Origin: Comamonadaceae bacterium
GTDB taxonomy: Bacteria; Pseudomonadota; Gammaproteobacteria; Burkholderiales; Burkholderiaceae_C
DNA length: 64,000 nt
Assembly (NCBI GenBank): GCA_947450765.1
Contig: CANFXC010000003.1
Span: 1-64,000, forward strand
Reading direction: 5' to 3'
The stretch's first letter is position 1; the number at the start of each line of letters is the position of its first letter. Positions 1-64,000 of this stretch are shown piece by piece. The position numbers and the translations under genes were made by a program. The notes beneath the pieces are model-generated. The model had not been told where the DNA came from. It saw only the letters and a list, made by a program, of their open reading frames with translations, and searched no databases.

Positions 1-85
1 CGATGTCTACACCTGTGCCGTCTGACTTGACGCGCACCTTGACGTTGTAATCCACCACGCGTTTGACGGGTACCAAAACCTTCAT
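1..85 (-). CDS. etfB: Electron transfer flavoprotein beta subunit, N-terminal fragment
   Basis: Only the first 28 codons lie in the window; the gene runs off the left edge. The visible N-terminus [19 protein letters not shown] is the typical opening of EtfB, which with EtfA forms the FAD/AMP-containing carrier passing electrons from acyl-CoA dehydrogenases to the ETF-ubiquinone oxidoreductase. A GGAGA ribosome-binding site sits just upstream of the ATG (plus-strand about 91-96). The mechanosensitive channel gene ends 43 bases upstream on the same strand. etfA would be expected beyond the edge. The identity rests on a short stretch but the match to the family start is distinctive. Confidence 0.85.
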
Positions 86-128
86 CGGAAATCTCCAGAC
101 ATATTGAGTTGACGTTAACGTAAGCCAG

Positions 129-1457
129 TTATTCTATGCCGCCAATGGGCGCTGGCACAACGGCGCTTGACAGATGCACCACCCGCTGGGGATAAGGAAT
201 CTGAATGCCGTGCTGGCGGAGCGACTTGAGAATCGCCATATTGACGAGAGAACGGATGTTTTGCTGGCCGTTTTCAGGATCAATAACCCAAAAGTTGACC
301 GTGAATTCCAACCCGTCGACACCAAAGTTGGTGAGGTTCACCGACGGTGCTGGGTCGGGATCTTTCAGCACACGGGTTTGATTTGAAGCCGCTTCGCCCA
401 GTAGCCGGAGCACCAACTCCACATCGCTGTCGTAGCCCACCGACACCACGGTCGAGAGCATCACCCGGCTGTCGGCCAGCGACAAGTTCTCAATCCGGCT
501 GCTGATGAATATCTCGTTCGGCACGATCGACTCGCGTCCCGTCAGCGCCCGCACCACGGTGTAGCGCGCATTGATGTCGGTGATGCGGCCTTCAAAGCCG
601 TCGACCCGAACGCTGTCGCCAATCCGCACGCTGCGTTCAGCCAAAATCACAAAGCCACTGACGTAGCTGGCAGCCAGTTTCTGCAAACCGAAACCAACGC
701 CCACACCAATCGCCCCACCCAGCACTGACAAGGCGGTCAGGTCAATGCCCACCGCAGACAGCGCCACCAACAAGCTCACAAAGACCAGCATGGCCCGCGT
801 TGCATTGCTGACGGCCTTGCGCAGCGACAAGTCGTTGCCAACGGCCGACCGCAGCAGGCGCGTTTCAATCGCCGATGAAATCCACAGCGCCACAATCAGC
901 ACCACACCCGCTGTCAGCGTGCCCTCGATGAGCGTGCGCACCGACATCGAGCTGGTACCGACGCGCCACTTGATGGTGTCTAGCTCTGCCAGGATCAGTG
1001 GCAGCAAGCCGCTGAGCCACAGCACCAAACCCAGCCAGACCAGCCAGGAGATCGTGCGTTCAAGCGCACGCACCAGCGGCGCGTCTTTGAAGGCCACTTG
1101 CAACACTTTCACACCCAGACGAATGGCGGCAAGTGCCACCAGCACCGGCATGGCCACCGTGAAAACGGTGATGGGCATTGACGTGGCCAGCATCGCCTTA
1201 GCGGCATAGCCCAGACACAGCAGCACCACGGGAAACATCACGCCATCCAGAATCTTTCGACCAAAAAGGATGGAGGAGTCCTCCTTGACACCTGTGGCGC
1301 GGCGCAAAAGCGAGGTCAGCAACCAAGCCAAACCCATACAGACGGCCAGCACCAATACCTCGATCAAGGCTGCCTGTTGGGCCAGCGCGACGAACCAAGC
1401 TTGCAGGCGCTCTATATGGATGATCGATGTCACGAAAGGGGTGCCTTGAGCGGCCAT
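129..1457 (-). CDS. MscS-family mechanosensitive ion channel
   Basis: Inner-membrane channel protein of 442 residues, expected to gate under membrane tension. The N-terminal half is strongly hydrophobic with about five to six predicted membrane spans (first near residues 32-52). A glycine/alanine-rich pore helix follows at about 236-270 ([20 protein letters not shown]), then the MscS beta domain (RIGDSVRV, then NEIF) and an alpha/beta C-terminal part ending with the common IPYPQR motif. It is longer than E. coli MscS (286 residues) because of extra N-terminal helices. The ATG is preceded by AGGAAC at good spacing. It starts 19 bases after the deacetylase-family gene stops, so the two may be cotranscribed with etfB. 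Confidence 0.9.
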
Positions 1458-1476
1458 CTTGAGTTCCTAAAAAATA

Positions 1477-2442
1477 TCACAGGTCAGCCAATACCCGAAC
1501 GTGCGCTTCAACGCTGCAGGCCAGCGCATGGAGGTTGTAACCGCCCTCCAGGGAAGACACGATGCGCCCCTTCGAGTGACGCTTAGCCACGTCTTTGATG
1601 CGCTGCGTGATCCAGGCATAGTCTTGCTCCACCAAGCCCAGCTGACCCAGATCGTCTTCGCGGTGCGCGTCAAAGCCAGCGCTGATAAAAATCATCTCGG
1701 GCTTGAATTCTTCCAGTCTCGGCAGCCATGTTGCCTCGATCAATTCACGAATTTTCGGGCCTTTGGTGTACGGCGGAACTGGCAGGTTCAGCATGTTGGG
1801 TTCATCAGTGTCCGCACCGCTGTTGGGGTAGAGCGGGTGTTGGAAAAAACTCACCATCAAAATGCGCTCGTCGCCGCTGATGATGTCTTCGGTGCCGTTG
1901 CCATGATGAACATCAAAGTCCACAATCGCGACGCGTTTGAGACCGTGGCGTTCCAGCGCATATTTAGACGCCACCGCCACACTGTTGATGAAGCAAAAGC
2001 CCATGGATTTGCTGCGGCAAGCATGGTGGCCCGGTGGACGCACCGCACAAAAAGCGTTCTCAAGCTCACCCGCCATGACCGCATCGGTGGCCGCCAGCGT
2101 GGCACCCGCTGCGCGCAGAACGGCATTCCAAGTGTGCACATTCATGGCCGTGTCGGGGTCTAGCTGCGCATAAGACGGACCGCCTGCATTGATGTCGTCC
2201 ACGAGCTGGCTCGACAAGCCGTGGAGTGCCGCCACCAACATGCGGTCGTGCGCCAACTCAATGTCTGACAGCGGTGCCAACGGCGCCTCGCGTCGGTCCA
2301 GCACATCGGCGACACCGGTCATCAAGAGCCGGTCTTCAATAGCATCTAGCCGTTCAGGGCATTCCGGATGACCGGCGCCCATTTCATGTTTACGACAGTC
2401 GGCGTGGGTGAAATAGCCAGTCTTGTTCATCAGATTCGGCAT
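1477..2442 (-). CDS. Histone deacetylase-family zinc amidohydrolase
   Basis: A 321-residue arginase/deacetylase-fold protein related to class II HDACs, acetoin-utilisation proteins and polyamine/acylamide deacetylases. The catalytic His pair is seen at residues 139-140 (PPGHHA). Zinc ligands are Asp175/His179-type residues in VDFDVHHGNG, plus Asp258 in GFDAH. The final EGGYN motif near residue 298 is also present. The bacterial substrate cannot be told from sequence; small acetylated amines are a plausible guess. Two in-frame ATGs (2442 and 2430) are possible, and neither has a strong ribosome-binding site. It is divergent from mltB and sits upstream of the MscS gene. Confidence 0.85.
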   Translation of the reverse strand: MPNLMNKTGYFTHADCRKHEMGAGHPECPERLDAIEDRLLMTGVADVLDRREAPLAPLSDIELAHDRMLVAALHGLSSQLVDDINAGGPSYAQLDPDTAMNVHTWNAVLRAAGATLAATDAVMAGELENAFCAVRPPGHHACRSKSMGFCFINSVAVASKYALERHGLKRVAIVDFDVHHGNGTEDIISGDERILMVSFFQHPLYPNSGADTDEPNMLNLPVPPYTKGPKIRELIEATWLPRLEEFKPEMIFISAGFDAHREDDLGQLGLVEQDYAWITQRIKDVAKRHSKGRIVSSLEGGYNLHALACSVEAHVRVLADL

Positions 2443-2460
2443 TCAGGTTAAGGGGGAAGA

Positions 2461-2526
2461 AAGCAATTTTTTAAAAATTTAGCTTACCACGCGGATTCGG
2501 CCGGAATCGCAGAGTCGAACGACTCT
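2461..2526. promoter_or_regulatory. Cluster of three inverted repeats between divergent genes
   Basis: The 200-bp gap between the divergent deacetylase-family and mltB genes holds three consecutive dyads. These are an AT-rich one (ATTTTT-T-AAAAAT, 2466-2478, flanked by AAGC/GCTT), GATTC-N5-GAATC (2494-2508), and AGAGTCG-AA-CGACTCT (2511-2526). They could be operators or transcript structures for either gene. No regulator can be assigned, and the rest of the gap shows nothing recognisable. Confidence 0.3.
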
Positions 2527-2642
2527 AAAGGCCTCACGCTTGGGGGGACCGTCAGCACAACAGACATGCCTAAAATTAACGACTGCTAAATTAGCAAGAC
2601 GACGCCAGCAGAATTTCAACCGCGCATTCAGCAGGATCATTT

Positions 2643-3866
2643 TTGACACACACCACCGCCATTCCGACGAGTACCCGCCCGGCGCAGGCTGCATCGCGCA
2701 GCCTGCGCCGCCAATTCCTCTCATGTGCGCTGGCGTTCGCAGGGACGGCGCTGACAGTCCATGCAGCAGAAAGCACCGGGCCGGTCGTTGCCATGACAAC
2801 GCCGGCGATCGCCATCAAAGCCAAGCCCGACAATGCCGTCAAAATCGCCAAGCGCTCCCATGCGAGTCAGCACAAAAAGCCGAAAAAAATACGCCTGTCT
2901 GCGAACGTCGGTCCGGCTTACGCCACACGGCCCGAGGTCATGCGCTTTGCCGATGAACTGGCCGAGCGGCGCAACCTGAACCCGCAATGGGTACGCCGGG
3001 CCATCGGTCAAGCCACCTTCACACCTGCCGTGGTGCGGCTGATGCAACCGCCTGCCCAGCCTTTTGTGAAGAACTGGGCGGCCTACCGCAGCCGCTTCAT
3101 TGACGCCACCCGCATTGACGCAGGCGTGCAATTCTGGAAAGACAACCAAGCCACGCTGGCGCGGGCTGAAAAAAAATTCGGTGTGCCGAGCGAGATCATC
3201 GTCGGCATCATCGGTGTCGAGTCCATTTACGGCCGCAACACCGGCAGCTTTCGCGTCATCGATGCCATCACCACGCTGGCGTTTGATTTTCCGGCCTCAC
3301 ACCCACGGGCCGCCGAACGCACCGCCTTTTTCAAAGGTGAAGTGGAACAGTTTTTGAGCTTGCAAAGCCGCATGGGCGCAGACCCGCTGCTGCCGCTGGG
3401 TAGCTACGCTGGCGCCATGGGCATGCCGCAGTTCATGCCGTCCAGCTGGGTTCGTTTTGCAGTGGACTTTGACGGCGACGACAAGATCGACCTCTGGAAC
3501 AGCCCCGCAGACGTCATCGGCTCAGTCGCCAACTACTTCAAAGCCTTTGGCTGGCAGACCGGCATGCCGACCCACTACCCGGTGAGTTTTGACACCGCCA
3601 AACTCGACCTTGACGCCTTGATGGCGCCCGACATTTTGCCGACCTTCAGCGTCGCCAGCTTCACCGCCAAAGGCGCGGTGCTACAAGGCGCTGCGTTGGA
3701 ACACAAAGGCCCGCTGGCGCTGGTCGAACTGCTCAACGGGCCAGACCCCGCCAGCTACGTCGCCGGCACCGAAAACTTTTACGTCATCACCCGCTACAAC
3801 TGGAGCAGCTATTACGCGATGGCGGTGATTGAGTTGGGAAATGCCGTGAAGCTCAGCTTGCCTTAG
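2643..3866 (+). CDS. mltB: Lytic murein transglycosylase B
   Basis: Peptidoglycan-cleaving enzyme of the MltB/SLT family 3, cutting the MurNAc-GlcNAc bond to give 1,6-anhydro ends in the periplasm. The catalytic Glu is residue 193 in GVESIYGR. The family motifs GSYAGAMGMPQFMPSS and DLWNSPADVIGSVANYF follow. The gene starts with TTG; an AGGA ribosome-binding site six bases upstream supports it, and only this start keeps the signal peptide (RRQFLSCALAFAGTALTVHA). No lipobox is seen, so a soluble or Sec-cleaved form is likely rather than the E. coli lipoprotein. Its last 14 bases overlap the convergent esterase gene. Confidence 0.92.
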   Translation: MTHTTAIPTSTRPAQAASRSLRRQFLSCALAFAGTALTVHAAESTGPVVAMTTPAIAIKAKPDNAVKIAKRSHASQHKKPKKIRLSANVGPAYATRPEVMRFADELAERRNLNPQWVRRAIGQATFTPAVVRLMQPPAQPFVKNWAAYRSRFIDATRIDAGVQFWKDNQATLARAEKKFGVPSEIIVGIIGVESIYGRNTGSFRVIDAITTLAFDFPASHPRAAERTAFFKGEVEQFLSLQSRMGADPLLPLGSYAGAMGMPQFMPSSWVRFAVDFDGDDKIDLWNSPADVIGSVANYFKAFGWQTGMPTHYPVSFDTAKLDLDALMAPDILPTFSVASFTAKGAVLQGAALEHKGPLALVELLNGPDPASYVAGTENFYVITRYNWSSYYAMAVIELGNAVKLSLP

Positions 3867-4548
3867 ATTTTGCTTTTAGCCAATGCAAAAAATCGTCTCG
3901 CATGGCTGGGCTGATGCGGTGATCGATCGGGTAGCGATGGCTTTCAAACTCGACTTCAAGATCTTTCAACAGCGCATCTGACCGCTCCGCCCAGACCACC
4001 GGCAAGGTGTTGTCAAAATCCCCGTGTCCGACAAAAGCACGGAGTTTTTTGAAGCGCGATGTCTCCGCCAAGTGAGGCTGCAACTCTGGCAAAATTCGAC
4101 CCGACAGCAGCCCAAATCTAGCGACCGATTCCGGTTCGCTGAGGGCCACACTGGCACTCATGATGCCGCCTTGGCTAAAGCCGGCAACCACCGTCCGGTC
4201 TGGTTGAATTTGATAAGCAGTCTGGAGCTGCCTGATGAAGCGAATCAAGGCCAAGCGGCTCAACTCTGCTTGTGCCTCGTCGATGTGAGGGCCAGTCGGC
4301 GTGAAGGCGACCCTGAACCAGGCAAATTGACCGGGGGCCAAAGTCAATGGGCCACGCGCCAACACCACCAAAGTGTCCGGACTTGCAGCAGAGGCCAAGT
4401 CACCCAGACTCGTTTCAGAACCTCCCACGCCATGCAGTAAAACCAGCAGGGATTGAGGCGCTACCGGCTGAGGCTGCCGAATCCGAAACGACAACTCAAA
4501 ACCAGCGTCTTTTTTCAATTCGCCAAGTGTGGCGTCCAGATTTTTCAT
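3853..4548 (-). CDS. Alpha/beta-hydrolase esterase (carboxylesterase/phospholipase family)
   Basis: A 231-residue serine hydrolase of the YpfH/carboxylesterase II type. The oxyanion region HGVGGSE, nucleophile elbow GFSQGG and a late GHGDFD segment carrying the acid/His region are visible. No signal peptide is seen, so it should be cytoplasmic; the natural ester is unknown. I place the start at the ATG (MKNLDATL) that overlaps the stop of the upstream dioxygenase gene by four bases (ATGA), with GGGG upstream, rather than the earlier in-frame ATG at 4560. It is the last gene of a doxX-dioxygenase-esterase operon. Confidence 0.85.
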   Translation of the reverse strand: MKNLDATLGELKKDAGFELSFRIRQPQPVAPQSLLVLLHGVGGSETSLGDLASAASPDTLVVLARGPLTLAPGQFAWFRVAFTPTGPHIDEAQAELSRLALIRFIRQLQTAYQIQPDRTVVAGFSQGGIMSASVALSEPESVARFGLLSGRILPELQPHLAETSRFKKLRAFVGHGDFDNTLPVVWAERSDALLKDLEVEFESHRYPIDHRISPAMRDDFLHWLKAKSKAS

Positions 4549-5336
4549 GAAGCACCCCACGCATAAGACTCCATCGACAACACGCTGTGGTCAATCCCGC
4601 CCTTCAGCACATCGACAGCTTCATCGTTGGCGCTGGCCCCCAGGGCCACCAACAAGGGCAGAAAATGGTCTTCGGTCGGGTGCGCGCGCAACGCATGGGG
4701 CGCCAGCCGACGGTAGTCGATCAATCTCTGCGCATCTTTCGACTGAACCGTTTGCCGCACCCACTGCGTGAACTCGACAGCATAGTCCTCCGGCTTGCCG
4801 GCAAATTGCCTAAATTCGTACAGGTTGTGCGTCATGCTGCCAGAACCCAGGATCAAGACACCTTTCTCGCGCATCGGGGCCAATGCCTGGCCCAATTGAT
4901 AAGCGGAAGCCGTCGTCAAATCGTGCGGCATGGAGACCTGAAAAACCGGAACATCGGCCTTCGGCAGCAAATGCATCAGCGGAACCCAAGCGCCGTGGTC
5001 AAGGCCGCGGCGCTCATCCGTCCCGACGGGCCAACCTGCCCGCGCCAGCAACTCACCCACTTCGCGGGCCAGCTCGGGAGCGCCAGCTGCTGGGTATTGA
5101 AGTCGTGACAGTGCAGCCGGAAAGCCACCAAAGTCATGGACGGTTTCGGGCACAGATGCAGTCGACACCTTGACACCCCGTGTTTGCCAATGCGGCGACA
5201 CCACCAACACCGCTCGGATGTTCGTCAGCGACTGCCCCAGCGCGCTGAGCAGAGGCCCCAGCTGACTGGGTTCCAGGGCGAATGTCGGTGCGCCATGGGA
5301 GATGAACAACACGGGAGCTTTGGTACTGGAAGTCAT
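4545..5336 (-). CDS. ygiD: DODA-type extradiol ring-opening dioxygenase (YgiD-like)
   Basis: A 263-residue class III extradiol dioxygenase related to E. coli YgiD (4,5-DOPA dioxygenase). Likely metal-ligand histidines are His14 (ISHGAP), His49 (SPHW) and His250 (IDHS); His114 (LDHGAW) and His170 (SMTHN) are the conserved active-site pair. It should open catechol rings using Fe or Zn in the cytoplasm. The physiological substrate is not deducible. It lies 29 bases after doxX and overlaps the esterase gene by four bases. A LysR/DoxX/DODA neighbourhood is common in proteobacteria and suggests an aromatic or redox-stress inducer. Confidence 0.88.
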   Translation of the reverse strand: MTSSTKAPVLFISHGAPTFALEPSQLGPLLSALGQSLTNIRAVLVVSPHWQTRGVKVSTASVPETVHDFGGFPAALSRLQYPAAGAPELAREVGELLARAGWPVGTDERRGLDHGAWVPLMHLLPKADVPVFQVSMPHDLTTASAYQLGQALAPMREKGVLILGSGSMTHNLYEFRQFAGKPEDYAVEFTQWVRQTVQSKDAQRLIDYRRLAPHALRAHPTEDHFLPLLVALGASANDEAVDVLKGGIDHSVLSMESYAWGAS

Positions 5337-5365
5337 GACGGCTCGGTTTGATGGCGCTTGATTGA

Positions 5366-5794
5366 TCAGGCTTGGTTTCGGGCGTCAACACTCCAACCAC
5401 CGGCACCATGCGCAGCCAACGTTAACAAGCCACCCACCACGGCGATGTTCTTGAAAAACAAGAGTTGCTGCACAAAGGCCTGGTCTGCCGGCACACCCCA
5501 GTAGTTATGGAAAAAGAAGCTAGCCACCAAGGTGAACACAGCCAGCACGACGGCCGCAATGCGTGTTCCAAAACCCGCGAGCAAGGCCAAACCACCGGCG
5601 ATTTCGACCACCAAAGCCAGCGCAGCACCCACGCTGGGCAGCGGCAAACCCACCGACGAGATGTAGCCGACCGTGCCGGCAAAGCCGGTCAGTTTGCCGA
5701 TACCGGCAGGCAGAAACAGAGCGACGAACAGCAAGCGTCCCAGCAAGGCCAAGGTGTTTTCAATCGGTGAGGTGTTTTGAATAGATTTAGACAT
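5366..5794 (-). CDS. DoxX family membrane protein
   Basis: A 142-residue inner-membrane protein with four hydrophobic segments (about residues 15-35, 55-75, 80-98 and 112-130) and the DoxX hallmarks FLPAGIGKL and HNYWGV. Family members are small membrane proteins linked to oxidoreductase or stress functions; no catalytic role is proven for this type. AGGAAA lies seven bases before the ATG. It is the first gene of the operon facing the LysR gene, so the LysR protein probably controls it. Confidence 0.88.
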   Translation of the reverse strand: MSKSIQNTSPIENTLALLGRLLFVALFLPAGIGKLTGFAGTVGYISSVGLPLPSVGAALALVVEIAGGLALLAGFGTRIAAVVLAVFTLVASFFFHNYWGVPADQAFVQQLLFFKNIAVVGGLLTLAAHGAGGWSVDARNQA

Positions 5795-5886
5795 GATGAT
5801 TTCCTGAAGTTAGGGCTGCGAATGTGCAGTCATCGCCTCGCTGTAGCGGATTGCTGTCGAGACACGGGGTGTACTTTATTGGAGCC

Positions 5887-5925
5887 AACAATTAAGATAA
5901 ATAGCATTCATTGATATTAATTGTT
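5887..5925. promoter_or_regulatory. Perfect 9-bp inverted repeat between doxX and the LysR gene
   Basis: AACAATTAA (5887-5895) and TTAATTGTT (5917-5925) are perfect inverted copies separated by 21 bases. They lie in the 146-bp divergent gap, immediately before the LysR ribosome-binding site. The position is that expected of a LysR-type recognition/autoregulation site. Assignment to this LysR protein is inference. Confidence 0.55.
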
Positions 5926-5940
5926 TCACCGGGAGGGACA

Positions 5941-6840
5941 ATGGATCGTTTTTTAGAGATGCGAACCTTCAACGCGGTCGTTGAAGCGGGCAGCTTTGTC
6001 AAAGCGGCTGAAGCGCTGGACTTGTCAAAAGCTGCGGTGTCGCGCTATGTCGTCGGCATGGAAACCCGGCTGGGCGTGCGCTTGTTGCACAGAACCACGC
6101 GCAGACTGTCTTTGACCGAAGAAGGTCAGGTTTTTCACGCTCGCAGCAAGGAACTGCTGGAGGCGCTTGAAGAAGCCGAAGCCGAGATCACCTCCCGCAG
6201 CGAAGCCGCCACCGGCCTGCTGCGGGTCAACGCACCGCTGACCTTTGGCATCTTGCATTTGGCCCCACTGTGGGCCGTCTTTATGGCGGAGAACCCTAAA
6301 GTCACGCTGGACATCACCCTCTCAGACCGCGTGGTGGATTTGCTGGAGGAAGGCTACGACATCGCCATCCGCATCGCCAAACTGGAGAACTCCAGCCTCG
6401 TCAGCAAGTTACTGGCGAAAACGCGCATGGTCTTGTGCGCATCACCCGCCTACTTGGATAAACACGGCACGCCGACGCATCCAGCAGAGTTGGTCAAGCA
6501 TGCCGTGATCTCGTACAGCTACTGGTCGACCAAAGACGAGTGGCGATTCACCGGCCCCAAAGGCGAGGTCAGCGTCCACACCCTGCCGACGATCCACACC
6601 AACAGCGGTGACACCTGCCGTGCCGCGGCCTTGGCACATCAGGGTTTGATTTTGCAACCGACTTTTTTGGTCGGCAAAGACTTGGTCGATGGCACTTTGG
6701 TCGAGTTGATGCCGGACTACCGGTCCCTTGAACTGGGGATTTATGCCGTCTACCCCACCCGCAAACATGTCTCAGCCAAGGTCCGCGCACTGATTGATTT
6801 TTTGAGTTTTCAGCTGGCTGGGCGAGGTGTTAATTGGTGA
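5941..6840 (+). CDS. LysR-family transcriptional regulator
   Basis: A 299-residue regulator. The N-terminal winged helix-turn-helix (FNAVVEAGSFVKAAEAL, then SKAAVSRYV) is followed by the periplasmic-binding-like effector domain from about residue 90. The start is ATG 5941, preceded by GGGAGGGACA, rather than an ATG 30 bases upstream that would add an unconserved leader. The sequence type (MDRFLEMRTF start) is the common LysR group found beside DoxX and DODA genes. It is divergent from doxX and is the probable regulator of that operon through the inverted repeat just upstream. The effector is unknown. Confidence 0.9.
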   Translation: MDRFLEMRTFNAVVEAGSFVKAAEALDLSKAAVSRYVVGMETRLGVRLLHRTTRRLSLTEEGQVFHARSKELLEALEEAEAEITSRSEAATGLLRVNAPLTFGILHLAPLWAVFMAENPKVTLDITLSDRVVDLLEEGYDIAIRIAKLENSSLVSKLLAKTRMVLCASPAYLDKHGTPTHPAELVKHAVISYSYWSTKDEWRFTGPKGEVSVHTLPTIHTNSGDTCRAAALAHQGLILQPTFLVGKDLVDGTLVELMPDYRSLELGIYAVYPTRKHVSAKVRALIDFLSFQLAGRGVNW

Positions 6841-6973
6841 GCAGACTCAGCTTGATCATTGATGGGTTCGGGCCTATCGGCTTCCGGTCCGAACGAAGGC
6901 TAAGTGACGCGAGGCAGCGAACGAGCACATGGAGATGCTGGGCGGTCAAAGTGCACCAATGATTGGGTGGCGT

Positions 6974-7363
6974 TCATAGTGCCAACAACTCAATATCGTC
7001 CATGGGATAGTGCTTGCGATTGTGCGTCCACAACGGGCAACGGTGCGTGCGCGCCGTGGCGGCCATCAAGTAATCTTCTAGCGAAATGCCAGAGAAGGCC
7101 TTGGAAAATTGGTTGGCATACAAGCCCGCCATCCGCCCCGTGTCGACATCCATGTCGATGCGCTGACATAAATCAAACAGCGCTTCGATGTCACTGTATT
7201 CACGCTTGAAAGCCCCGGCGTACACCTCGGCGACAACCACGGGGCAAATCAAAAACCGGGTTTCAGACTCCAACAGCAGCATGAACCGCTCCACAACAGC
7301 TGGTACTTTTTTGAGCAGGTCAATGACAATGTTGGTGTCCAACACCAGACGCTCGGGCCTCAC
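6974..7363 (-). CDS. PIN-domain toxin (VapC-like ribonuclease)
   Basis: A 129-residue PIN protein and predicted Mg-dependent RNase. Acidic residues expected at the active site are Asp9 (VLDTN), Glu46 (VVAEVYAG) and Asp97 (LEDYLMAATA), with the late THNRKHY motif matching the family's TRNxxHF. The start is a GTG that overlaps the stop of the antitoxin gene by four bases (GTGA), a coupling typical of toxin-antitoxin operons. The 133 bases downstream to the LysR gene hold no gene that I can support. The RNA target is unknown. Confidence 0.88.
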   Translation of the reverse strand: MRPERLVLDTNIVIDLLKKVPAVVERFMLLLESETRFLICPVVVAEVYAGAFKREYSDIEALFDLCQRIDMDVDTGRMAGLYANQFSKAFSGISLEDYLMAATARTHRCPLWTHNRKHYPMDDIELLAL

Positions 7364-7617
7364 GCGTCATCACCCGTTCGAAAAATTCGGCTTTTGTTGC
7401 GGATGGTACGCACGTAGTCATCAGAATCCACTCCTTCAAAGCTCTCCAAGGGTTTCAGTCTTTCAAAATAGGCCCGGGCATCGGCTACGGGATCTTTTTG
7501 AATGTCTTTTTCCAGCGTGCGGCGGATCAGCTCGGAAATGCTGACGCCCACGCTACGCGAACGGACTTTCAGGCTGTCATACAACTCGTCCTGCAGGTAG
7601 ATTTGGGTTCGATGCAT
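7360..7617 (-). CDS. Ribbon-helix-helix antitoxin of the PIN toxin
   Basis: An 85-residue protein whose N-terminus (RTQIYLQDELYDSLKVRS, then GVSISELIRRTL) is a ribbon-helix-helix DNA-binding domain. The charged C-terminal half would wrap and inhibit the PIN toxin. GAGGAAAG precedes the ATG, stronger than the toxin's start context, which would give antitoxin excess. A 26-bp palindromic operator lies just upstream, consistent with autorepression by the antitoxin or complex. Confidence 0.85.
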   Translation of the reverse strand: MHRTQIYLQDELYDSLKVRSRSVGVSISELIRRTLEKDIQKDPVADARAYFERLKPLESFEGVDSDDYVRTIRNKSRIFRTGDDA

Positions 7618-7632
7618 ACTTTCCTCCGCATT

Positions 7633-7658
7633 TGTGATGTATAAAACTATACATCACA
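7633..7658. promoter_or_regulatory. Operator palindrome of the toxin-antitoxin operon
   Basis: TGTGATGTATA and TATACATCACA are perfect 11-bp arms around a 4-base centre, 16 bases upstream of the antitoxin ATG. The AT-rich centre could also form the minus-strand -10 element, so binding would block RNA polymerase. This is the classic site layout for ribbon-helix-helix autoregulation. Confidence 0.8.
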
Positions 7659-7748
7659 TTGGATTTTTCCCGCTGTCCATTTGTGCCATCAGTCTTTTTT
7701 TACTTGCGTTCAGCGCAGCAAGGCTTCTTGCCCCCGTGCGCAGCGCCT

Positions 7749-8573
7749 TCAAACCGGCTCAATCGTGATGCTCACCGTCATCGACTCTTCACCACCGCCC
7801 TGTCGCACGCCTTTGATCGGCGGGCAGGCGTCGTAGTCTGTGCCCATGGCCAAGCGCACGTGGCGCTGGTCAATCTGGCAGCTGTGGGTGATGTCAATGC
7901 TGACCCAGCGCCGCTCGGCCACGTCGAGGCACACATCAGCCCAGGCGTGGCTGGCCAAGTCGGGTTCGTTGGCGGCGTAAAAATAGCCGCTCACGTAGCG
8001 CGCCGGGATGCCCAAGCTGCGGCACACGGCGACCATCACGTGGGCTTGGTCTTGGCACACACCAGCGCCCGCTTGAAAGGCTTGCAGCGCCGTGGTGCTG
8101 ACGTTGGTGCTGTTTTTTTGGTAGCGAACCACATCGGCAATAGCTTGACTCAAAGCCAGCAGCTTGGCCAAATCTGCCTTGCCGTTAGCGGGGACAGTGG
8201 GTGCGACAAAGCGCCGGCCGAACTCCGTCAGCACCGCATGCGGGGCGGCCAAATGTGTCGGGCGTAAAAAGAAACTCGGGTGCGGCAAGTTCGGCGCATC
8301 CACAAACTCGGCCACACCCAGCGTGTCCACCTGCCCTGCCGCGTTGACCAAACTCCAGCGCACATCGTCACTCACTTTACCGACGAAGGTGTAGGAGTGA
8401 ATACTGTTGCCGTAGGCATCGTGCTGGGGAAAGAGCTTTTCGGGGGCGCCCAGACTCCAAAAATCCACGGTTTGCGCCGGCCCACTCTGCGGCGTCAGCC
8501 ACAGAGTTTGCAGGGCATAGAGCAGCGGTTCGCTGTAGCGGTAGTCGGTGGTGTGCTTGACGTGCAACTTCAT
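7749..8573 (-). CDS. Transglutaminase-like cysteine peptidase-fold protein (set A)
   Basis: A 274-residue protein with the bacterial transglutaminase N-terminal region (MKLHVKHTTDYRYSEP) and a papain-like core. The predicted triad is Cys173 (GVCQDQAH), His209 (ASHAW) and Asp227 (SIDITH). It could hydrolyse or transfer peptide or isopeptide amides; no signal peptide is seen. It is the third gene of a minus-strand operon after circularly permuted ATP-grasp and alpha-E genes, the neighbourhood on which predicted peptide-tagging or peptide-synthesis systems are based. The 115 bases between this stop and the operator show nothing. Confidence 0.85.
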   Translation of the reverse strand: MKLHVKHTTDYRYSEPLLYALQTLWLTPQSGPAQTVDFWSLGAPEKLFPQHDAYGNSIHSYTFVGKVSDDVRWSLVNAAGQVDTLGVAEFVDAPNLPHPSFFLRPTHLAAPHAVLTEFGRRFVAPTVPANGKADLAKLLALSQAIADVVRYQKNSTNVSTTALQAFQAGAGVCQDQAHVMVAVCRSLGIPARYVSGYFYAANEPDLASHAWADVCLDVAERRWVSIDITHSCQIDQRHVRLAMGTDYDACPPIKGVRQGGGEESMTVSITIEPV

Positions 8574-8616
8574 GCCCGAGACCTTAACAGCAAGTCCATC
8601 GCTGAAAGAAAAGCTT

Positions 8617-9591
8617 TCAGTGGGTGCTCGGGACTAGAAATTCACGGCTGATGTTGGCACCAATCTCGTTGACCCGGTCCAGGAACTGAGTCAAAAAGGC
8701 GTGCAAACCGGTCGCCAGAATTTCGTCAATCCGTGAGTACTGCAGATCAGCGCGAAGCTTGCCCGCACGGCGCAGGGTTTCACTTTGCGGGTCACTCGTC
8801 ACCATGGCCAGATTGCTCATGACTTCGTTCAGGCAACCCAGCAAAGAGCGCGGCATGTCGGGCCGCAAAATCAACAGCTCAGCCACCAGTTCGGGTTTGA
8901 TGACGTCGCGGTAAACCTTGCGATACACCTCAAAGCCAGAGACGCTGCGCAGAATCGCACTCCAGTGGTAGAAATCAAACTCTTGCTCTTTGTCGTTGAC
9001 CGAGCCCAAGGCGGATTCGACTGCATGGAATTTCACATCGACCAGGCGGGCGGTGTTGTCGGCGCGCTCCAGAAAAGTCCCCATGCGCAAAAAGTGAAAA
9101 GACTCGTCTTGCAGCATGGTGCCCAGCGTGACGCCGCGCGACAAATGCGAGCGGAACTTAACCCACTCAAAAAACTGGGCCGGATCCCGCTTGAACTCAG
9201 CGCTCTTGCCCCTGAGCATGCGGATGACTTCGAGGTAAGTTTGGTTTTGCGTTTCCCAGACTTCGGTGGTCAGTGAGCCACGCACGGCGCGGGCGTTTTC
9301 GCGGGCGTTTTGCAGACACGAAATAATGCTCGACGGATTTTTTTCATCACGCACCATGAAGTCCATCACATCGGTCGGGTTGATGTTGTCGCCGTCGTAT
9401 TTGGCCGCGTAAGCCGGCTTCAGCTCACTGATGCTGAGCAGACCCTGCCAGGCAGCTTGCGCCACCTCGTTCGATTGTGGCAACAACGAGGTCTGGTAGT
9501 TGACGTCAAGCATGCGGGCCGTGTTCTCGGCGCGCTCGGTGTAGCGGGACATCCAAAAAAGATGGTCGGCGGTGCGGGAAAGCATGGTCAT
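8617..9591 (-). CDS. Alpha-E domain protein (COG2307 type, set A)
   Basis: A 324-residue all-helical alpha-E protein. The family N-terminal signature is present: SRTADHLFWMSRYTERAENT, with a conserved Arg-Tyr-x-Glu-Arg core. Its biochemical role is unknown; the family co-occurs almost always with circularly permuted ATP-grasp and transglutaminase proteins and is thought to be a partner in amide-bond chemistry. The ATG overlaps the stop of the upstream ATP-grasp gene by four bases, so the two are translationally coupled. Set B in this window carries the same domain fused to its ATP-grasp. Confidence 0.87.
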   Translation of the reverse strand: MTMLSRTADHLFWMSRYTERAENTARMLDVNYQTSLLPQSNEVAQAAWQGLLSISELKPAYAAKYDGDNINPTDVMDFMVRDEKNPSSIISCLQNARENARAVRGSLTTEVWETQNQTYLEVIRMLRGKSAEFKRDPAQFFEWVKFRSHLSRGVTLGTMLQDESFHFLRMGTFLERADNTARLVDVKFHAVESALGSVNDKEQEFDFYHWSAILRSVSGFEVYRKVYRDVIKPELVAELLILRPDMPRSLLGCLNEVMSNLAMVTSDPQSETLRRAGKLRADLQYSRIDEILATGLHAFLTQFLDRVNEIGANISREFLVPSTH

Positions 9592-11069
9592 ACATTTTCT
9601 CCCATGGTTGCGAGTGCCGGCTTTGAAGCCGCGTCTTCCAGAATCCAGGTGTCTTTGGTGCCGCCGCCTTGCGACGAGTTGACCACCAGCGAGCCGTCTT
9701 TGAGGGCCACACGGGTCAGTCCACCCGGCACCATCTGCACCTCTTTGCCGCTGAGCACAAAGGGACGCAAGTCAATGTGGCGCGGCGCAATGCCGCTGTC
9801 CACATAGGTCGGGCACGTCGACAAGCTGAGCGTTGGCTGCGCGATGTAGCCGGACGGATTGGCCAGCAGCGCACGGCGGAAATCTTCAATTTCAGCCTTC
9901 GTCGACGCCGGCCCCACCAGCATGCCGTAACCGCCAGCGCCGTGAACTTCTTTGACAACCAAGTCTTTCAGGTTGGCCAAGGTGTATTTCAGGTCGTCAT
10001 CGTTGCGGCACATGTAGGTCGGCACGTTTTTCAAGATCGGTTTTTCACCCAGGTAAAACTCGATCATCTTTGGCACATACGGGTAGATCGACTTGTCATC
10101 AGCCACGCCCGTGCCAATCGCGTTGCACAGCGACACATTGCCACTGCGGTAAACATTCAGCAAGCCGGCACAGCCGAGGGTGGACTTTGGCTGAAACGCC
10201 AGCGGGTCCAGGTAGTCGTCGTCCACACGGCGGTAGATCACGTCAACGCGCTTGGGGCCGCGCGTGGTGCGCATGTAGACAAAGTTGTCTTTGACAAACA
10301 GGTCCTGGCCTTCCACCAACTCGACGCCCATTTGCTGCGCCAAAAACGCATGTTCAAAATAAGCCGAGTTGTACATGCCGGGCGTCAGCACGACCACAGT
10401 CGGTTCGGCGGTGGCCGGAGGGGCCATTTGGCGCAGGGTCTCTAACAGCAGGTCAGGGTAATGAGCGACCGGGGCCACACGGTTTTGGCTGAACAGCTCT
10501 GGGAAAAGCCGCATCATCATTTTGCGGTCTTCCAGCATGTAGCTAACGCCGCTGGGCACACGCAGGTTGTCTTCAAGGACGTAATATTCGCCCTCGCCTT
10601 GGGCGTTCGGGGCGCGCACGATGTCGATGCCGCTGATGTGAGAGTAGATGTTGCCGGGCACATCGACGCCCATCATTTCCGGCCGGAACTGGGCGTTTTG
10701 AAAAATCTGCTCAGCCGGGACATGGCCGGCCTTGATGATTTCTTGGTCGTGGTACACGTCGTGGATAAAACGGTTCAAGGCCGTGACACGCTGCACCAGC
10801 CCTTTTTCCATGCTGGCCCATTCGTGGGCGGGAATGATGCGGGGGATCAGGTCAAAGGGGATCAGGCGTTCGCTGCCGGCCCCGTCTTCATCCTTGTCGC
10901 CATAGACGGCAAAAGTGATGCCGACGCGCCGGAAAATCATTTCGGCTTCGGCTCGACGGTCTTGCATCACGTCGGCCGGCTGCTGGGCCAGCCAGCGCTG
11001 GTAGCTTTCGTAGTGGGCTCGCACGCTCGTGGCACTGGCGTTCATTTCGTCAAACATCGGTCGGCTCAT
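9588..11069 (-). CDS. Circularly permuted ATP-grasp protein (COG2308 type, set A)
   Basis: A 493-residue predicted ATP-dependent carboxylate-amine/thiol ligase. Conserved ATP-grasp elements are visible: VLEDNLRVPSGVSYMLEDR, the glycine-rich VHGAGGYGM loop, and a late RPFVLSG...MVPGG...SQGGG block. Family knowledge predicts peptide- or amide-bond formation; substrates are unknown. It heads the operon with alpha-E and transglutaminase genes. GGAGA lies nine bases before the ATG. The 163-bp gap to comEC presumably contains its promoter, but no clear -10/-35 pair was seen. Unlike the set B fusion, its acidic ED-N motif is intact. Confidence 0.88.
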   Translation of the reverse strand: MSRPMFDEMNASATSVRAHYESYQRWLAQQPADVMQDRRAEAEMIFRRVGITFAVYGDKDEDGAGSERLIPFDLIPRIIPAHEWASMEKGLVQRVTALNRFIHDVYHDQEIIKAGHVPAEQIFQNAQFRPEMMGVDVPGNIYSHISGIDIVRAPNAQGEGEYYVLEDNLRVPSGVSYMLEDRKMMMRLFPELFSQNRVAPVAHYPDLLLETLRQMAPPATAEPTVVVLTPGMYNSAYFEHAFLAQQMGVELVEGQDLFVKDNFVYMRTTRGPKRVDVIYRRVDDDYLDPLAFQPKSTLGCAGLLNVYRSGNVSLCNAIGTGVADDKSIYPYVPKMIEFYLGEKPILKNVPTYMCRNDDDLKYTLANLKDLVVKEVHGAGGYGMLVGPASTKAEIEDFRRALLANPSGYIAQPTLSLSTCPTYVDSGIAPRHIDLRPFVLSGKEVQMVPGGLTRVALKDGSLVVNSSQGGGTKDTWILEDAASKPALATMGENV

Positions 11070-11232
11070 GGGCTTATATCTCCAGCAAATTCAACTCTGA
11101 TACTTGTATTTACAGCTTAGCAAGTTATGCGCCAATCAACGGATAAAGCCGATATTTTTCACGCTATTTCTTGATTTCTGGGCGTCAATAAACCCTTTTT
11201 ACGACAAGCCTCGGCTCAAGCTCTTAAAAAGT

Positions 11233-13842
11233 TCACTGCGTCACTGGCACACGGTGATGCCAGTAACGCAGCCCCACTTCGCGCTCGCAGGCCCACTCTG
11301 CCGGCCGGGCACTGCGCCAAGTTGCTGCACCGCAGGAGGCGGACTGAAGCACCATGATGCCCCGCTGGCGATAACGCTCAAGCACCTCGGGTGCTGGATG
11401 ATTGAAGCGGTTTCTGTAGCCGGCTTGGGCCAACGCCAGCCGTGGCTGCACGGCATCCAGAAAGCTGCCACTTGATGAGGTTTTGCTGCCGTGGTGAGGC
11501 ATCAGCAACACCTCCGATTGAATCGACCCCACCCGCAGCAAGGATTGCTCTTGCCGAACCTCAATATCACCCACCAGCAGCGCACTCACCGGCCTGGCGC
11601 TCACTGAGCCTTTGGCCGCGGCCGAAATTCGCAGCACGCAGCTCAGGGTGTTCGGTTTGGCGGGCGCGTCATAGGCGGCAGGGTCTGGGTGCAGCATCTC
11701 AAAATCAACCCCGTCCCATTGCCAGCGCTGGCCCGTCTCACAGCGCGTCCCAGAGCGTAATTGCTGCAGTTCGTGCTCGCCCTCCATGGAACTGGACAGC
11801 GCCGCCTGTGGCTGCATGGCCAGCACTGAAGCGGCACCACCCACATGGTCGGTATCGCGGTGGCTGAGCAAGACGAGGTCAAGCCGTACGCCTAAGGCAC
11901 GCAGCAGCGGCACCAGCACCCGGTGACCGGCATCGCTGTCGCGCGAAAAGCGCGGCCCGGCGTCGTACAGCAGCGCATGGTTGGCGGTGCGCACCAGCAC
12001 AGCGTTGCCCTGCCCAACATCGGCGGCCAGCAATTCAAACTCGCCCACATCCGGTCGCAACGGTTGCCACAATAGCACCGGCAAAAGCAAAGGAACGCCC
12101 AGCACCCGCCAATGCCACGGCAGCCGCATCACCAGCAGCAAGCCGCCCGCCACGCCCGCTGCCGCACACCACACAGGCACGGCGGCCTGACTGACGGTCG
12201 CTATTGGCCACGCCGCCAGCACCTCCAAAACAGCGATCAGTACGCCGGTGAACCAGGCTGCTAGATCCCAGAATGGCGCCCACACAACCCCCAACAAAGC
12301 CAGCGGTGTGATGAGCAAGGTGACAGCCGGAATCGCCAGCGTATTGGCCAGCAGGCCGACCACAGAGACTTGATTGAAAAGCAGCAATGTCAGCGGCGTC
12401 AGGGCCAGCGTGATGACCCATTGCTCACGCAGCATGCGCCAGGCACTATTGAGCACGCGCATCAGCCACGCCTGGCAGTCAGGCAGCCAGCGCCAGCGGG
12501 TAGGACGCAAAGCGGCGGCACTGGCCGTGTTAGCGTGAGTCGACGGCGATGATCCAGGGTCAGACGCAAACAGCACGCCAACCGCCACAAAGGACAGCCA
12601 AAAACCTGCTTGCAGCAACGCCCACGGATCAAAAGCCACCACCACGGCCATGGCCAGCAGCCAGATGTGCGGCCAAGCCCACTGCCGGCCACTTTGTCGC
12701 AATAGCACCACCACCGCAAGCATCAAAATGGTGCGCTGGGCCGGCAAGCCCAAACCCGAGAAGCTGGCGTAGGCTGCCGCTAGCAACAACCCACCCCAAG
12801 CAGCCGCACTGCTGGCGGGTAACAGCAGACACCAACGCGGCGTGAGCAGCGCCGAACGCCGCCACAGCCCACCCAGCACGCGCGACGCCAGCCACGCAAA
12901 CAGCGTGATGTGCAAGCCCGAAATACTCACCAAATGGGCAATGCCCGTGGCCCTGAAAACATCCCAATCGGCACGCTCGATGGCATTTTGGTCGCCTACC
13001 ACCAAGGCCGCGAGCACGCCAGCCAGTTGGCGACTCGCGATGCGTTCGAAAATAGCCTCGCGCACGCTTTGGCGTGCCCGCTCCACTGCATACCAAGGGC
13101 TGTAGGTTGCGTAGGCGCTCAACTTGATGGGCGGAGTATCTCGCACGCCGGCGCGCACCGACCCCGTCGCCTGCAGGCCCTGCTCCCACAGCCACAACTC
13201 GTAGTCAAACCCATGCGGGTTGCTGTTGCCGTGCGGTGCTTTCAGCCGCACGGTCAGCTGCCAGCGCTCGCCAGCACGCATGGGCTGCGGCAGGCGCGAC
13301 TCTAAAACAGGCGCAGCAACGGGTCGCGGTGCCATGAAAAATTCGGAATACCAGCCTACATACAGCTGCGGCGGCAGCGCCACCGCAGCGCCCTCCAGTC
13401 GCGCCGATTCGACCTTCAAGCGAAAGCGAACGACATCTTCACCTTGCTGCGGCATGGTTTGAACGACACCCGTGACTTGAATGTCGCGCCCCTCAAGCGA
13501 GGGCTTAAGCGCCTGCGCCTCAAAGACAGAAGCGCGTAATCCCGTGAGGCTAAAACCCAAAGTCAATCCAGCCAGGACCATCATGGGCACCGTGGCCACT
13601 TGAATGGACTGTCGCCGGAAAAACAACGCAAGTGTCAGCCAGCCGATTCCCGCCACCAACCCGACCGTGTAGACGTCGTCAGTGGCTAGACTGGCCTGCT
13701 GCAGCTGAAACGCCGTGCCAATAACGAGCCCGAGCAACAGCCCGACAGGTGTGGAGGGCACGCCTAATTTAATGCTGAGCCACGGCAGTGGGTCGTTGTT
13801 CAATTGAATCCTTTGCCACCTAGGCAGTGATTGCGGCGACAC
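11233..13842 (-). CDS. comEC: ComEC/Rec2 DNA uptake channel protein
   Basis: An 869-residue inner-membrane protein for transport of single-stranded DNA during natural transformation. N-terminal membrane segments precede an OB-fold-like DUF4131 region. The Competence domain follows (GIAHLVSISGLHITLFAWLASR near 300-320, then many helices to about 600), then a C-terminal metallo-beta-lactamase domain with HRDTDHVGGA and MPHHGSKTSSS. It is full length for a proteobacterial ComEC. The start is GTG 13842 with only a weak upstream site. It lies between the two amidoligase gene sets and is divergent from set B. Confidence 0.92.
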   Translation of the reverse strand: MSPQSLPRWQRIQLNNDPLPWLSIKLGVPSTPVGLLLGLVIGTAFQLQQASLATDDVYTVGLVAGIGWLTLALFFRRQSIQVATVPMMVLAGLTLGFSLTGLRASVFEAQALKPSLEGRDIQVTGVVQTMPQQGEDVVRFRLKVESARLEGAAVALPPQLYVGWYSEFFMAPRPVAAPVLESRLPQPMRAGERWQLTVRLKAPHGNSNPHGFDYELWLWEQGLQATGSVRAGVRDTPPIKLSAYATYSPWYAVERARQSVREAIFERIASRQLAGVLAALVVGDQNAIERADWDVFRATGIAHLVSISGLHITLFAWLASRVLGGLWRRSALLTPRWCLLLPASSAAAWGGLLLAAAYASFSGLGLPAQRTILMLAVVVLLRQSGRQWAWPHIWLLAMAVVVAFDPWALLQAGFWLSFVAVGVLFASDPGSSPSTHANTASAAALRPTRWRWLPDCQAWLMRVLNSAWRMLREQWVITLALTPLTLLLFNQVSVVGLLANTLAIPAVTLLITPLALLGVVWAPFWDLAAWFTGVLIAVLEVLAAWPIATVSQAAVPVWCAAAGVAGGLLLVMRLPWHWRVLGVPLLLPVLLWQPLRPDVGEFELLAADVGQGNAVLVRTANHALLYDAGPRFSRDSDAGHRVLVPLLRALGVRLDLVLLSHRDTDHVGGAASVLAMQPQAALSSSMEGEHELQQLRSGTRCETGQRWQWDGVDFEMLHPDPAAYDAPAKPNTLSCVLRISAAAKGSVSARPVSALLVGDIEVRQEQSLLRVGSIQSEVLLMPHHGSKTSSSGSFLDAVQPRLALAQAGYRNRFNHPAPEVLERYRQRGIMVLQSASCGAATWRSARPAEWACEREVGLRYWHHRVPVTQ

Positions 13843-13983
13843 TAGCCAGGTGTAAATGGGCCTTGAAACCCAGACTCCCCCCTGATTTGGCGCGGGTCTT
13901 GCTTACCTTTTTTGAGTATTGACCGAATGATCTGCACGCCAACATGGCGGCATCCACCTTGTACCTGAAAAGCGAGAACTTCT

Positions 13984-16900
13984 GTGTCCATTCATGTAGC
14001 CCTGAGTCACATCACGCATTACAAATATGACCGGCTGGTCAAACTCGGACCTCAGGTGGTTCGCTTGCGACCAGCCCCGCACAGTCGCACCAAGGTGCTG
14101 TCGTACTCTCTCACCATCGAGCCAGCCGATCACTTCATCAATTGGCAGCAAGATCCTTTTGCCAACTACCAGGCCAGGCTGGTGTTCCCCGAAGCTGCGC
14201 GCTCATTCAAGGTCACGGTCGATCTGGTGGTCGAGATGGCGGTGTTCAATCCATTCGACTTTTTCCTCGAACCCCAGGCTGAAGAATTTCCATTCAAATA
14301 CAGCGAAGCACAAGCCGTAGAACTCGCACCCTACTTGGTGACCGAGCCCGCCACACCGTTGCTGCAAAAGTACATAGCCAGCATCGACCTGACGCCGCGT
14401 CGTACCAACGACTTTCTGGTCAGCCTGAACCAGAAGTTGCAGTCCGACATCAAGTACGCGATTCGCATGGAGCCTGGCGTGCAGACGCCTGAAGAAACGC
14501 TGGCGCTGGCCTGCGGCTCCTGCCGCGACACCGGCTGGCTGATGGTGCAAATATTTCGCCACTTGGGTCTGGCCGCGCGTTTCGTGTCTGGCTACTTGAT
14601 TCAACTCAAAGCCGATGTCAAATCGATTGACGGCCCGAGCGGGGCCGAGAAAGACTTCACCGACCTGCACGCTTGGTGTGAGGTGTTTTTGCCAGGCGCC
14701 GGCTGGGTTGGACTCGACCCAACGTCAGGCCTGATGGCCAGCGAAGGCCACATACCACTCGCCTGCACACCCGAGCCTTCCAGCGCTGCGCCGATTGAAG
14801 GCGGCGTCGACGAATGCGAGGTGACGTTTGAACATCACATGGGCGTCCAACGCATTCATGAGTCCCCGCGCGTCACCAAGCCTTACACCGAAGAACAATG
14901 GGCTGCCGTGTTGGCGCTGGGCGAAGTGGTCGACCGTGATCTGGTGGCCGGCGACGTGCGCCTGACGATGGGCGGTGAGCCGACCTTTGTCGCCACCAAA
15001 GACCGTGACGGCGCTGAATGGAACATCGACGCCCTCGGCCCGACCAAGCGCGGCTACGCCACTGAACTGGTACAAAAACTCCGCGCTGAATACGGCGAAG
15101 GCGGCTTCCTCCACTTTGGCCAAGGCAAGTGGTACCCCGGCGAGCAATTACCGCGCTGGGCGCTGAGCATTTTCTGGCGTAAAGACGGCCATCCAATTTG
15201 GCAAAACCCGGCCCTGTTTGCCGACGAACGCCAGACCGGCAAAAAAGCCGACAGCGCCTGCCACTACACCAGCGCTGACGCCGACCGCTTCACCAAAATG
15301 CTGGCCTCCAAGCTGGGCTTGAGCCCGCGCCACATCACGCCCGGCTACGAAGACACTTGGTATTACCTCTGGCGTGAACGCCGCTTGCCGGTCAACGTGG
15401 ATCCGTTCAATGCGCGGCTCGAAGAGCCGATGGAGCGTGAGCGCTTGCGCCGTGTTTTCATGCAAGGGTTAGATGCCGTGGTGGGTTATGTGCTGCCACT
15501 CAAAGCGCGCGAAGAAGCCGCTGCGGCCAGCGCGCCGCGCTGGTCCACCGGGCCTTGGTTTTTCCGCGATGAACGCATGTACCTCATGCCCGGCGACTCG
15601 CCGATGGGTTACCGCTTGCCGCTGGACTCCGTGCCATGGGTCTCCGAAACTGACTACCCGTACTTGATTGAAACCGACCCGTTTGCGCCGCGCCAAGCGC
15701 TGCCGACAACGGCCGAAATAGCCACCCGCTACAGCGAAGACCACTGCCGCATGGCGGCTACGCCAGCGGTCTCGGCCGAGCCCATCGCCCCGCCAACACG
15801 CCACAACAGCGCCACCGTGCTGGCCCAGTACATGGCCCGCTTGACGCGTGTAGCGGCGCCGACTGTAGCGGCTCGGATTGCACAGTTCAAGCCGACATTT
15901 GCCGCTGCGATCAACTCGAAACCCGTTGAACCAGCCCCGGCACCGTCAGAAGTTGACCCTTCGGAACGCCTTCCGAAGCCACAAGAATCAGCCGCTTGGC
16001 TGAGTCGCACAGCACTCTGCATTGAAGTTCGCGACCCGGACCGAGCCAACGGCCCGAAAGCCGGCAACAAAGCCAAAGCCGACCCGGACAAGGTCAAAGG
16101 CCAAGGTGAAACCGGCGCACTCTACATCTTCATGCCGCCGCTGGAGCGCCTGGAAGACTACCTCGACCTGCTCGCCGCGATTGAAGCCACAGCCGAATCT
16201 CTGGCTGTGAAAATCGTTTTGGAAGGCTACCCGCCGCCACGCGATCCGCGTCTGAAAATGCTGCAAGTCACGCCCGACCCTGGCGTCATCGAAGTCAATA
16301 TTCACCCCGCCTACAACTGGGGCGAGCTGGTCGAGCACACCGAGTTTTTGTACGAAGTAGCGCACGAGACGCATCTGTCGGCCGAAAAGTTCATGAACGA
16401 CGGGCGCCACACCGGCACCGGCGGCGGCAACCACTTCGTGATGGGCGGCGCCACACCGTCTGACAGCCCGTTTTTACGCAAACCCGAGCTGCTCGCCAGC
16501 TTGATCGCTTACTGGCACAACCACCCGTCGCTGAGCTACCTTTTCTCCGGCATGTTCATTGGCCCGACCAGCCAAGCCCCCCGGGTGGACGAAGCCCGTA
16601 ACGACCAACTCTATGAGCTTGAAATCGCCCTGCGCGAGATTCAAAACAACCGCGCCAAATACGGTGCCGAGATGCCGCCGTGGATCGTCGACCGGACGCT
16701 GCGCAACATTCTGGTTGACGTCACCGGCAACACGCACCGCAGCGAGTTTTGCATCGACAAGATGTACTCGCCCGATTCGTCCACCGGCCGGCTCGGCTTG
16801 CTGGAACTGCGCGCCTTTGAAATGCCCCCGCATGCGCGCATGAGCATTGCGCAGCAACTGCTGCTGCGCGCGCTGGTAGCGCGCTTCTGGAAGAACCCCG

Positions 16901-17589
16901 GTCAGCACAAACTCACGCGTTGGGGCACCGAGCTGCACGACCGCTTTTTGCTGCCCAGCTTTATTCGCATGGACTTTGAGGACGTGCTGGCTGAACTGCG
17001 TGAAGAAGGCTACGCTTTTGAGATGGCTTGGTTTGAGCCGCACTTTGAGTTCCGCTTCCCGCTCATCGGTCAGGTGCAAACACGCGGCATTGAGCTCACG
17101 CTGCGCAGCGCGCTGGAGCCGTGGCATGTGATGGGCGAGGAAGGCTCGTCGGGCGGCACTGTGCGCTATGTTGATTCCTCGCTAGAGCGCGTCGAGATGC
17201 GCGTCACTGGCCTCAACCGCGACCGCTACCTCATCACCGTCAATGGCCGTGCGCTGCCGCTGCAAAACACCGGCACCGTCGGCGAGTATGTCGGCGGCGT
17301 GCGCTACAAAGCCTGGAACCCGCCATCGGCTTTGCACCCGTCGATTGGCGTGCATGCGCCGCTGACGTTTGACATCGTCGACACCTGGAACGAGCGTTCA
17401 TTGGGCGGCTGCCAGTACCACGTGTCACACCCGGGCGGTCTCAGCTACGACACGCTGCCGGTCAATTCCTTTGAGGCCGAAAGCCGGCGCCTGATGCGGT
17501 TTTTCCAGCTCGGTCACACGCCCGGGAAAATGCGCGTACCAAAAGAAGAGGTCAGCCGGGAGTTCCCCTTCACCCTCGATTTGCGTTAA
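13984..17589 (+). CDS. Transglutaminase-DUF2126 putative amidoligase (COG4196 type, set B)
   Basis: A 1201-residue two-part protein. Residues 1 to about 290 are a transglutaminase domain with a predicted triad of Cys180 (ACGSCRD), His229 (DLHAW) and Asp245 (LDPTSG). The rest is DUF2126, annotated in Pfam as a putative amidoligase, with conserved blocks MGGEPTFV and GTGGGNHFVMGG that suggest a glutamine-synthetase-like fold. Between about 595 and 690 lies a Pro/Ala/Lys-rich, poorly conserved stretch. The start is GTG 13984 without a strong ribosome-binding site. It is the first gene of set B; the fusion gene follows after 27 bases. Function is predicted only. Confidence 0.88.
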   Translation: MSIHVALSHITHYKYDRLVKLGPQVVRLRPAPHSRTKVLSYSLTIEPADHFINWQQDPFANYQARLVFPEAARSFKVTVDLVVEMAVFNPFDFFLEPQAEEFPFKYSEAQAVELAPYLVTEPATPLLQKYIASIDLTPRRTNDFLVSLNQKLQSDIKYAIRMEPGVQTPEETLALACGSCRDTGWLMVQIFRHLGLAARFVSGYLIQLKADVKSIDGPSGAEKDFTDLHAWCEVFLPGAGWVGLDPTSGLMASEGHIPLACTPEPSSAAPIEGGVDECEVTFEHHMGVQRIHESPRVTKPYTEEQWAAVLALGEVVDRDLVAGDVRLTMGGEPTFVATKDRDGAEWNIDALGPTKRGYATELVQKLRAEYGEGGFLHFGQGKWYPGEQLPRWALSIFWRKDGHPIWQNPALFADERQTGKKADSACHYTSADADRFTKMLASKLGLSPRHITPGYEDTWYYLWRERRLPVNVDPFNARLEEPMERERLRRVFMQGLDAVVGYVLPLKAREEAAAASAPRWSTGPWFFRDERMYLMPGDSPMGYRLPLDSVPWVSETDYPYLIETDPFAPRQALPTTAEIATRYSEDHCRMAATPAVSAEPIAPPTRHNSATVLAQYMARLTRVAAPTVAARIAQFKPTFAAAINSKPVEPAPAPSEVDPSERLPKPQESAAWLSRTALCIEVRDPDRANGPKAGNKAKADPDKVKGQGETGALYIFMPPLERLEDYLDLLAAIEATAESLAVKIVLEGYPPPRDPRLKMLQVTPDPGVIEVNIHPAYNWGELVEHTEFLYEVAHETHLSAEKFMNDGRHTGTGGGNHFVMGGATPSDSPFLRKPELLASLIAYWHNHPSLSYLFSGMFIGPTSQAPRVDEARNDQLYELEIALREIQNNRAKYGAEMPPWIVDRTLRNILVDVTGNTHRSEFCIDKMYSPDSSTGRLGLLELRAFEMPPHARMSIAQQLLLRALVARFWKNPGQHKLTRWGTELHDRFLLPSFIRMDFEDVLAELREEGYAFEMAWFEPHFEFRFPLIGQVQTRGIELTLRSALEPWHVMGEEGSSGGTVRYVDSSLERVEMRVTGLNRDRYLITVNGRALPLQNTGTVGEYVGGVRYKAWNPPSALHPSIGVHAPLTFDIVDTWNERSLGGCQYHVSHPGGLSYDTLPVNSFEAESRRLMRFFQLGHTPGKMRVPKEEVSREFPFTLDLR

Positions 17590-17616
17590 AGGACATCAGC
17601 TGAGGCTCCGGCTGCG

Positions 17617-20481
17617 TTGAAGGCATACTTGCACCCCGTGGAAAATAACAATCTGTCCCTGTTTGAGGCCGCCGCGCCAGAGTCTGCTGCCGATCTGGCG
17701 CTGGCACTGGCACCGCCGGCAGGTAGTGGTCATTTTGACGAGCTTCGCGGGGCCACTTCAAAGCGCCCGGCTGCGACGTCCAAGCTATCGCCGTTGCAAA
17801 CCCCATTGCCGGGGCCGCTGGGTATTGCCGGACAGACTCAGAGCCAGAGCAACGGTCAAAGCCAAACGCAGAGCCTGGGTCAAGGCTTAACGCAAAGCCA
17901 AACGCAGTCGATAGACCCAGCGGCAGCCACAACGCCAGAATCCAAAGCCAAACTGACGCCCGCTTGGCATGCGTTTTTCAACCAGCTGGGCACTGATGGC
18001 TTTTTTGACTTGAACCAACGCAACGCCAACTTGCAGCGACTGATCCGCGACAACGGCGTCACCTACAACGTCTACGCCGATGCCGACGGACCGCAGCGGC
18101 CGTGGGCGCTGGACTTGTTCCCCATGCTGTTGACGCCGCAAGACTGGGCCAGCATAGAAACCGGAGTGGCGCAACGGGCGCGCTTGCTAGACCGCATCAT
18201 GGCCGACGTTTATGGCGCGCAAGAGTTGCCAAAGCTCGGCCTGTTGCCCGCCGCTTTGGTTCAAGGTCACCCCGGCTATTTGCGCCCCATGCATGGCAGT
18301 CAGCCGGCGGGTGGCAAGTTTTTGCACATTGCAGCGTTTGACTTGGCGCGCGGCCCTGACGGCAGCTGGTGGGTGGTCTCCCAGCGAACGCAAGCGCCCT
18401 CGGGTTTGGGCTACCTGCTTGAAAACCGTTTGAGTATTTCAAAGCAGTTTCCAGAGGCTTTTCGCGAGATGAACGTGCAGCGTCTGGCAACGACTTACCG
18501 GGCCTTGGTCGACGGCATGAAAGCCGCTTGCCCGCTGCAAAGCCATCACAACATCCGCATCGGCGAACCGCGCATCGTCCTGCTGACACCCGGCCCCTAC
18601 AACGAAACATATTTCGAACACGCTTACTTGGCGCGCTACCTCGGTCTGACGCTGGTCGAAGGCAACGATCTGATGGTCCGGGACGACCGGCTTTACCTCA
18701 AAACGCTGCAAGGACTAGAGCCTGTTCACGGCATTTTGAAACGACTCGACGATGAATTTCTCGACCCCTTGGAACTGCGCGCCGACTCGACCCTCGGTGT
18801 GCCAGGCCTGCTGCAAGTGATTCGCGCCGGCAACGTTTTGGTGGCCAACGCGCCGGGCTCGGCGTTTCTGGAGTCGCCGGCCTTGCTGGGGTTTTTGCCG
18901 GCCTTGTCTGAGCACCTGCTGGGCGAAAAACTCGCGCTGCCGTCATTGGCCACTTGGTGGTGCGGGGAGCAAGCGGCTTTGCAATCGGTGCTGCCGCAGT
19001 TGAAAGACTGCGTCATCAAACCCACCTTTCCGGCCTCGGGCTTGCCAACGGTGATCGGCCAAACCTTGAGTCGGGCCAAGCTCGACGAGTGGGTCGGTCG
19101 CATCTTGCGCCACGGTGAAGACTACACCGTCCAAGCCTATTTACCGCTGTCGCAAACACCCACCTGGCAAGGTGAAAAAATAGCGCCCCGCTCCGCCATG
19201 CTGCGCGTCTTTGCGGTCTCTGATGGCAACAACGCCTGGCAAGTCCTGCCCGGCGGACTGGCCCGGCTGGCGGGTAAAGACGAAAACATAGCCTCAATGC
19301 AGTACGGCGGCAGCAGTGCGGATGTTTGGGCACTTGGCGCAGCGCAGCCCGGCAACGGACTTGAAACACCAGACGCTACGAGCGCAGTGCCAAGTACCCA
19401 AACACCCGCAGCCATGGCAACAGCCGCCTTGCGACCGCCACTGCGCCAAAAGCGCGCTGTCACCAGCCGCGCCGCAGAAAATTTATTCTGGCTGGGCCGC
19501 TACACCGAGCGAGCCGAGAATTCGGTGCGACTGGCCCACCTCACGCTGCAATGCTTGTCAGGCGAAGAACAGTCTTCACAGCCCTTGCTGGCTTGGCTCA
19601 GCGCCATGGCCGTCAACAATGCCTTGGTCGTGCCGACGGTGCCGTCGGCCACGCTGGCCAAGCGCGTGTTTGAACGCTCGCTCATCGCCAACCTGGCCGA
19701 CATGACCCAAGCGGCCAGCGTCGGCTACAGCCTGCGGGCCCTGAAAAATGCCGCCTCGGCCGTGCGCGAACGCCTGTCGCAAGAGCAGTGGAAAACCATC
19801 GTGCATGCCGAAGCCGAGTTTTTCGTGCGCTGCAAAAAAATCAGCAATGCCGCTGAAAAAGGTCCGCAAGGTGCGGCCTACTCGAGCCAAGAAGCGCTGC
19901 GTGCACTCGACGCTGCCAGCGCCTTTTTAGCGGCCATGACCGGGGCTCAAACCGACCGCATGATGCGTGATGATGGCTGGCGCCTGCTCAGCATTGGACG
20001 ACACATCGAACGACTGAACACGCTCGCTTCAGCCTTGATGCTCGGCTTTGAAACCGGCGCTGCGCAGGACGACAGTGGCTTTGCGGCTATCGTCGCGCTG
20101 TTTGACAGCACCATCACCTTTCATGCGCAATACCAACAACGCAGGGACATCGTGGCGCTGCTCGACTTGCTGGTGCTGGACCGCGACAACCCGCGCTCCA
20201 TAGCGTGGGTGGCACAAACGCTGCGCGCGCGCCTGGCCAAGCTGGAAGGCACTGACCTCGGCCAAATGGCCGCGCTGGCCATGAACCTGCCCGATCCCGG
20301 CAGCTGGACGCTGGCCGATCTGTATGGTGCCGATGACGGCGATGGCACGCTGCCGCAAACCCATGAGCGCATACAACGTCAACTAGAACGCTGCGCTGTC
20401 TCGGCACTCGAACTCTCTGACCTCATCAGCCGGCGCTACTTCAGCCATGCGGCCAGCGGCAGTCACAGCCTGAGCGCCTGA
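17617..20481 (+). CDS. Circularly permuted ATP-grasp fused to alpha-E domain (set B)
   Basis: A 954-residue fusion. Residues about 110-590 are a circularly permuted ATP-grasp domain, and about 610-950 an alpha-E domain beginning SRAAENLFWLGRYTERAENS. A Gln/Ser/Thr-rich low-complexity segment occupies about 68-96. Compared with the standalone set A enzyme, the motif VLEDNLRVPSG reads VVSQRTQAPSG, and the glycine loop HGAGGYG reads FPASGLP. So the metal- and ATP-contacting residues differ; this may be a subfamily trait or loss of activity. Start uncertain: TTG 17617 (GAGG 11 bases upstream) or GTG 17638. Confidence 0.85.
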   Translation: MKAYLHPVENNNLSLFEAAAPESAADLALALAPPAGSGHFDELRGATSKRPAATSKLSPLQTPLPGPLGIAGQTQSQSNGQSQTQSLGQGLTQSQTQSIDPAAATTPESKAKLTPAWHAFFNQLGTDGFFDLNQRNANLQRLIRDNGVTYNVYADADGPQRPWALDLFPMLLTPQDWASIETGVAQRARLLDRIMADVYGAQELPKLGLLPAALVQGHPGYLRPMHGSQPAGGKFLHIAAFDLARGPDGSWWVVSQRTQAPSGLGYLLENRLSISKQFPEAFREMNVQRLATTYRALVDGMKAACPLQSHHNIRIGEPRIVLLTPGPYNETYFEHAYLARYLGLTLVEGNDLMVRDDRLYLKTLQGLEPVHGILKRLDDEFLDPLELRADSTLGVPGLLQVIRAGNVLVANAPGSAFLESPALLGFLPALSEHLLGEKLALPSLATWWCGEQAALQSVLPQLKDCVIKPTFPASGLPTVIGQTLSRAKLDEWVGRILRHGEDYTVQAYLPLSQTPTWQGEKIAPRSAMLRVFAVSDGNNAWQVLPGGLARLAGKDENIASMQYGGSSADVWALGAAQPGNGLETPDATSAVPSTQTPAAMATAALRPPLRQKRAVTSRAAENLFWLGRYTERAENSVRLAHLTLQCLSGEEQSSQPLLAWLSAMAVNNALVVPTVPSATLAKRVFERSLIANLADMTQAASVGYSLRALKNAASAVRERLSQEQWKTIVHAEAEFFVRCKKISNAAEKGPQGAAYSSQEALRALDAASAFLAAMTGAQTDRMMRDDGWRLLSIGRHIERLNTLASALMLGFETGAAQDDSGFAAIVALFDSTITFHAQYQQRRDIVALLDLLVLDRDNPRSIAWVAQTLRARLAKLEGTDLGQMAALAMNLPDPGSWTLADLYGADDGDGTLPQTHERIQRQLERCAVSALELSDLISRRYFSHAASGSHSLSA

Positions 20482-20520
20482 CGCCGTCGCTCACTTTTCA
20501 CGCTTCATCGGTTTTTTTTC

Positions 20521-21471
20521 ATGTTGCTACACGTTGTCCACGAGACCCGCTATGACTACACGCCAGCGGTCGAAAATGCCCACCACGTGGTGCATCTCAA
20601 ACCTGCCAGCAACGCGCGTCAACAGCTGATCAGCCACCATTTACACATCGACCCGGCGCCCGCGCAGCAACGCGAAGTGGTCGACGTTTACGGCAACCTG
20701 AGCACCTTCTTTTCGTTTCAAAGCGCCCATGACCGCTTGCGTGTGGTGGCTGACAGCGTGGTCTCCACCACGCCCATCACGCCGTATTGGAACGCCGGTG
20801 AACTGCCCGCCAGCCCCAGCTGGGAACGCGTGCGCGAACACTTTCGCTACCATGCGGCGGCCGCCTGGGACCCGGCCGCTGAGTTTCTCTTTGCCTCGCC
20901 GTATGTCCCGCGTGATGACGCCTTTGCGGACTTCGCCCGACCCAGTTTTGCACCTGACCGGCCTTTGGCCGAGGCCGCACAAAACCTGATGCAACACATT
21001 CACCGCAGCATGCTGTACGAAAGCCTCAGCACGGAAGTCAACACGCCAGCGCTCGAAGCCCTGGAGCAGCGCAAAGGGGTTTGCCAAGATTTCGCGCACA
21101 TCATGGTGGCCTGTTGCCGCGCTATGGGCCTGCCAGCGCGCTACGTCAGCGGCTACTTGTTGACGCATCCCGCGCCAGGCCAGCCGCGACTGATTGGCAG
21201 TGACGCCTCGCACGCTTGGGCCTCGGTGTATTGCCCGGCGGCCACAGCCAGCGGTGAAGTCGACCGTGTGATGCCTGGCTGCTGGCTCGACTTTGACCCA
21301 ACCAACGACCGCAGCCCGGGTGAGGATTACGTGACCCTTGCGACGGGCCGCGACTTCCTCGACGTCTCGCCGATGCGCGGCGTGATTCGCGGCGGTGCCC
21401 GGCATGCACTGAGTGTGGCGGTGACCGTCGCACCGCTTGATGCCAGCGACCTCGTACTCAGCGATCACTAA
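20521..21471 (+). CDS. Transglutaminase-like protein (set B)
   Basis: A 316-residue transglutaminase-family protein with a predicted triad of Cys188 (GVCQDFAH), His231 (ASHAW) and Asp259 (FDPTND). The N-terminal region (MLLHVVHETRYDY) matches the bacterial transglutaminase N domain. It follows the ATP-grasp/alpha-E fusion by 39 bases and is the second transglutaminase domain of set B. No signal peptide is seen, so a cytoplasmic amidase or transamidase acting on the ligase product is the simplest inference. Confidence 0.86.
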   Translation: MLLHVVHETRYDYTPAVENAHHVVHLKPASNARQQLISHHLHIDPAPAQQREVVDVYGNLSTFFSFQSAHDRLRVVADSVVSTTPITPYWNAGELPASPSWERVREHFRYHAAAAWDPAAEFLFASPYVPRDDAFADFARPSFAPDRPLAEAAQNLMQHIHRSMLYESLSTEVNTPALEALEQRKGVCQDFAHIMVACCRAMGLPARYVSGYLLTHPAPGQPRLIGSDASHAWASVYCPAATASGEVDRVMPGCWLDFDPTNDRSPGEDYVTLATGRDFLDVSPMRGVIRGGARHALSVAVTVAPLDASDLVLSDH

Positions 21472-21507
21472 AATTGGCGGTTTACCGCAGCATCACCTAG
21501 GAAACTC

Positions 21508-21990
21508 ATGTCCAACCTCTCCACCGCCATTTACGACAAGCTCAAAACCCTCGGCATTGAGCTGCCGCCCGTGGCCACGCCCGCTGCGGCGTATGTTCCC
21601 TTTGTGCAAAGCGGCAAGCTGATTTTTTTGAGCGGTCATATCGCTAAAAAAGACGGCAAAGTATGGGTTGGCCAGCTCGGTAAAACCATGCTCACCGCTG
21701 AAGGCCAACAAGCCGCACGCGCCATCGCGATTGACCTGATGGGCACGCTGCATGCCGCGCTGGTCGCCACGGGCAAAGACCTGAGCCATGTCAAACGCAT
21801 CGTCAAGCTGATGAGTCTGGTCAACTCGACCGGCGACTTCACCGAGCAACACTTGGTGACCAACGGTGCCAGTGAACTGATTGGAGAAGTTTTTGGAGCC
21901 GCTGGCGCACATGCCCGCAGCGCCTTTGGTGTGGCGCAAATCCCGATGGGTGCGTGCGTTGAAATCGAAATGATCGCCGAGATCGCCTGA
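21508..21990 (+). CDS. RidA/YjgF-family protein
   Basis: A 160-residue member of the RidA superfamily in the longer subgroup of roughly 150 residues, with the signature FLSGHIAKKDGKV and a C-terminal VEIEMIAEIA strand. RidA proper hydrolyses reactive 2-aminoacrylate imines to keto acids; longer relatives may use other substrates, and residues typical of true RidA are not all present. AGGAAAC precedes the ATG. It lies 36 bases after the set B transglutaminase and could be cotranscribed, and it is convergent with parC, two bases apart. Confidence 0.85.
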   Translation: MSNLSTAIYDKLKTLGIELPPVATPAAAYVPFVQSGKLIFLSGHIAKKDGKVWVGQLGKTMLTAEGQQAARAIAIDLMGTLHAALVATGKDLSHVKRIVKLMSLVNSTGDFTEQHLVTNGASELIGEVFGAAGAHARSAFGVAQIPMGACVEIEMIAEIA

Positions 21991-21992
21991 AC

Positions 21993-24347
21993 TCACTCCA
22001 CCCGCGTCACGCTGTTCGGCTTGAAGCCGAGATCCGCCGCCTTGCCTTTGCGGGCACGGGCGGCGCGAGCGTTGTTCAGGCTCCGAATCTCAAGCGTTTC
22101 TTCACGTTCTTTGGCACCGCGGCCAATGCCCTCGATCTTGATGCTGCGCGTGTAGGCAGCGGCACCGGCCAGCTGGTCTTTGGCTTCGAGGTCGATCAGC
22201 ATCAGGCCGCGTCCGCCTTTTTCCATCAACTTGAGTTCGTCGATTTCAAAGGTCAGGATGCGTCCGCCGGTCGATGCGCAGGCCACGTGCGTGGCGTCCG
22301 GCAGCGGCTGCGCACCTGAAGTACCCGCTGCATGCGAAGGCTTGCACAGGGCTTCGCCTTCACCCAAGCTGATAAAAGCTTTGCCGCTCTTGTTGCGCGA
22401 GATCATGTTCTCGACCGCCGCCAAAAAGCCGTAGCCGCCCGAGCTGGCCAGCAAGAGCTGCGCAGAAGCCGGGCCGGCGAAGTAATGCGCCACTTGCGTG
22501 CCGGCTTCAAGCTCGATCAGCGTGGTCACGGGCTGGCCGTCACCGCGCGCACCGGGCAGCACGGCCACCGGCACCGAGTAAACGCGGCCGTTGCTGCCAA
22601 AGACCAACAAGGTGTCAACCGTGCGGCATTCAAAGGTCGCGTAGAGGCCATCGCCAGCCTTGAAGGCAAAGCTTGTCGCGTCATGGCCCTGACCGTTGCG
22701 CGAACGCACCCAGCCCTTGGCGCTGACGACAACGGTGACAGGTTCATCAATCACCTTGACGTCCAGCACGGCTTTTTTATCGGCCTGAATCAGCGTCCTG
22801 CGCGAGTCTGCAAAGACCTTGGCGTCAGCCTCGATTTCTTTGACCATGAGGCGGCGCAGCGTGGTCGGATTGCCCAAAATGTCTTCGAGCTTGGCTTGGT
22901 CTTCGCGCAGGCCACTGAGCTCTTGTTCGATCTTGATGGCTTCGAGCCGGGCCAACTGCCGCAGGCGAATCTCAAGAATATCTTCGGCTTGACGGTCGCT
23001 GAGTTTGAAGCGCTCCATCAGCGCGACCTTCGGCTCATCGGCTTGGCGAATGATGGCAATGACTTCGTCGATGTTCAGCAGCACCAGCTGCCGGCCTTCA
23101 AGAATATGGATGCGCGCCAACACTTTGTCGAGCCGGTGCTGTGAGCGCCGCTGAATGGTGGTGTGACGAAACTCAATCCACTCGGTGAGGATTTGCCGCA
23201 AAGACTTTTGCGTCGGCCGACCATCCAGGCCGATCATCGTCATGTTGATCGGCGAAGAACTTTCCAGGCTGGTGTGCGCCAGCAGCGTGGTGATGAGCTC
23301 GCTCTGCTCGATGCGGCTGGTCTTGGGTTCAAAGACCAAACGCACAGCGGCATCTTTGCTGGATTCGTCGCGCACCACATCCAGCACAGACAGCACGGTT
23401 TGCTTCAGCTGAATTTGCTCTTGCGACAGCGCTTTTTTGCCCAACCGCACCTTCGGGTTGGTGATCTCTTCAATTTCTTCGAGCACACGTTGGGTGCTCA
23501 CGCCTGGCGGCAACTCGTTGACCACCAATTGCCACTGGCCGCGCGCCAACTCTTCGATTTTCCAGCGGGCCCGCACTTTGAGCGAACCGCGTCCGGTGCG
23601 GTAGGCCGCAGCGATTTCGCTGGCACTCGAAATAATCTGGCCGCCACCCGGGTAATCGGGGCCGGCGATCAATACCGAAATCGCTTCGTCCGTGATGCTC
23701 GGCGTCTTGATCAGGGCGATGCAGGCGTCGGCCACTTCGCGCAAGTTGTGGCTCGGAATCTCAGTCGCTAAACCGACCGCAATGCCACTGGCGCCATTCA
23801 GCAAGGTGAACGGCAAACGCGCTGGCAACTGGCCCGGTTCTTCGGTCGAGCCGTCGTAGTTAGGCACAAAGTCGACCGTGCCTTCGTCGACTTCTTCCAT
23901 CAACAAACTGGTGATGCGCGCTAGGCGCGCCTCGGTGTAACGCATGGCGGCAGCGCCGTCACCGTCGCGTGACCCGAAGTTACCTTGACCGTCAATCAGC
24001 GGGTAGCGCTGGCTGAAGTCTTGCGCCATGCGCACCAGCGCGTCATACGCGGCTTGGTCGCCGTGCGGATGAAAGCGGCCCAGTACGTCGCCGACCACGC
24101 GCGCGCATTTGACCGGCTTGGCGCCGGTCGCGCCGTTAGCACCGCCAAAGCCCAAGCCCATGCGCGCCATGCTGTACAAAATGCGCCGCTGCACTGGCTT
24201 CTGGCCGTCGCAGACGTCGGGCAAGGCGCGGCCTTTGACAACGCTGAGTGCGTATTCGAGGTAAGCACGTTGAGCGTAAGCCGCCAGCGAATCCTGATCG
24301 GCGGGTTCAGGGTTAACGGCGGGAGCGTCGGGGGTGAATAAATCCAT
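21993..24347 (-). CDS. parC: DNA topoisomerase IV subunit A
   Basis: A 784-residue type IIA topoisomerase subunit that decatenates daughter chromosomes with ParE. The catalytic Tyr lies in [10 protein letters not shown] near residue 137, with the GyrA/ParC box [17 protein letters not shown] around it. The region that sets quinolone response reads [20 protein letters not shown], with Gln at the position usually held by Ser in E. coli ParC. The C-terminal part has degenerate beta-pinwheel repeats, as in ParC rather than GyrA. parE lies upstream on the same strand, its stop 58 bases before this start, so the order is parE then parC. Confidence 0.95.
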
Positions 24348-24405
24348 GGCGGTGTCAGATCAATCGGTATTCAGTTTGAAGTTCAGTTAGCAGGCGCAAT
24401 CGCGA

Positions 24406-26376
24406 TCAAACGTCGATGTCCACGGCATCACCGTGCAGTTCCATCAGCTCGCGTCGGGCGGCGGCTTCGCCCTTGCCCATGAGTTTGGTGATGAGGTTTT
24501 CGGTCTGCGCGAAATCGACATTGCCGAGTTGCACGGGCAACAGACGGCGGGTGTCGGGGTTGAGCGTGGTTTCCCACAATTGCTCGGCGTTCATCTCACC
24601 CAAGCCCTTGAAGCGGCTGATGTTCCACGCGTTTTCTTTCACGCCTTCCTTGCGGAGTTTGTCCAAAATTGCGTTGAGTTCGCCGTCGTCCAGCGCGTAG
24701 GCTTTGGACGCCGGTTTCTTGCCGCGTGCCGGCGCATCGACCCTGAACAGCGGTGGCCGCGCCACATACAAATGGCCGGTTTCGATGAGCTTCGGGAAAT
24801 GCCTGAAAAACAGCGTCAGCAGCAGCACCTGGATGTGCGAGCCGTCGACGTCAGCGTCGCTCAAAATGCAGACCTTGCCGTAGCGCAGGCCGCTCATGTC
24901 GGGCGAGTCGTTGGGGCCGTGCGGGTCAATGCCAATCGCCACCGCAATGTCGTGAATCTCGTTGTTGGCAAAGAGCCGGTCGCGCTCGACTTCCCAGGTG
25001 TTGAGGACCTTGCCGCGCAAGGGCAAAATCGCCTGGCTTTCTTTGTTGCGGCCCATCTTGGCACTGCCGCCCGCGGAGTCGCCCTCGACCAAAAAGACTT
25101 CGTTGTAAGCCAGGTCTTTGCTCTCGCAATCGGTCAGCTTGCCGGGCAAAACCGCCACGCCGGAGCCCTTGCGTTTTTCGACTTTTTGGCCGGCTTTTTG
25201 GCGAGATTGCGCGGCGCGAATCGCCAGCTCGGCGAGCTTTTTACCGTACTCCACGTGCTGGTTCAGCCAGAGCTCCAGCGTCGGCCGCACAAAGCTGGAG
25301 ACCAGCCGGACGGCGTCACGCGAATTCAGTCGCTCCTTGATCTGCCCTTGAAACTGCGGGTCCAACACCTTGGCGGACAGCACGTAGCTGGCACGCGCAA
25401 AAACGTCTTCAGGCAGCAGCTTCACACCCTTGGGCAGCAATGAATGCAGATCGACGAAGCTCTTAACGGCGGTGAAGAGGCCGTCGCGCAAGCCGCTTTC
25501 ATGCGTGCCACCGGCGCTGGTCGGAATCAAATTGACATAGCTTTCACGCACCGGATGACCGTCTTCGGTGAAGGCCACGCACCACTGCGCGCCCTCGCCT
25601 TCGGCAAAGCTGTCGTGTGCGGCATCGGCAAAGCCTTCACCTTCAAACATCGGAATCACCAAATCGGCGTTGAGCGTCTGCATCAGGTAGTCATGCAGCC
25701 CACCCTTGTAAACCCAGGCCTGCGTTTCCTTGGTCTTTTCATTGATCAGCGTGACGGTGACGCCCGGCATCAGCACGGCCTTGCTGCGCAGCAAGTGCGT
25801 CAGCTCGTTCATGGGCAAGGCCGCAGTTTCAAAGTATTTAGGGTCAGGCCACGCCCTGACCGCCGTACCGCTTTTACGGTCACCTTCACCAGCGGGCCGT
25901 ATCTGTAGTTCTTCAATGACATCGCCACCAGAGAAGACCAGCCGCGCAGCCTTGCCGTCGCGCCACGAAGACACTTCCATGCGCTTTGACAATGCATTGG
26001 TGACGCTGACACCGACGCCATGCAAACCGCCCGAGAAGCTGTAGGCGCCGCCCGAACCTTTGTCAAACTTGCCGCCCGCATGCAAGCGTGTGAAGACCAG
26101 CTCGATCACAGGCGCATTTTCTTCAGGGTGCATGCCAAACGGTATGCCCCGGCCATCGTCTTCGATGCTGACCGAACCGTCTGCGTGCAGCGTCACTTTG
26201 ATTTTTTTGCCGTGCCCGGCCAAGGCTTCGTCGGCCGAGTTGTCGAGCACCTCTTGCAAAATGTGCAGAGGGTTGTCGGTGCGGGTGTACATGCCCGGCC
26301 GCTGCTTGACAGGCTCAAGGCCCTTAAGCACGCGGATGGAACTTTCGGAATAGTCGGTGGGTAGTTTGGAGGCCAT
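24406..26376 (-). CDS. parE: DNA topoisomerase IV subunit B
   Basis: A 656-residue ATPase subunit of topoisomerase IV. The GHKL ATP-binding site shows EVLDNSADEA and DDGRGIPFGMH; the TOPRIM domain shows VEGDSAGGSAK, with the metal motif in SDADVDGSHI. I take ATG 26376 (MASKLPTDYSE) as the start: an upstream in-frame ATG would add 15 residues that look non-coding. The gene is divergent from the MFS transporter gene, and the 154-bp gap holds both promoters. It is directly upstream of parC. Confidence 0.95.
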   Translation of the reverse strand: MASKLPTDYSESSIRVLKGLEPVKQRPGMYTRTDNPLHILQEVLDNSADEALAGHGKKIKVTLHADGSVSIEDDGRGIPFGMHPEENAPVIELVFTRLHAGGKFDKGSGGAYSFSGGLHGVGVSVTNALSKRMEVSSWRDGKAARLVFSGGDVIEELQIRPAGEGDRKSGTAVRAWPDPKYFETAALPMNELTHLLRSKAVLMPGVTVTLINEKTKETQAWVYKGGLHDYLMQTLNADLVIPMFEGEGFADAAHDSFAEGEGAQWCVAFTEDGHPVRESYVNLIPTSAGGTHESGLRDGLFTAVKSFVDLHSLLPKGVKLLPEDVFARASYVLSAKVLDPQFQGQIKERLNSRDAVRLVSSFVRPTLELWLNQHVEYGKKLAELAIRAAQSRQKAGQKVEKRKGSGVAVLPGKLTDCESKDLAYNEVFLVEGDSAGGSAKMGRNKESQAILPLRGKVLNTWEVERDRLFANNEIHDIAVAIGIDPHGPNDSPDMSGLRYGKVCILSDADVDGSHIQVLLLTLFFRHFPKLIETGHLYVARPPLFRVDAPARGKKPASKAYALDDGELNAILDKLRKEGVKENAWNISRFKGLGEMNAEQLWETTLNPDTRRLLPVQLGNVDFAQTENLITKLMGKGEAAARRELMELHGDAVDIDV

Positions 26377-26530
26377 GGCAGTGCTGTGATTTGCGGCGAT
26401 TGTAGTCGCGACACACAGCAACTACTGGATAAAAATACAGCCCCACCAGACAAAGAAGATGCCAAAAATATGCCAGCGGCGCCAGCTCAGCCGCAAGCAC
26501 GATCAACGCTGATTCGTTACATTTAAGCCC

Positions 26531-27790
26531 ATGTCTTCTGAAACACTCTCTCTTCACCCTGCCGCCTCGCCAGAGCCACGCAAACTCTCGATGCTGCAAG
26601 TATTGGCCTGCGGCGCCGCCATCGTCACGCTGTCAATGGGCATACGCCACGGCTTTGGTCTGTGGCTGCAACCGATCACCCAAGCGCAGGGCTGGACACG
26701 TGAGACCTTTGCTTTCGCCATTGCGATTCAAAACTTGTCTTGGGGGATTTTCGGCATTTTTGCCGGCATGATCGCCGACCGTTTTGGCGCGTTTCGCGTC
26801 ATCATCGGCGGCGCTGTGCTGTACGGTCTCGGCTTGGCCGGCATGGCGTTGTCGCCGACTGGTTTCCTGTTCACGCTCACCACCGGTGTTTTGATTGGCG
26901 CCGCGCAGGCGGGCACCACTTACGCTGTGATTTACGGCGTGATCGGCCGAAATATCTCGGCTGAAAAACGCTCTTGGGCGATGGGCGTTGCCGCTGCAGC
27001 GGGCTCCTTTGGTCAATTTTTGATGGTACCGATTGAAGGTTTTTTAATCAGCCATTTTGGCTGGCAAGAAGCCTTGCTGGTGCTAGCCGCTGCGACCGTG
27101 CTGATGATTCCGCTGGCTGTTGGTCTGCGTGAAAATAAAACCAAGGGCGCAGCCCCGGTCAAGCGCGAACAAACCATTCTCCAAGCCCTGACAGAAGCCT
27201 TCAAGTACCCCAGCTTTCAGCTTCTGATGGCGGGCTATTTTGTCTGTGGTTTTCAAGTCGTCTTCATTGGCGTGCACATGCCCAGTTACCTGAGGGATAA
27301 AAGCCTGCCGCCAGAAGTCGCCAGTTACGCGCTGGCCTTGATCGGGCTGTTCAATGTCTTTGGCACTTACGCAGCAGGCGCCCTGGGTCAAAGAATACCG
27401 AAGAAGAGCATCTTGGCCGGGATTTATTTTTCGCGCGCCCTCGTGATTGCGATCTTTATTGCAACACCGATCAGCCCCATGAGTGTGTATGTGTTTGCCG
27501 CCGTCATGGGCGTGCTGTGGCTGTCCACCGTGCCACCCACCAATGCCGCAGTGGCGCAGATTTTCGGCATCCAGCATTTGTCGATGCTCAGCGGTTTCAT
27601 CTTTTTCAGCCACCAAATTGGCTCCTTCATGGGTGTCTGGCTGGGCGGCTACATGTACGACCGCACGGGCAGCTATGACCTCGTCTGGTACATCACGATC
27701 GGCCTTGGCATCTTTGCCGGACTGGTGAATTTGCCGGTGCGGGAAGCCCCCATTGCCCGAACGCCGGCCAAGCTAGCCCAAGGGGCCTAA
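26531..27790 (+). CDS. MFS transporter (monocarboxylate/oxalate-formate type)
   Basis: A 419-residue inner-membrane secondary transporter with about twelve hydrophobic spans and the MFS loop motif GMIADRFGAFR between helices 2 and 3. The sequence resembles the oxalate-formate/monocarboxylate branch (RHGFGLWLQP, QAGTTYAVIYG). Substrate cannot be assigned. It is divergent from parE. The 42-codon membrane-protein gene begins one base after its stop codon, so the next two genes are probably cotranscribed with it. Confidence 0.88.
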   Translation: MSSETLSLHPAASPEPRKLSMLQVLACGAAIVTLSMGIRHGFGLWLQPITQAQGWTRETFAFAIAIQNLSWGIFGIFAGMIADRFGAFRVIIGGAVLYGLGLAGMALSPTGFLFTLTTGVLIGAAQAGTTYAVIYGVIGRNISAEKRSWAMGVAAAAGSFGQFLMVPIEGFLISHFGWQEALLVLAAATVLMIPLAVGLRENKTKGAAPVKREQTILQALTEAFKYPSFQLLMAGYFVCGFQVVFIGVHMPSYLRDKSLPPEVASYALALIGLFNVFGTYAAGALGQRIPKKSILAGIYFSRALVIAIFIATPISPMSVYVFAAVMGVLWLSTVPPTNAAVAQIFGIQHLSMLSGFIFFSHQIGSFMGVWLGGYMYDRTGSYDLVWYITIGLGIFAGLVNLPVREAPIARTPAKLAQGA

Positions 27791-27791
27791 G

Positions 27792-27920
27792 ATGCCTCGG
27801 ATGCTGCAAAAAACACTGCTTTGGGCGCTGTTCATCGCCATACCACTGGTGGTGTTTGTCTTGTACACACGGCCCAACATGATGGTCATGCTGGCAGACC
27901 AGCTTTGGGCCTGCTTTTAA
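27792..27920 (+). CDS. Small single-span membrane protein, 42 residues
   Basis: An ATG reading frame of 42 codons fits exactly between the MFS gene (stop one base upstream) and the methyltransferase gene (GTG begins at the next base after its TAA). The product begins MPRMLQKTLLWALFIAIPLV, has one hydrophobic span at about 8-25, then TRPNMMVMLADQLWACF at the C-terminus. Tight packing on both sides and coding-like codon use argue that it is real. I recall similar unnamed short proteins in Comamonadaceae but cannot check. Function is unknown. Confidence 0.7.
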   Translation: MPRMLQKTLLWALFIAIPLVVFVLYTRPNMMVMLADQLWACF

Positions 27921-28523
27921 GTGCCGCTGACAACCACTCCGCTAGGCCACGGCGACGAAGCCGCTTCGGCTTGGGTGCGGCGCTGGAGTCATCTGCTGCC
28001 TGAAGGCGGCAGCGTGCTCGATGTCGCCTGTGGCCGCGGTCGCCATGCACGCTACTTGCATCAACTGCATCAACGCGGTCTGCGAGTCGTGGCGGTTGAC
28101 CGTTCTGCAGAAGCCATCGCCGCGATCGGTCTGCCGGCAGAACGCTGCGAAACCTGCGTCGCCGACATCGAAAACGGCCCCTGGCCTTTTGCCGGTCGGC
28201 AGTTTGACGCGGTCGTCGTCACCAACTACCTGTGGCGGCCTTTGCTGCCGACGCTGCTGGCCAGTCTGGCGCCTGGCGGCGTGTTGATTTACGAGACCTT
28301 TGCAGCAGGCAATGAAACGGTGGGCAAACCTTCTCGGCCTGATTTCTTGCTCAAGCCAGGGGAACTGCTGCAAGTTTGCCAAACGCTGCGCACCGTCGCG
28401 TTTGAAGATGGTTTTGAAGACCGCCCCAGCCCGCGTTTTGTCCAGCGCATCGTCGCCGTGCGTGAGTTGCCGGAAGACAGCGCCACACCTGTCAACCCGC
28501 CAGCACGCTTGCCGCTCTGTTAA
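27921..28523 (+). CDS. Class I SAM-dependent methyltransferase
   Basis: A 200-residue Rossmann-fold methyltransferase. The SAM-binding motif I is VLDVACGRGRHARYL at about 34-48, motif II is VVAVDRSAEAI, and motif IV is FDAVVVTNYLWRPLL. It resembles TehB/YcgJ-type small-molecule methyltransferases; the substrate is unknown. Translation starts at a GTG abutting the stop of the small membrane-protein gene, indicating coupled translation. The 144 bases downstream to dapA contain no recognised terminator. Confidence 0.85.
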   Translation: MPLTTTPLGHGDEAASAWVRRWSHLLPEGGSVLDVACGRGRHARYLHQLHQRGLRVVAVDRSAEAIAAIGLPAERCETCVADIENGPWPFAGRQFDAVVVTNYLWRPLLPTLLASLAPGGVLIYETFAAGNETVGKPSRPDFLLKPGELLQVCQTLRTVAFEDGFEDRPSPRFVQRIVAVRELPEDSATPVNPPARLPLC

Positions 28524-28667
28524 ACCCTTTGCAGAACCGCCCACCGAGCCAGCCCGAGCTCTGCGGTCTGAGTAGAATGCCCTATTGGCTTTAAACGACA
28601 GTCTTTAAACGCCTGTTATTGCACCCCTTTTCGCCTGCATGCCCCATTGGCCTAGGTTACCCAAAAC

Positions 28668-29561
28668 ATGAAACAAATCACTGGCAGTATTGTTGCGTTG
28701 GTTACCCCGTTGCACGAAGACGGCAGCGTCGACTACCCCACCTTGCGCAAGCTGGTCGACTGGCACATCAACGAAGGCACGGACTGCATCGGCGTGGTCG
28801 GCACCACCGGCGAATCGCCCACGGTCAACGTTGAAGAGCACTGCGAAATCATCCGTGTCGCGGTCGAGCAAGCGCTCAGCCATGGCAGCAAAGCCGTGCC
28901 CATCATGGCCGGTTGCGGCGCCAACTCCACGGCCGAAGCCATTGAGTTGACCAAGTTCGCCAAAAAAGTAGGCGCTGACTGCCAGTTGCAGGTCGTGCCC
29001 TACTACAACAAACCTACGCAGGAAGGCCAGTACCTGCACTTCAAAGCGATTGCCGAAGCGGTCGATCTGCCCATGGTGTTGTACAACGTTCCAGGCCGCA
29101 GCGTGGCCGACATGCTGCACCCGACGGTCATGCGGCTGACGCAAGTGCCCGGCATTGTCGGCATCAAAGAAGCTACCGGCAACTTAGAGCGCGCGCAATG
29201 GCTGATCAAGGAAACTCCGGCTGATTTCGCGGTGTATTCAGGTGACGACGCGACCGCTGTGGCCCTGATGCTGTGCGGTGGTCAAGGCAATGTCAGCGTG
29301 ACAGCCAATATTGCACCGCGCCTGATGCACGATCTGTGCATGGCCGCAGTGGCGGGCGACACCCGACGTGCGATGCAAATCCAGCTGCAACTGCTGCCCC
29401 TGCACAAACACCTTTTTGTTGAAGCCAACCCGATTCCCGTGAAATGGGCCATGGCCCGCATGAAACTCTGCGGCCCAACACTGCGCCTGCCCATGACGCC
29501 GCTGGAAGCATCCAACGAAGCCACAGTCGAAAACGCATTGCGCGTTTGCGGCTTGATCTGA
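28668..29561 (+). CDS. dapA: 4-hydroxy-tetrahydrodipicolinate synthase
   Basis: A 297-residue TIM-barrel aldolase of the lysine/diaminopimelate pathway, condensing pyruvate with aspartate semialdehyde in the cytoplasm. The Schiff-base lysine is Lys167 (GIKEATG). The catalytic Tyr is Tyr139 (LYNVPGRS), and the Thr motif is GTTGES at about 45-50. The length is typical. bamC follows after 27 bases, the same dapA-bamC (nlpB) order as in E. coli, which links the meso-DAP precursor and outer-membrane assembly genes in one transcript. Confidence 0.95.
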
Positions 29562-29588
29562 TCTGAAGAACCTGAATTGAAGACTCAC

Positions 29589-30731
29589 ATGACTATTTCT
29601 AAGCACCGCACCTCGCTCAGTCTGGCTGTCGCAGCCTTGTTTGCCGGACTGACAGTCAGTGGCTGCACTTCTCTGAGCAACACCCTCAGTGGTGACAAAG
29701 TAGACTACAAATCCGCGTCTGCAGCAGCTAAAACAGGGCCAGGCCTCGAAGTTCCACCCGACCTCAGCCAGCTCACACGCGACAGCCGCTACGTGGTCCC
29801 TGGCATGGCCGTGTCAGCCAATGCCTACCAAGTCGCTCAGCCCAACACCAGCGCCGCCACACCGACGGCCGCAAGCACCATTGGCGACGTTCGCATTGAG
29901 CGGGCCGGCAACCAACGCTGGTTAGTCGTGAACCGCCCTGCCGACAAGCTCTGGGAACCGGTTCGCGACTTCTGGAAAGAGAGCGGTTTTCAGTTGCCGA
30001 CCGAGCAAGCGGAACTCGGCATCATGGAAACTGATTTCGCCGAAAATCGTGCAAAACTGCCGCAAGATTTCATCCGCAACACCATCGGAAAGGTCCTGGA
30101 CAGTCTTTATTCGACCGGCGAACGTGACAAATTCCGCACCCGCCTAGAGCGCACCGCCAATGGCAGTACCGAAATTTTCATCAGCCACCGCGGTATGGTC
30201 GAAGTTGTCAACAGCACCTCCAGCACTGGCGGCACCGGCTCTACCGTGTGGCAACCACGCCCCGCAGATCCGGAACTCGAAGCTGAATTCCTGCGCCGCC
30301 TGATGGTCAAACTCGGGGTTTCCCAAGAACAATCCAAAGTTCTGGTGGCCAGTGGTGTGACCCGTCAAACCTCCCGCATTGCGTCGGTCAACGGCATTCC
30401 CGTACTGCAAGTCGATGAAGGTTTCGAGCGCGCCTGGCGCCGCGTCGGGCTGGCGCTTGACCGCACCGGCTTCACCGTAGAAGACCGCGACCGTGCCCAA
30501 GGCTTGTATTTCGTGCGCTATGTAGCCCTGAATGCTGACGCCAAAGAACCTGGTTTCTTCAGCAAGCTGTTCAGCAGTTCAAGCACCGGATCCGTTCCGC
30601 TGAAATACCGCATTGCATTGCGCAGCAAAGACGAGTCGACCTCGGTCTCGGTGCTCAACGCTGAAGGTCAACCCGAAACGTCCGTCAATGCCGAACGCAT
30701 CATCAAGGTGCTAGCGGATGATCTGAGGTAA
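29589..30731 (+). CDS. bamC: Outer membrane assembly lipoprotein BamC
   Basis: A 380-residue lipoprotein of the BAM complex, which folds beta-barrel proteins into the outer membrane. The signal peptide ends in the lipobox VSGC; residue +2 is Thr, compatible with outer-membrane sorting. The two helix-grip domains of BamC are suggested by WLVVNRPADKLWEPVRDFW and the later VDEGFERAWRRVGLALDR. I choose ATG 29589; a TTG four codons earlier (29577) is also possible. It sits between dapA and the metallo-hydrolase gene. Confidence 0.9.
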   Translation: MTISKHRTSLSLAVAALFAGLTVSGCTSLSNTLSGDKVDYKSASAAAKTGPGLEVPPDLSQLTRDSRYVVPGMAVSANAYQVAQPNTSAATPTAASTIGDVRIERAGNQRWLVVNRPADKLWEPVRDFWKESGFQLPTEQAELGIMETDFAENRAKLPQDFIRNTIGKVLDSLYSTGERDKFRTRLERTANGSTEIFISHRGMVEVVNSTSSTGGTGSTVWQPRPADPELEAEFLRRLMVKLGVSQEQSKVLVASGVTRQTSRIASVNGIPVLQVDEGFERAWRRVGLALDRTGFTVEDRDRAQGLYFVRYVALNADAKEPGFFSKLFSSSSTGSVPLKYRIALRSKDESTSVSVLNAEGQPETSVNAERIIKVLADDLR

Positions 30732-30751
30732 GCGGCTAACGCGGTTCGGAG

Positions 30752-31540
30752 GTGCTGCGCTTCAAGAATCTAGGCAGCGGCAGCACAGGCAATGCAACGC
30801 TGGTCCACGCCAGCGGCATCCGTTCTGCACGCTTGCTGGTCGACTGCGGCTTGGGGCTCAAACAGCTGGGACTTCGCTTGGCTGAAGCGGCCTCAACAGA
30901 GGCCGCGATGGTGGATGCTATTTTCATCACCCACGAACACAGTGACCATATCGGATGTGCACGCCAGTTCGCTCAACGCCACCGGATCCCGGTCTGGATG
31001 AGCCGCGGCACCTACGAAGCCTTGGGCAGCCCCGACTTTGACGGCTTGCTGCACATCGCCACAGATGGTCAATCGATTGACCTCGGGGAATTGCAAATAA
31101 CACCCTTCACCGTACCGCACGATGCCAGGGAACCCCTGCAACTCACGTGTACCGACGGCAACGCGAAACTGGGCGTGCTAACCGACCTGGGCCACGCCAC
31201 TGAACATGTGCTGAAGCATCTTGCCGGCTGCCACGCCATGCTATTGGAGTGCAACCATGACACCGACCTGCTGGCACAGTCAAGTTACCCCGCTTTTCTG
31301 AAAAAGCGAGTCGGCGGACCCTACGGACATTTGTCGAATGCCGCAGCAGCAGCGATTTCAGAGAAACTCGCACACACAGGCCTGAAGCATGTCGTGGCGG
31401 CCCATTTGAGTGCACAGAACAACAGCCCTAGCCTGGCACTGGAAGCCCTGTTCAGCAGCACTGCACAGCTTTGGGGCGGACCGGAATTATCAGTCGCTCA
31501 TCCGACAGAAGGCAGTCCGTGGATTCAAGTCAGCGCCTGA
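30752..31540 (+). CDS. Metallo-beta-lactamase-fold hydrolase (YycJ/WalJ-like)
   Basis: A 262-residue MBL-fold protein with the zinc motif THEHSDHIG (His61, His63, Asp65, His66), a late LLECNHD and the C-terminal HLSAQNN motif. The N-terminus LGSGSTGNATLV is characteristic of the YycJ/ExoM group, some members of which are nucleases. The start is a GTG with GGAG directly adjacent, a poor spacing, but the family N-terminus begins here. It lies 20 bases after bamC and is probably the last gene of the dapA operon. It ends at a hairpin terminator about 66 bases downstream. Confidence 0.85.
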   Translation: MLRFKNLGSGSTGNATLVHASGIRSARLLVDCGLGLKQLGLRLAEAASTEAAMVDAIFITHEHSDHIGCARQFAQRHRIPVWMSRGTYEALGSPDFDGLLHIATDGQSIDLGELQITPFTVPHDAREPLQLTCTDGNAKLGVLTDLGHATEHVLKHLAGCHAMLLECNHDTDLLAQSSYPAFLKKRVGGPYGHLSNAAAAAISEKLAHTGLKHVVAAHLSAQNNSPSLALEALFSSTAQLWGGPELSVAHPTEGSPWIQVSA

Positions 31541-31605
31541 CGCCATTATTTATCCGTCAATCAAACGGGCTTGATTGAACCGGAGAGATTAGAAAAGTCC
31601 AGACG

Positions 31606-31635
31606 AAAAAAAGCCGCCCGAAAGCGGCTTTTTTT
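31606..31635. terminator. Bidirectional intrinsic terminator
   Basis: A7-GCCGC, a 6-base loop (CCGAAA), then GCGGC-T7. The perfect stem has a T tract on one strand and an A tract on the other, so it can end transcripts from both sides. It lies between the MBL hydrolase gene (plus) and the small lipoprotein gene (minus), which converge on it. Confidence 0.9.
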
Positions 31636-31648
31636 GATCAGCGAAGTA

Positions 31649-31840
31649 TTACTTGGCTGGAGCAGCAGGAGCAGCTGGAGCAGCAGCGTCAGCAGCAGGT
31701 GCAGCGGCTGGAGCAGAAGCGTCAGCAGCTGGTGCTGGAGCGACGACTGGAGCTGGGGCTTCAACTGGGGCTTCTTTTTTACCGCAAGCTGCCAGGGCGA
31801 AAGCTGCAACGATCGCTGCCAAGACGAGTGATTTGTTCAT
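31649..31840 (-). CDS. Small Ala/Pro-rich lipoprotein
   Basis: A 63-residue predicted lipoprotein starting at MNKSLVLAAIVAAFALAAC, where LAAC is the lipobox. The mature part is CGKKEAPVEAPAPVV followed by Ala-Pro-Ala repeats to the end, with no domain. AAGG lies upstream of the ATG; an in-frame upstream ATG (31873) would bury the signal peptide and is not chosen. Such short low-complexity lipoproteins are common in Burkholderiales and their function is unknown. The 187 bases upstream, AT-rich near the gene, presumably hold its promoter. Confidence 0.7.
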   Translation of the reverse strand: MNKSLVLAAIVAAFALAACGKKEAPVEAPAPVVAPAPAADASAPAAAPAADAAAPAAPAAPAK

Positions 31841-32027
31841 TTTTGATACCTTGATAAATATAGAAGAAAACAATTTTCGAAAAAGACTAACCGTAAACAG
31901 TTTAGCCCTAGTTTAGGCAGGAGAATTCGAGCGCTACCAGCCCAATGCGGAAGTATATGCGTATTTACCCCCAACTGTGAAGAGGTTAAACACAACTAAT
32001 TTGAGAAAATTTCCAGTTACTTGGTTT

Positions 32028-33206
32028 TTATACGCATCTCAACCAGCCAGCGTGCTGCCAGTCGAGCAACAAATTCTGAGCGGAGGCACTGGCTTTAAGC
32101 AGTTCAGCAGCAGACAGTTGCCGCTGGTCAGCCAGCCTGCGCATGAGTCGTGCGTCCGCGCCTTTGGCCCGATAACTTTCTCCGTTGATGAAAATGTGCT
32201 GCTCGTCATACATCATGCGAGTGCGCGCATCCAGCACCAAATTGGACGACGCACCAAAAATGGGCGCTTCCGTTGAATCCACATCGGGCTCATCGAACCA
32301 GACAGACGGTTTTGGCTCGGTCAGGTATTCACCCAAGGCACAAGCCAGTGCCAGCGGGTCTTTCAACGCAGATGCCACCGCTTGCCGGGCGAACTCCGTC
32401 AACTCAGCTGGCAATGCTGCTGGGTTGGCAGTCGCCGGCTGCTGCGGGTCGCGGTAGAGCTTCGGCACGGCTACAGCATCTTCGTCGTCAGCGCCAAACT
32501 CGGCCAAGCGCTGCAACAGCGCACCCGCCAGCTCGGTCTGACTGGGCGCTCGAAAGCCAATCGAGTAGGTCATGCAAGCTTCTGACTTGCCATCGGCTGA
32601 GACGGCGGCTTCAGCCACGCCATCGTGGGCATAGCGCGGCGGTAAATACAGCATGTCGCCGGCCTCTAGGACAAATTCTTCGGTGGGCACAAAATTCTGC
32701 AAAACTTTCAGTGGCACGCCTTCTTGCAAGGTGAAATCCGTTTGTTTGCCAATGCGCCAGCGGCGCCGACCGCTGGCCTGCAACAAGAACACGTCGTAGC
32801 TGTCAAAGTGCGGGCCGACTCCGCCGCCCGCGCTGGCGTACGAAATCATCAAATCATCCATCCGGGCGTCGGGCACAAAGCGAAATTGCTGCAGCAGTGC
32901 ATGGGCTTTTGCCTCGTGCATGTCCACGCCCTGCACCAGCAACGACCAACCGGGTTTGTTCAAGGCCGGCAGACTGCGCGGCGCAAACGGCCCAGACTTC
33001 ATGCGCCAACCGGCCGCGCCTTGCACCACCAAGCGGGACTCGACCTCCTCTTGACCCGCAAGCTCAAACAGTTCAGACCGACTCAGGATCGGCTTGAAAC
33101 CAGGCAAGGCCTGGCGCACCAGCAAGGGTTTTTTTTGCCAATGGCGGCGCATGAATTGCTGGGGCGTTAGACCGCCCAGCAGGGCTAATGATTGAGTTAT
33201 ATCCAT
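32028..33206 (-). CDS. roxA: Ribosomal protein L16 arginine hydroxylase (RoxA/YcfD-like)
   Basis: A 392-residue JmjC/cupin-4 2-oxoglutarate- and Fe(II)-dependent oxygenase. The iron triad is His133 and Asp135 (GPHFDSYDVF) with His194 (RYAHDGVAEA). The N-terminal FMRRHWQKKPLLV motif is the family hallmark. E. coli YcfD hydroxylates Arg81 of ribosomal protein uL16, and that role is inferred here. Its ATG lies only 14 bases from the slyD ATG on the opposite strand. Confidence 0.88.
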   Translation of the reverse strand: MDITQSLALLGGLTPQQFMRRHWQKKPLLVRQALPGFKPILSRSELFELAGQEEVESRLVVQGAAGWRMKSGPFAPRSLPALNKPGWSLLVQGVDMHEAKAHALLQQFRFVPDARMDDLMISYASAGGGVGPHFDSYDVFLLQASGRRRWRIGKQTDFTLQEGVPLKVLQNFVPTEEFVLEAGDMLYLPPRYAHDGVAEAAVSADGKSEACMTYSIGFRAPSQTELAGALLQRLAEFGADDEDAVAVPKLYRDPQQPATANPAALPAELTEFARQAVASALKDPLALACALGEYLTEPKPSVWFDEPDVDSTEAPIFGASSNLVLDARTRMMYDEQHIFINGESYRAKGADARLMRRLADQRQLSAAELLKASASAQNLLLDWQHAGWLRCV

Positions 33207-33220
33207 GGGACAATTGTCGG

Positions 33221-33754
33221 ATGAAAATCACCCCACAATGCGTTGTTGCCCTGAGCTGGGTCCTGAAAGACACCTTGGGCGAGGTCCTTGACGAACTCGA
33301 CGAGCCGGTTGAATTCTTGCTCGGAGGCCATGACTTACTGGCCAAAATTGAAGAGAGTTTGCAAGGCCACGAAGCCGGCGACAAGGTCGACCTGCACTTG
33401 GAACCCGAGCAAGCCTTCGGCGACTACAACGAAAATTTTGTTTTTTTGGAGCCGCGCAAGCTGTTCCCGGCCGAGTTGGAAGAAGGCATGACCTTCGACG
33501 GTCAAGCTCTGCCGCAGGGCAGCAACCCCGAGACACCGCCGCACCTCATCTATACCGTCACCGACATCTACCCTGAGCACGTGGTGCTCGATGGCAATCA
33601 TCCTTTGGCAGGCATCGCCATTCGGCTGTCGCTGGTGGTCGAAGCTGTGCGTGAAGCCACCGTCGACGAGATCGGCCAAGGCTCGCTTGGCGCCGGCTTT
33701 TTCAAACTCGAAGCAGACGACTCGCCCCAGCCACGCAGCGACACGCTGCACTGA
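33221..33754 (+). CDS. slyD: FKBP-type peptidyl-prolyl isomerase (SlyD-like)
   Basis: A 177-residue cytoplasmic prolyl isomerase/chaperone. The FKBP strand motif LGGHDLLAKIEESLQGHEAGDK and the IF-domain region (FGDYNENFV, GMTFDGQ) match SlyD. It lacks the long His/Cys-rich metal-binding tail of E. coli SlyD, ending PQPRSDTLH. The start is ATG 33221; an upstream in-frame ATG at 33188 would overlap roxA and has no support. Divergence from roxA with a 14-bp gap implies that each promoter lies inside the other gene. Confidence 0.9.
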   Translation: MKITPQCVVALSWVLKDTLGEVLDELDEPVEFLLGGHDLLAKIEESLQGHEAGDKVDLHLEPEQAFGDYNENFVFLEPRKLFPAELEEGMTFDGQALPQGSNPETPPHLIYTVTDIYPEHVVLDGNHPLAGIAIRLSLVVEAVREATVDEIGQGSLGAGFFKLEADDSPQPRSDTLH

Positions 33755-33788
33755 GAACAAGAGATTCCGTCGCTGCGAGCGAAAAAAC

Positions 33789-33865
33789 CGTCACTGCGAG
33801 CGCAGCGCGGCAGTCCAGAGCCCGAATTCGCAGCCATGGATTGCCGCGCTACGCTCGCAAAGACG
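33789..33865. repeat. 77-bp palindromic interspersed repeat, copy 1
   Basis: The ends are inverted copies (CGTCACTGCGAGCG... to ...CGCTCGCAAAGACG) around a GAATTC centre. The element is repeated at 42914-42990 in the opposite orientation with one mismatch in 77. A 15-bp partial copy of its left end lies at 33767-33781. It sits between slyD and dut and looks like a REP/BIME-type non-coding repeat. Spurious frames through it read HCERSAAVQS. Confidence 0.9.
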
Positions 33866-33885
33866 CTATAGCCAGGTGCGCTGAA

Positions 33886-34332
33886 TCAGCTTTTCCCGGT
33901 GGAGCCGTAGCCGCCTTCACCGCGGTCGCTGGGCGAAAACTCGGTGACCACGTTGAACTCGGCTTGAACCACCGGCACAATCATCAGCTGGGCAATGCGC
34001 TCCATCGGCTCGATGGTGAAAGCCACCTCACTGCGGTTCCAGGCGCTGACCATCAATTGGCCCTGGTAATCGCTGTCGATCAAACCCACCAAATTGCCCA
34101 ACACGATGCCGTGTTTGTGGCCCAAACCGGAGCGCGGCAAGATCAAGGCGGCAAATCCCGGGTCTTCCAAATAAATAGCGATGCCCGTAGGAACGAGCTG
34201 CCAAGCGTTGGGCGCAAGCGTCAAGGGCTCACTCAGGCAGGCGCGCAGGTCGAGGCCGGCGCTACCGGGCGTGGCGTAGGCTGGCAGGTTGTCGGTGAGG
34301 CGCTGATCGATGATTTTGACGTCAATTTTCAT
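33886..34332 (-). CDS. dut: Deoxyuridine 5'-triphosphate nucleotidohydrolase
   Basis: A 148-residue trimeric dUTPase hydrolysing dUTP to dUMP and pyrophosphate, which limits uracil in DNA and feeds dTMP synthesis. All five family motifs are visible: [35 protein letters not shown] and the C-terminal Phe-motif variant [10 protein letters not shown]. The last shows Tyr where many enzymes have Phe. coaBC lies just upstream on the same strand (9-base gap), the usual dfp-dut arrangement. Confidence 0.95.
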
Positions 34333-34341
34333 AGTGATTTT

Positions 34342-35598
34342 TTAAAGTTTTTGGAGTCGGGCCGCCAAGGTGACGACCAACTGACGTGACAGATGCAGCT
34401 TGGAGGCACGCGGCAATTCTTGGCTGCCCGCCGCATCGACCAGCAGCAGCGCATTGTCGTCTTGGCCAAAAGTCGCCGGACCGATGTTACCCACCAACAG
34501 CGGCACGCCTTTTTTCACGCGTTTGGCTTGGGCGTGGGCCAGCAAATCATGACTTTCGGCGGCAAAGCCAACGCAAAACAGCGCCCCACTTTGGGCCCGT
34601 GGCGATGCGGCCACCGACGCGAGAATGTCGGCATTTTCTACAAAGGTCAGTTGAGGCGCGTCGCCGCTGCCGTCTTTCTTGATTTTCTGGGTCGCAGCAG
34701 CAGCCGGTCGCCAATCAGCCACTGCTGCCGTGGCAATAAAGACAGTCGCAGCATCGACGCGGGCGCTGACAGCGTCAAACATTTGCTGCGCTGATTGCAC
34801 GTCCACCCGAGTCACGCCGCGCGGCGTTGGCAAGCTCACCGGCCCGGCCACCAGCGTCACTTCGGCGCCCGCTTCACGAGCCGCGCGAGCGACTGCAAAA
34901 CCCATCTTGCCGCTCGACAAATTGGTGATGCCGCGCACCGGGTCAATCGCTTCGTAAGTCGGGCCGGCGGTGATCAGCACTCGCTGGCCAGCCAGCGGCT
35001 TTGGCGCAAAAAAAGCGATCAGGTCATCCAACAACTGGTCTGGCTCCAGCATGCGACCGTCACCGGTTTCGCCGCAGGCCTGAAAACCGCTGCCGACACC
35101 CAGCACCGTCGCGCCATCGGCTTGCAACTGAGCCAGATTGCGCTGCGTCGCCGGGTGCGCATACATCTCACGGTTCATGGCCGGGGCCAGCAACAATGGC
35201 ACGCTGCCGATAGGCCTGGCCAGGCACATCAGGCTGAGCAAATCGTCAGCACGCCCGTGCAGCAGCTTGGCCATGAAATCGGCGCTGCAGGGCGCGATCA
35301 AGATCGCATCGGCCTCACGTGACAAGTTGATGTGCGCCATGTTGTTGGTCTCGCGCTGGTCCCATTGGCTGGTGTAAACGGGCCGACCGCTCAAGGCTTG
35401 CATGGTGACGGGCGTGATGAACTGGGCGGCCGCCTCGGTCATCACCACTTGCACCGTCGCGCCCGCCTTGATCAGCGCGCGACACAGTTCGGCCGCCTTG
35501 TAACAGGCGATGCCACCAGACAGGCCCAGCACGATGTGTTTGCCCGACAAATCGCCCGTGGCGGAACTTTCGGGGCTTTCTATTGCTTGAATACTCAT
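34342..35598 (-). CDS. coaBC: Bifunctional phosphopantothenoylcysteine decarboxylase / synthetase
   Basis: A 418-residue fusion for coenzyme A synthesis. The N-terminal flavoprotein CoaC part shows GLSGGIACYKAAEL and PAMNREMY and decarboxylates 4'-phosphopantothenoylcysteine. The C-terminal CoaB part shows LITAGPTYEAIDPVRGITN, SSGKMG and later KIKK and joins phosphopantothenate to cysteine using CTP. I choose ATG 35598 over a TTG three codons earlier. It is divergent from pyrG, the CTP synthase gene. Confidence 0.95.
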   Translation of the reverse strand: MSIQAIESPESSATGDLSGKHIVLGLSGGIACYKAAELCRALIKAGATVQVVMTEAAAQFITPVTMQALSGRPVYTSQWDQRETNNMAHINLSREADAILIAPCSADFMAKLLHGRADDLLSLMCLARPIGSVPLLLAPAMNREMYAHPATQRNLAQLQADGATVLGVGSGFQACGETGDGRMLEPDQLLDDLIAFFAPKPLAGQRVLITAGPTYEAIDPVRGITNLSSGKMGFAVARAAREAGAEVTLVAGPVSLPTPRGVTRVDVQSAQQMFDAVSARVDAATVFIATAAVADWRPAAAATQKIKKDGSGDAPQLTFVENADILASVAASPRAQSGALFCVGFAAESHDLLAHAQAKRVKKGVPLLVGNIGPATFGQDDNALLLVDAAGSQELPRASKLHLSRQLVVTLAARLQKL

Positions 35599-35615
35599 AA
35601 TGAGCAATGTACTAG

Positions 35616-38194
<2,579 letters not shown>

Positions 38195-38232
38195 TTTTGG
38201 GCTCTGACCCGCTTAATTTAATTTGACTCTGA

Positions 38233-39546
<1,314 letters not shown>

Positions 39547-39574
39547 TTGTCAACCTGCGTGAACGCCTGACATC

Positions 39575-39850
39575 ATGGGAAAACGCCTCCTGCTCACCCT
39601 GCTGGTTGCGCTACTGGTCATCTTCCAGGCGCAACTCTGGCTGGGCCGGGGGAGCCTTCCCAACGTTCGGGCCATGCAGCACAGGCTCGAAGATCAGCTC
39701 AACAAAAACCAGCTCGCGCAGGTTCGAAACGAGCGGCTGGGCGCCGAAGTGGGCGACCTGAAGGAAGGGCTAGAGATCGTCGAAGAAAAAGCCCGCATGG
39801 AACTGGGCATGGTCAAGCCCAACGAAATTTTTGTTCAGATCGCTAAATAA
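39575..39850 (+). CDS. ftsB: Cell division protein FtsB
   Basis: A 91-residue bitopic septum protein. One N-terminal membrane helix (about 4-22) is followed by a coiled coil (about 29-70: QHRLEDQLNKNQLAQVRNER), then the conserved ARMELGMVKPNEIF. It joins FtsL and FtsQ in the divisome and helps to activate FtsWI. The eno-ftsB adjacency is a widespread proteobacterial arrangement, which strengthens the call. Confidence 0.93.
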   Translation: MGKRLLLTLLVALLVIFQAQLWLGRGSLPNVRAMQHRLEDQLNKNQLAQVRNERLGAEVGDLKEGLEIVEEKARMELGMVKPNEIFVQIAK

Positions 39851-39883
39851 GGCGGACGCACAGGACGGCGAGTACAAGCCTTC

Positions 39884-40462
39884 ATGACTGCTCACAAGCT
39901 GATCACCATCGCACTGCTGGGCGCATCTGGGACTGGTAAAAAAAGTTTGGCGCAAGCGTTGACACAAACCTTGGCAGCCCATTTTTCGACCACGCCATCT
40001 TTACGTTGGCAAGTCACTGAGGACACCCCTTTACAGCGTCTGCTTGAACTTTTTCAGATGTCGGCAAACCAGCGTGATGGCATCGATATTGACGTTGGCA
40101 CCTCGGCCTACCAAGCGGCACTGACTCAGCACCACGGCTTCGACTACACATTCTTAATGGGTTTGGACCTGATGCCGCCAGCGCTGGCACGGTCCCCTCA
40201 AAGTGCTGGCGAACACAGCCACATCGACACGCTCCTCAGGCGTTCACTGGTACAAGCCGGCCTACCGTTTCAAGTCATTTACGGCACAGGCGATGAGCGG
40301 CTGGCACAAGCACTGGCTGCGCTGAAATTACCCGCAGCCAAGCCAGAAACTTCGCCAGAGGCAATCTCTCGCACCCGCAAGCCTTGGGTCTGGGCCTGCG
40401 ACAAGTGCAGCGACCCGGTTTGCGAGCACCGGCTGCTGAGTGACTTGTTATTGAACCGTTGA
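39884..40462 (+). CDS. P-loop-containing protein with C-terminal Cys motif, function unknown
   Basis: A 192-residue protein. The N-terminus has a first beta strand and a Walker-A-like loop, GASGTGKKS at 13-21. This departs from the usual GxxxxGK[ST] by one extra Lys. Later, DYTFLMGLDLMPP could be a Walker-B-like strand. The C-terminus carries CDKCSDPVCEHR (Cys172, Cys175, Cys180, His182), a possible metal site. It may be a nucleotide kinase or ATPase of the NadR/AAA kind. It is 33 bases after ftsB and overlaps convergent hslO by 15 bases. I do not recognise a named family. Confidence 0.7.
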   Translation: MTAHKLITIALLGASGTGKKSLAQALTQTLAAHFSTTPSLRWQVTEDTPLQRLLELFQMSANQRDGIDIDVGTSAYQAALTQHHGFDYTFLMGLDLMPPALARSPQSAGEHSHIDTLLRRSLVQAGLPFQVIYGTGDERLAQALAALKLPAAKPETSPEAISRTRKPWVWACDKCSDPVCEHRLLSDLLLNR

Positions 40463-41428
40463 AGCCGGCGGCAATTGGCTGCCTTGCTCTGTGAACAAAT
40501 GCGCCGCATCGACCGGGTCAAAGTCGTACTGGGCACCGCAAAACTCGCAACCGACATTGACATCGCCACGCTCGGCCAGAATGCTGTCGATCTCGTCAAC
40601 TCCCAGCCCGCGCAGCATGTTGCCAACGCGCTCGCGTGAGCAGCTGCAGGCAAAACTAGGCGCGTCAGGCTCAAAACGCGTGATCTGCTCTTCCCAAAAC
40701 AGCCGGCGCAAGATGGTGTCGGCATCCAGCGTCAGCAGTTCCTCAGCCTTGAGCGTGGACGCCAGCAACGCGATTCGGTTGTAGTGCTCGTTCAAACCAA
40801 TCTCGTCTTCATTGGCCGAAAAGTCAATCTGGCCTTCGAGGTTGCCCTGCCCTTTGACCGGCAAACGCTGAATCAGCAGCCCCGCCGCCACCTCACCGTT
40901 GGCCGCCAACACCAGCTTGGTGTCGAGTTGCTCACTCTGCAGCATGTAGTGCTCCAACACCTCGCTGAGTTTTTCAAGCTTCTCGTGTTGGTCGCCAAAC
41001 AGCGGCACCACACCTTGGTAAGGCTGCTGACCGGGCAAGCGGTCTTTCGGGTCGAGCGTGATGGCGCAGCGGCCCAGATTGTTCAGGTTGACCATCTCAC
41101 TCAAACTGGCGCCCGGCTGGACACCGCCAGCCCCGGCGGGCGTCAACGTGGCTGTGGCACGCAAGCTCAGGTCGGGCTGGACTTCAGCCACGGCCAACTT
41201 GACCGGACCGTCACCAAAAATCTGCAGCACCAAGGCGCCGTTGAACTTGATATTGCTCTGCATCAGCGCCGCAGCAGCGGTCATCTCACCCAGTAATTGC
41301 AACACCTCGGGCGGGTAACCGCCAGCGGCTTCCCGACGTTTCAGAATTTCGCGCCAAGCGTCATCGAGTCGGACCAGCATGCCGCGTACCGGCAAGCCAT
41401 CGAAAATAAATTTGTAAAGTTCAGACAT
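40448..41428 (-). CDS. hslO: Redox-regulated chaperone Hsp33
   Basis: A 326-residue holdase chaperone activated by oxidation and unfolding. The C-terminal zinc switch is seen as Cys261-x-Cys263 and Cys294-x-x-Cys297 (FACSCSRERV, GCEFCGAQY). The N-terminal body shows VRGMLVRLDDAW and EMTAAAALMQSNIKF. The start is ATG 41428 without a visible Shine-Dalgarno. It lies 15 bases after the gamma-carbonic-anhydrase gene's stop on the same strand, so the two may form an operon. Confidence 0.95.
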   Translation of the reverse strand: MSELYKFIFDGLPVRGMLVRLDDAWREILKRREAAGGYPPEVLQLLGEMTAAAALMQSNIKFNGALVLQIFGDGPVKLAVAEVQPDLSLRATATLTPAGAGGVQPGASLSEMVNLNNLGRCAITLDPKDRLPGQQPYQGVVPLFGDQHEKLEKLSEVLEHYMLQSEQLDTKLVLAANGEVAAGLLIQRLPVKGQGNLEGQIDFSANEDEIGLNEHYNRIALLASTLKAEELLTLDADTILRRLFWEEQITRFEPDAPSFACSCSRERVGNMLRGLGVDEIDSILAERGDVNVGCEFCGAQYDFDPVDAAHLFTEQGSQLPPASTVQ

Positions 41429-41443
41429 TCTTAGGGAGGTAAA

Positions 41444-41968
41444 TCAGGCCAGTTTTTTGAGGCCAGCTTGAAAGCGCTGGGCATTGTCAACATAGTGTTT
41501 TGCGGTTCTGTGCAGGTCGGCGATCTGCTCCGGCGTCAACGGCCGAACGACCTTGGCCGGGCTGCCCATGATCATCGAGCCATCCGGAAATTCTTTGCCT
41601 TCGGTCACCAGCGAACAAGCACCCACCAGGCTGTTCTTACCGATACGTGCGTTGTTCAAGATCACCGAGCCAATGCCCACCAGCGTGCCGTCGCCAATGC
41701 TGCAACCGTGCAGCATGACCTGATGGCCAACCGACACGTTGTCTCCGATGGTCAACGGCTTGCCCGGGTCGGCATGCAGCGTGCTGTTGTCTTGAATGTT
41801 CGTGCCGTGGCCGATGCGAATGGTGTCGGAGTCGCCCCGCAACACGCAGCCAAACCAGACGCTGCTGCCCTCGCCCATGACCACGTCGCCCATCACCTCG
41901 GCACTGTCAGCCACCCAGGCAGACGCATGTAATTGGGGGGCCAAGTCGCCCAGTTGGTAGATCGCCAT
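41444..41968 (-). CDS. Gamma-carbonic anhydrase family hexapeptide-repeat protein
   Basis: A 174-residue left-handed beta-helix protein. Metal-binding histidines are His65 (NSTLHAD), His82 and His87 (VGHQVMLHG). Hexapeptide repeats run from about 20 to 140. It matches the YrdA/PaaY-type family, in which carbonic anhydrase activity is variable. An AAAGGA ribosome-binding site lies seven bases before ATG 41968; longer upstream reading (to 42211) lacks support and runs into the region before the DUF455 gene. Confidence 0.9.
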   Translation of the reverse strand: MAIYQLGDLAPQLHASAWVADSAEVMGDVVMGEGSSVWFGCVLRGDSDTIRIGHGTNIQDNSTLHADPGKPLTIGDNVSVGHQVMLHGCSIGDGTLVGIGSVILNNARIGKNSLVGACSLVTEGKEFPDGSMIMGSPAKVVRPLTPEQIADLHRTAKHYVDNAQRFQAGLKKLA

Positions 41969-42084
41969 CGTGGTCCTTTGAAGTGCGCAAACAAGGTCAG
42001 AATTGTAAGGAAGACTGAAGTTGTCGTTGGCGACAAGGGTAAGGCGCTCAAGCGCCGGGCTGAACCGGCGCTGGGGCCGGGATA

Positions 42085-42930
42085 ATGTTTGGTATGCCGT
42101 CCTCCAGTTTGCCCTCCACTTTGTCACCCGGTACTCTACGCCCGCAAGCCCTCCGCTTGCTGTTGATCCGCAATGCTGACGACAAAGCCGCCGCCGTGCG
42201 CGCACTGCCACCGGTCAGCGCTCTAAGCCTAGAAGAGACGCAAGCCGTGCTGGCAGAGCCGCCCGGCGTGCCAGGCCGGCCTGACCGGCCTGAGTTACGT
42301 ACCCCATCCGACACGAAGAGTCGCGCCGTCGGCTCGCCAGAAGGTCGCGCAGGCTTGCTGCATGCGTTGGCTCACATCGAGAGCAACGCCATCGACTTGG
42401 CGCTGGATGTGCTGTGGCGTTTTGACGGCATGCCCGAAGCCTTTTACCTCGACTGGTTGCAAGTAGCGCGGGAGGAAGCCCTGCACTTTCAATTGCTGCA
42501 CGCGCATCTGGCCGAGCTCGGTTATGCCTACGGCGATTTCCCGGCGCACAACGGCTTGTGGGAGATGGCCGAAAAAACCCGAGGCGATGTGATGGCGCGC
42601 ATGGCGCTGGTGCCGCGCACGTTGGAAGCGCGCGGGCTCGATGCATCACCTGCAGTTCGCAACAAACTGATTTCGGTCGGTGACCGCCGGGGCGGCGAGA
42701 TCATTGACATCATCCTGCGCGACGAAATCGGCCACGTGGCGATTGGCAACCGCTGGTACCGCCATCTGTGCATGGCACGCGGGCTGGACCCGATCAGCAC
42801 TTATGCCGCGCTGGCCGTCCAGTACGGCGCGCCACGGCTCAAAGGCCCGTTCAACCTCGTGGCCAGACGCGCTGCCGGCTTTGAAGAGAGTGAGTTGGCA
42901 CTGCTGGAAACACCGTCTTTGCGAGCGTAG
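42085..42930 (+). CDS. DUF455 ferritin-like protein
   Basis: A 281-residue protein with the DUF455 ferritin-like four-helix core. Candidate di-metal ligands are in AHIESNAIDLALD, REEALHFQLL and RDEIGHVAIG. The reaction is unknown; oxidase or hydroxylase chemistry is plausible for the fold. GGGCCGGGAT precedes the ATG. Its last six codons (TPSLRA) and stop are supplied by the 77-bp repeat that begins at 42914, so the natural C-terminus may have been altered by the repeat. A Pro-rich segment of about 80-110 is probably a flexible linker. Confidence 0.85.
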   Translation: MFGMPSSSLPSTLSPGTLRPQALRLLLIRNADDKAAAVRALPPVSALSLEETQAVLAEPPGVPGRPDRPELRTPSDTKSRAVGSPEGRAGLLHALAHIESNAIDLALDVLWRFDGMPEAFYLDWLQVAREEALHFQLLHAHLAELGYAYGDFPAHNGLWEMAEKTRGDVMARMALVPRTLEARGLDASPAVRNKLISVGDRRGGEIIDIILRDEIGHVAIGNRWYRHLCMARGLDPISTYAALAVQYGAPRLKGPFNLVARRAAGFEESELALLETPSLRA

Positions 42931-42990
42931 CGCGGCAATCCATGGCGGCGAATTCGGGCTCTGGACTGCCGCGCTGCGCTCGCAGTGACG
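42914..42990. repeat. 77-bp palindromic interspersed repeat, copy 2
   Basis: Reverse complement of the element at 33789-33865 with a single substitution over 77 bases. It overlaps the last codons and stop of the DUF455 gene. The 190 bases that follow, to the start of the cyclopropane synthase gene, show no gene. Confidence 0.9.
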
Positions 42991-43180
42991 AATTTTTGTG
43001 CGCGCTTCGACGGGTTTATGTCGCAACAGACTTGTCTAAAGATAAAGGCGGCATTTGAATCAGCACCTTTGCCTACAGCACTCCGCCCATTTTTCCTGCT
43101 TGGCTCAGCTTGCCGCCAGCACCACGCGAAATTAAGCTGACTGGGTCCAATCTCGGACGGATTGCCGAAGGCGTTCAGCC

Positions 43181-44425
43181 ATGCTCAAGTCGCTCTCTTT
43201 GCACAGGCCTCTCCAATCGCAACTCGGCGAACTGACAACGCCCATCGCGGTACGACTGCCACAGGGCCAAACGCTCGGGCCTGCCGACGCGCCGGTCAAG
43301 CTCCTGCTGTCGGCTTGGTCGAGTCTTGCACGGCTGAAAACCGGGCAGGTGGGCGCCTTGGCTGAAGAATTTGTCGAGGGCAAACTGGACCTTGAAGGCC
43401 GTATGCGCGACGTCATGAGCATCGTCGCTGGCTTGCTGCCGGGCAACCCCGTTCACAGCGACACCGGCTGGTGGCGCAACCTACTCGGTCGGGCCCGTGC
43501 GCTGAGTTTGCACACGCCGCAAAAAGACGCCTCACAAGTGCAGTTTCACTACGATGTGTCCGACGCTTTTTATGCTTTGTGGCTTGACCCGCGTCGGGTC
43601 TATTCTTGTGCCTACTACCGAGACGAAGCGATGACGCTGGCACAAGCGCAAGACGCCAAGCTAGACCATATTTGCCGCAAGCTCATGCTGCAACCGGGCG
43701 ATCGTTTTCTCGACATCGGTGCTGGTTGGGGCGCGTTGCTGCTGTGGGCTGCCGAGCACTATGGCGTCGACGCCACCGGCATCACGCTGTCAAAAAACCA
43801 GCATGCGCATGTGCAACGCCTGATCGAAGCCAAAGGCTTGCAAGGCCGCGTGCGCATGGAGCTGCTCGACTACCGGCATCTCGACGAGCGCCAACCTTTC
43901 GACAAAATTTCGTCGGTCGGCATGTTGGAGCATGTCGGCCAAGCCAACCTGGAGCGCTACTTCAACAAGGTGCTGCGCTTGCTGGTGCCGGGCGGGCTGG
44001 CACTCAACCACGGCATCACGGCGGGCGGCGCAGACAACCGGCAGCTTGGTGCAGGCATGGGGGATTTCATCGAGAAATATATTTTTCCCGGCGGCGAGCT
44101 GGTGCATGTCAGCCGCTTGCTGGAGCACATGGCACGGGCCGGGCTTGAAGTGGTCGATGCAGAGAATCTGCGACCCCATTACGCCCGCACCTTGTGGGAC
44201 TGGTCGGATGCACTCGAAGCGCAGCTCGACACCGCGCACGAAGTACTGGCTGCTGATGGCGGCGACAAGCGCGCTGAAAAAACGCTGCGCGCTTATCGAC
44301 TCTATCTGGCTGGCAGCGCCATGAGCTTTGAAAAAGGCTGGATCGCCCTGCACCAAGTCTTGGCGACGCGCCCCTCAGACAGTCCCTCGGCTTATCCCTT
44401 CAGGCGCGACTACATGTACCAGTGA
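43181..44425 (+). CDS. cfa: Cyclopropane-fatty-acyl-phospholipid synthase family methyltransferase
   Basis: A 414-residue SAM-dependent enzyme adding a methylene across phospholipid acyl double bonds at the inner membrane. The N-terminal lipid-binding part is followed by QFHYDVSDAFYALWLDPRRVYSCAYY. The SAM motif FLDIGAGWGALLLWAAEHYG comes next, and the catalytic region VGMLEHVGQANLERYF contains the Glu-His-Val-Gly family motif. A GAAGG ribosome-binding site is present. True Cfa and relatives that modify fatty acids differently are hard to separate by sequence, so product specificity is inferred. Confidence 0.88.
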   Translation: MLKSLSLHRPLQSQLGELTTPIAVRLPQGQTLGPADAPVKLLLSAWSSLARLKTGQVGALAEEFVEGKLDLEGRMRDVMSIVAGLLPGNPVHSDTGWWRNLLGRARALSLHTPQKDASQVQFHYDVSDAFYALWLDPRRVYSCAYYRDEAMTLAQAQDAKLDHICRKLMLQPGDRFLDIGAGWGALLLWAAEHYGVDATGITLSKNQHAHVQRLIEAKGLQGRVRMELLDYRHLDERQPFDKISSVGMLEHVGQANLERYFNKVLRLLVPGGLALNHGITAGGADNRQLGAGMGDFIEKYIFPGGELVHVSRLLEHMARAGLEVVDAENLRPHYARTLWDWSDALEAQLDTAHEVLAADGGDKRAEKTLRAYRLYLAGSAMSFEKGWIALHQVLATRPSDSPSAYPFRRDYMYQ

Positions 44426-44445
44426 GCTGGCGCCAGCGCGAGGCC

Positions 44446-45354
44446 TCAGCCACGCGGATGGTGTTCCCCGTGGATGGCTTTCAAGCGCTCACGCGCCACA
44501 TGGGTGTAAATCGTCGTCGTTGAAATATCGGCATGCCCCAACAGCATTTGCACGGCGCGCAGGTCTGCACCGTGGTTCAGCAAATGGGTGGCAAAAGCAT
44601 GGCGCAAGGTGTGCGGCGACAAGGGCGAATGAATACCGGCGAGCTGAGCGTATTTTTTCACCAGCATCCAGAACATCACGCGGCTCATGCCGCTGCCGCG
44701 CGCGGTCACAAACAAATCATCGGTTTGCTGTCCGCCCAAAATAGCCGGCCGCGCTTCGGCCAGATAAGCCACGATGCATTCCCGCGCCACTTGGCCAAAC
44801 GGCACCAGCCGCTCCTTGCTGCCTTTGCCCATGACGCGCAGCACGCCTTCGTTCATACCGAGGTGAAAGGTTTTCAGGCCGACCAGTTCACTCACCCGCA
44901 AACCACTGGCGTACAGCAGCTCGAGCATGGCTTTGTCGCGCAAGCCCAGCGGCGTGTCATCTGGCGGCGCACTCAAAAGTGCATCGACTTGCGCCTCCGA
45001 CATGGTTTTGGGAACACGCAAGGCTTGACGTGCCGATTGCAGCTTGAGTGTAGGGTCTTCGGTCAGCTGATGCTCGCGCACAGCCCAGCGAAAGTAGCGC
45101 TTGAACACCGTCAGCCGCCGGTTCGCTGTGGTCGCTTTGCTGCTGTCGTGTTTGAAGGAAAAATAAGCGTTGAGATCCGTTTCAGTACTCAACGCCAACT
45201 GCCCACTCGCACGCTCTTGCGTCACTAACCACGCGCCATACAGCGACAAATCACGCCGATAAGCTGCCAGCGTGTTGGCCGACAACCCATCTTCAAGCCA
45301 TAGCGCGTCAATGAAGGCGTCAATGCGGTGCTGACTGTCAGGGGACAAGCTCAT
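44446..45354 (-). CDS. xerD: Site-specific tyrosine recombinase XerD
   Basis: A 302-residue recombinase resolving chromosome dimers at dif together with XerC. The N-terminal SAM-like core-binding domain spans about 1-100. The catalytic residues are Arg (ASGLRVSEL, about 151), His248 and Arg251 (HTLRHAF), His274 (LLGHAD) and Tyr283 (TTIYTHV). It is convergent with the cyclopropane synthase gene. Full length and intact, so a housekeeping XerD rather than a phage integrase is likely; no partner attachment site is nearby. Confidence 0.93.
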   Translation of the reverse strand: MSLSPDSQHRIDAFIDALWLEDGLSANTLAAYRRDLSLYGAWLVTQERASGQLALSTETDLNAYFSFKHDSSKATTANRRLTVFKRYFRWAVREHQLTEDPTLKLQSARQALRVPKTMSEAQVDALLSAPPDDTPLGLRDKAMLELLYASGLRVSELVGLKTFHLGMNEGVLRVMGKGSKERLVPFGQVARECIVAYLAEARPAILGGQQTDDLFVTARGSGMSRVMFWMLVKKYAQLAGIHSPLSPHTLRHAFATHLLNHGADLRAVQMLLGHADISTTTIYTHVARERLKAIHGEHHPRG

Positions 45355-45421
45355 GGCTCAGCAATCAAAAAATTCAAACACCCCGGTTGGCTGAATTTTA
45401 AAGTCCAGCCCCCGGCGTGCG

Positions 45422-46402
45422 TCAGTCGAGCGTGAGCTTGCTGTCGGTCACGACTTTTTTGTAGACCTCGAACTCAGCCTTGATTTGCGCTGCGAACTGC
45501 TCAGGCGTGTTGCCAACGATGAGCGAGCCCGTGTCTTCAATGCGCTTGCGCACAGCGGGATCTTCCAGCGCCTTGCGCACACCAGCGTTGACCTTGTCGA
45601 CCACTTCTTTCGGCAGGGCTTTAGGGCCCAAGATGCCGTAATAAGCCATGCGGTTCACCGGCTCCAGACCCACTTCTTTGAAGGTCGGTACATCTGGCAA
45701 AGCCGGTACACGCTGCGGCGCGGCGACAACAATCGGGATCAAACGCTTTTGCAAAATGAACGGCAGCGCTGAAGGCAGGTTGTCAAAAATGATCGGTACT
45801 TGACCGGCCACGGTATCGTTCAATGCAGGACCAGCGCCGCGATAAGGAATGTGCGTGACAAAGGTCTTCGTCAAGTTCTTGAACAACTCGGTCTGAAGGT
45901 GGCCAATGCCGCCGGTGCCTGACGATGCATAAGAGTATTTGCCAGGATGCTTCTTCAACTCGGCAATAAACTCTTTGTAGTTGCGGGCCGGAAAGCTCGG
46001 GTGCACCGCAATGATGTTGGGTGTTGCCGCGATGTTGATGATCGGGGTGAAATCCGTCAGCGGGTTGTACGTGATTTTTGTGTTGATGGCTGGATTGGTC
46101 GCGGTGGTAGACACCGTCGCGATACCTAGCAAATAACCATCAGGCGTGGCCCGAACAGTTTCCATAGCGCCGACGATGCCGCCGCCACCCGCTTTGTTTT
46201 CGACGATCACGGTCTGACCCAAGGCCTTGGCCAGCGGTTCAGAGATCACGCGGGCAACGATGTCAGTGGTACCGCCAGGCGCAAACGGCACCTGCAACCT
46301 GATGACCTTGTTCGGGTAGTTTTGTGCGATGGCCGAACCGGATACGCTGGCCAAAGCCAGAGCAGTCACAGAGGCGATATGGAGTACATGACGACGTTGC
46401 AT
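45422..46402 (-). CDS. Bug/TctC-family periplasmic solute-binding protein
   Basis: A 326-residue exported protein with a signal peptide (ALALASVSGSAIAQ) and the Bug signature YPNKVIRLQVPFAPGGTTDIVAR, then VIVENKAGGGG. The family binds carboxylates and related compounds. No tctA/tctB membrane partners are adjacent, so it is one of the many orphan receptors typical of Burkholderiales. AAGGGA precedes the ATG. It is divergent from the AEC transporter gene, 111 bases apart, and the two may share a regulatory region. Confidence 0.9.
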   Translation of the reverse strand: MQRRHVLHIASVTALALASVSGSAIAQNYPNKVIRLQVPFAPGGTTDIVARVISEPLAKALGQTVIVENKAGGGGIVGAMETVRATPDGYLLGIATVSTTATNPAINTKITYNPLTDFTPIINIAATPNIIAVHPSFPARNYKEFIAELKKHPGKYSYASSGTGGIGHLQTELFKNLTKTFVTHIPYRGAGPALNDTVAGQVPIIFDNLPSALPFILQKRLIPIVVAAPQRVPALPDVPTFKEVGLEPVNRMAYYGILGPKALPKEVVDKVNAGVRKALEDPAVRKRIEDTGSLIVGNTPEQFAAQIKAEFEVYKKVVTDSKLTLD

Positions 46403-46513
46403 AAAGAGTCCCTTTCAAAAAACAACAGCGCTCATGTTAAACGCAAGTAAAGCCAGCACTTTATCGAGTGACATAGAAGGGCTTACTCGCAGCGGGGCGG
46501 TTATTCTTGAGTT

Positions 46514-47419
46514 GTGAATTACGCCCAACTTTTATTCCCTGATTTTTCCTTGATCCTTTGCGGTTATTTGGTATGCCGCTACACGGCGCTGAACCGTACC
46601 GTTTGGGAGCAAGTCGAAAACTTAGTTTATTTCTTTCTTTTCCCGGTTCTGTTGTTTCAGTCGATCGTCAAAAGCCCGCTTGATTTCGTCGCCACATCCA
46701 GTTTCATCGTTGCCGGACTGACGATGGGGCTGCTGGGCATCGCGATGGCTTACAGCTTGCCGCATTGGCCGTGGCTTGGCCGGCTAATTGACCCGCGTGA
46801 ACATGCTGGTAGCGCTCAGGTCGCTTTTCGTTTCAACTCATTCATTGGCTTGGCCATCGCTGAACGGTTGGCAGGCGCAGAAGGTCTGCTGCTGATCGCC
46901 GTGTTGATTGGGGTCTGCGTACCGCTGTTCAATGTGGCGGCCGTCTGGCCCATGACGCGGCACGCCAAACGCGGTTTTGTGCGTGAGTTGGTGCGCAATC
47001 CACTGATCATCGCCACCGCCAGCGGCCTGGTGGCCAACCTGCTCGGCGTTCACATCCCAACGTGGATTGAACCCACCACCAGCCGCATCGGCGCTGCGTC
47101 GCTGGCGCTTGGTCTGATGGCCGCTGGTGCGGGCATGCAGTTCAGTTCACTGGCGCGGGGAAAAACGCTGGGCCTGTCGGTGCTGCTGATCAAACACCTG
47201 CTGCTGCCGATGGTCGCTTTCGGGCTGTCGCGTCTGTTTGGTTTGTCTGCCGTTCAAAGCACTGTGTTGCTGGCATTTTCGGCCTTGCCAACGGCCTCTA
47301 GCGCTTATGTGCTGGCCGCGCGCATGGGCTACAACGGCGCGTACGTGGCCGGGCTGGTGACCTTGTCGACCGTGCTGGGCATGCTCAGCCTGCCGTTTGC
47401 CTTGGCTGTGCTGCGCTGA
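46514..47419 (+). CDS. AEC (auxin efflux carrier) family transporter
   Basis: A 301-residue inner-membrane protein with about ten hydrophobic spans; typical elements are FRFNSFIGLAIAERL and, near the end, LPTASSAYVLAARMGYN. Relatives export or exchange carboxylates such as malate. The start is a GTG giving MNYAQLLFPDF. Its last 35 bases overlap the convergent queG gene. Its divergent neighbour, a Bug receptor, hints at carboxylate transport, but this is only context. Confidence 0.9.
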   Translation: MNYAQLLFPDFSLILCGYLVCRYTALNRTVWEQVENLVYFFLFPVLLFQSIVKSPLDFVATSSFIVAGLTMGLLGIAMAYSLPHWPWLGRLIDPREHAGSAQVAFRFNSFIGLAIAERLAGAEGLLLIAVLIGVCVPLFNVAAVWPMTRHAKRGFVRELVRNPLIIATASGLVANLLGVHIPTWIEPTTSRIGAASLALGLMAAGAGMQFSSLARGKTLGLSVLLIKHLLLPMVAFGLSRLFGLSAVQSTVLLAFSALPTASSAYVLAARMGYNGAYVAGLVTLSTVLGMLSLPFALAVLR

Positions 47420-48515
47420 CGTCAGCCTGCTGCAGCGCCCACTGCACATGCTCCTGCACGACCGCTGAGGGGTGCTGGCTTTGCGCCAGCAGCGCGGCTT
47501 GCAGCGCACCTGCATCAGCACCACCTTCTTTGGCAGCTCTCAGCGCGTTGCCCATCGCCACCGCCAGATTACGCAACCAGCGCTCATGGCCAATCCGACG
47601 AATGGCACTGCCTTCGGTGAAGCGCAAAAATTCTGCTTCGCTCCAGCCGAACAAAGTTTGCAACTGCTGACCACTCAGGCCGACGCGTTCGTCAAAATCA
47701 GGCAGCGCACTGCGCTGGGCAAACTTGTTCCACGGGCACACCAGTTGGCAGTCGTCACAGCCATAAATGCGGTTGCCGATCAAGGCGCGCAGTTCCAGCG
47801 GAATCGATCCCGCATGCTCAATCGTCAGGTAAGAAATGCAGCGTCGTGCGTCCAGCCGATGCGGCGCCACGATGGCCTGCGTCGGACAAATATCGATGCA
47901 GGCGTTGCAACTGCCGCAATGCGCCGTCACAGGCTCACTGGCCGGCAGCGCCAAGTCGACATAGATCTCGCCTAGGAAAAACATGGACCCGGCTTCGCGA
48001 TGAAGTAACAGGGTGTGCTTACCGCGCCAGCCTTGGCCGCTGCGCGCGGCCAGTTCGGCCTCCAGCACCGGGGCCGAGTCAGTGAAGGCCCGATGACCCA
48101 GCTGCCCCACGTGTTCAGCGATGCGTTCACCGAGTTTTTGCAGGCGTGCGCGCATCACTTTGTGGTAGTCCCGCCCTCTGGCATAGACCGAAATCACGGC
48201 TTCGCCCGGGCGTTCGAGTCGGGCCAGTTCACGCGCTTGCCAGTCAGCTGAATCGACAGCATCCGTCCTCGGCAAATAGTCCATGCGCGCCGTGATCACA
48301 CTCACCGTGCCGGGAATCAACTCCGCCGGTCGCGCCCTTTTTAAACCGTGCGCGGCCATGTAATGCATGTCCCCATGAAATCCGGCCGCCAGCCAAGCTG
48401 ATAATCCAACTTCGGCAGTCGACAAGTCAACCCCTGCCACGCCAATTTGCGAGAATCCAAGCTCGCGCGCCCACATTTGAATTTGAGAAACGAATTGATG
48501 GCTATTGAGGTTCAC
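47385..48515 (-). CDS. queG: Epoxyqueuosine reductase
   Basis: A 376-residue cobalamin- and 4Fe-4S-dependent enzyme making the last step of queuosine in tRNA. Two ferredoxin-like clusters are seen: CGSCNACIDICP, plus a late YGCDDCQLVCPWNKF. The start is GTG 48515; it is supported by the FVSQIQMWARELGFSQIGVAGVDL region, which a later ATG would truncate. The start overlaps the divergent tsaE start by 18 bases. A C-terminal HEAT-like helical part is present. Confidence 0.92.
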   Translation of the reverse strand: MNLNSHQFVSQIQMWARELGFSQIGVAGVDLSTAEVGLSAWLAAGFHGDMHYMAAHGLKRARPAELIPGTVSVITARMDYLPRTDAVDSADWQARELARLERPGEAVISVYARGRDYHKVMRARLQKLGERIAEHVGQLGHRAFTDSAPVLEAELAARSGQGWRGKHTLLLHREAGSMFFLGEIYVDLALPASEPVTAHCGSCNACIDICPTQAIVAPHRLDARRCISYLTIEHAGSIPLELRALIGNRIYGCDDCQLVCPWNKFAQRSALPDFDERVGLSGQQLQTLFGWSEAEFLRFTEGSAIRRIGHERWLRNLAVAMGNALRAAKEGGADAGALQAALLAQSQHPSAVVQEHVQWALQQADVSAAQPRQTAG

Positions 48516-49004
48516 CCCGCTATTGTAAAAAATCTGCTCTGGTCTAGCGAAGACGACACGCGGGCGTTTGCTGAAGCACTGGCCCTACAAGTTCAAAGCT
48601 CCGGGCCTGAACTGAATGCGTCGATTCAACTGCGCGGAGATCTCGGCGCTGGCAAAACCACCTTGGTGCGTTATCTGCTCAAAGCACTCGGCGTAGAAGG
48701 CCGTATTAAAAGCCCGACCTATGCCGTGGTCGAGCCCTACACCGTCAGCAGCCCCAACGCCGACGCCATCAACATCTGGCACTTTGATTTTTACCGTTTC
48801 AATGACCCCGACGAATGGGAAGAAGCCGGCTTTCGCGAGATCTTTGCCAGCCCCGGCCTGAAGCTCGTTGAGTGGCCCGAAAAAGCCGGCCAGCATTTGC
48901 CCGCCGCCGATTTGCTACTGGCCCTTGAACTGACCGACGCCGATGAACGCCGTGTCACCGTACAAGCCCTCACTCAGGCTGGCACCAGACTGCTCAACGC
49001 ATGA
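48498..49004 (+). CDS. tsaE: tRNA threonylcarbamoyladenosine biosynthesis ATPase TsaE
   Basis: A 168-residue P-loop ATPase needed with TsaB, TsaC and TsaD for the t6A37 modification of tRNA. Walker A is GDLGAGKTT; further motifs are KSPTYAVVEPY, HFDFYRF and LKLVEWPEKA. The start is ATG 48498, giving MAIEVHPAIVKN. Its stop overlaps the amiC start by four bases (ATGA), the usual tsaE-amiC pairing in proteobacteria. Confidence 0.93.
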   Translation: MAIEVHPAIVKNLLWSSEDDTRAFAEALALQVQSSGPELNASIQLRGDLGAGKTTLVRYLLKALGVEGRIKSPTYAVVEPYTVSSPNADAINIWHFDFYRFNDPDEWEEAGFREIFASPGLKLVEWPEKAGQHLPAADLLLALELTDADERRVTVQALTQAGTRLLNA

Positions 49005-50308
49005 AGCAAGGGCTGCCACCCAACCGCCGCGACATCCTGCAGTTTGGCAGTTTGGTGTTGCTGCTGGGCGTGCAACAGATCGCCCGTGGCGCGGACATTG
49101 TGGCGGTGCGCATGTGGCCGTCCAAAGACTACACGCGCGTCACCATCGAGTCAGACCGCGAAATCAAGGCGCGGCAGTTTTTACTGGCAGACCCACCCCG
49201 CGTGGCCATTGACATTGAGGGCATTCAGCTGCTACCAGCCCTGCGCGAACTGATCGCCAAGGTCAGGCCCGAAGACCCCAACGTCGCGGGCATTCGCGTT
49301 GGACAAAACGCGCCTGGCGTGGTGCGCTTGGTGATCGACCTCAAGCAAGCGGTCAAACCGCAGGTTTTCACCTTGGCACCGGTCGAACCTTATCAACACC
49401 GTCTGGTGTTTGACCTGTATCCTCAAAAAATACTGGACCCGATGGAATCGCTGATTGCTGACCAGCTGAAGGACACACAAGCCGCGGAGGCAAAGGTGGC
49501 GTTGGCAGACCCCTTGGGTGACCTGATCGCCGGTCATAGCCACCGCCCCGAGCCGCCCAAAAACAGCCCTACGCCGCCTGCCAGCAAAGACAAAACCGAC
49601 CGGCTCGTCATCGTCGCGCTCGACCCTGGCCACGGCGGCGAAGACCCAGGCGCCGTCGGACCCGGCGGTACGCTTGAAAAAGACGTGGTGCTGCAAATCG
49701 CCTTGCAGTTGCAAGACCGCATCAACAAGCAACCGAACATGCGGGCGTACATGACGCGCGATGCTGACTTTTTTGTACCCCTCAATGTGCGCGTGCAAAA
49801 AGCCAGGCGCGTCCAGGCTGATCTGTTCATCAGCATTCATGCCGATGCGTTTTTCACGGCTCGCCCGCAAGGCGCCAGCGTCTTTGTGCTGAGCGACCGC
49901 GGCGCCTCCAGCAGTTCGGCGCGCTGGCTCGCCAACAAAGAAAATTCGGCAGACATGGTCGGCGGCATCAACATCAATGCCAAAGATGCACATGTGCTGA
50001 AAGCCATGCTCGACATGAGTACCACCGCGCAGATCAACGACAGCCTCAAGCTTGGCGGTGCCATGCTTGGCGAGATGGGCAACGTCGGCAAGCTGCACAA
50101 ACCGCGGGTCGAACAAGCCAGCTTTGCGGTGCTCAAAGCACCTGATATTCCGAGCGTGCTGGTCGAAACCGCCTTCATCAGCAACCCTGATGAAGAGGCT
50201 CGTTTGCGTAACCCCGCGTACCAGGCGCAGCTGTCCGACGCTCTGATGCGCGGCATCTTGCGCTACTTCGCCAAGAACCCGCCGCTGGCCCGTAACCGGG
50301 CGCTGTAG
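49001..50308 (+). CDS. amiC: N-acetylmuramoyl-L-alanine amidase
   Basis: A 435-residue periplasmic zinc amidase that splits septal peptidoglycan. The N-terminus has a twin-arginine motif (NRRDILQF) with a hydrophobic stretch. An AMIN domain follows (about 32-135), then Amidase_3 with DPGHGGEDPGA, SIHADAF and the late VETAFISN. The zinc ligands are in these motifs. The gene is coupled to tsaE. Downstream, GGCGCGC/GCGCGCC arms at 50309-50315 and 50335-50341 could form a hairpin, but no T tract follows. Confidence 0.93.
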   Translation: MKQGLPPNRRDILQFGSLVLLLGVQQIARGADIVAVRMWPSKDYTRVTIESDREIKARQFLLADPPRVAIDIEGIQLLPALRELIAKVRPEDPNVAGIRVGQNAPGVVRLVIDLKQAVKPQVFTLAPVEPYQHRLVFDLYPQKILDPMESLIADQLKDTQAAEAKVALADPLGDLIAGHSHRPEPPKNSPTPPASKDKTDRLVIVALDPGHGGEDPGAVGPGGTLEKDVVLQIALQLQDRINKQPNMRAYMTRDADFFVPLNVRVQKARRVQADLFISIHADAFFTARPQGASVFVLSDRGASSSSARWLANKENSADMVGGININAKDAHVLKAMLDMSTTAQINDSLKLGGAMLGEMGNVGKLHKPRVEQASFAVLKAPDIPSVLVETAFISNPDEEARLRNPAYQAQLSDALMRGILRYFAKNPPLARNRAL

Positions 50309-50346
50309 GGGCGCGCTGCGTCTGACGCGGATCAAGCGCGCCGACC

Positions 50347-50523
50347 ATGACAGCCAAAGAGCTGGGCGCTCAATACCTGACTCTGGCCCTGGCCCTGGCC
50401 CTGGCCCTGGCCCTGGCCCTGGCCCTGGCTCGGTATTGCGTCACTGACAACTTTATGACTCTCGACATCACATCAGAGATCTGCATCAAAAAAATTCCCG
50501 AACCTGTGACATTCCGCCATTGA
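50347..50523 (+). CDS. Possible small protein with Leu-Ala octad repeat
   Basis: A 58-codon ATG frame (MTAKELGAQYLT then eight Leu-Ala pairs then RYCVTDNFMTLD...) created mainly by a CTGGCC tandem. It stops at TGA 50521-50523, next to an AT-rich palindrome. No ribosome-binding site is clear and no homologue is recalled. The hexamer keeps frame when units are gained or lost, which would vary the length of a hydrophobic stretch. It may equally be a chance frame over a simple repeat. Confidence 0.25.
   Translation: MTAKELGAQYLTLALALALALALALALARYCVTDNFMTLDITSEICIKKIPEPVTFRH
50383..50430. repeat. CTGGCC hexanucleotide tandem, eight units
   Basis: Seven perfect CTGGCC units followed by CTGGCT. 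It lies 75 bases after amiC at the left border of the surface-structure island. Such tandems change copy number by slippage. Confidence 0.95.
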
Positions 50524-50538
50524 ACTATTTAAATAGTT
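50523..50538. promoter_or_regulatory. Perfect 16-bp AT-rich palindrome
   Basis: AACTATTT and AAATAGTT are exact arms of a continuous palindrome at the start of the AT-rich stretch preceding the lipoprotein gene. It is a candidate operator or structured site, with no known regulator. A TATAAT hexamer lies at 50563-50568 but without a good -35. Confidence 0.4.
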
Positions 50539-50599
50539 AATTTTTAACGCAATGTACTTTTTTATAATCATAAAAAATTACAAGTTTTTACAAATATAA

Positions 50600-50785
50600 C
50601 AAATCAATGTATTCAAAGGATCTCAGAAAATTCCTAGTCACTTATCAAATTTTTCTCAAAAAAATGGGGGGTCAAAACAATACGATCAAACCAACACACA
50701 AACAAAGTTACTCAATTTTTAAGTAATTACGCTCTGTTTGTTTGGTGGAGCACAGTTGCTCCGTGTTGATTCAAAGGTCACCCTC
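50600..50785 (+). promoter_or_regulatory. AT-rich leader, duplicated in front of the DUF4402 pilin gene
   Basis: This stretch resembles the leader at 56460-56640. Shared blocks, in order: TAGTCACTTAT (50635-50645; TAATCACTTCT in the other copy); an ACAAACAAA-type stretch; a TTACT/AGTAA inverted repeat (50708-50712, 50722-50726); a GGTGG...TTGATT hairpin region, here GGAGCA-CAGT-TGCTCC at 50747-50762; and AAGGTCAC just before the ATG. It may be a promoter plus structured 5' leader. The wider 350-base gene-poor gap before the lipoprotein holds nothing else that I can name. Confidence 0.6.
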
Positions 50786-50851
50786 ATGATCAGTCGACTT
50801 CAGACATTGAAAACTTTTGGGTTGACTGCTGAGATCTGCTTTGGACTTTAA
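50786..50851 (+). pseudogene. Relic of a DUF4402 pilin 5' end
   Basis: A 21-codon frame starting MISRLQTLKTFGL follows the duplicated leader and aligns with the start of the DUF4402 pilin gene at 56641 (MNNRFQTLKFLGL). The nucleotides around CTTCAGACATTGAAAACTTTTGGG are close to TTTTCAGACATTGAAGTTTTTGGG. After this the similarity ends, at TAA, 25 bases before the lipoprotein ATG. I infer a truncated pilin copy whose leader now serves the lipoprotein gene; it could also act as a short translated leader. Confidence 0.6.
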
Positions 50852-50876
50852 ATTGTTACCGAACAAAGGAAATACC

Positions 50877-51956
50877 ATGACCCCGACCCGCTTTGCATTG
50901 AGCCACATCTCCACTGCCGCCCTGATTCTGGCCAGCGTCGCGCTGAGCGGATGCTCCTCCAACGGCACGCTTGCCGTGCAGGATCCACTGGGACCCACAG
51001 CATCTGCGTTAGGTCAGATCGCCACAAACACAGGCGCAAAGACAAGCAGTGTCGGAGGGGTCTTTCAGGCTGTGGGCTCATCTGTCGCCACCACAGAGAT
51101 GGCCGGCATCGACCCAGGCGTCATGACAGGTCTCGGTGGCGCCGTGCAACAAGTTGGCAACGCGGTTGACGTCTTTGGCAGCGGCACCGGCAAAAGCTTT
51201 GGACAAACTGGCAATCAAGACGCCGATATCTTGGCCATTAAACTGGAAAATACCCCACTTATCGTGACAGAAGTTGGCGGTGCGGTTTCAAGTGTTGGCG
51301 ACGCTGTTGCCGCCATTGACAACGGCCAACTGACCGTTTTGAGCCCTGTGACCGACCCCGCAGGTCTGCTCCTGAATCAAACCGGCGCAGCCATCGCCAG
51401 CCTGAGTGGCAACATGAGCGACGCCATGGCCATCCCCGTGGTGCAACAAGTCACACGCGCCGGCAGCACCATGATTCACATGATCGCGGTCGACGCTGAA
51501 GCGACCACCCAATACCTGGGCACCTCGACCGGTCTTGGCGTGCCTGTCAATGACCTGCTGGTTGGCACTGGTTTGACAGTGAAACAGTTGGGCAGTGACA
51601 TCTCCACAACCTTCACCGCCTCGCCGGTGCTGGCGAGTACCGGTGCGGTGGTCAGCTCAGCCGGTACCTTGGTGGCCAGCGTGGGCGGACTGGTCGTGTC
51701 CCCAACAACCACGAGCAACACCACGCCATCGACCTTTGGCAACGTGATCGCTAGCTTGAGCAGCGGCCCCGCATCTGGCTCAACACCGAGCACTATCGGC
51801 GGCGTGCTGACAACAGTGACCACGCCAACGACTGTCAGCAGTGTGTTTGAAAACTTGAGCAGCGGCCCCACATCTGGCGCGACACCGAGCACTATCGGCG
51901 GTGCACTGACCTCAGTGACCACCCCCCTCTCCGGTGTGCTAAGCAGCCTGCGATAA
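50877..51956 (+). CDS. Repeat-containing surface lipoprotein, candidate partner of TpsB-like transporter
   Basis: A 359-residue protein with a lipoprotein signal (ALILASVALSGC, Ser at +2, compatible with outer-membrane sorting) and AAAGGAAA upstream of ATG 50877. The mature part is rich in Gly, Val, Ser and Thr, with recurring patterns such as GGAVQQVGNAV, GGAVSSVGDAV and GAVVSSAG. Near the C-terminus is a 33-residue tandem (LSSGP-SG-TPSTIGG-LT-VTTP, DNA period 99 bp from 51756 and 51855). No Gly-X-Y collagen pattern and no TPS domain are seen. The transporter gene starts nine bases after its stop. Function unknown; an exported or surface-exposed filament or adhesin is a guess. Confidence 0.75.
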   Translation: MTPTRFALSHISTAALILASVALSGCSSNGTLAVQDPLGPTASALGQIATNTGAKTSSVGGVFQAVGSSVATTEMAGIDPGVMTGLGGAVQQVGNAVDVFGSGTGKSFGQTGNQDADILAIKLENTPLIVTEVGGAVSSVGDAVAAIDNGQLTVLSPVTDPAGLLLNQTGAAIASLSGNMSDAMAIPVVQQVTRAGSTMIHMIAVDAEATTQYLGTSTGLGVPVNDLLVGTGLTVKQLGSDISTTFTASPVLASTGAVVSSAGTLVASVGGLVVSPTTTSNTTPSTFGNVIASLSSGPASGSTPSTIGGVLTTVTTPTTVSSVFENLSSGPTSGATPSTIGGALTSVTTPLSGVLSSLR

Positions 51957-51965
51957 GCACCCACA

Positions 51966-53663
51966 ATGCCACTGCGCTCCAACTACCGGCATTCGCCGGT
52001 TTTTCTGGCCGCCTGCTTTGCAGCGGCCAGTTTTTCGTTCGCTTCAGCCCACGCGCAATCGCCTTCGGTTTCAGGGAGCCCGATCAACACGCTGCCGGCC
52101 TTTCAGCCATTGAAAGACCCGACGGACGGCGCAAAGGCGAGAATTCTCGACACACCCTTGCCCGCACAGCCGCGGTTGGCTCGAAACGTGACCCCTCTGC
52201 GCTTTGAAATCGAAGGCGTTCAGTCGATTCCGTTTGCCAAGGTCGCAGCGCTCTTCACGCCGCTGGCCAAGCAGCCCACCACCGTGGCCAAGCTCGCCGA
52301 CTTGGCCAGCCAAGTCACCGACATGTACAAACAAAGCGGCTTCGCCTTGTCGTTTGCGTATGTGCCCGAGCAAGACTTCAAGGACGGCACGGTCCGCATC
52401 GTGGCCGTGGAAGGCTTTGTCGAAAGCGTGACCATTGACGGCGATGCGGGACCCGCAGCGGCCAGACTACGAGAAATCGCCCAGTTGATTCGGCAAAACA
52501 GACCGCTTCAACTGGCCAACTTTGAACGCTACACCCAGCTCATGGGCCAATTGCCTGGCGTGACCGTTGAAGCCCAAGCCACGCCGTCAGCCCAAACCGA
52601 TGGTGCCGGCGCGCTGGTCGTCAAAGTAGCGCGCAAACCCTATGACGTGTCCTTGGGTGCGGATATTCGGTCGTCAAGGCCACGGGCCGTGGTGACTGGC
52701 ACGGTCAACGATCCCTTGATGGCCGGCAGCCGTCTGAGCGCCACCACGCTGTTGGGCTCGCCGAAAGGTGAGTTTTTTGGATCACTGGCTTTCTCACAAG
52801 TCATCGGCCATGAGGGCTTGACGCTGAAAGCGGACACCACGGTTTACCAAGGTAACCCGGATGCCCATCTGGACACGCCACCGCCCGTCCGGCGCTACAC
52901 CGACTATCTGCGCAGCGAGTTGTCAGCGAGCTACCCCATCCTCTTGAAGCGCCGCGAAAGCTTGTACCTCAGCAGCGGTATTTACGCTGTCAACAACACC
53001 GACAGCTACGCCGCCCCCTCGCAAACGTTGACAGATCAAGTCCATGTGCGTGCGCTTTATGCGCAAGCGCTCTACAGCATTCACACAGACGTGCAGGCGC
53101 AGAACGTGTCGCTGCGGCTGGCTCAAGGGATGGACGCCTTGGGGGCCAGCGCCACCAGACGGATCAATAACTCAAGCATGGTCAATCCATCGAGTCTCGA
53201 CTTCACCCGGGTCCTGCTCGACGCCAACCAGCGCAATGCCTGGGGTCAAGGCTGGGGCACAGGGTTGGCGTTCACCACGCAATACAGCCCCAACGTCTTG
53301 CCCAACAGCGAAAAACTGTCTTTTGGCAGCACCCGCTTTGCGCGGGGCTACAGCGCGGGCGACGCGGCTGGCGACTCCGGCTGGGGTATCGGTTTGGAGG
53401 GTAACCGGTCCTTTCCGGTCAAACTGCCCTACCTCAGCCATATTGAGCCGTACGTCTTGCTCGAAAGTGCGCGGGTCTACAACCACCTCGGGTCGAGTCA
53501 ACTCTCAAAACTATCGTCAGCCAGCCTTGGGGGACGTTTTTCGAATGGCAAGTATTACAAGATTGATTTCGCCATCTCCAAGCCAGTCGGAGATGCACCG
53601 TCAACCAACCCGGAACGCAAACTCCGCATGAGCATCTTGGCGAGCTACAGCTTAGGCAACTGA
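51966..53663 (+). CDS. ShlB/FhaC/HecB-family (TpsB-like) outer-membrane transporter
   Basis: A 565-residue outer-membrane protein. A signal peptide (ACFAAASFSFASAHA) is followed by a POTRA-2-like domain at about 75-160 (RFEIEGVQSIPFAKV; FVESVTIDGD). A beta barrel occupies the rest, with the FhaC loop-6 VRGY-like motif as RFARGYSAGD near residue 460. Family members export large TpsA adhesins or activate hemolysins. No TpsA gene is next to it; the lipoprotein nine bases upstream is the only candidate cargo. The last residue is Asn rather than the usual aromatic of many barrels. Confidence 0.85.
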   Translation: MPLRSNYRHSPVFLAACFAAASFSFASAHAQSPSVSGSPINTLPAFQPLKDPTDGAKARILDTPLPAQPRLARNVTPLRFEIEGVQSIPFAKVAALFTPLAKQPTTVAKLADLASQVTDMYKQSGFALSFAYVPEQDFKDGTVRIVAVEGFVESVTIDGDAGPAAARLREIAQLIRQNRPLQLANFERYTQLMGQLPGVTVEAQATPSAQTDGAGALVVKVARKPYDVSLGADIRSSRPRAVVTGTVNDPLMAGSRLSATTLLGSPKGEFFGSLAFSQVIGHEGLTLKADTTVYQGNPDAHLDTPPPVRRYTDYLRSELSASYPILLKRRESLYLSSGIYAVNNTDSYAAPSQTLTDQVHVRALYAQALYSIHTDVQAQNVSLRLAQGMDALGASATRRINNSSMVNPSSLDFTRVLLDANQRNAWGQGWGTGLAFTTQYSPNVLPNSEKLSFGSTRFARGYSAGDAAGDSGWGIGLEGNRSFPVKLPYLSHIEPYVLLESARVYNHLGSSQLSKLSSASLGGRFSNGKYYKIDFAISKPVGDAPSTNPERKLRMSILASYSLGN

Positions 53664-53670
53664 TGCGTCC

Positions 53671-53705
53671 CAGCGGGAAGGGTTGAAGCACGCCTCTTTC
53701 CGCTG
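53671..53705 (+). terminator. Possible weak terminator after the TpsB-like gene
   Basis: CAGCGGGAA (53671-53679) can pair over nine positions, one of them G-U, with TTTCCGCTG (53697-53705). A short TTTT occurs about eight bases later. The loop is long (17 bases) and the T tract weak. The following 170 bases to the kinase are AT-rich and contain TAGTCACTTAT (53763-53773), identical to a block in the leader at 50635, and a TGTTA-CAAA-TAACA dyad at 53819-53832. Confidence 0.3.
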
Positions 53706-53875
53706 TCTGCGCCGCTTTTGAACAGCTTCTGAACAGCTCAAGCCCGCGAACTTATTATTTTTTAGTCACTTATTTTTTTGACAACAAACATGTTTATACT
53801 TTTTGGGTAAATCTCGGGTGTTACAAATAACATCTAATTCGATGGTGTTATTCAAATATTGCCTTGCTGTCGGTC

Positions 53876-55693
53876 ATGCCTTCCAAAAAGTACAGCGTCT
53901 TTTCTGCCGAAACACACCCTTGGTGGTGGCTCCAGGTCTGGTATCGCCTGCCACTGGCTCTGGCCACGTTGCTCATGGCAGCCCCTTTGCTTGCGGCCAT
54001 TTGGGCCATGGTGTGGTCAAACTTACAAGTGCAGACCCAGAACCTGCACAACGAAGAAAACGCCCGCGTCACACGCGCAAGCCGACTCAGCGCCGAATCG
54101 CTGAAGACCGTGTTTGTCAGTGCAGATCTCGTGTTGCTCGAACTGCGGCGTTACTGGCTCAACCACCCCCACGAATTTTTCAAAGTACTCAAGGCACGCC
54201 ACGACGAGCTCCAGCTCGGCAGTGCCTTTGATGTTTTTATCGTTGATGCCAGTGGCAAGGTCGTCCGAAGCACCAGTCCAGCCCACGTCATACGCGACAA
54301 CCTGCTCTACACGCCGTCGGTGTCCCGTCACAAAGAAGATACCCAAGACCGTCTGCTCTTGGGGCCAGCCTTCTTTGACAGCATCACCGAGAGCTGGCAA
54401 CTGCCGTTCACACGTCGGCTGTTGTCGCCGTCCGGCAAGTTTGTCGGCGTCATGGTTTTTCTGGTTCCGCCGGGCTATTTCAACCGCGTGCTGCAAGCCA
54501 CCAGCTTACAAAACGGCAGCGTCTTCAGCATCGTGGACCTGGAAACTGGCGCTCTGATTCTGCGCAACAGCCAAGTCAACGACCCGCCAAGCACTGAGCC
54601 AATATCGCTCGTGAAGTCAGACTTTTGGACTTTATTGAACCTGGGCATCCCCGCGATTGGCCCTGGCTCTATGGTCAGCCAGTTGCCCTCCCTTGTCGAC
54701 ATACTTCCAGCCAGCGCTCTTGCCCGCCTTAAAGCATCACCGGTCAGCGGCATCAACCGCAAGGCGTTTGATGTTGACCATATCGAACGCCTGTATGCAT
54801 GGAAAAAGCTCGATCGCATACCGGTGATGGTGACCGTCGGTACCCCTGCCACCTACTTTGACGACGTGCTAGCGACAAATAAACTTCGTTATATTGCAAC
54901 AGGTACCGTATTCAGTCTGCTGGTGTTGAGTTTGGCAGCTGCCTTCAACCGCTACGACCGCTCGCGTCGCCGCAATCGACAAGCACTCGCAGCTTCAGAA
55001 CAGGACTTGCGTGAACTGGCCACCCATCAAACTGACTTACTGGAAGAAGAGCGAAAGCTGATTGCACGCGAAATTCACGACGACCTCGGCCAACGCCTCA
55101 GCGTCCTGCGGCTTGACCTCGCCATGCTGATGAACGCGATGCAACGCAGCTGCTCAGCAGACCTGTTGGCTCGGGGCGCGCAAGTCAAAAATGCCATCGA
55201 CGAGATCTTGTGCGTGACGCGAGAGCTGGCCAAAAAAGTACGCCCGCCCTCGCTTGAGATCGGTTTCTTGCCCGCTATCGAAGCCCTGTGTGACGAGTTT
55301 CAAAACAGGCTGCCATTCAAGCTGCGCTTTGTGAACCATGCCGACAATGCGTTCCAGCCCGACGACGCCTGCGCCATTGCCGCCTACCGCATACTGCAAG
55401 AATCACTCACCAACGCCTCCCGTTACGCCCAGTGCCAGCACGTCGACATCAGCTTGGCCATCCATGACGACTGGCTTCATCTGCGGGTGGTCGATGACGG
55501 CGTCGGCTTTGACCCCACCGTCCACAACAGCAACAGGCGCACTTTCGGCCTGCTGGGCATGCGTGAACGCGTAGCGGCACTGCATGGCGAAATGCGCTTG
55601 CAAAGCCAAGCCGGTCAAGGCTGCAAGTTACTGGTCATGCTGCCGCTGAACAGAATGGCCACCGACAACAGACCACAGGCCGCCGACCAATGA
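53876..55693 (+). CDS. Sensor histidine kinase, NarX/UhpB class
   Basis: A 605-residue inner-membrane kinase. TM1 is at about 23-45 and TM2 at about 343-362, enclosing a periplasmic sensor region of about 300 residues. Beyond TM2 the HisKA_3 helix has the phospho-acceptor His401 in AREIHDDLGQ, followed by a HATPase domain with DDGVGFDP and FGLLGMRERV. The ligand is unknown. The start is ATG 53876, giving MPSKKYS; an upstream TTG is in frame. The stop overlaps the response-regulator start (ATGA), and it sits between the two secretion gene sets. Confidence 0.9.
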   Translation: MPSKKYSVFSAETHPWWWLQVWYRLPLALATLLMAAPLLAAIWAMVWSNLQVQTQNLHNEENARVTRASRLSAESLKTVFVSADLVLLELRRYWLNHPHEFFKVLKARHDELQLGSAFDVFIVDASGKVVRSTSPAHVIRDNLLYTPSVSRHKEDTQDRLLLGPAFFDSITESWQLPFTRRLLSPSGKFVGVMVFLVPPGYFNRVLQATSLQNGSVFSIVDLETGALILRNSQVNDPPSTEPISLVKSDFWTLLNLGIPAIGPGSMVSQLPSLVDILPASALARLKASPVSGINRKAFDVDHIERLYAWKKLDRIPVMVTVGTPATYFDDVLATNKLRYIATGTVFSLLVLSLAAAFNRYDRSRRRNRQALAASEQDLRELATHQTDLLEEERKLIAREIHDDLGQRLSVLRLDLAMLMNAMQRSCSADLLARGAQVKNAIDEILCVTRELAKKVRPPSLEIGFLPAIEALCDEFQNRLPFKLRFVNHADNAFQPDDACAIAAYRILQESLTNASRYAQCQHVDISLAIHDDWLHLRVVDDGVGFDPTVHNSNRRTFGLLGMRERVAALHGEMRLQSQAGQGCKLLVMLPLNRMATDNRPQAADQ

Positions 55694-56397
55694 GCAACAC
55701 AAAACCAACGGCTATGGGCGTCCCCCTAGAACTCTCTGCCCGGCCAGCCAAAGGGAGCGAGGCATCGCCGTGGAAAACCATCAAAGTGCTCGTTGCTGAC
55801 GACCACGCGATGGTCCGCGGCGCCTTTGTCCGCCTGATCGACAGCGAGTCTGACTTGCAGGTGGTGGCGCAGGCCCACGACGGTGCCAGTACCTTGCAGC
55901 AACTGGCTGACAACCCTTGCGACGTCTTGATGCTGGACCTCAACATGCCCGAGCCCAGTGGTAGCCAACTCATCAAACTCATCCGTGAGAAATGGCCAAA
56001 GCAGCCCATTTTGGTGGTCACCATGCACAACTCACCGCGGATTGTGCGCACCGCGCTGGATGCCGGGGCCAATGGCTACATCACCAAAGACAGTGAGCCC
56101 AACATTTTGCTCAATGCCGTGCGACTGGTCGCCGGGGGTGGCCGCTTTGTTGAACCCAGCCTCATGGAAGCCATGCTGTTTGCCCCCGCGCTGAAAACGC
56201 CTCTCACCCCGCGAGAGTCTGAAATCCTCCAGCGGCTGGCCGCCGGCCAGAGCCACAGCACCATTTCGCGAGAGCTGTACATCAGTGACAAAACGGTCAG
56301 CTCACACAAGACCAACCTCATGGCAAAGCTCGAGATCGATAATTTCTCAGACCTGTTGCGCTACGCCATGGACCACGGATTAGCACCGAAATCTTGA
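55690..56397 (+). CDS. NarL-family response regulator
   Basis: A 235-residue regulator. The receiver has acidic pair Asp37-Asp38, phospho-acceptor Asp83 (LMLDLNMP) and Lys133 (ITKDSEPN). The C-terminal LuxR-type HTH is LTPRESEILQRLAAGQSHSTISRELYISDKTVSSHKTNL. It is coupled to the kinase gene by four bases. Its probable targets are the flanking lipoprotein-transporter and pilin operons, whose leaders share sequence blocks; this is inference from context. Confidence 0.92.
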   Translation: MSNTKPTAMGVPLELSARPAKGSEASPWKTIKVLVADDHAMVRGAFVRLIDSESDLQVVAQAHDGASTLQQLADNPCDVLMLDLNMPEPSGSQLIKLIREKWPKQPILVVTMHNSPRIVRTALDAGANGYITKDSEPNILLNAVRLVAGGGRFVEPSLMEAMLFAPALKTPLTPRESEILQRLAAGQSHSTISRELYISDKTVSSHKTNLMAKLEIDNFSDLLRYAMDHGLAPKS

Positions 56398-56420
56398 ATT
56401 TCCGGTACTTTTTATCCTAT

Positions 56421-56455
56421 TTGTGACATATAACAAACTGTTACATTAGTCACAA
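56421..56455. promoter_or_regulatory. Nested inverted repeats upstream of the pilin leader
   Basis: TTGTGAC (56421-56427) and GTCACAA (56449-56455) are perfect 7-bp arms around TAACA-AAC-TGTTA (56431-56443). It lies 24 bases after the response-regulator stop. It is a candidate operator for the pilin operon or a stem-loop between operons. TGTTA/TAACA dyads also occur before the kinase gene. Confidence 0.45.
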
Positions 56456-56459
56456 CGAG

Positions 56460-56640
56460 TTATACATAAGGCGTCTAAGAAACTTCTTAATCACTTCTCA
56501 AGACTTCCTCAATCAACTCGTGAGCAAGGTCAATAACATCCACCTACAAACAAAAACAATTACTTACCAATAAAGTTAGTAATTAAAAAGTTTACCAGGT
56601 GGCGCACCTTTTGCACCGAATTGATTAGAAGGTCACGATC
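56460..56640 (+). promoter_or_regulatory. AT-rich leader of the pilin operon
   Basis: This leader is the parent-like copy of the block at 50600-50785: TAATCACTTCT (56488-56498), an ACAAACAAAAAC stretch, AATTACT/AGTAATT arms (56558-56564, 56578-56584), a GGTGGCGCACC...TTGCACC region, TTGATT and AAGGTCAC directly before the ATG. Conserved dyads suggest a structured 5' leader or operator set. Confidence 0.6.
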
Positions 56641-57216
56641 ATGAACAATCGTTTTCAGACATTGAAGTTTTTGGGTTTGCTATTGACAGTTGGACTGGTT
56701 TCTTCGCCAACCATGGCGCAGACAATTCCGTTATTGGGCACGGTTTTAGCCACCGCCAATGCGTCGGCCACCATCCTGAGCCCTCTCTCCATCGCCGTCA
56801 CCGGCGCAGGCATGAACTTTGGCAATATTGTTCCCAGCGCGCAACTGGGCACCGTGGTACTGGCACCGGCCGGCAGCAGAACAGCCACTGGTGGTGCGAG
56901 CACCATGGCACAAGCGGGTGGAAGTGTTTCAGCAGCGAACTTCGCAGTCTCAGGCCAAAACAACGCGAGCTATTCAGTGGCCTTGCCTTCGTTGGCGGCC
57001 AGCTTGCTGCCACAGGGCTCAGCAACGGGTGCTCCGATGTTGGTCACCTCGTTCACCAGCGACCTGACCGCCACCGGCATCAGCACCATTTGGAGCGGCG
57101 CACTGGGTGGTGCAGGTGCGGGAACATTCAACGTGGGCGCTACGCTGACGGTTGGGGTGAATCAAGGCGCTGGCGTCTACTCGGGTACTTTCCCAGTCAT
57201 CATTTTCTACAATTGA
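56641..57216 (+). CDS. DUF4402 pilin-like secreted protein
   Basis: A 191-residue exported protein with a signal peptide (LLLTVGLVSSPTMA) and a DUF4402 beta-sandwich, the family of chaperone-usher subunits. Typical blocks are SPLSIAVTGAGMNFGNIVP, AARTATGG-like GSRTATGGAS, GTFNVGATLTVGVNQGAGVYSGTFPVIIFYN, ending in the hallmark YN. It should be the main structural subunit of a fimbria. It follows the duplicated AT-rich leader and precedes the small exported protein by 18 bases. Confidence 0.85.
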   Translation: MNNRFQTLKFLGLLLTVGLVSSPTMAQTIPLLGTVLATANASATILSPLSIAVTGAGMNFGNIVPSAQLGTVVLAPAGSRTATGGASTMAQAGGSVSAANFAVSGQNNASYSVALPSLAASLLPQGSATGAPMLVTSFTSDLTATGISTIWSGALGGAGAGTFNVGATLTVGVNQGAGVYSGTFPVIIFYN

Positions 57217-57234
57217 TCGAAGCAGCGGCCGCTC

Positions 57235-57531
57235 ATGAACATACGCCCAATTAACACTCTGTTGCTTGGGCTTCTGACCGGCCTGACTGCGACCAACGCA
57301 GTTCAGTCAGCGGACGTCAGTGCCAGCGCCGGTGCCACGATCGTCGTGCCGGCCAACGTCTCGGCTTCTGCGTCAGCGGCCTGCGCAGGCGCCAATGACA
57401 GATGCCATTCACCGGTGGTGGTGCCCGTGGTGAACGACGGCACGCTGATCGACACGCAAGGTGTGTCGCTGTCCCTCACGCGCGAGACAGATGTCAGCAA
57501 CGCGGTCAAAGCCACGCTGGCCTACGACTGA
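57235..57531 (+). CDS. Small exported protein, unknown
   Basis: A 98-residue protein with a signal peptide (LLGLLTGLTATNAVQSA) and a mature part with two Cys (ACAGANDRC) and beta-strand-rich sequence ending KATLAYD. The end loosely recalls the last strand of pilins, but the protein is too short for a full DUF4402 domain. It lies between the two pilin genes, so a minor or tip subunit, or a regulator of assembly, is possible. No family was recognised. Confidence 0.6.
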   Translation: MNIRPINTLLLGLLTGLTATNAVQSADVSASAGATIVVPANVSASASAACAGANDRCHSPVVVPVVNDGTLIDTQGVSLSLTRETDVSNAVKATLAYD

Positions 57532-57562
57532 GCTTGAGTCGTTTTTTCACATCGCCACTTTC

Positions 57563-58087
57563 ATGATGTTTTCACACCGTTTCAAGCTTTCCCTTGCCGG
57601 GCTGCTCTGTGGACTGACCTTGCCGGCCCATGCCATTTGCACAGGGTGCACGATGATCGTTGTCAAAGAGGCGGGCAGTGATTTGCGCTTTGGCCGCATG
57701 ATCGTTGTCTCGCCGGGGACGCTCACCATGGACCCCAAAACAGGTGCGCGTTCTGGAACTGCGAGTGTGGTGACGCCCGCGTCTTTGAGCAGCAGCACGG
57801 GACCTGCCGCCTTCAGGGTGAGCTGCGTCGGGGTCGGCAGCCTGACTTATCAGGTGGCAGTTGTCAGCACACCCTCCAGCATCAACGCAACATCCGGTGC
57901 CATGCCGATCGGCAACTTTCTCAGTTTCCCTGCGGCATCCATCGATCGTCAGGTCAGCAGTTGTCAGGGCTACTCGGAAATCGTCACCGTGGGGGCGACG
58001 TTGACGGTGGGATTTTCTCAGCCGCCGGGTGGCTACACATCAGCCGCCGACATCGCGTTGGAAGTCCGCATCACCGCCAACCACTGA
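57563..58087 (+). CDS. Second DUF4402-like pilin protein
   Basis: A 174-residue exported protein (MMFSHRFKLSLAGLLCGLTL; the mature part begins near ICTGC). DUF4402-type strands are visible: GSDLRFGRMIVVSP, GARSGTASVV and VGATLTVGFSQPPGGYTS. Four Cys (CTGC, SCVG and SSCQ) may form two disulphides, unlike the first pilin. Two adjacent ATGs (57563 and 57566) are possible. A longer frame running upstream into the preceding gene is not used. It could be an adapter or tip subunit. The chaperone gene follows after 13 bases. Confidence 0.75.
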   Translation: MMFSHRFKLSLAGLLCGLTLPAHAICTGCTMIVVKEAGSDLRFGRMIVVSPGTLTMDPKTGARSGTASVVTPASLSSSTGPAAFRVSCVGVGSLTYQVAVVSTPSSINATSGAMPIGNFLSFPAASIDRQVSSCQGYSEIVTVGATLTVGFSQPPGGYTSAADIALEVRITANH

Positions 58088-58100
58088 GTGACTGAGCACC

Positions 58101-58967
58101 ATGCCGCATTTTAAAAAAATTCAGTCGATTCGGACGATCGTCCTTGGGCTGCTGAGCGTCTTGCTGGCACCCTTGGCTTTGGCTGATCTCATGCTTTACC
58201 CGACGCGCGTCGAAATGGAAAAAAACCAGCGCGCCACGCAAGTCGAGCTGGTCAACCGCGGACAAACGACCGAGAGCTACCGCATCAGCGTGGTGAATCG
58301 CCGCATGACCGACACCGGTCAAATTGTGCCAGCTGACAGCGCCGAACCCGACGAACGCTTTGCCGCCGACATGCTGCGCTTTTCGCCGCGCCAAGTGACA
58401 CTGAAAGCGGGAGAGTCGCAAACTGTGCGTATCAGCCTGCGCAAACCTGCGGACTTGGCCAACGGCGAATACCGCTCGCACCTGCAGTTTGACCGCCAGC
58501 CCGACGTTGAGGGCAGCGCAGACCTTGAACAGACTGCCAAGCCGCTATCCGGTGACATTGCCATTCGCCTGACAGCGCTGGTGGGTGCCAGTATTCCGGT
58601 GATCGTGCGTCACGGCGACACCTCGGCCAGCGTGACACTGGACAAATTGTCCATCGAGCCAGCCGCCAAAGTCGAAGGCCAAGCCGACGGTCCAACCCTG
58701 CTGATTTTTCAAATGAACCGCAGCGGCAACCGTTCGGTTTATGGCAATTTTCGGGTCACGTACACGCCGTCTGGCGGCAGGCCGGTCGACGTCAGCCAAG
58801 TCAACGGCGTGGCGGTCTATGTGCCCAATCTCTTGCGTCAAGCCAAGCTGCCTCTCAGGCTACCCGAAGGCATGGTGTTCAAGAGCGGGTTGATCCAGCT
58901 GACCTTCTCGCAGCGCCCGGAAGACGGCGGCAAGCCTTTGGCGCAGGCCTCGTTGGCCCTGCCCTGA
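58101..58967 (+). CDS. PapD-like periplasmic fimbrial chaperone
   Basis: A 288-residue chaperone with a signal peptide (VLGLLSVLLAPLALA). The two Ig-like domains begin LMLYPTRVEMEKNQRATQVELVNRG. The conserved G1 block is SPRQVTLKAGESQTVRISLRKP at about 95-116, and a second domain is seen in VNGVAVYVPNLLRQAKLPLRL. It should donate a strand to pilin subunits and hand them to the usher. It is longer than PapD (about 215 residues). It is located between the pilins and the usher. Confidence 0.82.
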   Translation: MPHFKKIQSIRTIVLGLLSVLLAPLALADLMLYPTRVEMEKNQRATQVELVNRGQTTESYRISVVNRRMTDTGQIVPADSAEPDERFAADMLRFSPRQVTLKAGESQTVRISLRKPADLANGEYRSHLQFDRQPDVEGSADLEQTAKPLSGDIAIRLTALVGASIPVIVRHGDTSASVTLDKLSIEPAAKVEGQADGPTLLIFQMNRSGNRSVYGNFRVTYTPSGGRPVDVSQVNGVAVYVPNLLRQAKLPLRLPEGMVFKSGLIQLTFSQRPEDGGKPLAQASLALP

Positions 58968-58996
58968 CGTCACTCAACGCGCGCTGAAAGACCCTG

Positions 58997-61666
58997 ATGA
59001 GGCTGTCCAGTAGCTTGATGCTGGCTCTGCTGTGCGTGGTGCCCAACCCCGCCGTTTGGGCGCAAAGCCCCCTGCCTACGGCAGCTATGGCAGCGCCGAC
59101 CACAGCGACCGAGGCCAGCGAACTCAATTTGCTGCTGCTTGAAGTTCGGCTTGACGGCAGCCTGTTGACTGACACGCTCACCGCCTACGAAGTGGGTAGC
59201 GACATTCTGCTGCCGCTGGGCGAAATGGCGCGCCTGCTCACTATCGGCATCACGCTAGACACGGCCACGCGCAGCGCTGCCGGCTTTGTGTTGCGCGAAG
59301 ACCAGCCGTTCAGGTTGGAGATGGACGCCAGTAGCGTCACCTTGCCCAGCGGACGCGAAGCGGTCGATCCGACCCACATACGTTGGCTGGACAATGACAT
59401 TTACGTTTCTGCCCGTTTGCTGCAGCGCTGGTGGCCGATCGATCTGGCGCTCAGTCTCTCTGCCCTGAGCCTGCAAGTCGTGCCGCGTGAAGCGCTGCCG
59501 ATTCAATCCAGGCTGGCCCGTGAGCGTGATGCTGCGCAGCTGAGGTTGCGCGGCGGCACCTATCAAGACCCTGGCTTTGCGCGGGCACAGCCGGACTATC
59601 GCTTGGTTGACGTGCCCTTTATAGACCAGACACTGAGCTTGCGAAGCGGGCGCGACAGCTCGGGCCAGTCCCGTACCGACATGACTTACAACGCCTTCAT
59701 CACCGGCGATCTGCTGGGCATGGAGGCGTCGATGTTTGTCACTGGATCACAAAACCAAGCCCATCAAAATTCCACGCCTCAAGCACGCTTGACACTGTCG
59801 CGCAACGACCCTGACGCCAACTTGCTGGGGCCGCTGAACGCCCGCACCGTGGCCCTCGGCAACATTGCCTTGCCGGCACTGAACAATGTGGCGCGCTCCG
59901 CAGGTGGCGGGAACGGCATGGTGGTGAGCAACCGGCCGCTCAACCAACCCAGCAGCTACGGCCTGCACACCTTGCGCGGCAACCTACCGCCGGGCTGGGA
60001 CGTGACGCTCTACTTCAACGACGCCTTGATCGCGTTTCAGCAATCGCGACCGGACGGGCTGTACCAGTTTGCAGATCAGCCGCTGGTTTTTGGCAACAAT
60101 GAATTCCGGCTGGTTTTCAACGGCCCACTGGGCCAACGTCGGGTCGAACGCGAGGCATTTTTGCTCGACGACACGCTGACCAAACCCGGCAACTTTTACT
60201 ACACGGCAGGCGGGCAGCGCGGCGACGACGGCAGCGACCGACAAACCTTGCAGGCCGACTTTGGCTTAGCCGACAGCGTCGCCGCAACCGCCGGACTCGT
60301 CAGCATTGACTTAGGCCTGGGAAACCAGGCACGTCACTACAGCAACGTCGGGTTGCGTGCGACCGGGCTAGGCGTACTCATCAGCGCCGACCATGTGTCG
60401 GCCACAGATGGCGGCTCACTCACCGAAGTTGGCGTGCGCACCGGCTTAGGACGATTTTCAGCCGATCTCACACACACCCAATTGAGCCATTTCAGCAGCG
60501 ACTTCTTTGCCGCCAGCAGTGACCCGTTGGCGCAGCGCACGCGCGCCCGCTTGAGTGGCAGCATCCCACTCAGCGACGGTTTGGTACTGCCAGTCGGGCT
60601 GGACGTTTTCCGGGAAGTGACAGCGTCGGGGCGCAGCAGCGTGAACGCCCAAGGTCGGCTGTCGCTGAACCTGCAAAACACCAACTTCACCAACGCCTTG
60701 AATCTGCAGACGAGCGACGGCAAGCGCGTCACCAGCGGTGCGCTGCAGGTGTACCGACGCGTCGCTGGGATAGGTTTGAGCAGCCAGCTGGCCTACACCC
60801 TGGAACCCGACAGCCGGCTCTCCAGCGTGGCCATCTTGGCCGACAAAAATCTGAGCGATGCATCGCGACTGAGCCTGGGGCTGATGCAGAGCATGACACC
60901 CGGCGTGACCACCGTGTCAGCGGGTTACAACCGAAACTTTGGCAGCTTTGGCATGGGTGTGAACGCACGCTACAGCAGCAATGGTGAGGCGAGCATCGGC
61001 GTGCAGTTGTTCATGGCGATCGGGCGCGACCCGCGCAGCGGCAACTGGACTCGCCACTGGCAGCCGATGGCCGCTGCGGGCGCGGTGTCGGCCCGGGCTT
61101 TTGTGGACACCAATATGAACGGTATCTTCGACATGGGCGAAATGCCAGTGGAAGGCGCCGGCTTCACACTGAACGGTGGTAGCCGCCACCCCGTGCGTAC
61201 CGACGCCGATGGCATTGCTTATATGAGCCACATGATGCCGCGCCAATATGCTGACGTGGCCCTCGACACCAGCACGCTGGAAGACCCTCAGTGGCAAGCC
61301 GCCATACCGGGCGTGCGGGTGTTGCCACGCCCCGGCAAAGTGGTGTTGGTGGATTTTCCGGTGGTCATGACGAGTGAAATTGACGGCACCATCTATTTGG
61401 AAGTGGCGGGCAAAACACGCGGCATTGGCAATGCACTGCTGGAACTGGTGAACGAGCGGGGTGACGTGGTTGCCAGCCAACGCAGCGGGGCTGACGGTTA
61501 TTACATCGTGCCGGCGGTCAAGCCAGGGCGCTACACCTTGCGCCTGGCTGATGAGCAGCTGCGCAGCTTAGGCTTGGCGGCTTCGATTCCAAGTCGAGCG
61601 ATCGACGTGCTTGCCGACGGCAACTACGTCAACGGTATCGACTTCACGCTGCGCGCCGCGCCTTGA
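58997..61666 (+). CDS. Outer-membrane usher with C-terminal SdrB/CnaB-like domains
   Basis: An 889-residue exported protein with signal peptide and usher-like N-terminal domain (LNLLLLEVRLDG), a barrel containing FYYTAGGQRGDDG and a plug-like stretch. The C-terminal 190 residues differ from classical FimD: VDTNMNGIFDMGE (about 704) matches the SdrB-type Ca-binding motif, and ADGYYIVPAVKPGRYTLRL is carboxypeptidase-regulatory-like. It is the last gene of the pilin operon; its stop overlaps the dedA-like gene by 23 bases. The usher identity is supported by its neighbours as well as the sequence. Confidence 0.8.
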   Translation: MRLSSSLMLALLCVVPNPAVWAQSPLPTAAMAAPTTATEASELNLLLLEVRLDGSLLTDTLTAYEVGSDILLPLGEMARLLTIGITLDTATRSAAGFVLREDQPFRLEMDASSVTLPSGREAVDPTHIRWLDNDIYVSARLLQRWWPIDLALSLSALSLQVVPREALPIQSRLARERDAAQLRLRGGTYQDPGFARAQPDYRLVDVPFIDQTLSLRSGRDSSGQSRTDMTYNAFITGDLLGMEASMFVTGSQNQAHQNSTPQARLTLSRNDPDANLLGPLNARTVALGNIALPALNNVARSAGGGNGMVVSNRPLNQPSSYGLHTLRGNLPPGWDVTLYFNDALIAFQQSRPDGLYQFADQPLVFGNNEFRLVFNGPLGQRRVEREAFLLDDTLTKPGNFYYTAGGQRGDDGSDRQTLQADFGLADSVAATAGLVSIDLGLGNQARHYSNVGLRATGLGVLISADHVSATDGGSLTEVGVRTGLGRFSADLTHTQLSHFSSDFFAASSDPLAQRTRARLSGSIPLSDGLVLPVGLDVFREVTASGRSSVNAQGRLSLNLQNTNFTNALNLQTSDGKRVTSGALQVYRRVAGIGLSSQLAYTLEPDSRLSSVAILADKNLSDASRLSLGLMQSMTPGVTTVSAGYNRNFGSFGMGVNARYSSNGEASIGVQLFMAIGRDPRSGNWTRHWQPMAAAGAVSARAFVDTNMNGIFDMGEMPVEGAGFTLNGGSRHPVRTDADGIAYMSHMMPRQYADVALDTSTLEDPQWQAAIPGVRVLPRPGKVVLVDFPVVMTSEIDGTIYLEVAGKTRGIGNALLELVNERGDVVASQRSGADGYYIVPAVKPGRYTLRLADEQLRSLGLAASIPSRAIDVLADGNYVNGIDFTLRAAP

Positions 61667-62282
61667 CAGCGCCCACCAGCACCAGCAAACCGGGCACCAA
61701 AATCATCGCCCAGATGATGGAGCTCAGGTTGTCTTTGACCCACGCAAGGTTGCCAAACAGATAGCCGGCACCGCACAGGCCGACCACCCAGATGACCGCA
61801 CCGATCACGTTGTAGGCGCTGAACTTACTGCGGCTCATGTCGGCGACACCGGCGACAAAAGGCGCAAAGGTGCGAACGAATGGCATGAAGCGCGCCAAGA
61901 TGATGGTGACGCCGCCGTAGCGTTCGTAAAAGTTGTGCGCTTGGTCAAAAGCGCGTTTGTTGAAAAACCGGGAGTCCTCCCACTGAAACACCTTGGGGCC
62001 GAAATAGCGGCCGATGGTGAAGTTGCACTGGTCACCCAAAATAGCCGCGACCAGCAACACTGCGATGGACACCGGCAGGCTGATCAAACCGACACCACAC
62101 AAAGCGCCAACGATGAACAACAATGAGTCGCCCGGCAAAAACGGCATCACCACCACACCGGTCTCGACAAAGATGATGGCAAACAAAAGCGCATAGACCC
62201 ACAGGCCGTACTGTTGCGTGAAGGTCTCCAAGTGGCGGTCCACATGAAGAATGAAGTCGATCAAAAAGCTAATAATTTCCAT
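61644..62282 (-). CDS. DedA family membrane protein
   Basis: A 212-residue inner-membrane protein of the DedA/SNARE-associated family, whose members are linked to lipid-carrier or membrane-potential homeostasis. Family motifs are ETGVVVMPFLPGDSLLF, GDQCNFTIGRYFG and the amphipathic FMPFVRTFAPFVAG. Six or so hydrophobic spans fit the family. It is convergent with the usher and separated from mutL by 33 bases on the opposite strand. Confidence 0.9.
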   Translation of the reverse strand: MEIISFLIDFILHVDRHLETFTQQYGLWVYALLFAIIFVETGVVVMPFLPGDSLLFIVGALCGVGLISLPVSIAVLLVAAILGDQCNFTIGRYFGPKVFQWEDSRFFNKRAFDQAHNFYERYGGVTIILARFMPFVRTFAPFVAGVADMSRSKFSAYNVIGAVIWVVGLCGAGYLFGNLAWVKDNLSSIIWAMILVPGLLVLVGAVKARRAA

Positions 62283-62315
62283 GGCGCTGATTTTGACACG
62301 GCCTAAAATCCGCCG

Positions 62316-64000
62316 GTGAACTCCGCCACCACCGCCCCTCCCCGCCGCCCCATTCGTGAACTCCCTGATGAGCTGATCAGCCAGATTGCCGCTGGCGAAG
62401 TGGTCGAACGACCCGCTTCGGTGGTGCGTGAGTTGGTCGACAACGCTTTAGACGCTGGTGCCCGCCAAGTCACGGTGCGGCTGCTGGCCGGTGGCGTGCG
62501 GTTGATTTTGGTGGAAGACGATGGCGCCGGCATTCCGGCCAACGAGTTAGCCATTGCCTTGCGTCGCCACGCCACCAGCAAGATCGCCTCACTGCAAGAC
62601 TTGGAAGCCGTCGGCACGATGGGCTTTCGGGGCGAGGCGCTGGCCGCCATCAATTCGATTGCCGACATGAGCCTGATCTCGCGCTCGGGCGATGCCGAAG
62701 CAGACGCCAGCGCGGGCGGGCACGCTTGGCAGCTGGACGGTCGCACCGGCGAGATCCAACCCGCAGCGCGCAGCCGCGGCACCAGCGTCGAAGTGCGCGA
62801 GCTGTTTTACGCAACGCCGGCACGGCGCAAATTTTTGAAAACTGACGCCACTGAACTGGCGCATTGCATTGAAGCCGTCCGGCGCCATGCGCTGGTGCGC
62901 CCCGACGTGGGCTTTGCCATCTGGCACGAAGGCAAGTTGGTTGAACAGTGGCGCGCCTGCACCGAGGCGTTGCAAACCGACGACCCCGTGGCCGCGCTGG
63001 ACCAGCGCTTGGCCGATGTGTTGGGCGCCGAGTTTGTGGCGCAATCCATCGCTGTGAATTATGAAAGCAGTGCGCGCCGTATGGACGGTGGGCCGGCTGT
63101 GCGCGTCTGGGGACGGGCCGGCATTCCGGATGCCGCACGCTCCCGCGGCGACCAACAATTTGCCTATGTGAACGGTCGCTATGTACGCGACAAGGTGCTG
63201 ACCCACGCCGCCCGCAGCGCGTATGAGGACGTGCTGCACGGCCACCGCCAACCGGTCTACGCGCTGTATGTCGAGATGGACCCGGCCCGCGTCGATGTGA
63301 ACGTGCACCCGACCAAGATTGAAGTGCGCTTTCGGGACAGCCGCGAAGTGCACCAAGCCGTGCGCCACGCCGCTGAAAATGCGTTGGCGGTACCGCGCTC
63401 GCAAATCGGTGGCGCCGGAGGCGGCGTCATCGGTGCGGTGGATGTTGCGGATGCGAATGCGCCACTGCAAGTCGCTGGCATGCAAGGCTTTGTCTCGGAT
63501 GCCCAGCGCGCCGCCCGCGGCTTGGGCTGGGCGCAACCGGGCATGGACTTTTCAGCCCGCGTGGATCACCGGGTCAGCGACTTCGAAGCCATGTGGCCGG
63601 TCGCTGCGGGTCTGTCGGGTCTATCGACAGGACCGACTGCTGACGCGCTGCGCAACCAGCCGACGGGAACACCCTTCAACGCCGAAGCACCCAACTGGCC
63701 CCCTGGCGACTGGCCGCTGGGCCGGGCGCTGGCGCAGCTGCAAGGCATTTACATCTTGGCAGAAAACACCAGCGGTCTGATCATTGTGGACATGCACGCA
63801 GCGCATGAACGCATTGTTTATGAGCGCCTGAAGAACCAATTGGACAGCTCGGCCAGTGCCGCTATCGCCAGTCAACCCCTGCTGATTCCAGCCACCTTTG
63901 CCGCCACCGCGCAAGAAATCGACACCGCCCAAAGCGCTGCAGAGACTTTGCAAACGCTGGGTCTGGAGATCACGCCGTTCTCACCCAAGACGCTGGCGGT
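62316..64000 (+). CDS. mutL: DNA mismatch repair protein MutL, 5' part
   Basis: The gene runs off the right edge; 561 codons are visible. The GTG start gives VNSATTAPPRRPIRELPDEL. The GHKL ATPase motifs IAAGEVVERPASVVRELVDN and MGFRGEALAAI are followed by TRGTSV-like RGTSVEVRELFYATPARRKFLK and NVHPTKIEVRF. The C-terminal dimerisation domain begins near MHAAHERIVYERL. MutL links MutS mismatch recognition to downstream nicking. It starts after a 33-bp divergent gap from the dedA gene. Confidence 0.95.
   Translation, partial: MNSATTAPPRRPIRELPDELISQIAAGEVVERPASVVRELVDNALDAGARQVTVRLLAGGVRLILVEDDGAGIPANELAIALRRHATSKIASLQDLEAVGTMGFRGEALAAINSIADMSLISRSGDAEADASAGGHAWQLDGRTGEIQPAARSRGTSVEVRELFYATPARRKFLKTDATELAHCIEAVRRHALVRPDVGFAIWHEGKLVEQWRACTEALQTDDPVAALDQRLADVLGAEFVAQSIAVNYESSARRMDGGPAVRVWGRAGIPDAARSRGDQQFAYVNGRYVRDKVLTHAARSAYEDVLHGHRQPVYALYVEMDPARVDVNVHPTKIEVRFRDSREVHQAVRHAAENALAVPRSQIGGAGGGVIGAVDVADANAPLQVAGMQGFVSDAQRAARGLGWAQPGMDFSARVDHRVSDFEAMWPVAAGLSGLSTGPTADALRNQPTGTPFNAEAPNWPPGDWPLGRALAQLQGIYILAENTSGLIIVDMHAAHERIVYERLKNQLDSSASAAIASQPLLIPATFAATAQEIDTAQSAAETLQTLGLEITPFSPKTLA

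Follow-up and report, generated by a model that had tools for sequence, protein, structure and literature searches.

The window spans 64,000 nucleotides and comes from an uncultured relative of Polaromonas. It has two sets of predicted amide-bond genes, one on each side of comEC (Table 1). The question raised by this locus is whether the sets serve separate pathways or a single one, and which of their ligase domains are likely to be active. The arrangement itself is common and what is new is the dissection of the two sets.

Gene content and selection

Set A occupies 7749-11069 on the minus strand, with its ATP-grasp and Alpha-E genes overlapping by 4 bases at the Alpha-E start, and set B occupies 13984-21471 on the plus strand. 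The open reading frames agree with Pfam on the families that an earlier note, made from the DNA letters, had assigned to two sets flanking comEC, but its count of seven enzymes or partner domains becomes eight domains on six genes (three transglutaminase, two ATP-grasp, two Alpha-E, and one DUF2126). Its description of the sets as complete is lineage-specific for set A, as among the matches listed in 81 loci a transglutaminase gene lies within 600 bases downstream of 15 of the 53 split Alpha-E genes, with 35 lacking one and 3 near a contig edge. The whole assembly searched (86.7% complete) has two Alpha-E matches, both in the window. Across the phylum, 115 of the 199 genomes sampled have Alpha-E genes. 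In the family sample, the Alpha-E matches listed serve for genome counts alone.

Both sets are under purifying selection, with dN/dS of their domains against locus L055 of 0.014-0.113. This rules out decay of either set, an outcome that the earlier note had raised, and together with the Pfam scores it rules out chance or artefact. The comEC gene is a frequent neighbor and probably not part of the system, because a match is carried by 58 of 81 near loci (among the matches listed) compared with 4 of 60 additional, more distant loci (the further loci), and it was set aside as a bystander.

Table 1. Features of the two gene sets and the intervening comEC gene.
Feature	Position	Strand	Match or support
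Set A transglutaminase-like, 274 aa	7749..8573	-	PF01841 1.3e-22, PF08379 4e-14
Set A Alpha-E, split type, 324 aa	8617..9591	-	PF04168 7.2e-101
Set A circularly permuted ATP-grasp, 493 aa	9588..11069	-	PF14403 9.7e-168
Candidate sigma54 -24/-12 promoter, set A, TGGCGCATAACTTGCT	11119..11134	-	10/12 consensus positions
comEC, DNA uptake channel	11233..13842	-	TIGR00361 1.9e-103
Candidate sigma54 -24/-12 promoter, set B, TGGCGCGGGTCTTGCT	13888..13903	+	11/12 consensus positions
Set B transglutaminase-DUF2126 fusion, 1201 aa	13984..17589	+	PF09899 E=0
Set B ATP-grasp/Alpha-E fusion, 954 aa	17617..20481	+	PF14403 7.1e-144, PF04168 2.1e-56
Set B stand-alone transglutaminase-like, 316 aa	20521..21471	+	PF01841 3e-21, PF08379 1.6e-23

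Active-site residues of the ATP-grasp domains

The ATP-grasp of set A keeps 8 of 8 catalytic-site residues, as do 73 of 73 split sequences. The set B fusion belongs to the ATP-grasp family by its PF14403 match, but the catalytic Glu, Asn, and Lys and the glycine loop are missing. In domain numbering, Glu160 and Asn162 are each found in 0 of 50 fused domains and Lys320 in 1 of 50, compared with 73 of 73 split sequences for these residues invariant in set A, and Gly376 is missing from 47 of 50. The window fusion has S255, R257, and P421 at the positions of E166, N168, and K326 in set A. Residue counts and trees draw on 22 of the best 80 loci (43 rows), on additionally fetched loci (78 rows), and on the window (2 rows), leaving out ATP-grasp pieces shorter than 300 and Alpha-E pieces shorter than 220 residues.

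Comparison with a solved structure, the putative glutathionylspermidine synthase 3n6x, illustrates the same difference. The set A ATP-grasp matches it at E 2.3e-219 with the motifs LEDN, ADDK, and GGYG common to both in the alignment, whereas the set B fusion matches at E 1e-82 without any of these motifs. When profiles are compared, neither ATP-grasp domain resembles the synthetase domain of E. coli Gss (hhalign probability <1%), and a true glutathionylspermidine synthetase was rejected as the identity because the E. coli gss profile fails to align. A sub-threshold stretch (fused profile, E 0.13) is consistent with the Lys320 and Lys367 columns corresponding to Gss K498 and K533, residues whose roles we assume for this mapping.

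Since the residues invariant in set A are lost, the ATP-grasp domain of the fusion is probably non-catalytic, which leaves two plausible ATP-dependent ligases, the set A ATP-grasp and DUF2126. That every amide-bond domain is an enzyme on a par with the others is not supported, as the fusion's ATP-grasp domain lacks its catalytic-site residues. One alternative is that this domain has been repurposed, binding nucleotide or another ligand and using an altered metal site to catalyze some other reaction. Of the 50 fused domains, 49 retain Asp143 and 28 retain Lys367; together with several residues conserved in the fused clade alone and purifying selection, this is consistent with such a change, but the complete loss of Glu160 and Asn162 and the nearly complete loss of Lys320 and Gly376 argue against it, and we consider it possible but somewhat unlikely. 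The parts of the literature covered by our search contain no description of the degenerate fusion, though Iyer et al. 2009 may already have noted it.

Transglutaminase, DUF2126, and Alpha-E proteins

All three transglutaminase-like proteins keep Cys, His, and Asp residues (domain numbering) that we take to be the catalytic triad: Cys173-His209-Asp227 in set A, Cys178-His227-Asp243 in the DUF2126 fusion, and Cys188-His231-Asp259 in the stand-alone protein of set B. Transglutaminase folds can be hydrolases.

The DUF2126 region is matched over the full length of the Pfam family (positions 1-826 of 826). Its model has a pLDDT of 80.7 and the top 19 PDB matches in Foldseek are to glutamine synthetase (GS), GmaS, a GS homologue, or Dop, all of them weak (E from 0.028 for GmaS and GS, 0.33 for Dop). 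This is a weak fold resemblance to GS-like ligases, of which DUF2126 is a putative member. The putative amidoligase transglutaminase-DUF2126 (COG4196) is the same fusion, with the full-length Pfam match; here it lies beside the putative pseudo-ATP-grasp/Alpha-E fusion, whereas in loci L121-L124 its direct neighbors are set A genes and Anbu. The AlphaFold2 model of the set A Alpha-E protein has a pLDDT of 94.6, and despite this confidence a fold search of the PDB gave no match at E<=0.001.

Paralogy and co-occurrence

In the trees of ATP-grasp and Alpha-E (123 rows each) a single change divides the fused from the split forms, supported at SH-aLRT 100 in either tree, and by this phylogeny they are ancient paralogues. 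The comparison of the two sets that the earlier note proposed thus finds old paralogues that co-occur.

Co-occurrence was counted in 120 genomes of the order, with fused and split labels set by hand from score and open-frame length and the partial matches of G107 and G050 counted as split. The fused ATP-grasp/Alpha-E is present in 22 genomes, all of which have DUF2126 and split Alpha-E, and DUF2126 is present in 41, all with split Alpha-E. Set B is in this respect dependent on set A, whereas 43 of the 65 genomes with split Alpha-E are without the fusion. Anbu is present in 61 genomes, 60 of which also have split Alpha-E.

Sigma54-type promoter elements

A sigma54 site was counted when at least 10 of 12 consensus positions match. 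In the near-locus sample (best 80 of at least 590 matches) a site lies 5' of the transglutaminase-DUF2126 gene in 64 of 80 cases, window included, and 44 of the 60 ATP-grasp query matches have one 5' of the gene. Of these 60, 52 are true set A genes and the other 8 are cross-matches to paralogues, which have no site. Markov shuffles give sites in 2.2 and 1.8%, and the Alpha-E controls have upstream sites in 0 of 51 and 0 of 68. Site counts for the transglutaminase rows (16/80 and 8/58) were set aside because the rows mix paralogues. The 60 further loci have the set A site in 21 of 51 (compared with 2.2%), none for Alpha-E (0/51) or the fused ATP-grasp (0/27), and the set B site in just 3 of 31. 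By these motif matches, conserved sigma54-type elements with GG at -24 and GC at -12 head both sets.

The position of the sites follows gene orientation. When set A is upstream of set B on one strand the site is found at A only (7 of 7 loci), and when the sets are on opposite strands both have sites in 28 of 39 loci.

A second alternative, which we regard as unlikely, is that the sets run as distinct pathways to distinct products, set A being of the Anbu type and set B an independent DUF2126 pathway that became its neighbor through induction by the same stress. The separate sites of sets on opposite strands, the frequent occurrence of split Alpha-E without the fusion, and the separation of the sets by more than 0.6 Mb in G394, G378, G244, and G377 agree with this; the invariable company of split Alpha-E with both the fusion and DUF2126, the single site of the one-strand runs, and the hybrid sets of L121-L124, where DUF2126 joins set A genes and the stretch covered contains no fusion, do not. 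The earlier note, which left a choice between two pathways and a two-step pathway, was right about the pairing of split and fused forms, but two pathways fit less well than one shared system, because sigma54-type promoters are at both heads, one-strand runs have a single site, and the fusion never occurs without split Alpha-E. Of the unlinked sets without a shared phenotype that the note had considered, a separation by megabases is seen in some relatives (e.g. G394, G378, and G244), the within-20-kb count is 16 of 22, and the literature searched gave no phenotype data for either set. The distance between the sets in several genomes and the scarcity of the set B site in the further loci weigh against one system.

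The reading that we favor, with the balance of probability about even, is that sets A and B are ancient paralogous halves of one co-regulated system, turned on from sigma54-type promoters, that would make or attach a peptide-like amide product, one ligase part being probably non-catalytic.

Anbu and related systems

The earlier note had not found Anbu in the part that it described. Searching the genome for proteasome-family proteins turned up none on the contig of the window, but a 275-aa Anbu is encoded elsewhere, at L084 1174-2001 on another contig, which rules out a genome without Anbu. It matches a designed Anbu (E 1.9e-88) and a PDB entry named Anbu (E 2.1e-72). Its neighbors are mutS-like and undecaprenyl-diphosphatase-like open reading frames (named by eye), and no sigma54-type site is found upstream of it in this genome or upstream of 28 Anbu genes of relatives.

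Iyer et al. 2009 reportedly proposed a CP ATP-grasp/Alpha-E/transglutaminase/Anbu system for making or attaching peptides, and the earlier note's link of these families to proposals of peptide synthesis is supported. Set A shares the ATP-grasp, Alpha-E, and transglutaminase with this system, in the order of relatives' Anbu operons, and Anbu is in the same genome; the differences are that Anbu lies outside the operon and a second, paralogous DUF2126 set adjoins set A. Pupylation (PafA/Dop) pairs a GS-like enzyme with a proteasome-family peptidase. This pairing would be a common feature, with Dop among the weak fold matches of DUF2126, but the system here has the additional ATP-grasp, Alpha-E, and transglutaminases. 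Two papers describe the Anbu system second-hand (PMC5666114 and PMC6376114), one of them with phosphate release by one ATP-grasp and an Anbu that neither bound its operon partners nor cleaved test peptides (PMC6376114).

Proposed mechanism

From these features we infer catalytic roles, an order of steps, and the kind of product. The set A ATP-grasp would convert a carboxylate to an acyl phosphate that is then joined to an amine, and DUF2126 would carry out a second ATP-dependent amidation. The transglutaminase-like proteins may transfer or cleave amides, each ATP-grasp domain would have an Alpha-E protein at its side, and Anbu, which is encoded away from both sets, may trim or remove what is made. 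In the set B fusion, the ATP-grasp half would not catalyze but may be retained as scaffold, receptor, or allosteric partner for DUF2126. The literature searched gave no product of these sets.

A more specific form of this proposal, which we put forward as doubtful, gives the set B fusion the role of a pseudo-ATP-grasp that assists the GS-like DUF2126 without catalysis, as substrate receptor, tag carrier, or switch. Sets A and B would then form a single peptide-tagging system under sigma54 control, with two ligases and with Anbu to remove the tag. If true, this would be a tagging pathway in bacteria in which an active ligase is paired with a pseudo-ligase. The lost active site, its intact companion ligase, DUF2126, and the sigma54-type promoters cut the candidate chemistry to two ligases. 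The promoters at both sets point to an inducing condition and the dissection shows which mutants to compare. Neighboring copies, one without the active site of its ATP-using ligase part, make a long-standing functional puzzle easier to test.

Possible role of NtrC and nitrogen limitation

The most likely inducing condition is nitrogen limitation acting through NtrC, and both this signal and the use of sigma54 would apply in the present species. NtrC boxes in the window are weak and do not convince: the best for set B matches 8/12, and one of 10/12 for set A is 260 bases out, inside comEC. Relatives show modest enrichment of NtrC boxes at set A (22/60, compared with 6.7% in shuffles) and set B (11/78, compared with 5.3%), with controls at 2/51 and 5/68. 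The pattern TGGCNCN5TTGCT has 31 sites genome-wide compared with 7 for the reversed pattern. No classic nitrogen genes were recognized near the other 29 (by eye, from the first residues of open reading frames), and deducing the sigma54 regulon from these sites was dropped as uninformative.

Expression data are available from other species. In a Burkholderia cenocepacia study, BCAM1233-1236 (ATP-grasp, Alpha-E, and two transglutaminase proteins) are down 6.0-9.4 fold in the ntrC mutant and listed among sigma54 and NtrC targets (PMC5491218). A Pseudomonas putida study places operon PP_2685-2688 likely under NtrB/NtrC, with PP_2686-2688 up 11.0-14.7 fold under nitrogen limitation in the wild type and the proteasome-like gene PP_2685 at 1.12 (PMC7801951). 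PP_2686-2688 are still induced 14.2-19.6 fold in the rpoN mutant, which also induces other genes there put under NtrC (PMC7801951), so sigma54 dependence is not borne out in P. putida. A Bradyrhizobium CP_ATPgrasp gene is tabled with TGGCCCGGCCCTTGC in an RpoN paper (PMC13207237). In the portions covered of the Caulobacter ntrC and Paraburkholderia nitrogen literature, the sole related item is hvyA, a further transglutaminase homologue.

The weakest alternative is turnover of amides instead of synthesis, in which the transglutaminase-like and Anbu proteins would degrade an amide store, built up by the ligases at a different time, and so free nitrogen. It agrees with expression that in P. putida and B. 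cenocepacia is tied to nitrogen limitation or NtrC, and with the established hydrolase potential of transglutaminase folds, but two plausible ATP-dependent ligases would be costly for pure breakdown and we judge it improbable. The one-strand run of L079, from Burkholderia guangdongensis, begins with an arrangement similar to that of BCAM1233-1236.

Gene Sets Flanking comEC

The earlier note was right in observing two gene sets, which flank comEC in the window and are both located by ORFs and Pfam (table). The gene family is already known and the arrangement is widespread; what is new here is the loss of an active site, set B's dependence on set A and the promoter pattern. The earlier reading, two pathways of active enzymes, is not the preferred one: a single system with two plausible live ligases, one putative pseudo-ligase and sigma54-type promoters at both heads accounts better for the data.

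Features of the window and of two further stretches (L084 from contig C131 of the window's own genome)
Feature	Position	Strand	Remark
Histone-deacetylase-family protein	1477-2442		PF00850, 1.2e-82
PIN-domain protein, VapC type	6974-7363
Set A transglutaminase	7749-8573	minus	ORF + Pfam
Set A Alpha-E	8617-9591	minus	four-base overlap with ATP-grasp
Set A ATP-grasp	9588-11069	minus	ORF + Pfam
-24/-12 element, set A head	11119-11134		TGGCGCATAACTTGCT
-24/-12 element, set B head	13888-13903		TGGCGCGGGTCTTGCT
Set B transglutaminase-DUF2126	13984-17589	plus	ORF + Pfam
Set B ATP-grasp/Alpha-E fusion	17617-20481	plus	ORF + Pfam
Set B transglutaminase	20521-21471	plus	ORF + Pfam
167-residue ORF	21493-21996		no match in Pfam search
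Type IIA topoisomerase subunits A and B	21993-26421	minus	downstream of set B
Anbu	L084 1174-2001		275 residues
Second proteasome-family protein	L083 1474-2151		225 aa; PF00227, 3.3e-8

All three window transglutaminase domains keep Cys, His and Asp. Among the matches listed for the DUF2126 protein, Comamonadaceae MAGs (96% identity) come closest of the named relatives, followed by Polaromonas (about 80%), and no Alpha-E beyond the window's two is found in the assembly (151 contigs, 3.04 Mb, 86.7% complete). The VapC-type protein adjoins set A, and the histone-deacetylase-family protein neighbors a mechanosensitive-channel gene. After set B, many of the best 80 relatives have the 167-residue ORF in the corresponding spot, and a number of relatives have the topoisomerase subunits too.

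In 81 loci, the window plus the best 80 of at least 590 matches, both ATP-grasp/Alpha-E pairs occur in 47, the fused pair only in 22, the split pair only in 4 and neither in 8, counted within stretches many of which end at contig ends. The 47 loci with both pairs have them on opposite strands as in the window (39) or on one strand (8), with comEC on the same strand as both sets in five of these eight. Split Alpha-E is without an adjacent transglutaminase in 35 of 53 cases, and in two relatives' loci (L049 and L053) the set A transglutaminase has its best match behind set B. Purifying selection acts on both sets and is strongest on the set A ATP-grasp. For the set domains and for comEC, dN/dS is 0.014-0.113 and 0.158 relative to L055; relative to L068 and L006, both at a dS of about 1 or higher, it is 0.036-0.239 and 0.156-0.209.

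Active Site of the Set B Fusion and Domain Folds

Eight residues (Asp143, Glu160, Asn162, Lys320, Lys367, Gly373, Gly374 and Gly376, domain numbering) are kept in 73/73 split ATP-grasp domains, and the solved structure 3n6x carries the set A motifs. In 50 fused domains Asp143 is present in 49, Lys367 in 28, Gly374 in 16, Gly373 in 6, Gly376 in 3, Lys320 in 1 and Glu160 and Asn162 in none, with no fused sequence retaining more than five of the eight. The window fusion has S255, R257, P421 and K468 where set A has E166, N168, K326 and K373, and S474, G475 and P477 where set A has G379, G380 and G382. Assignment of metal and ATP ligands relies on an order and spacing common to E. coli glutathionylspermidine synthetase, which gave no significant alignment with the ATP-grasp domains; its D318, E330-x-N332, K498 and K533, letters checked against the gene sequence, are residues we take to be metal/ATP ligands. 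From the sequences, the set B fusion is better read as a putative pseudo-ligase.

The DUF2126 structure model (pLDDT 80.7) has as its best 19 PDB fold matches glutamine synthetases, gamma-glutamylmethylamide synthetase and Dop, all weak with none better than E 0.028, which agrees with a glutamine synthetase-like assignment, short of proof. For Alpha-E, modelled with high confidence (pLDDT 94.6), neither fold nor sequence comparison yields a PDB match at E ≤ 0.001. The set A Alpha-E carries the signature G-R-x-x-E-R in helix 1 (R14, E17, R18) and once more at residues 169-174, a repeat that suggests internal duplication.

Paralogy and Dependence of Set B on Set A

The phylogeny of set A versus set B for which the earlier note called gives an old separation, with split versus fused being one change (SH-aLRT 100) in both the ATP-grasp and the Alpha-E domain trees, each of 123 rows (73 split, 50 fused) and built by a quick method with no bootstrap, an unknown root and some long end branches. 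The two forms thus parted once, before the sample diverged.

A sample of 120 genomes from the order, presumably Burkholderiales, has split Alpha-E in 65, DUF2126 in 41 (split Alpha-E in 41/41) and the fused form in 22 (DUF2126 and split Alpha-E in 22/22); Fisher values for these co-occurrences are not independent tests because the genomes are related. Of these 22 genomes, 16 have the two Alpha-E genes within 20 kb of each other and three have them separated by 48-122 kb, in both cases on a single contig; in the other three the genes are on separate contigs. A phylum sample (n = 199) has DUF2126 in 60 genomes and Alpha-E in 115, with only one Alpha-E match in four DUF2126 genomes (G252, G265, G280 and G297); in genomes G394, G378, G244 and G377 the Alpha-E genes are >0.6 Mb apart on one contig.

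Candidate Sigma54 Elements

Elements scoring ≥10 of 12 consensus positions are not rare in the window (7 observed versus a Markov mean of 11.5), so the argument for the two at the set heads rests on position and conservation. Over the loci of the window and the best 80 of at least 590 matches, an element precedes transglutaminase-DUF2126 in 64/80 (window included) and the set A ATP-grasp in 44/60 rows, or 44/52 true set A genes (shuffles about 2% in each case), and it precedes two Alpha-E controls in 0/51 and 0/68. In 60 further loci it is found at set A in 21/51 and set B in 3/31, and is absent at Alpha-E (0/51), the fused ATP-grasp (0/27) and Anbu (0/28). Genome-wide the pattern TGGCNCN5TTGCT has 31 sites, two of them in the window; the reversed control has 7.

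Where set A lies upstream of set B on one strand the element occurs at set A only (7/7), which would be the trace expected of one regulated unit. In L080, a one-strand locus with set B first, it occurs at both sets, and in the 39 opposite-strand loci at both in 28 and at one in 11.

Control of the sets by NtrC is suggested by analogy with relatives. In one report the B. cenocepacia cluster drops when ntrC is mutated and is named among the targets that NtrC shares with sigma54 (PMC5491218). The P. putida genes PP_2685-2688 are called likely NtrB/NtrC-controlled in a second, where nitrogen limitation raises PP_2686-2688 by 11.0-14.7-fold in the wild type, the 20S-proteasome-like gene PP_2685 being at 1.12, and still by 14.2-19.6-fold in an rpoN mutant (PMC7801951). 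The induction in the rpoN mutant argues against a simple sigma54 switch in P. putida, although this mutant retains induction of other NtrC-assigned genes as well. Predicted NtrC boxes show modest enrichment in the relatives' loci and are weak in the window.

Anbu

The absence of Anbu noted earlier holds for the window but not for the genome, since contig C131 carries an Anbu ORF matching five PDB sequences (designed Anbu, Anbu or peptidase; 1.9e-88 to 6.2e-64). It is unlinked to sets A and B, is flanked by a mutS-like and an undecaprenyl-diphosphatase-like ORF (both named by eye) and has no sigma54-like site upstream. Anbu is present in 84 of 100 genomes of the family sample, with Alpha-E in at least 89. 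Of the genomes sampled from the order, 60 have both split Alpha-E and Anbu, 5 have split Alpha-E alone and 1 has Anbu alone. Of the 60 further loci 27 show Anbu; elsewhere in the phylum it lies behind set A (e.g. L085, L128-L131 and L133-L136) and, in L114, after set B. Hybrid sets in four loci (L121-L124) form one run of ATP-grasp, Alpha-E, Anbu and transglutaminase-DUF2126, with neither fusion protein nor stand-alone transglutaminase in the stretch examined. The second proteasome-family protein, on L083, neighbors a dihydrolipoamide acyltransferase-like ORF and may correspond to the proteasome homologue that Valas and Bourne described in betaproteobacteria.
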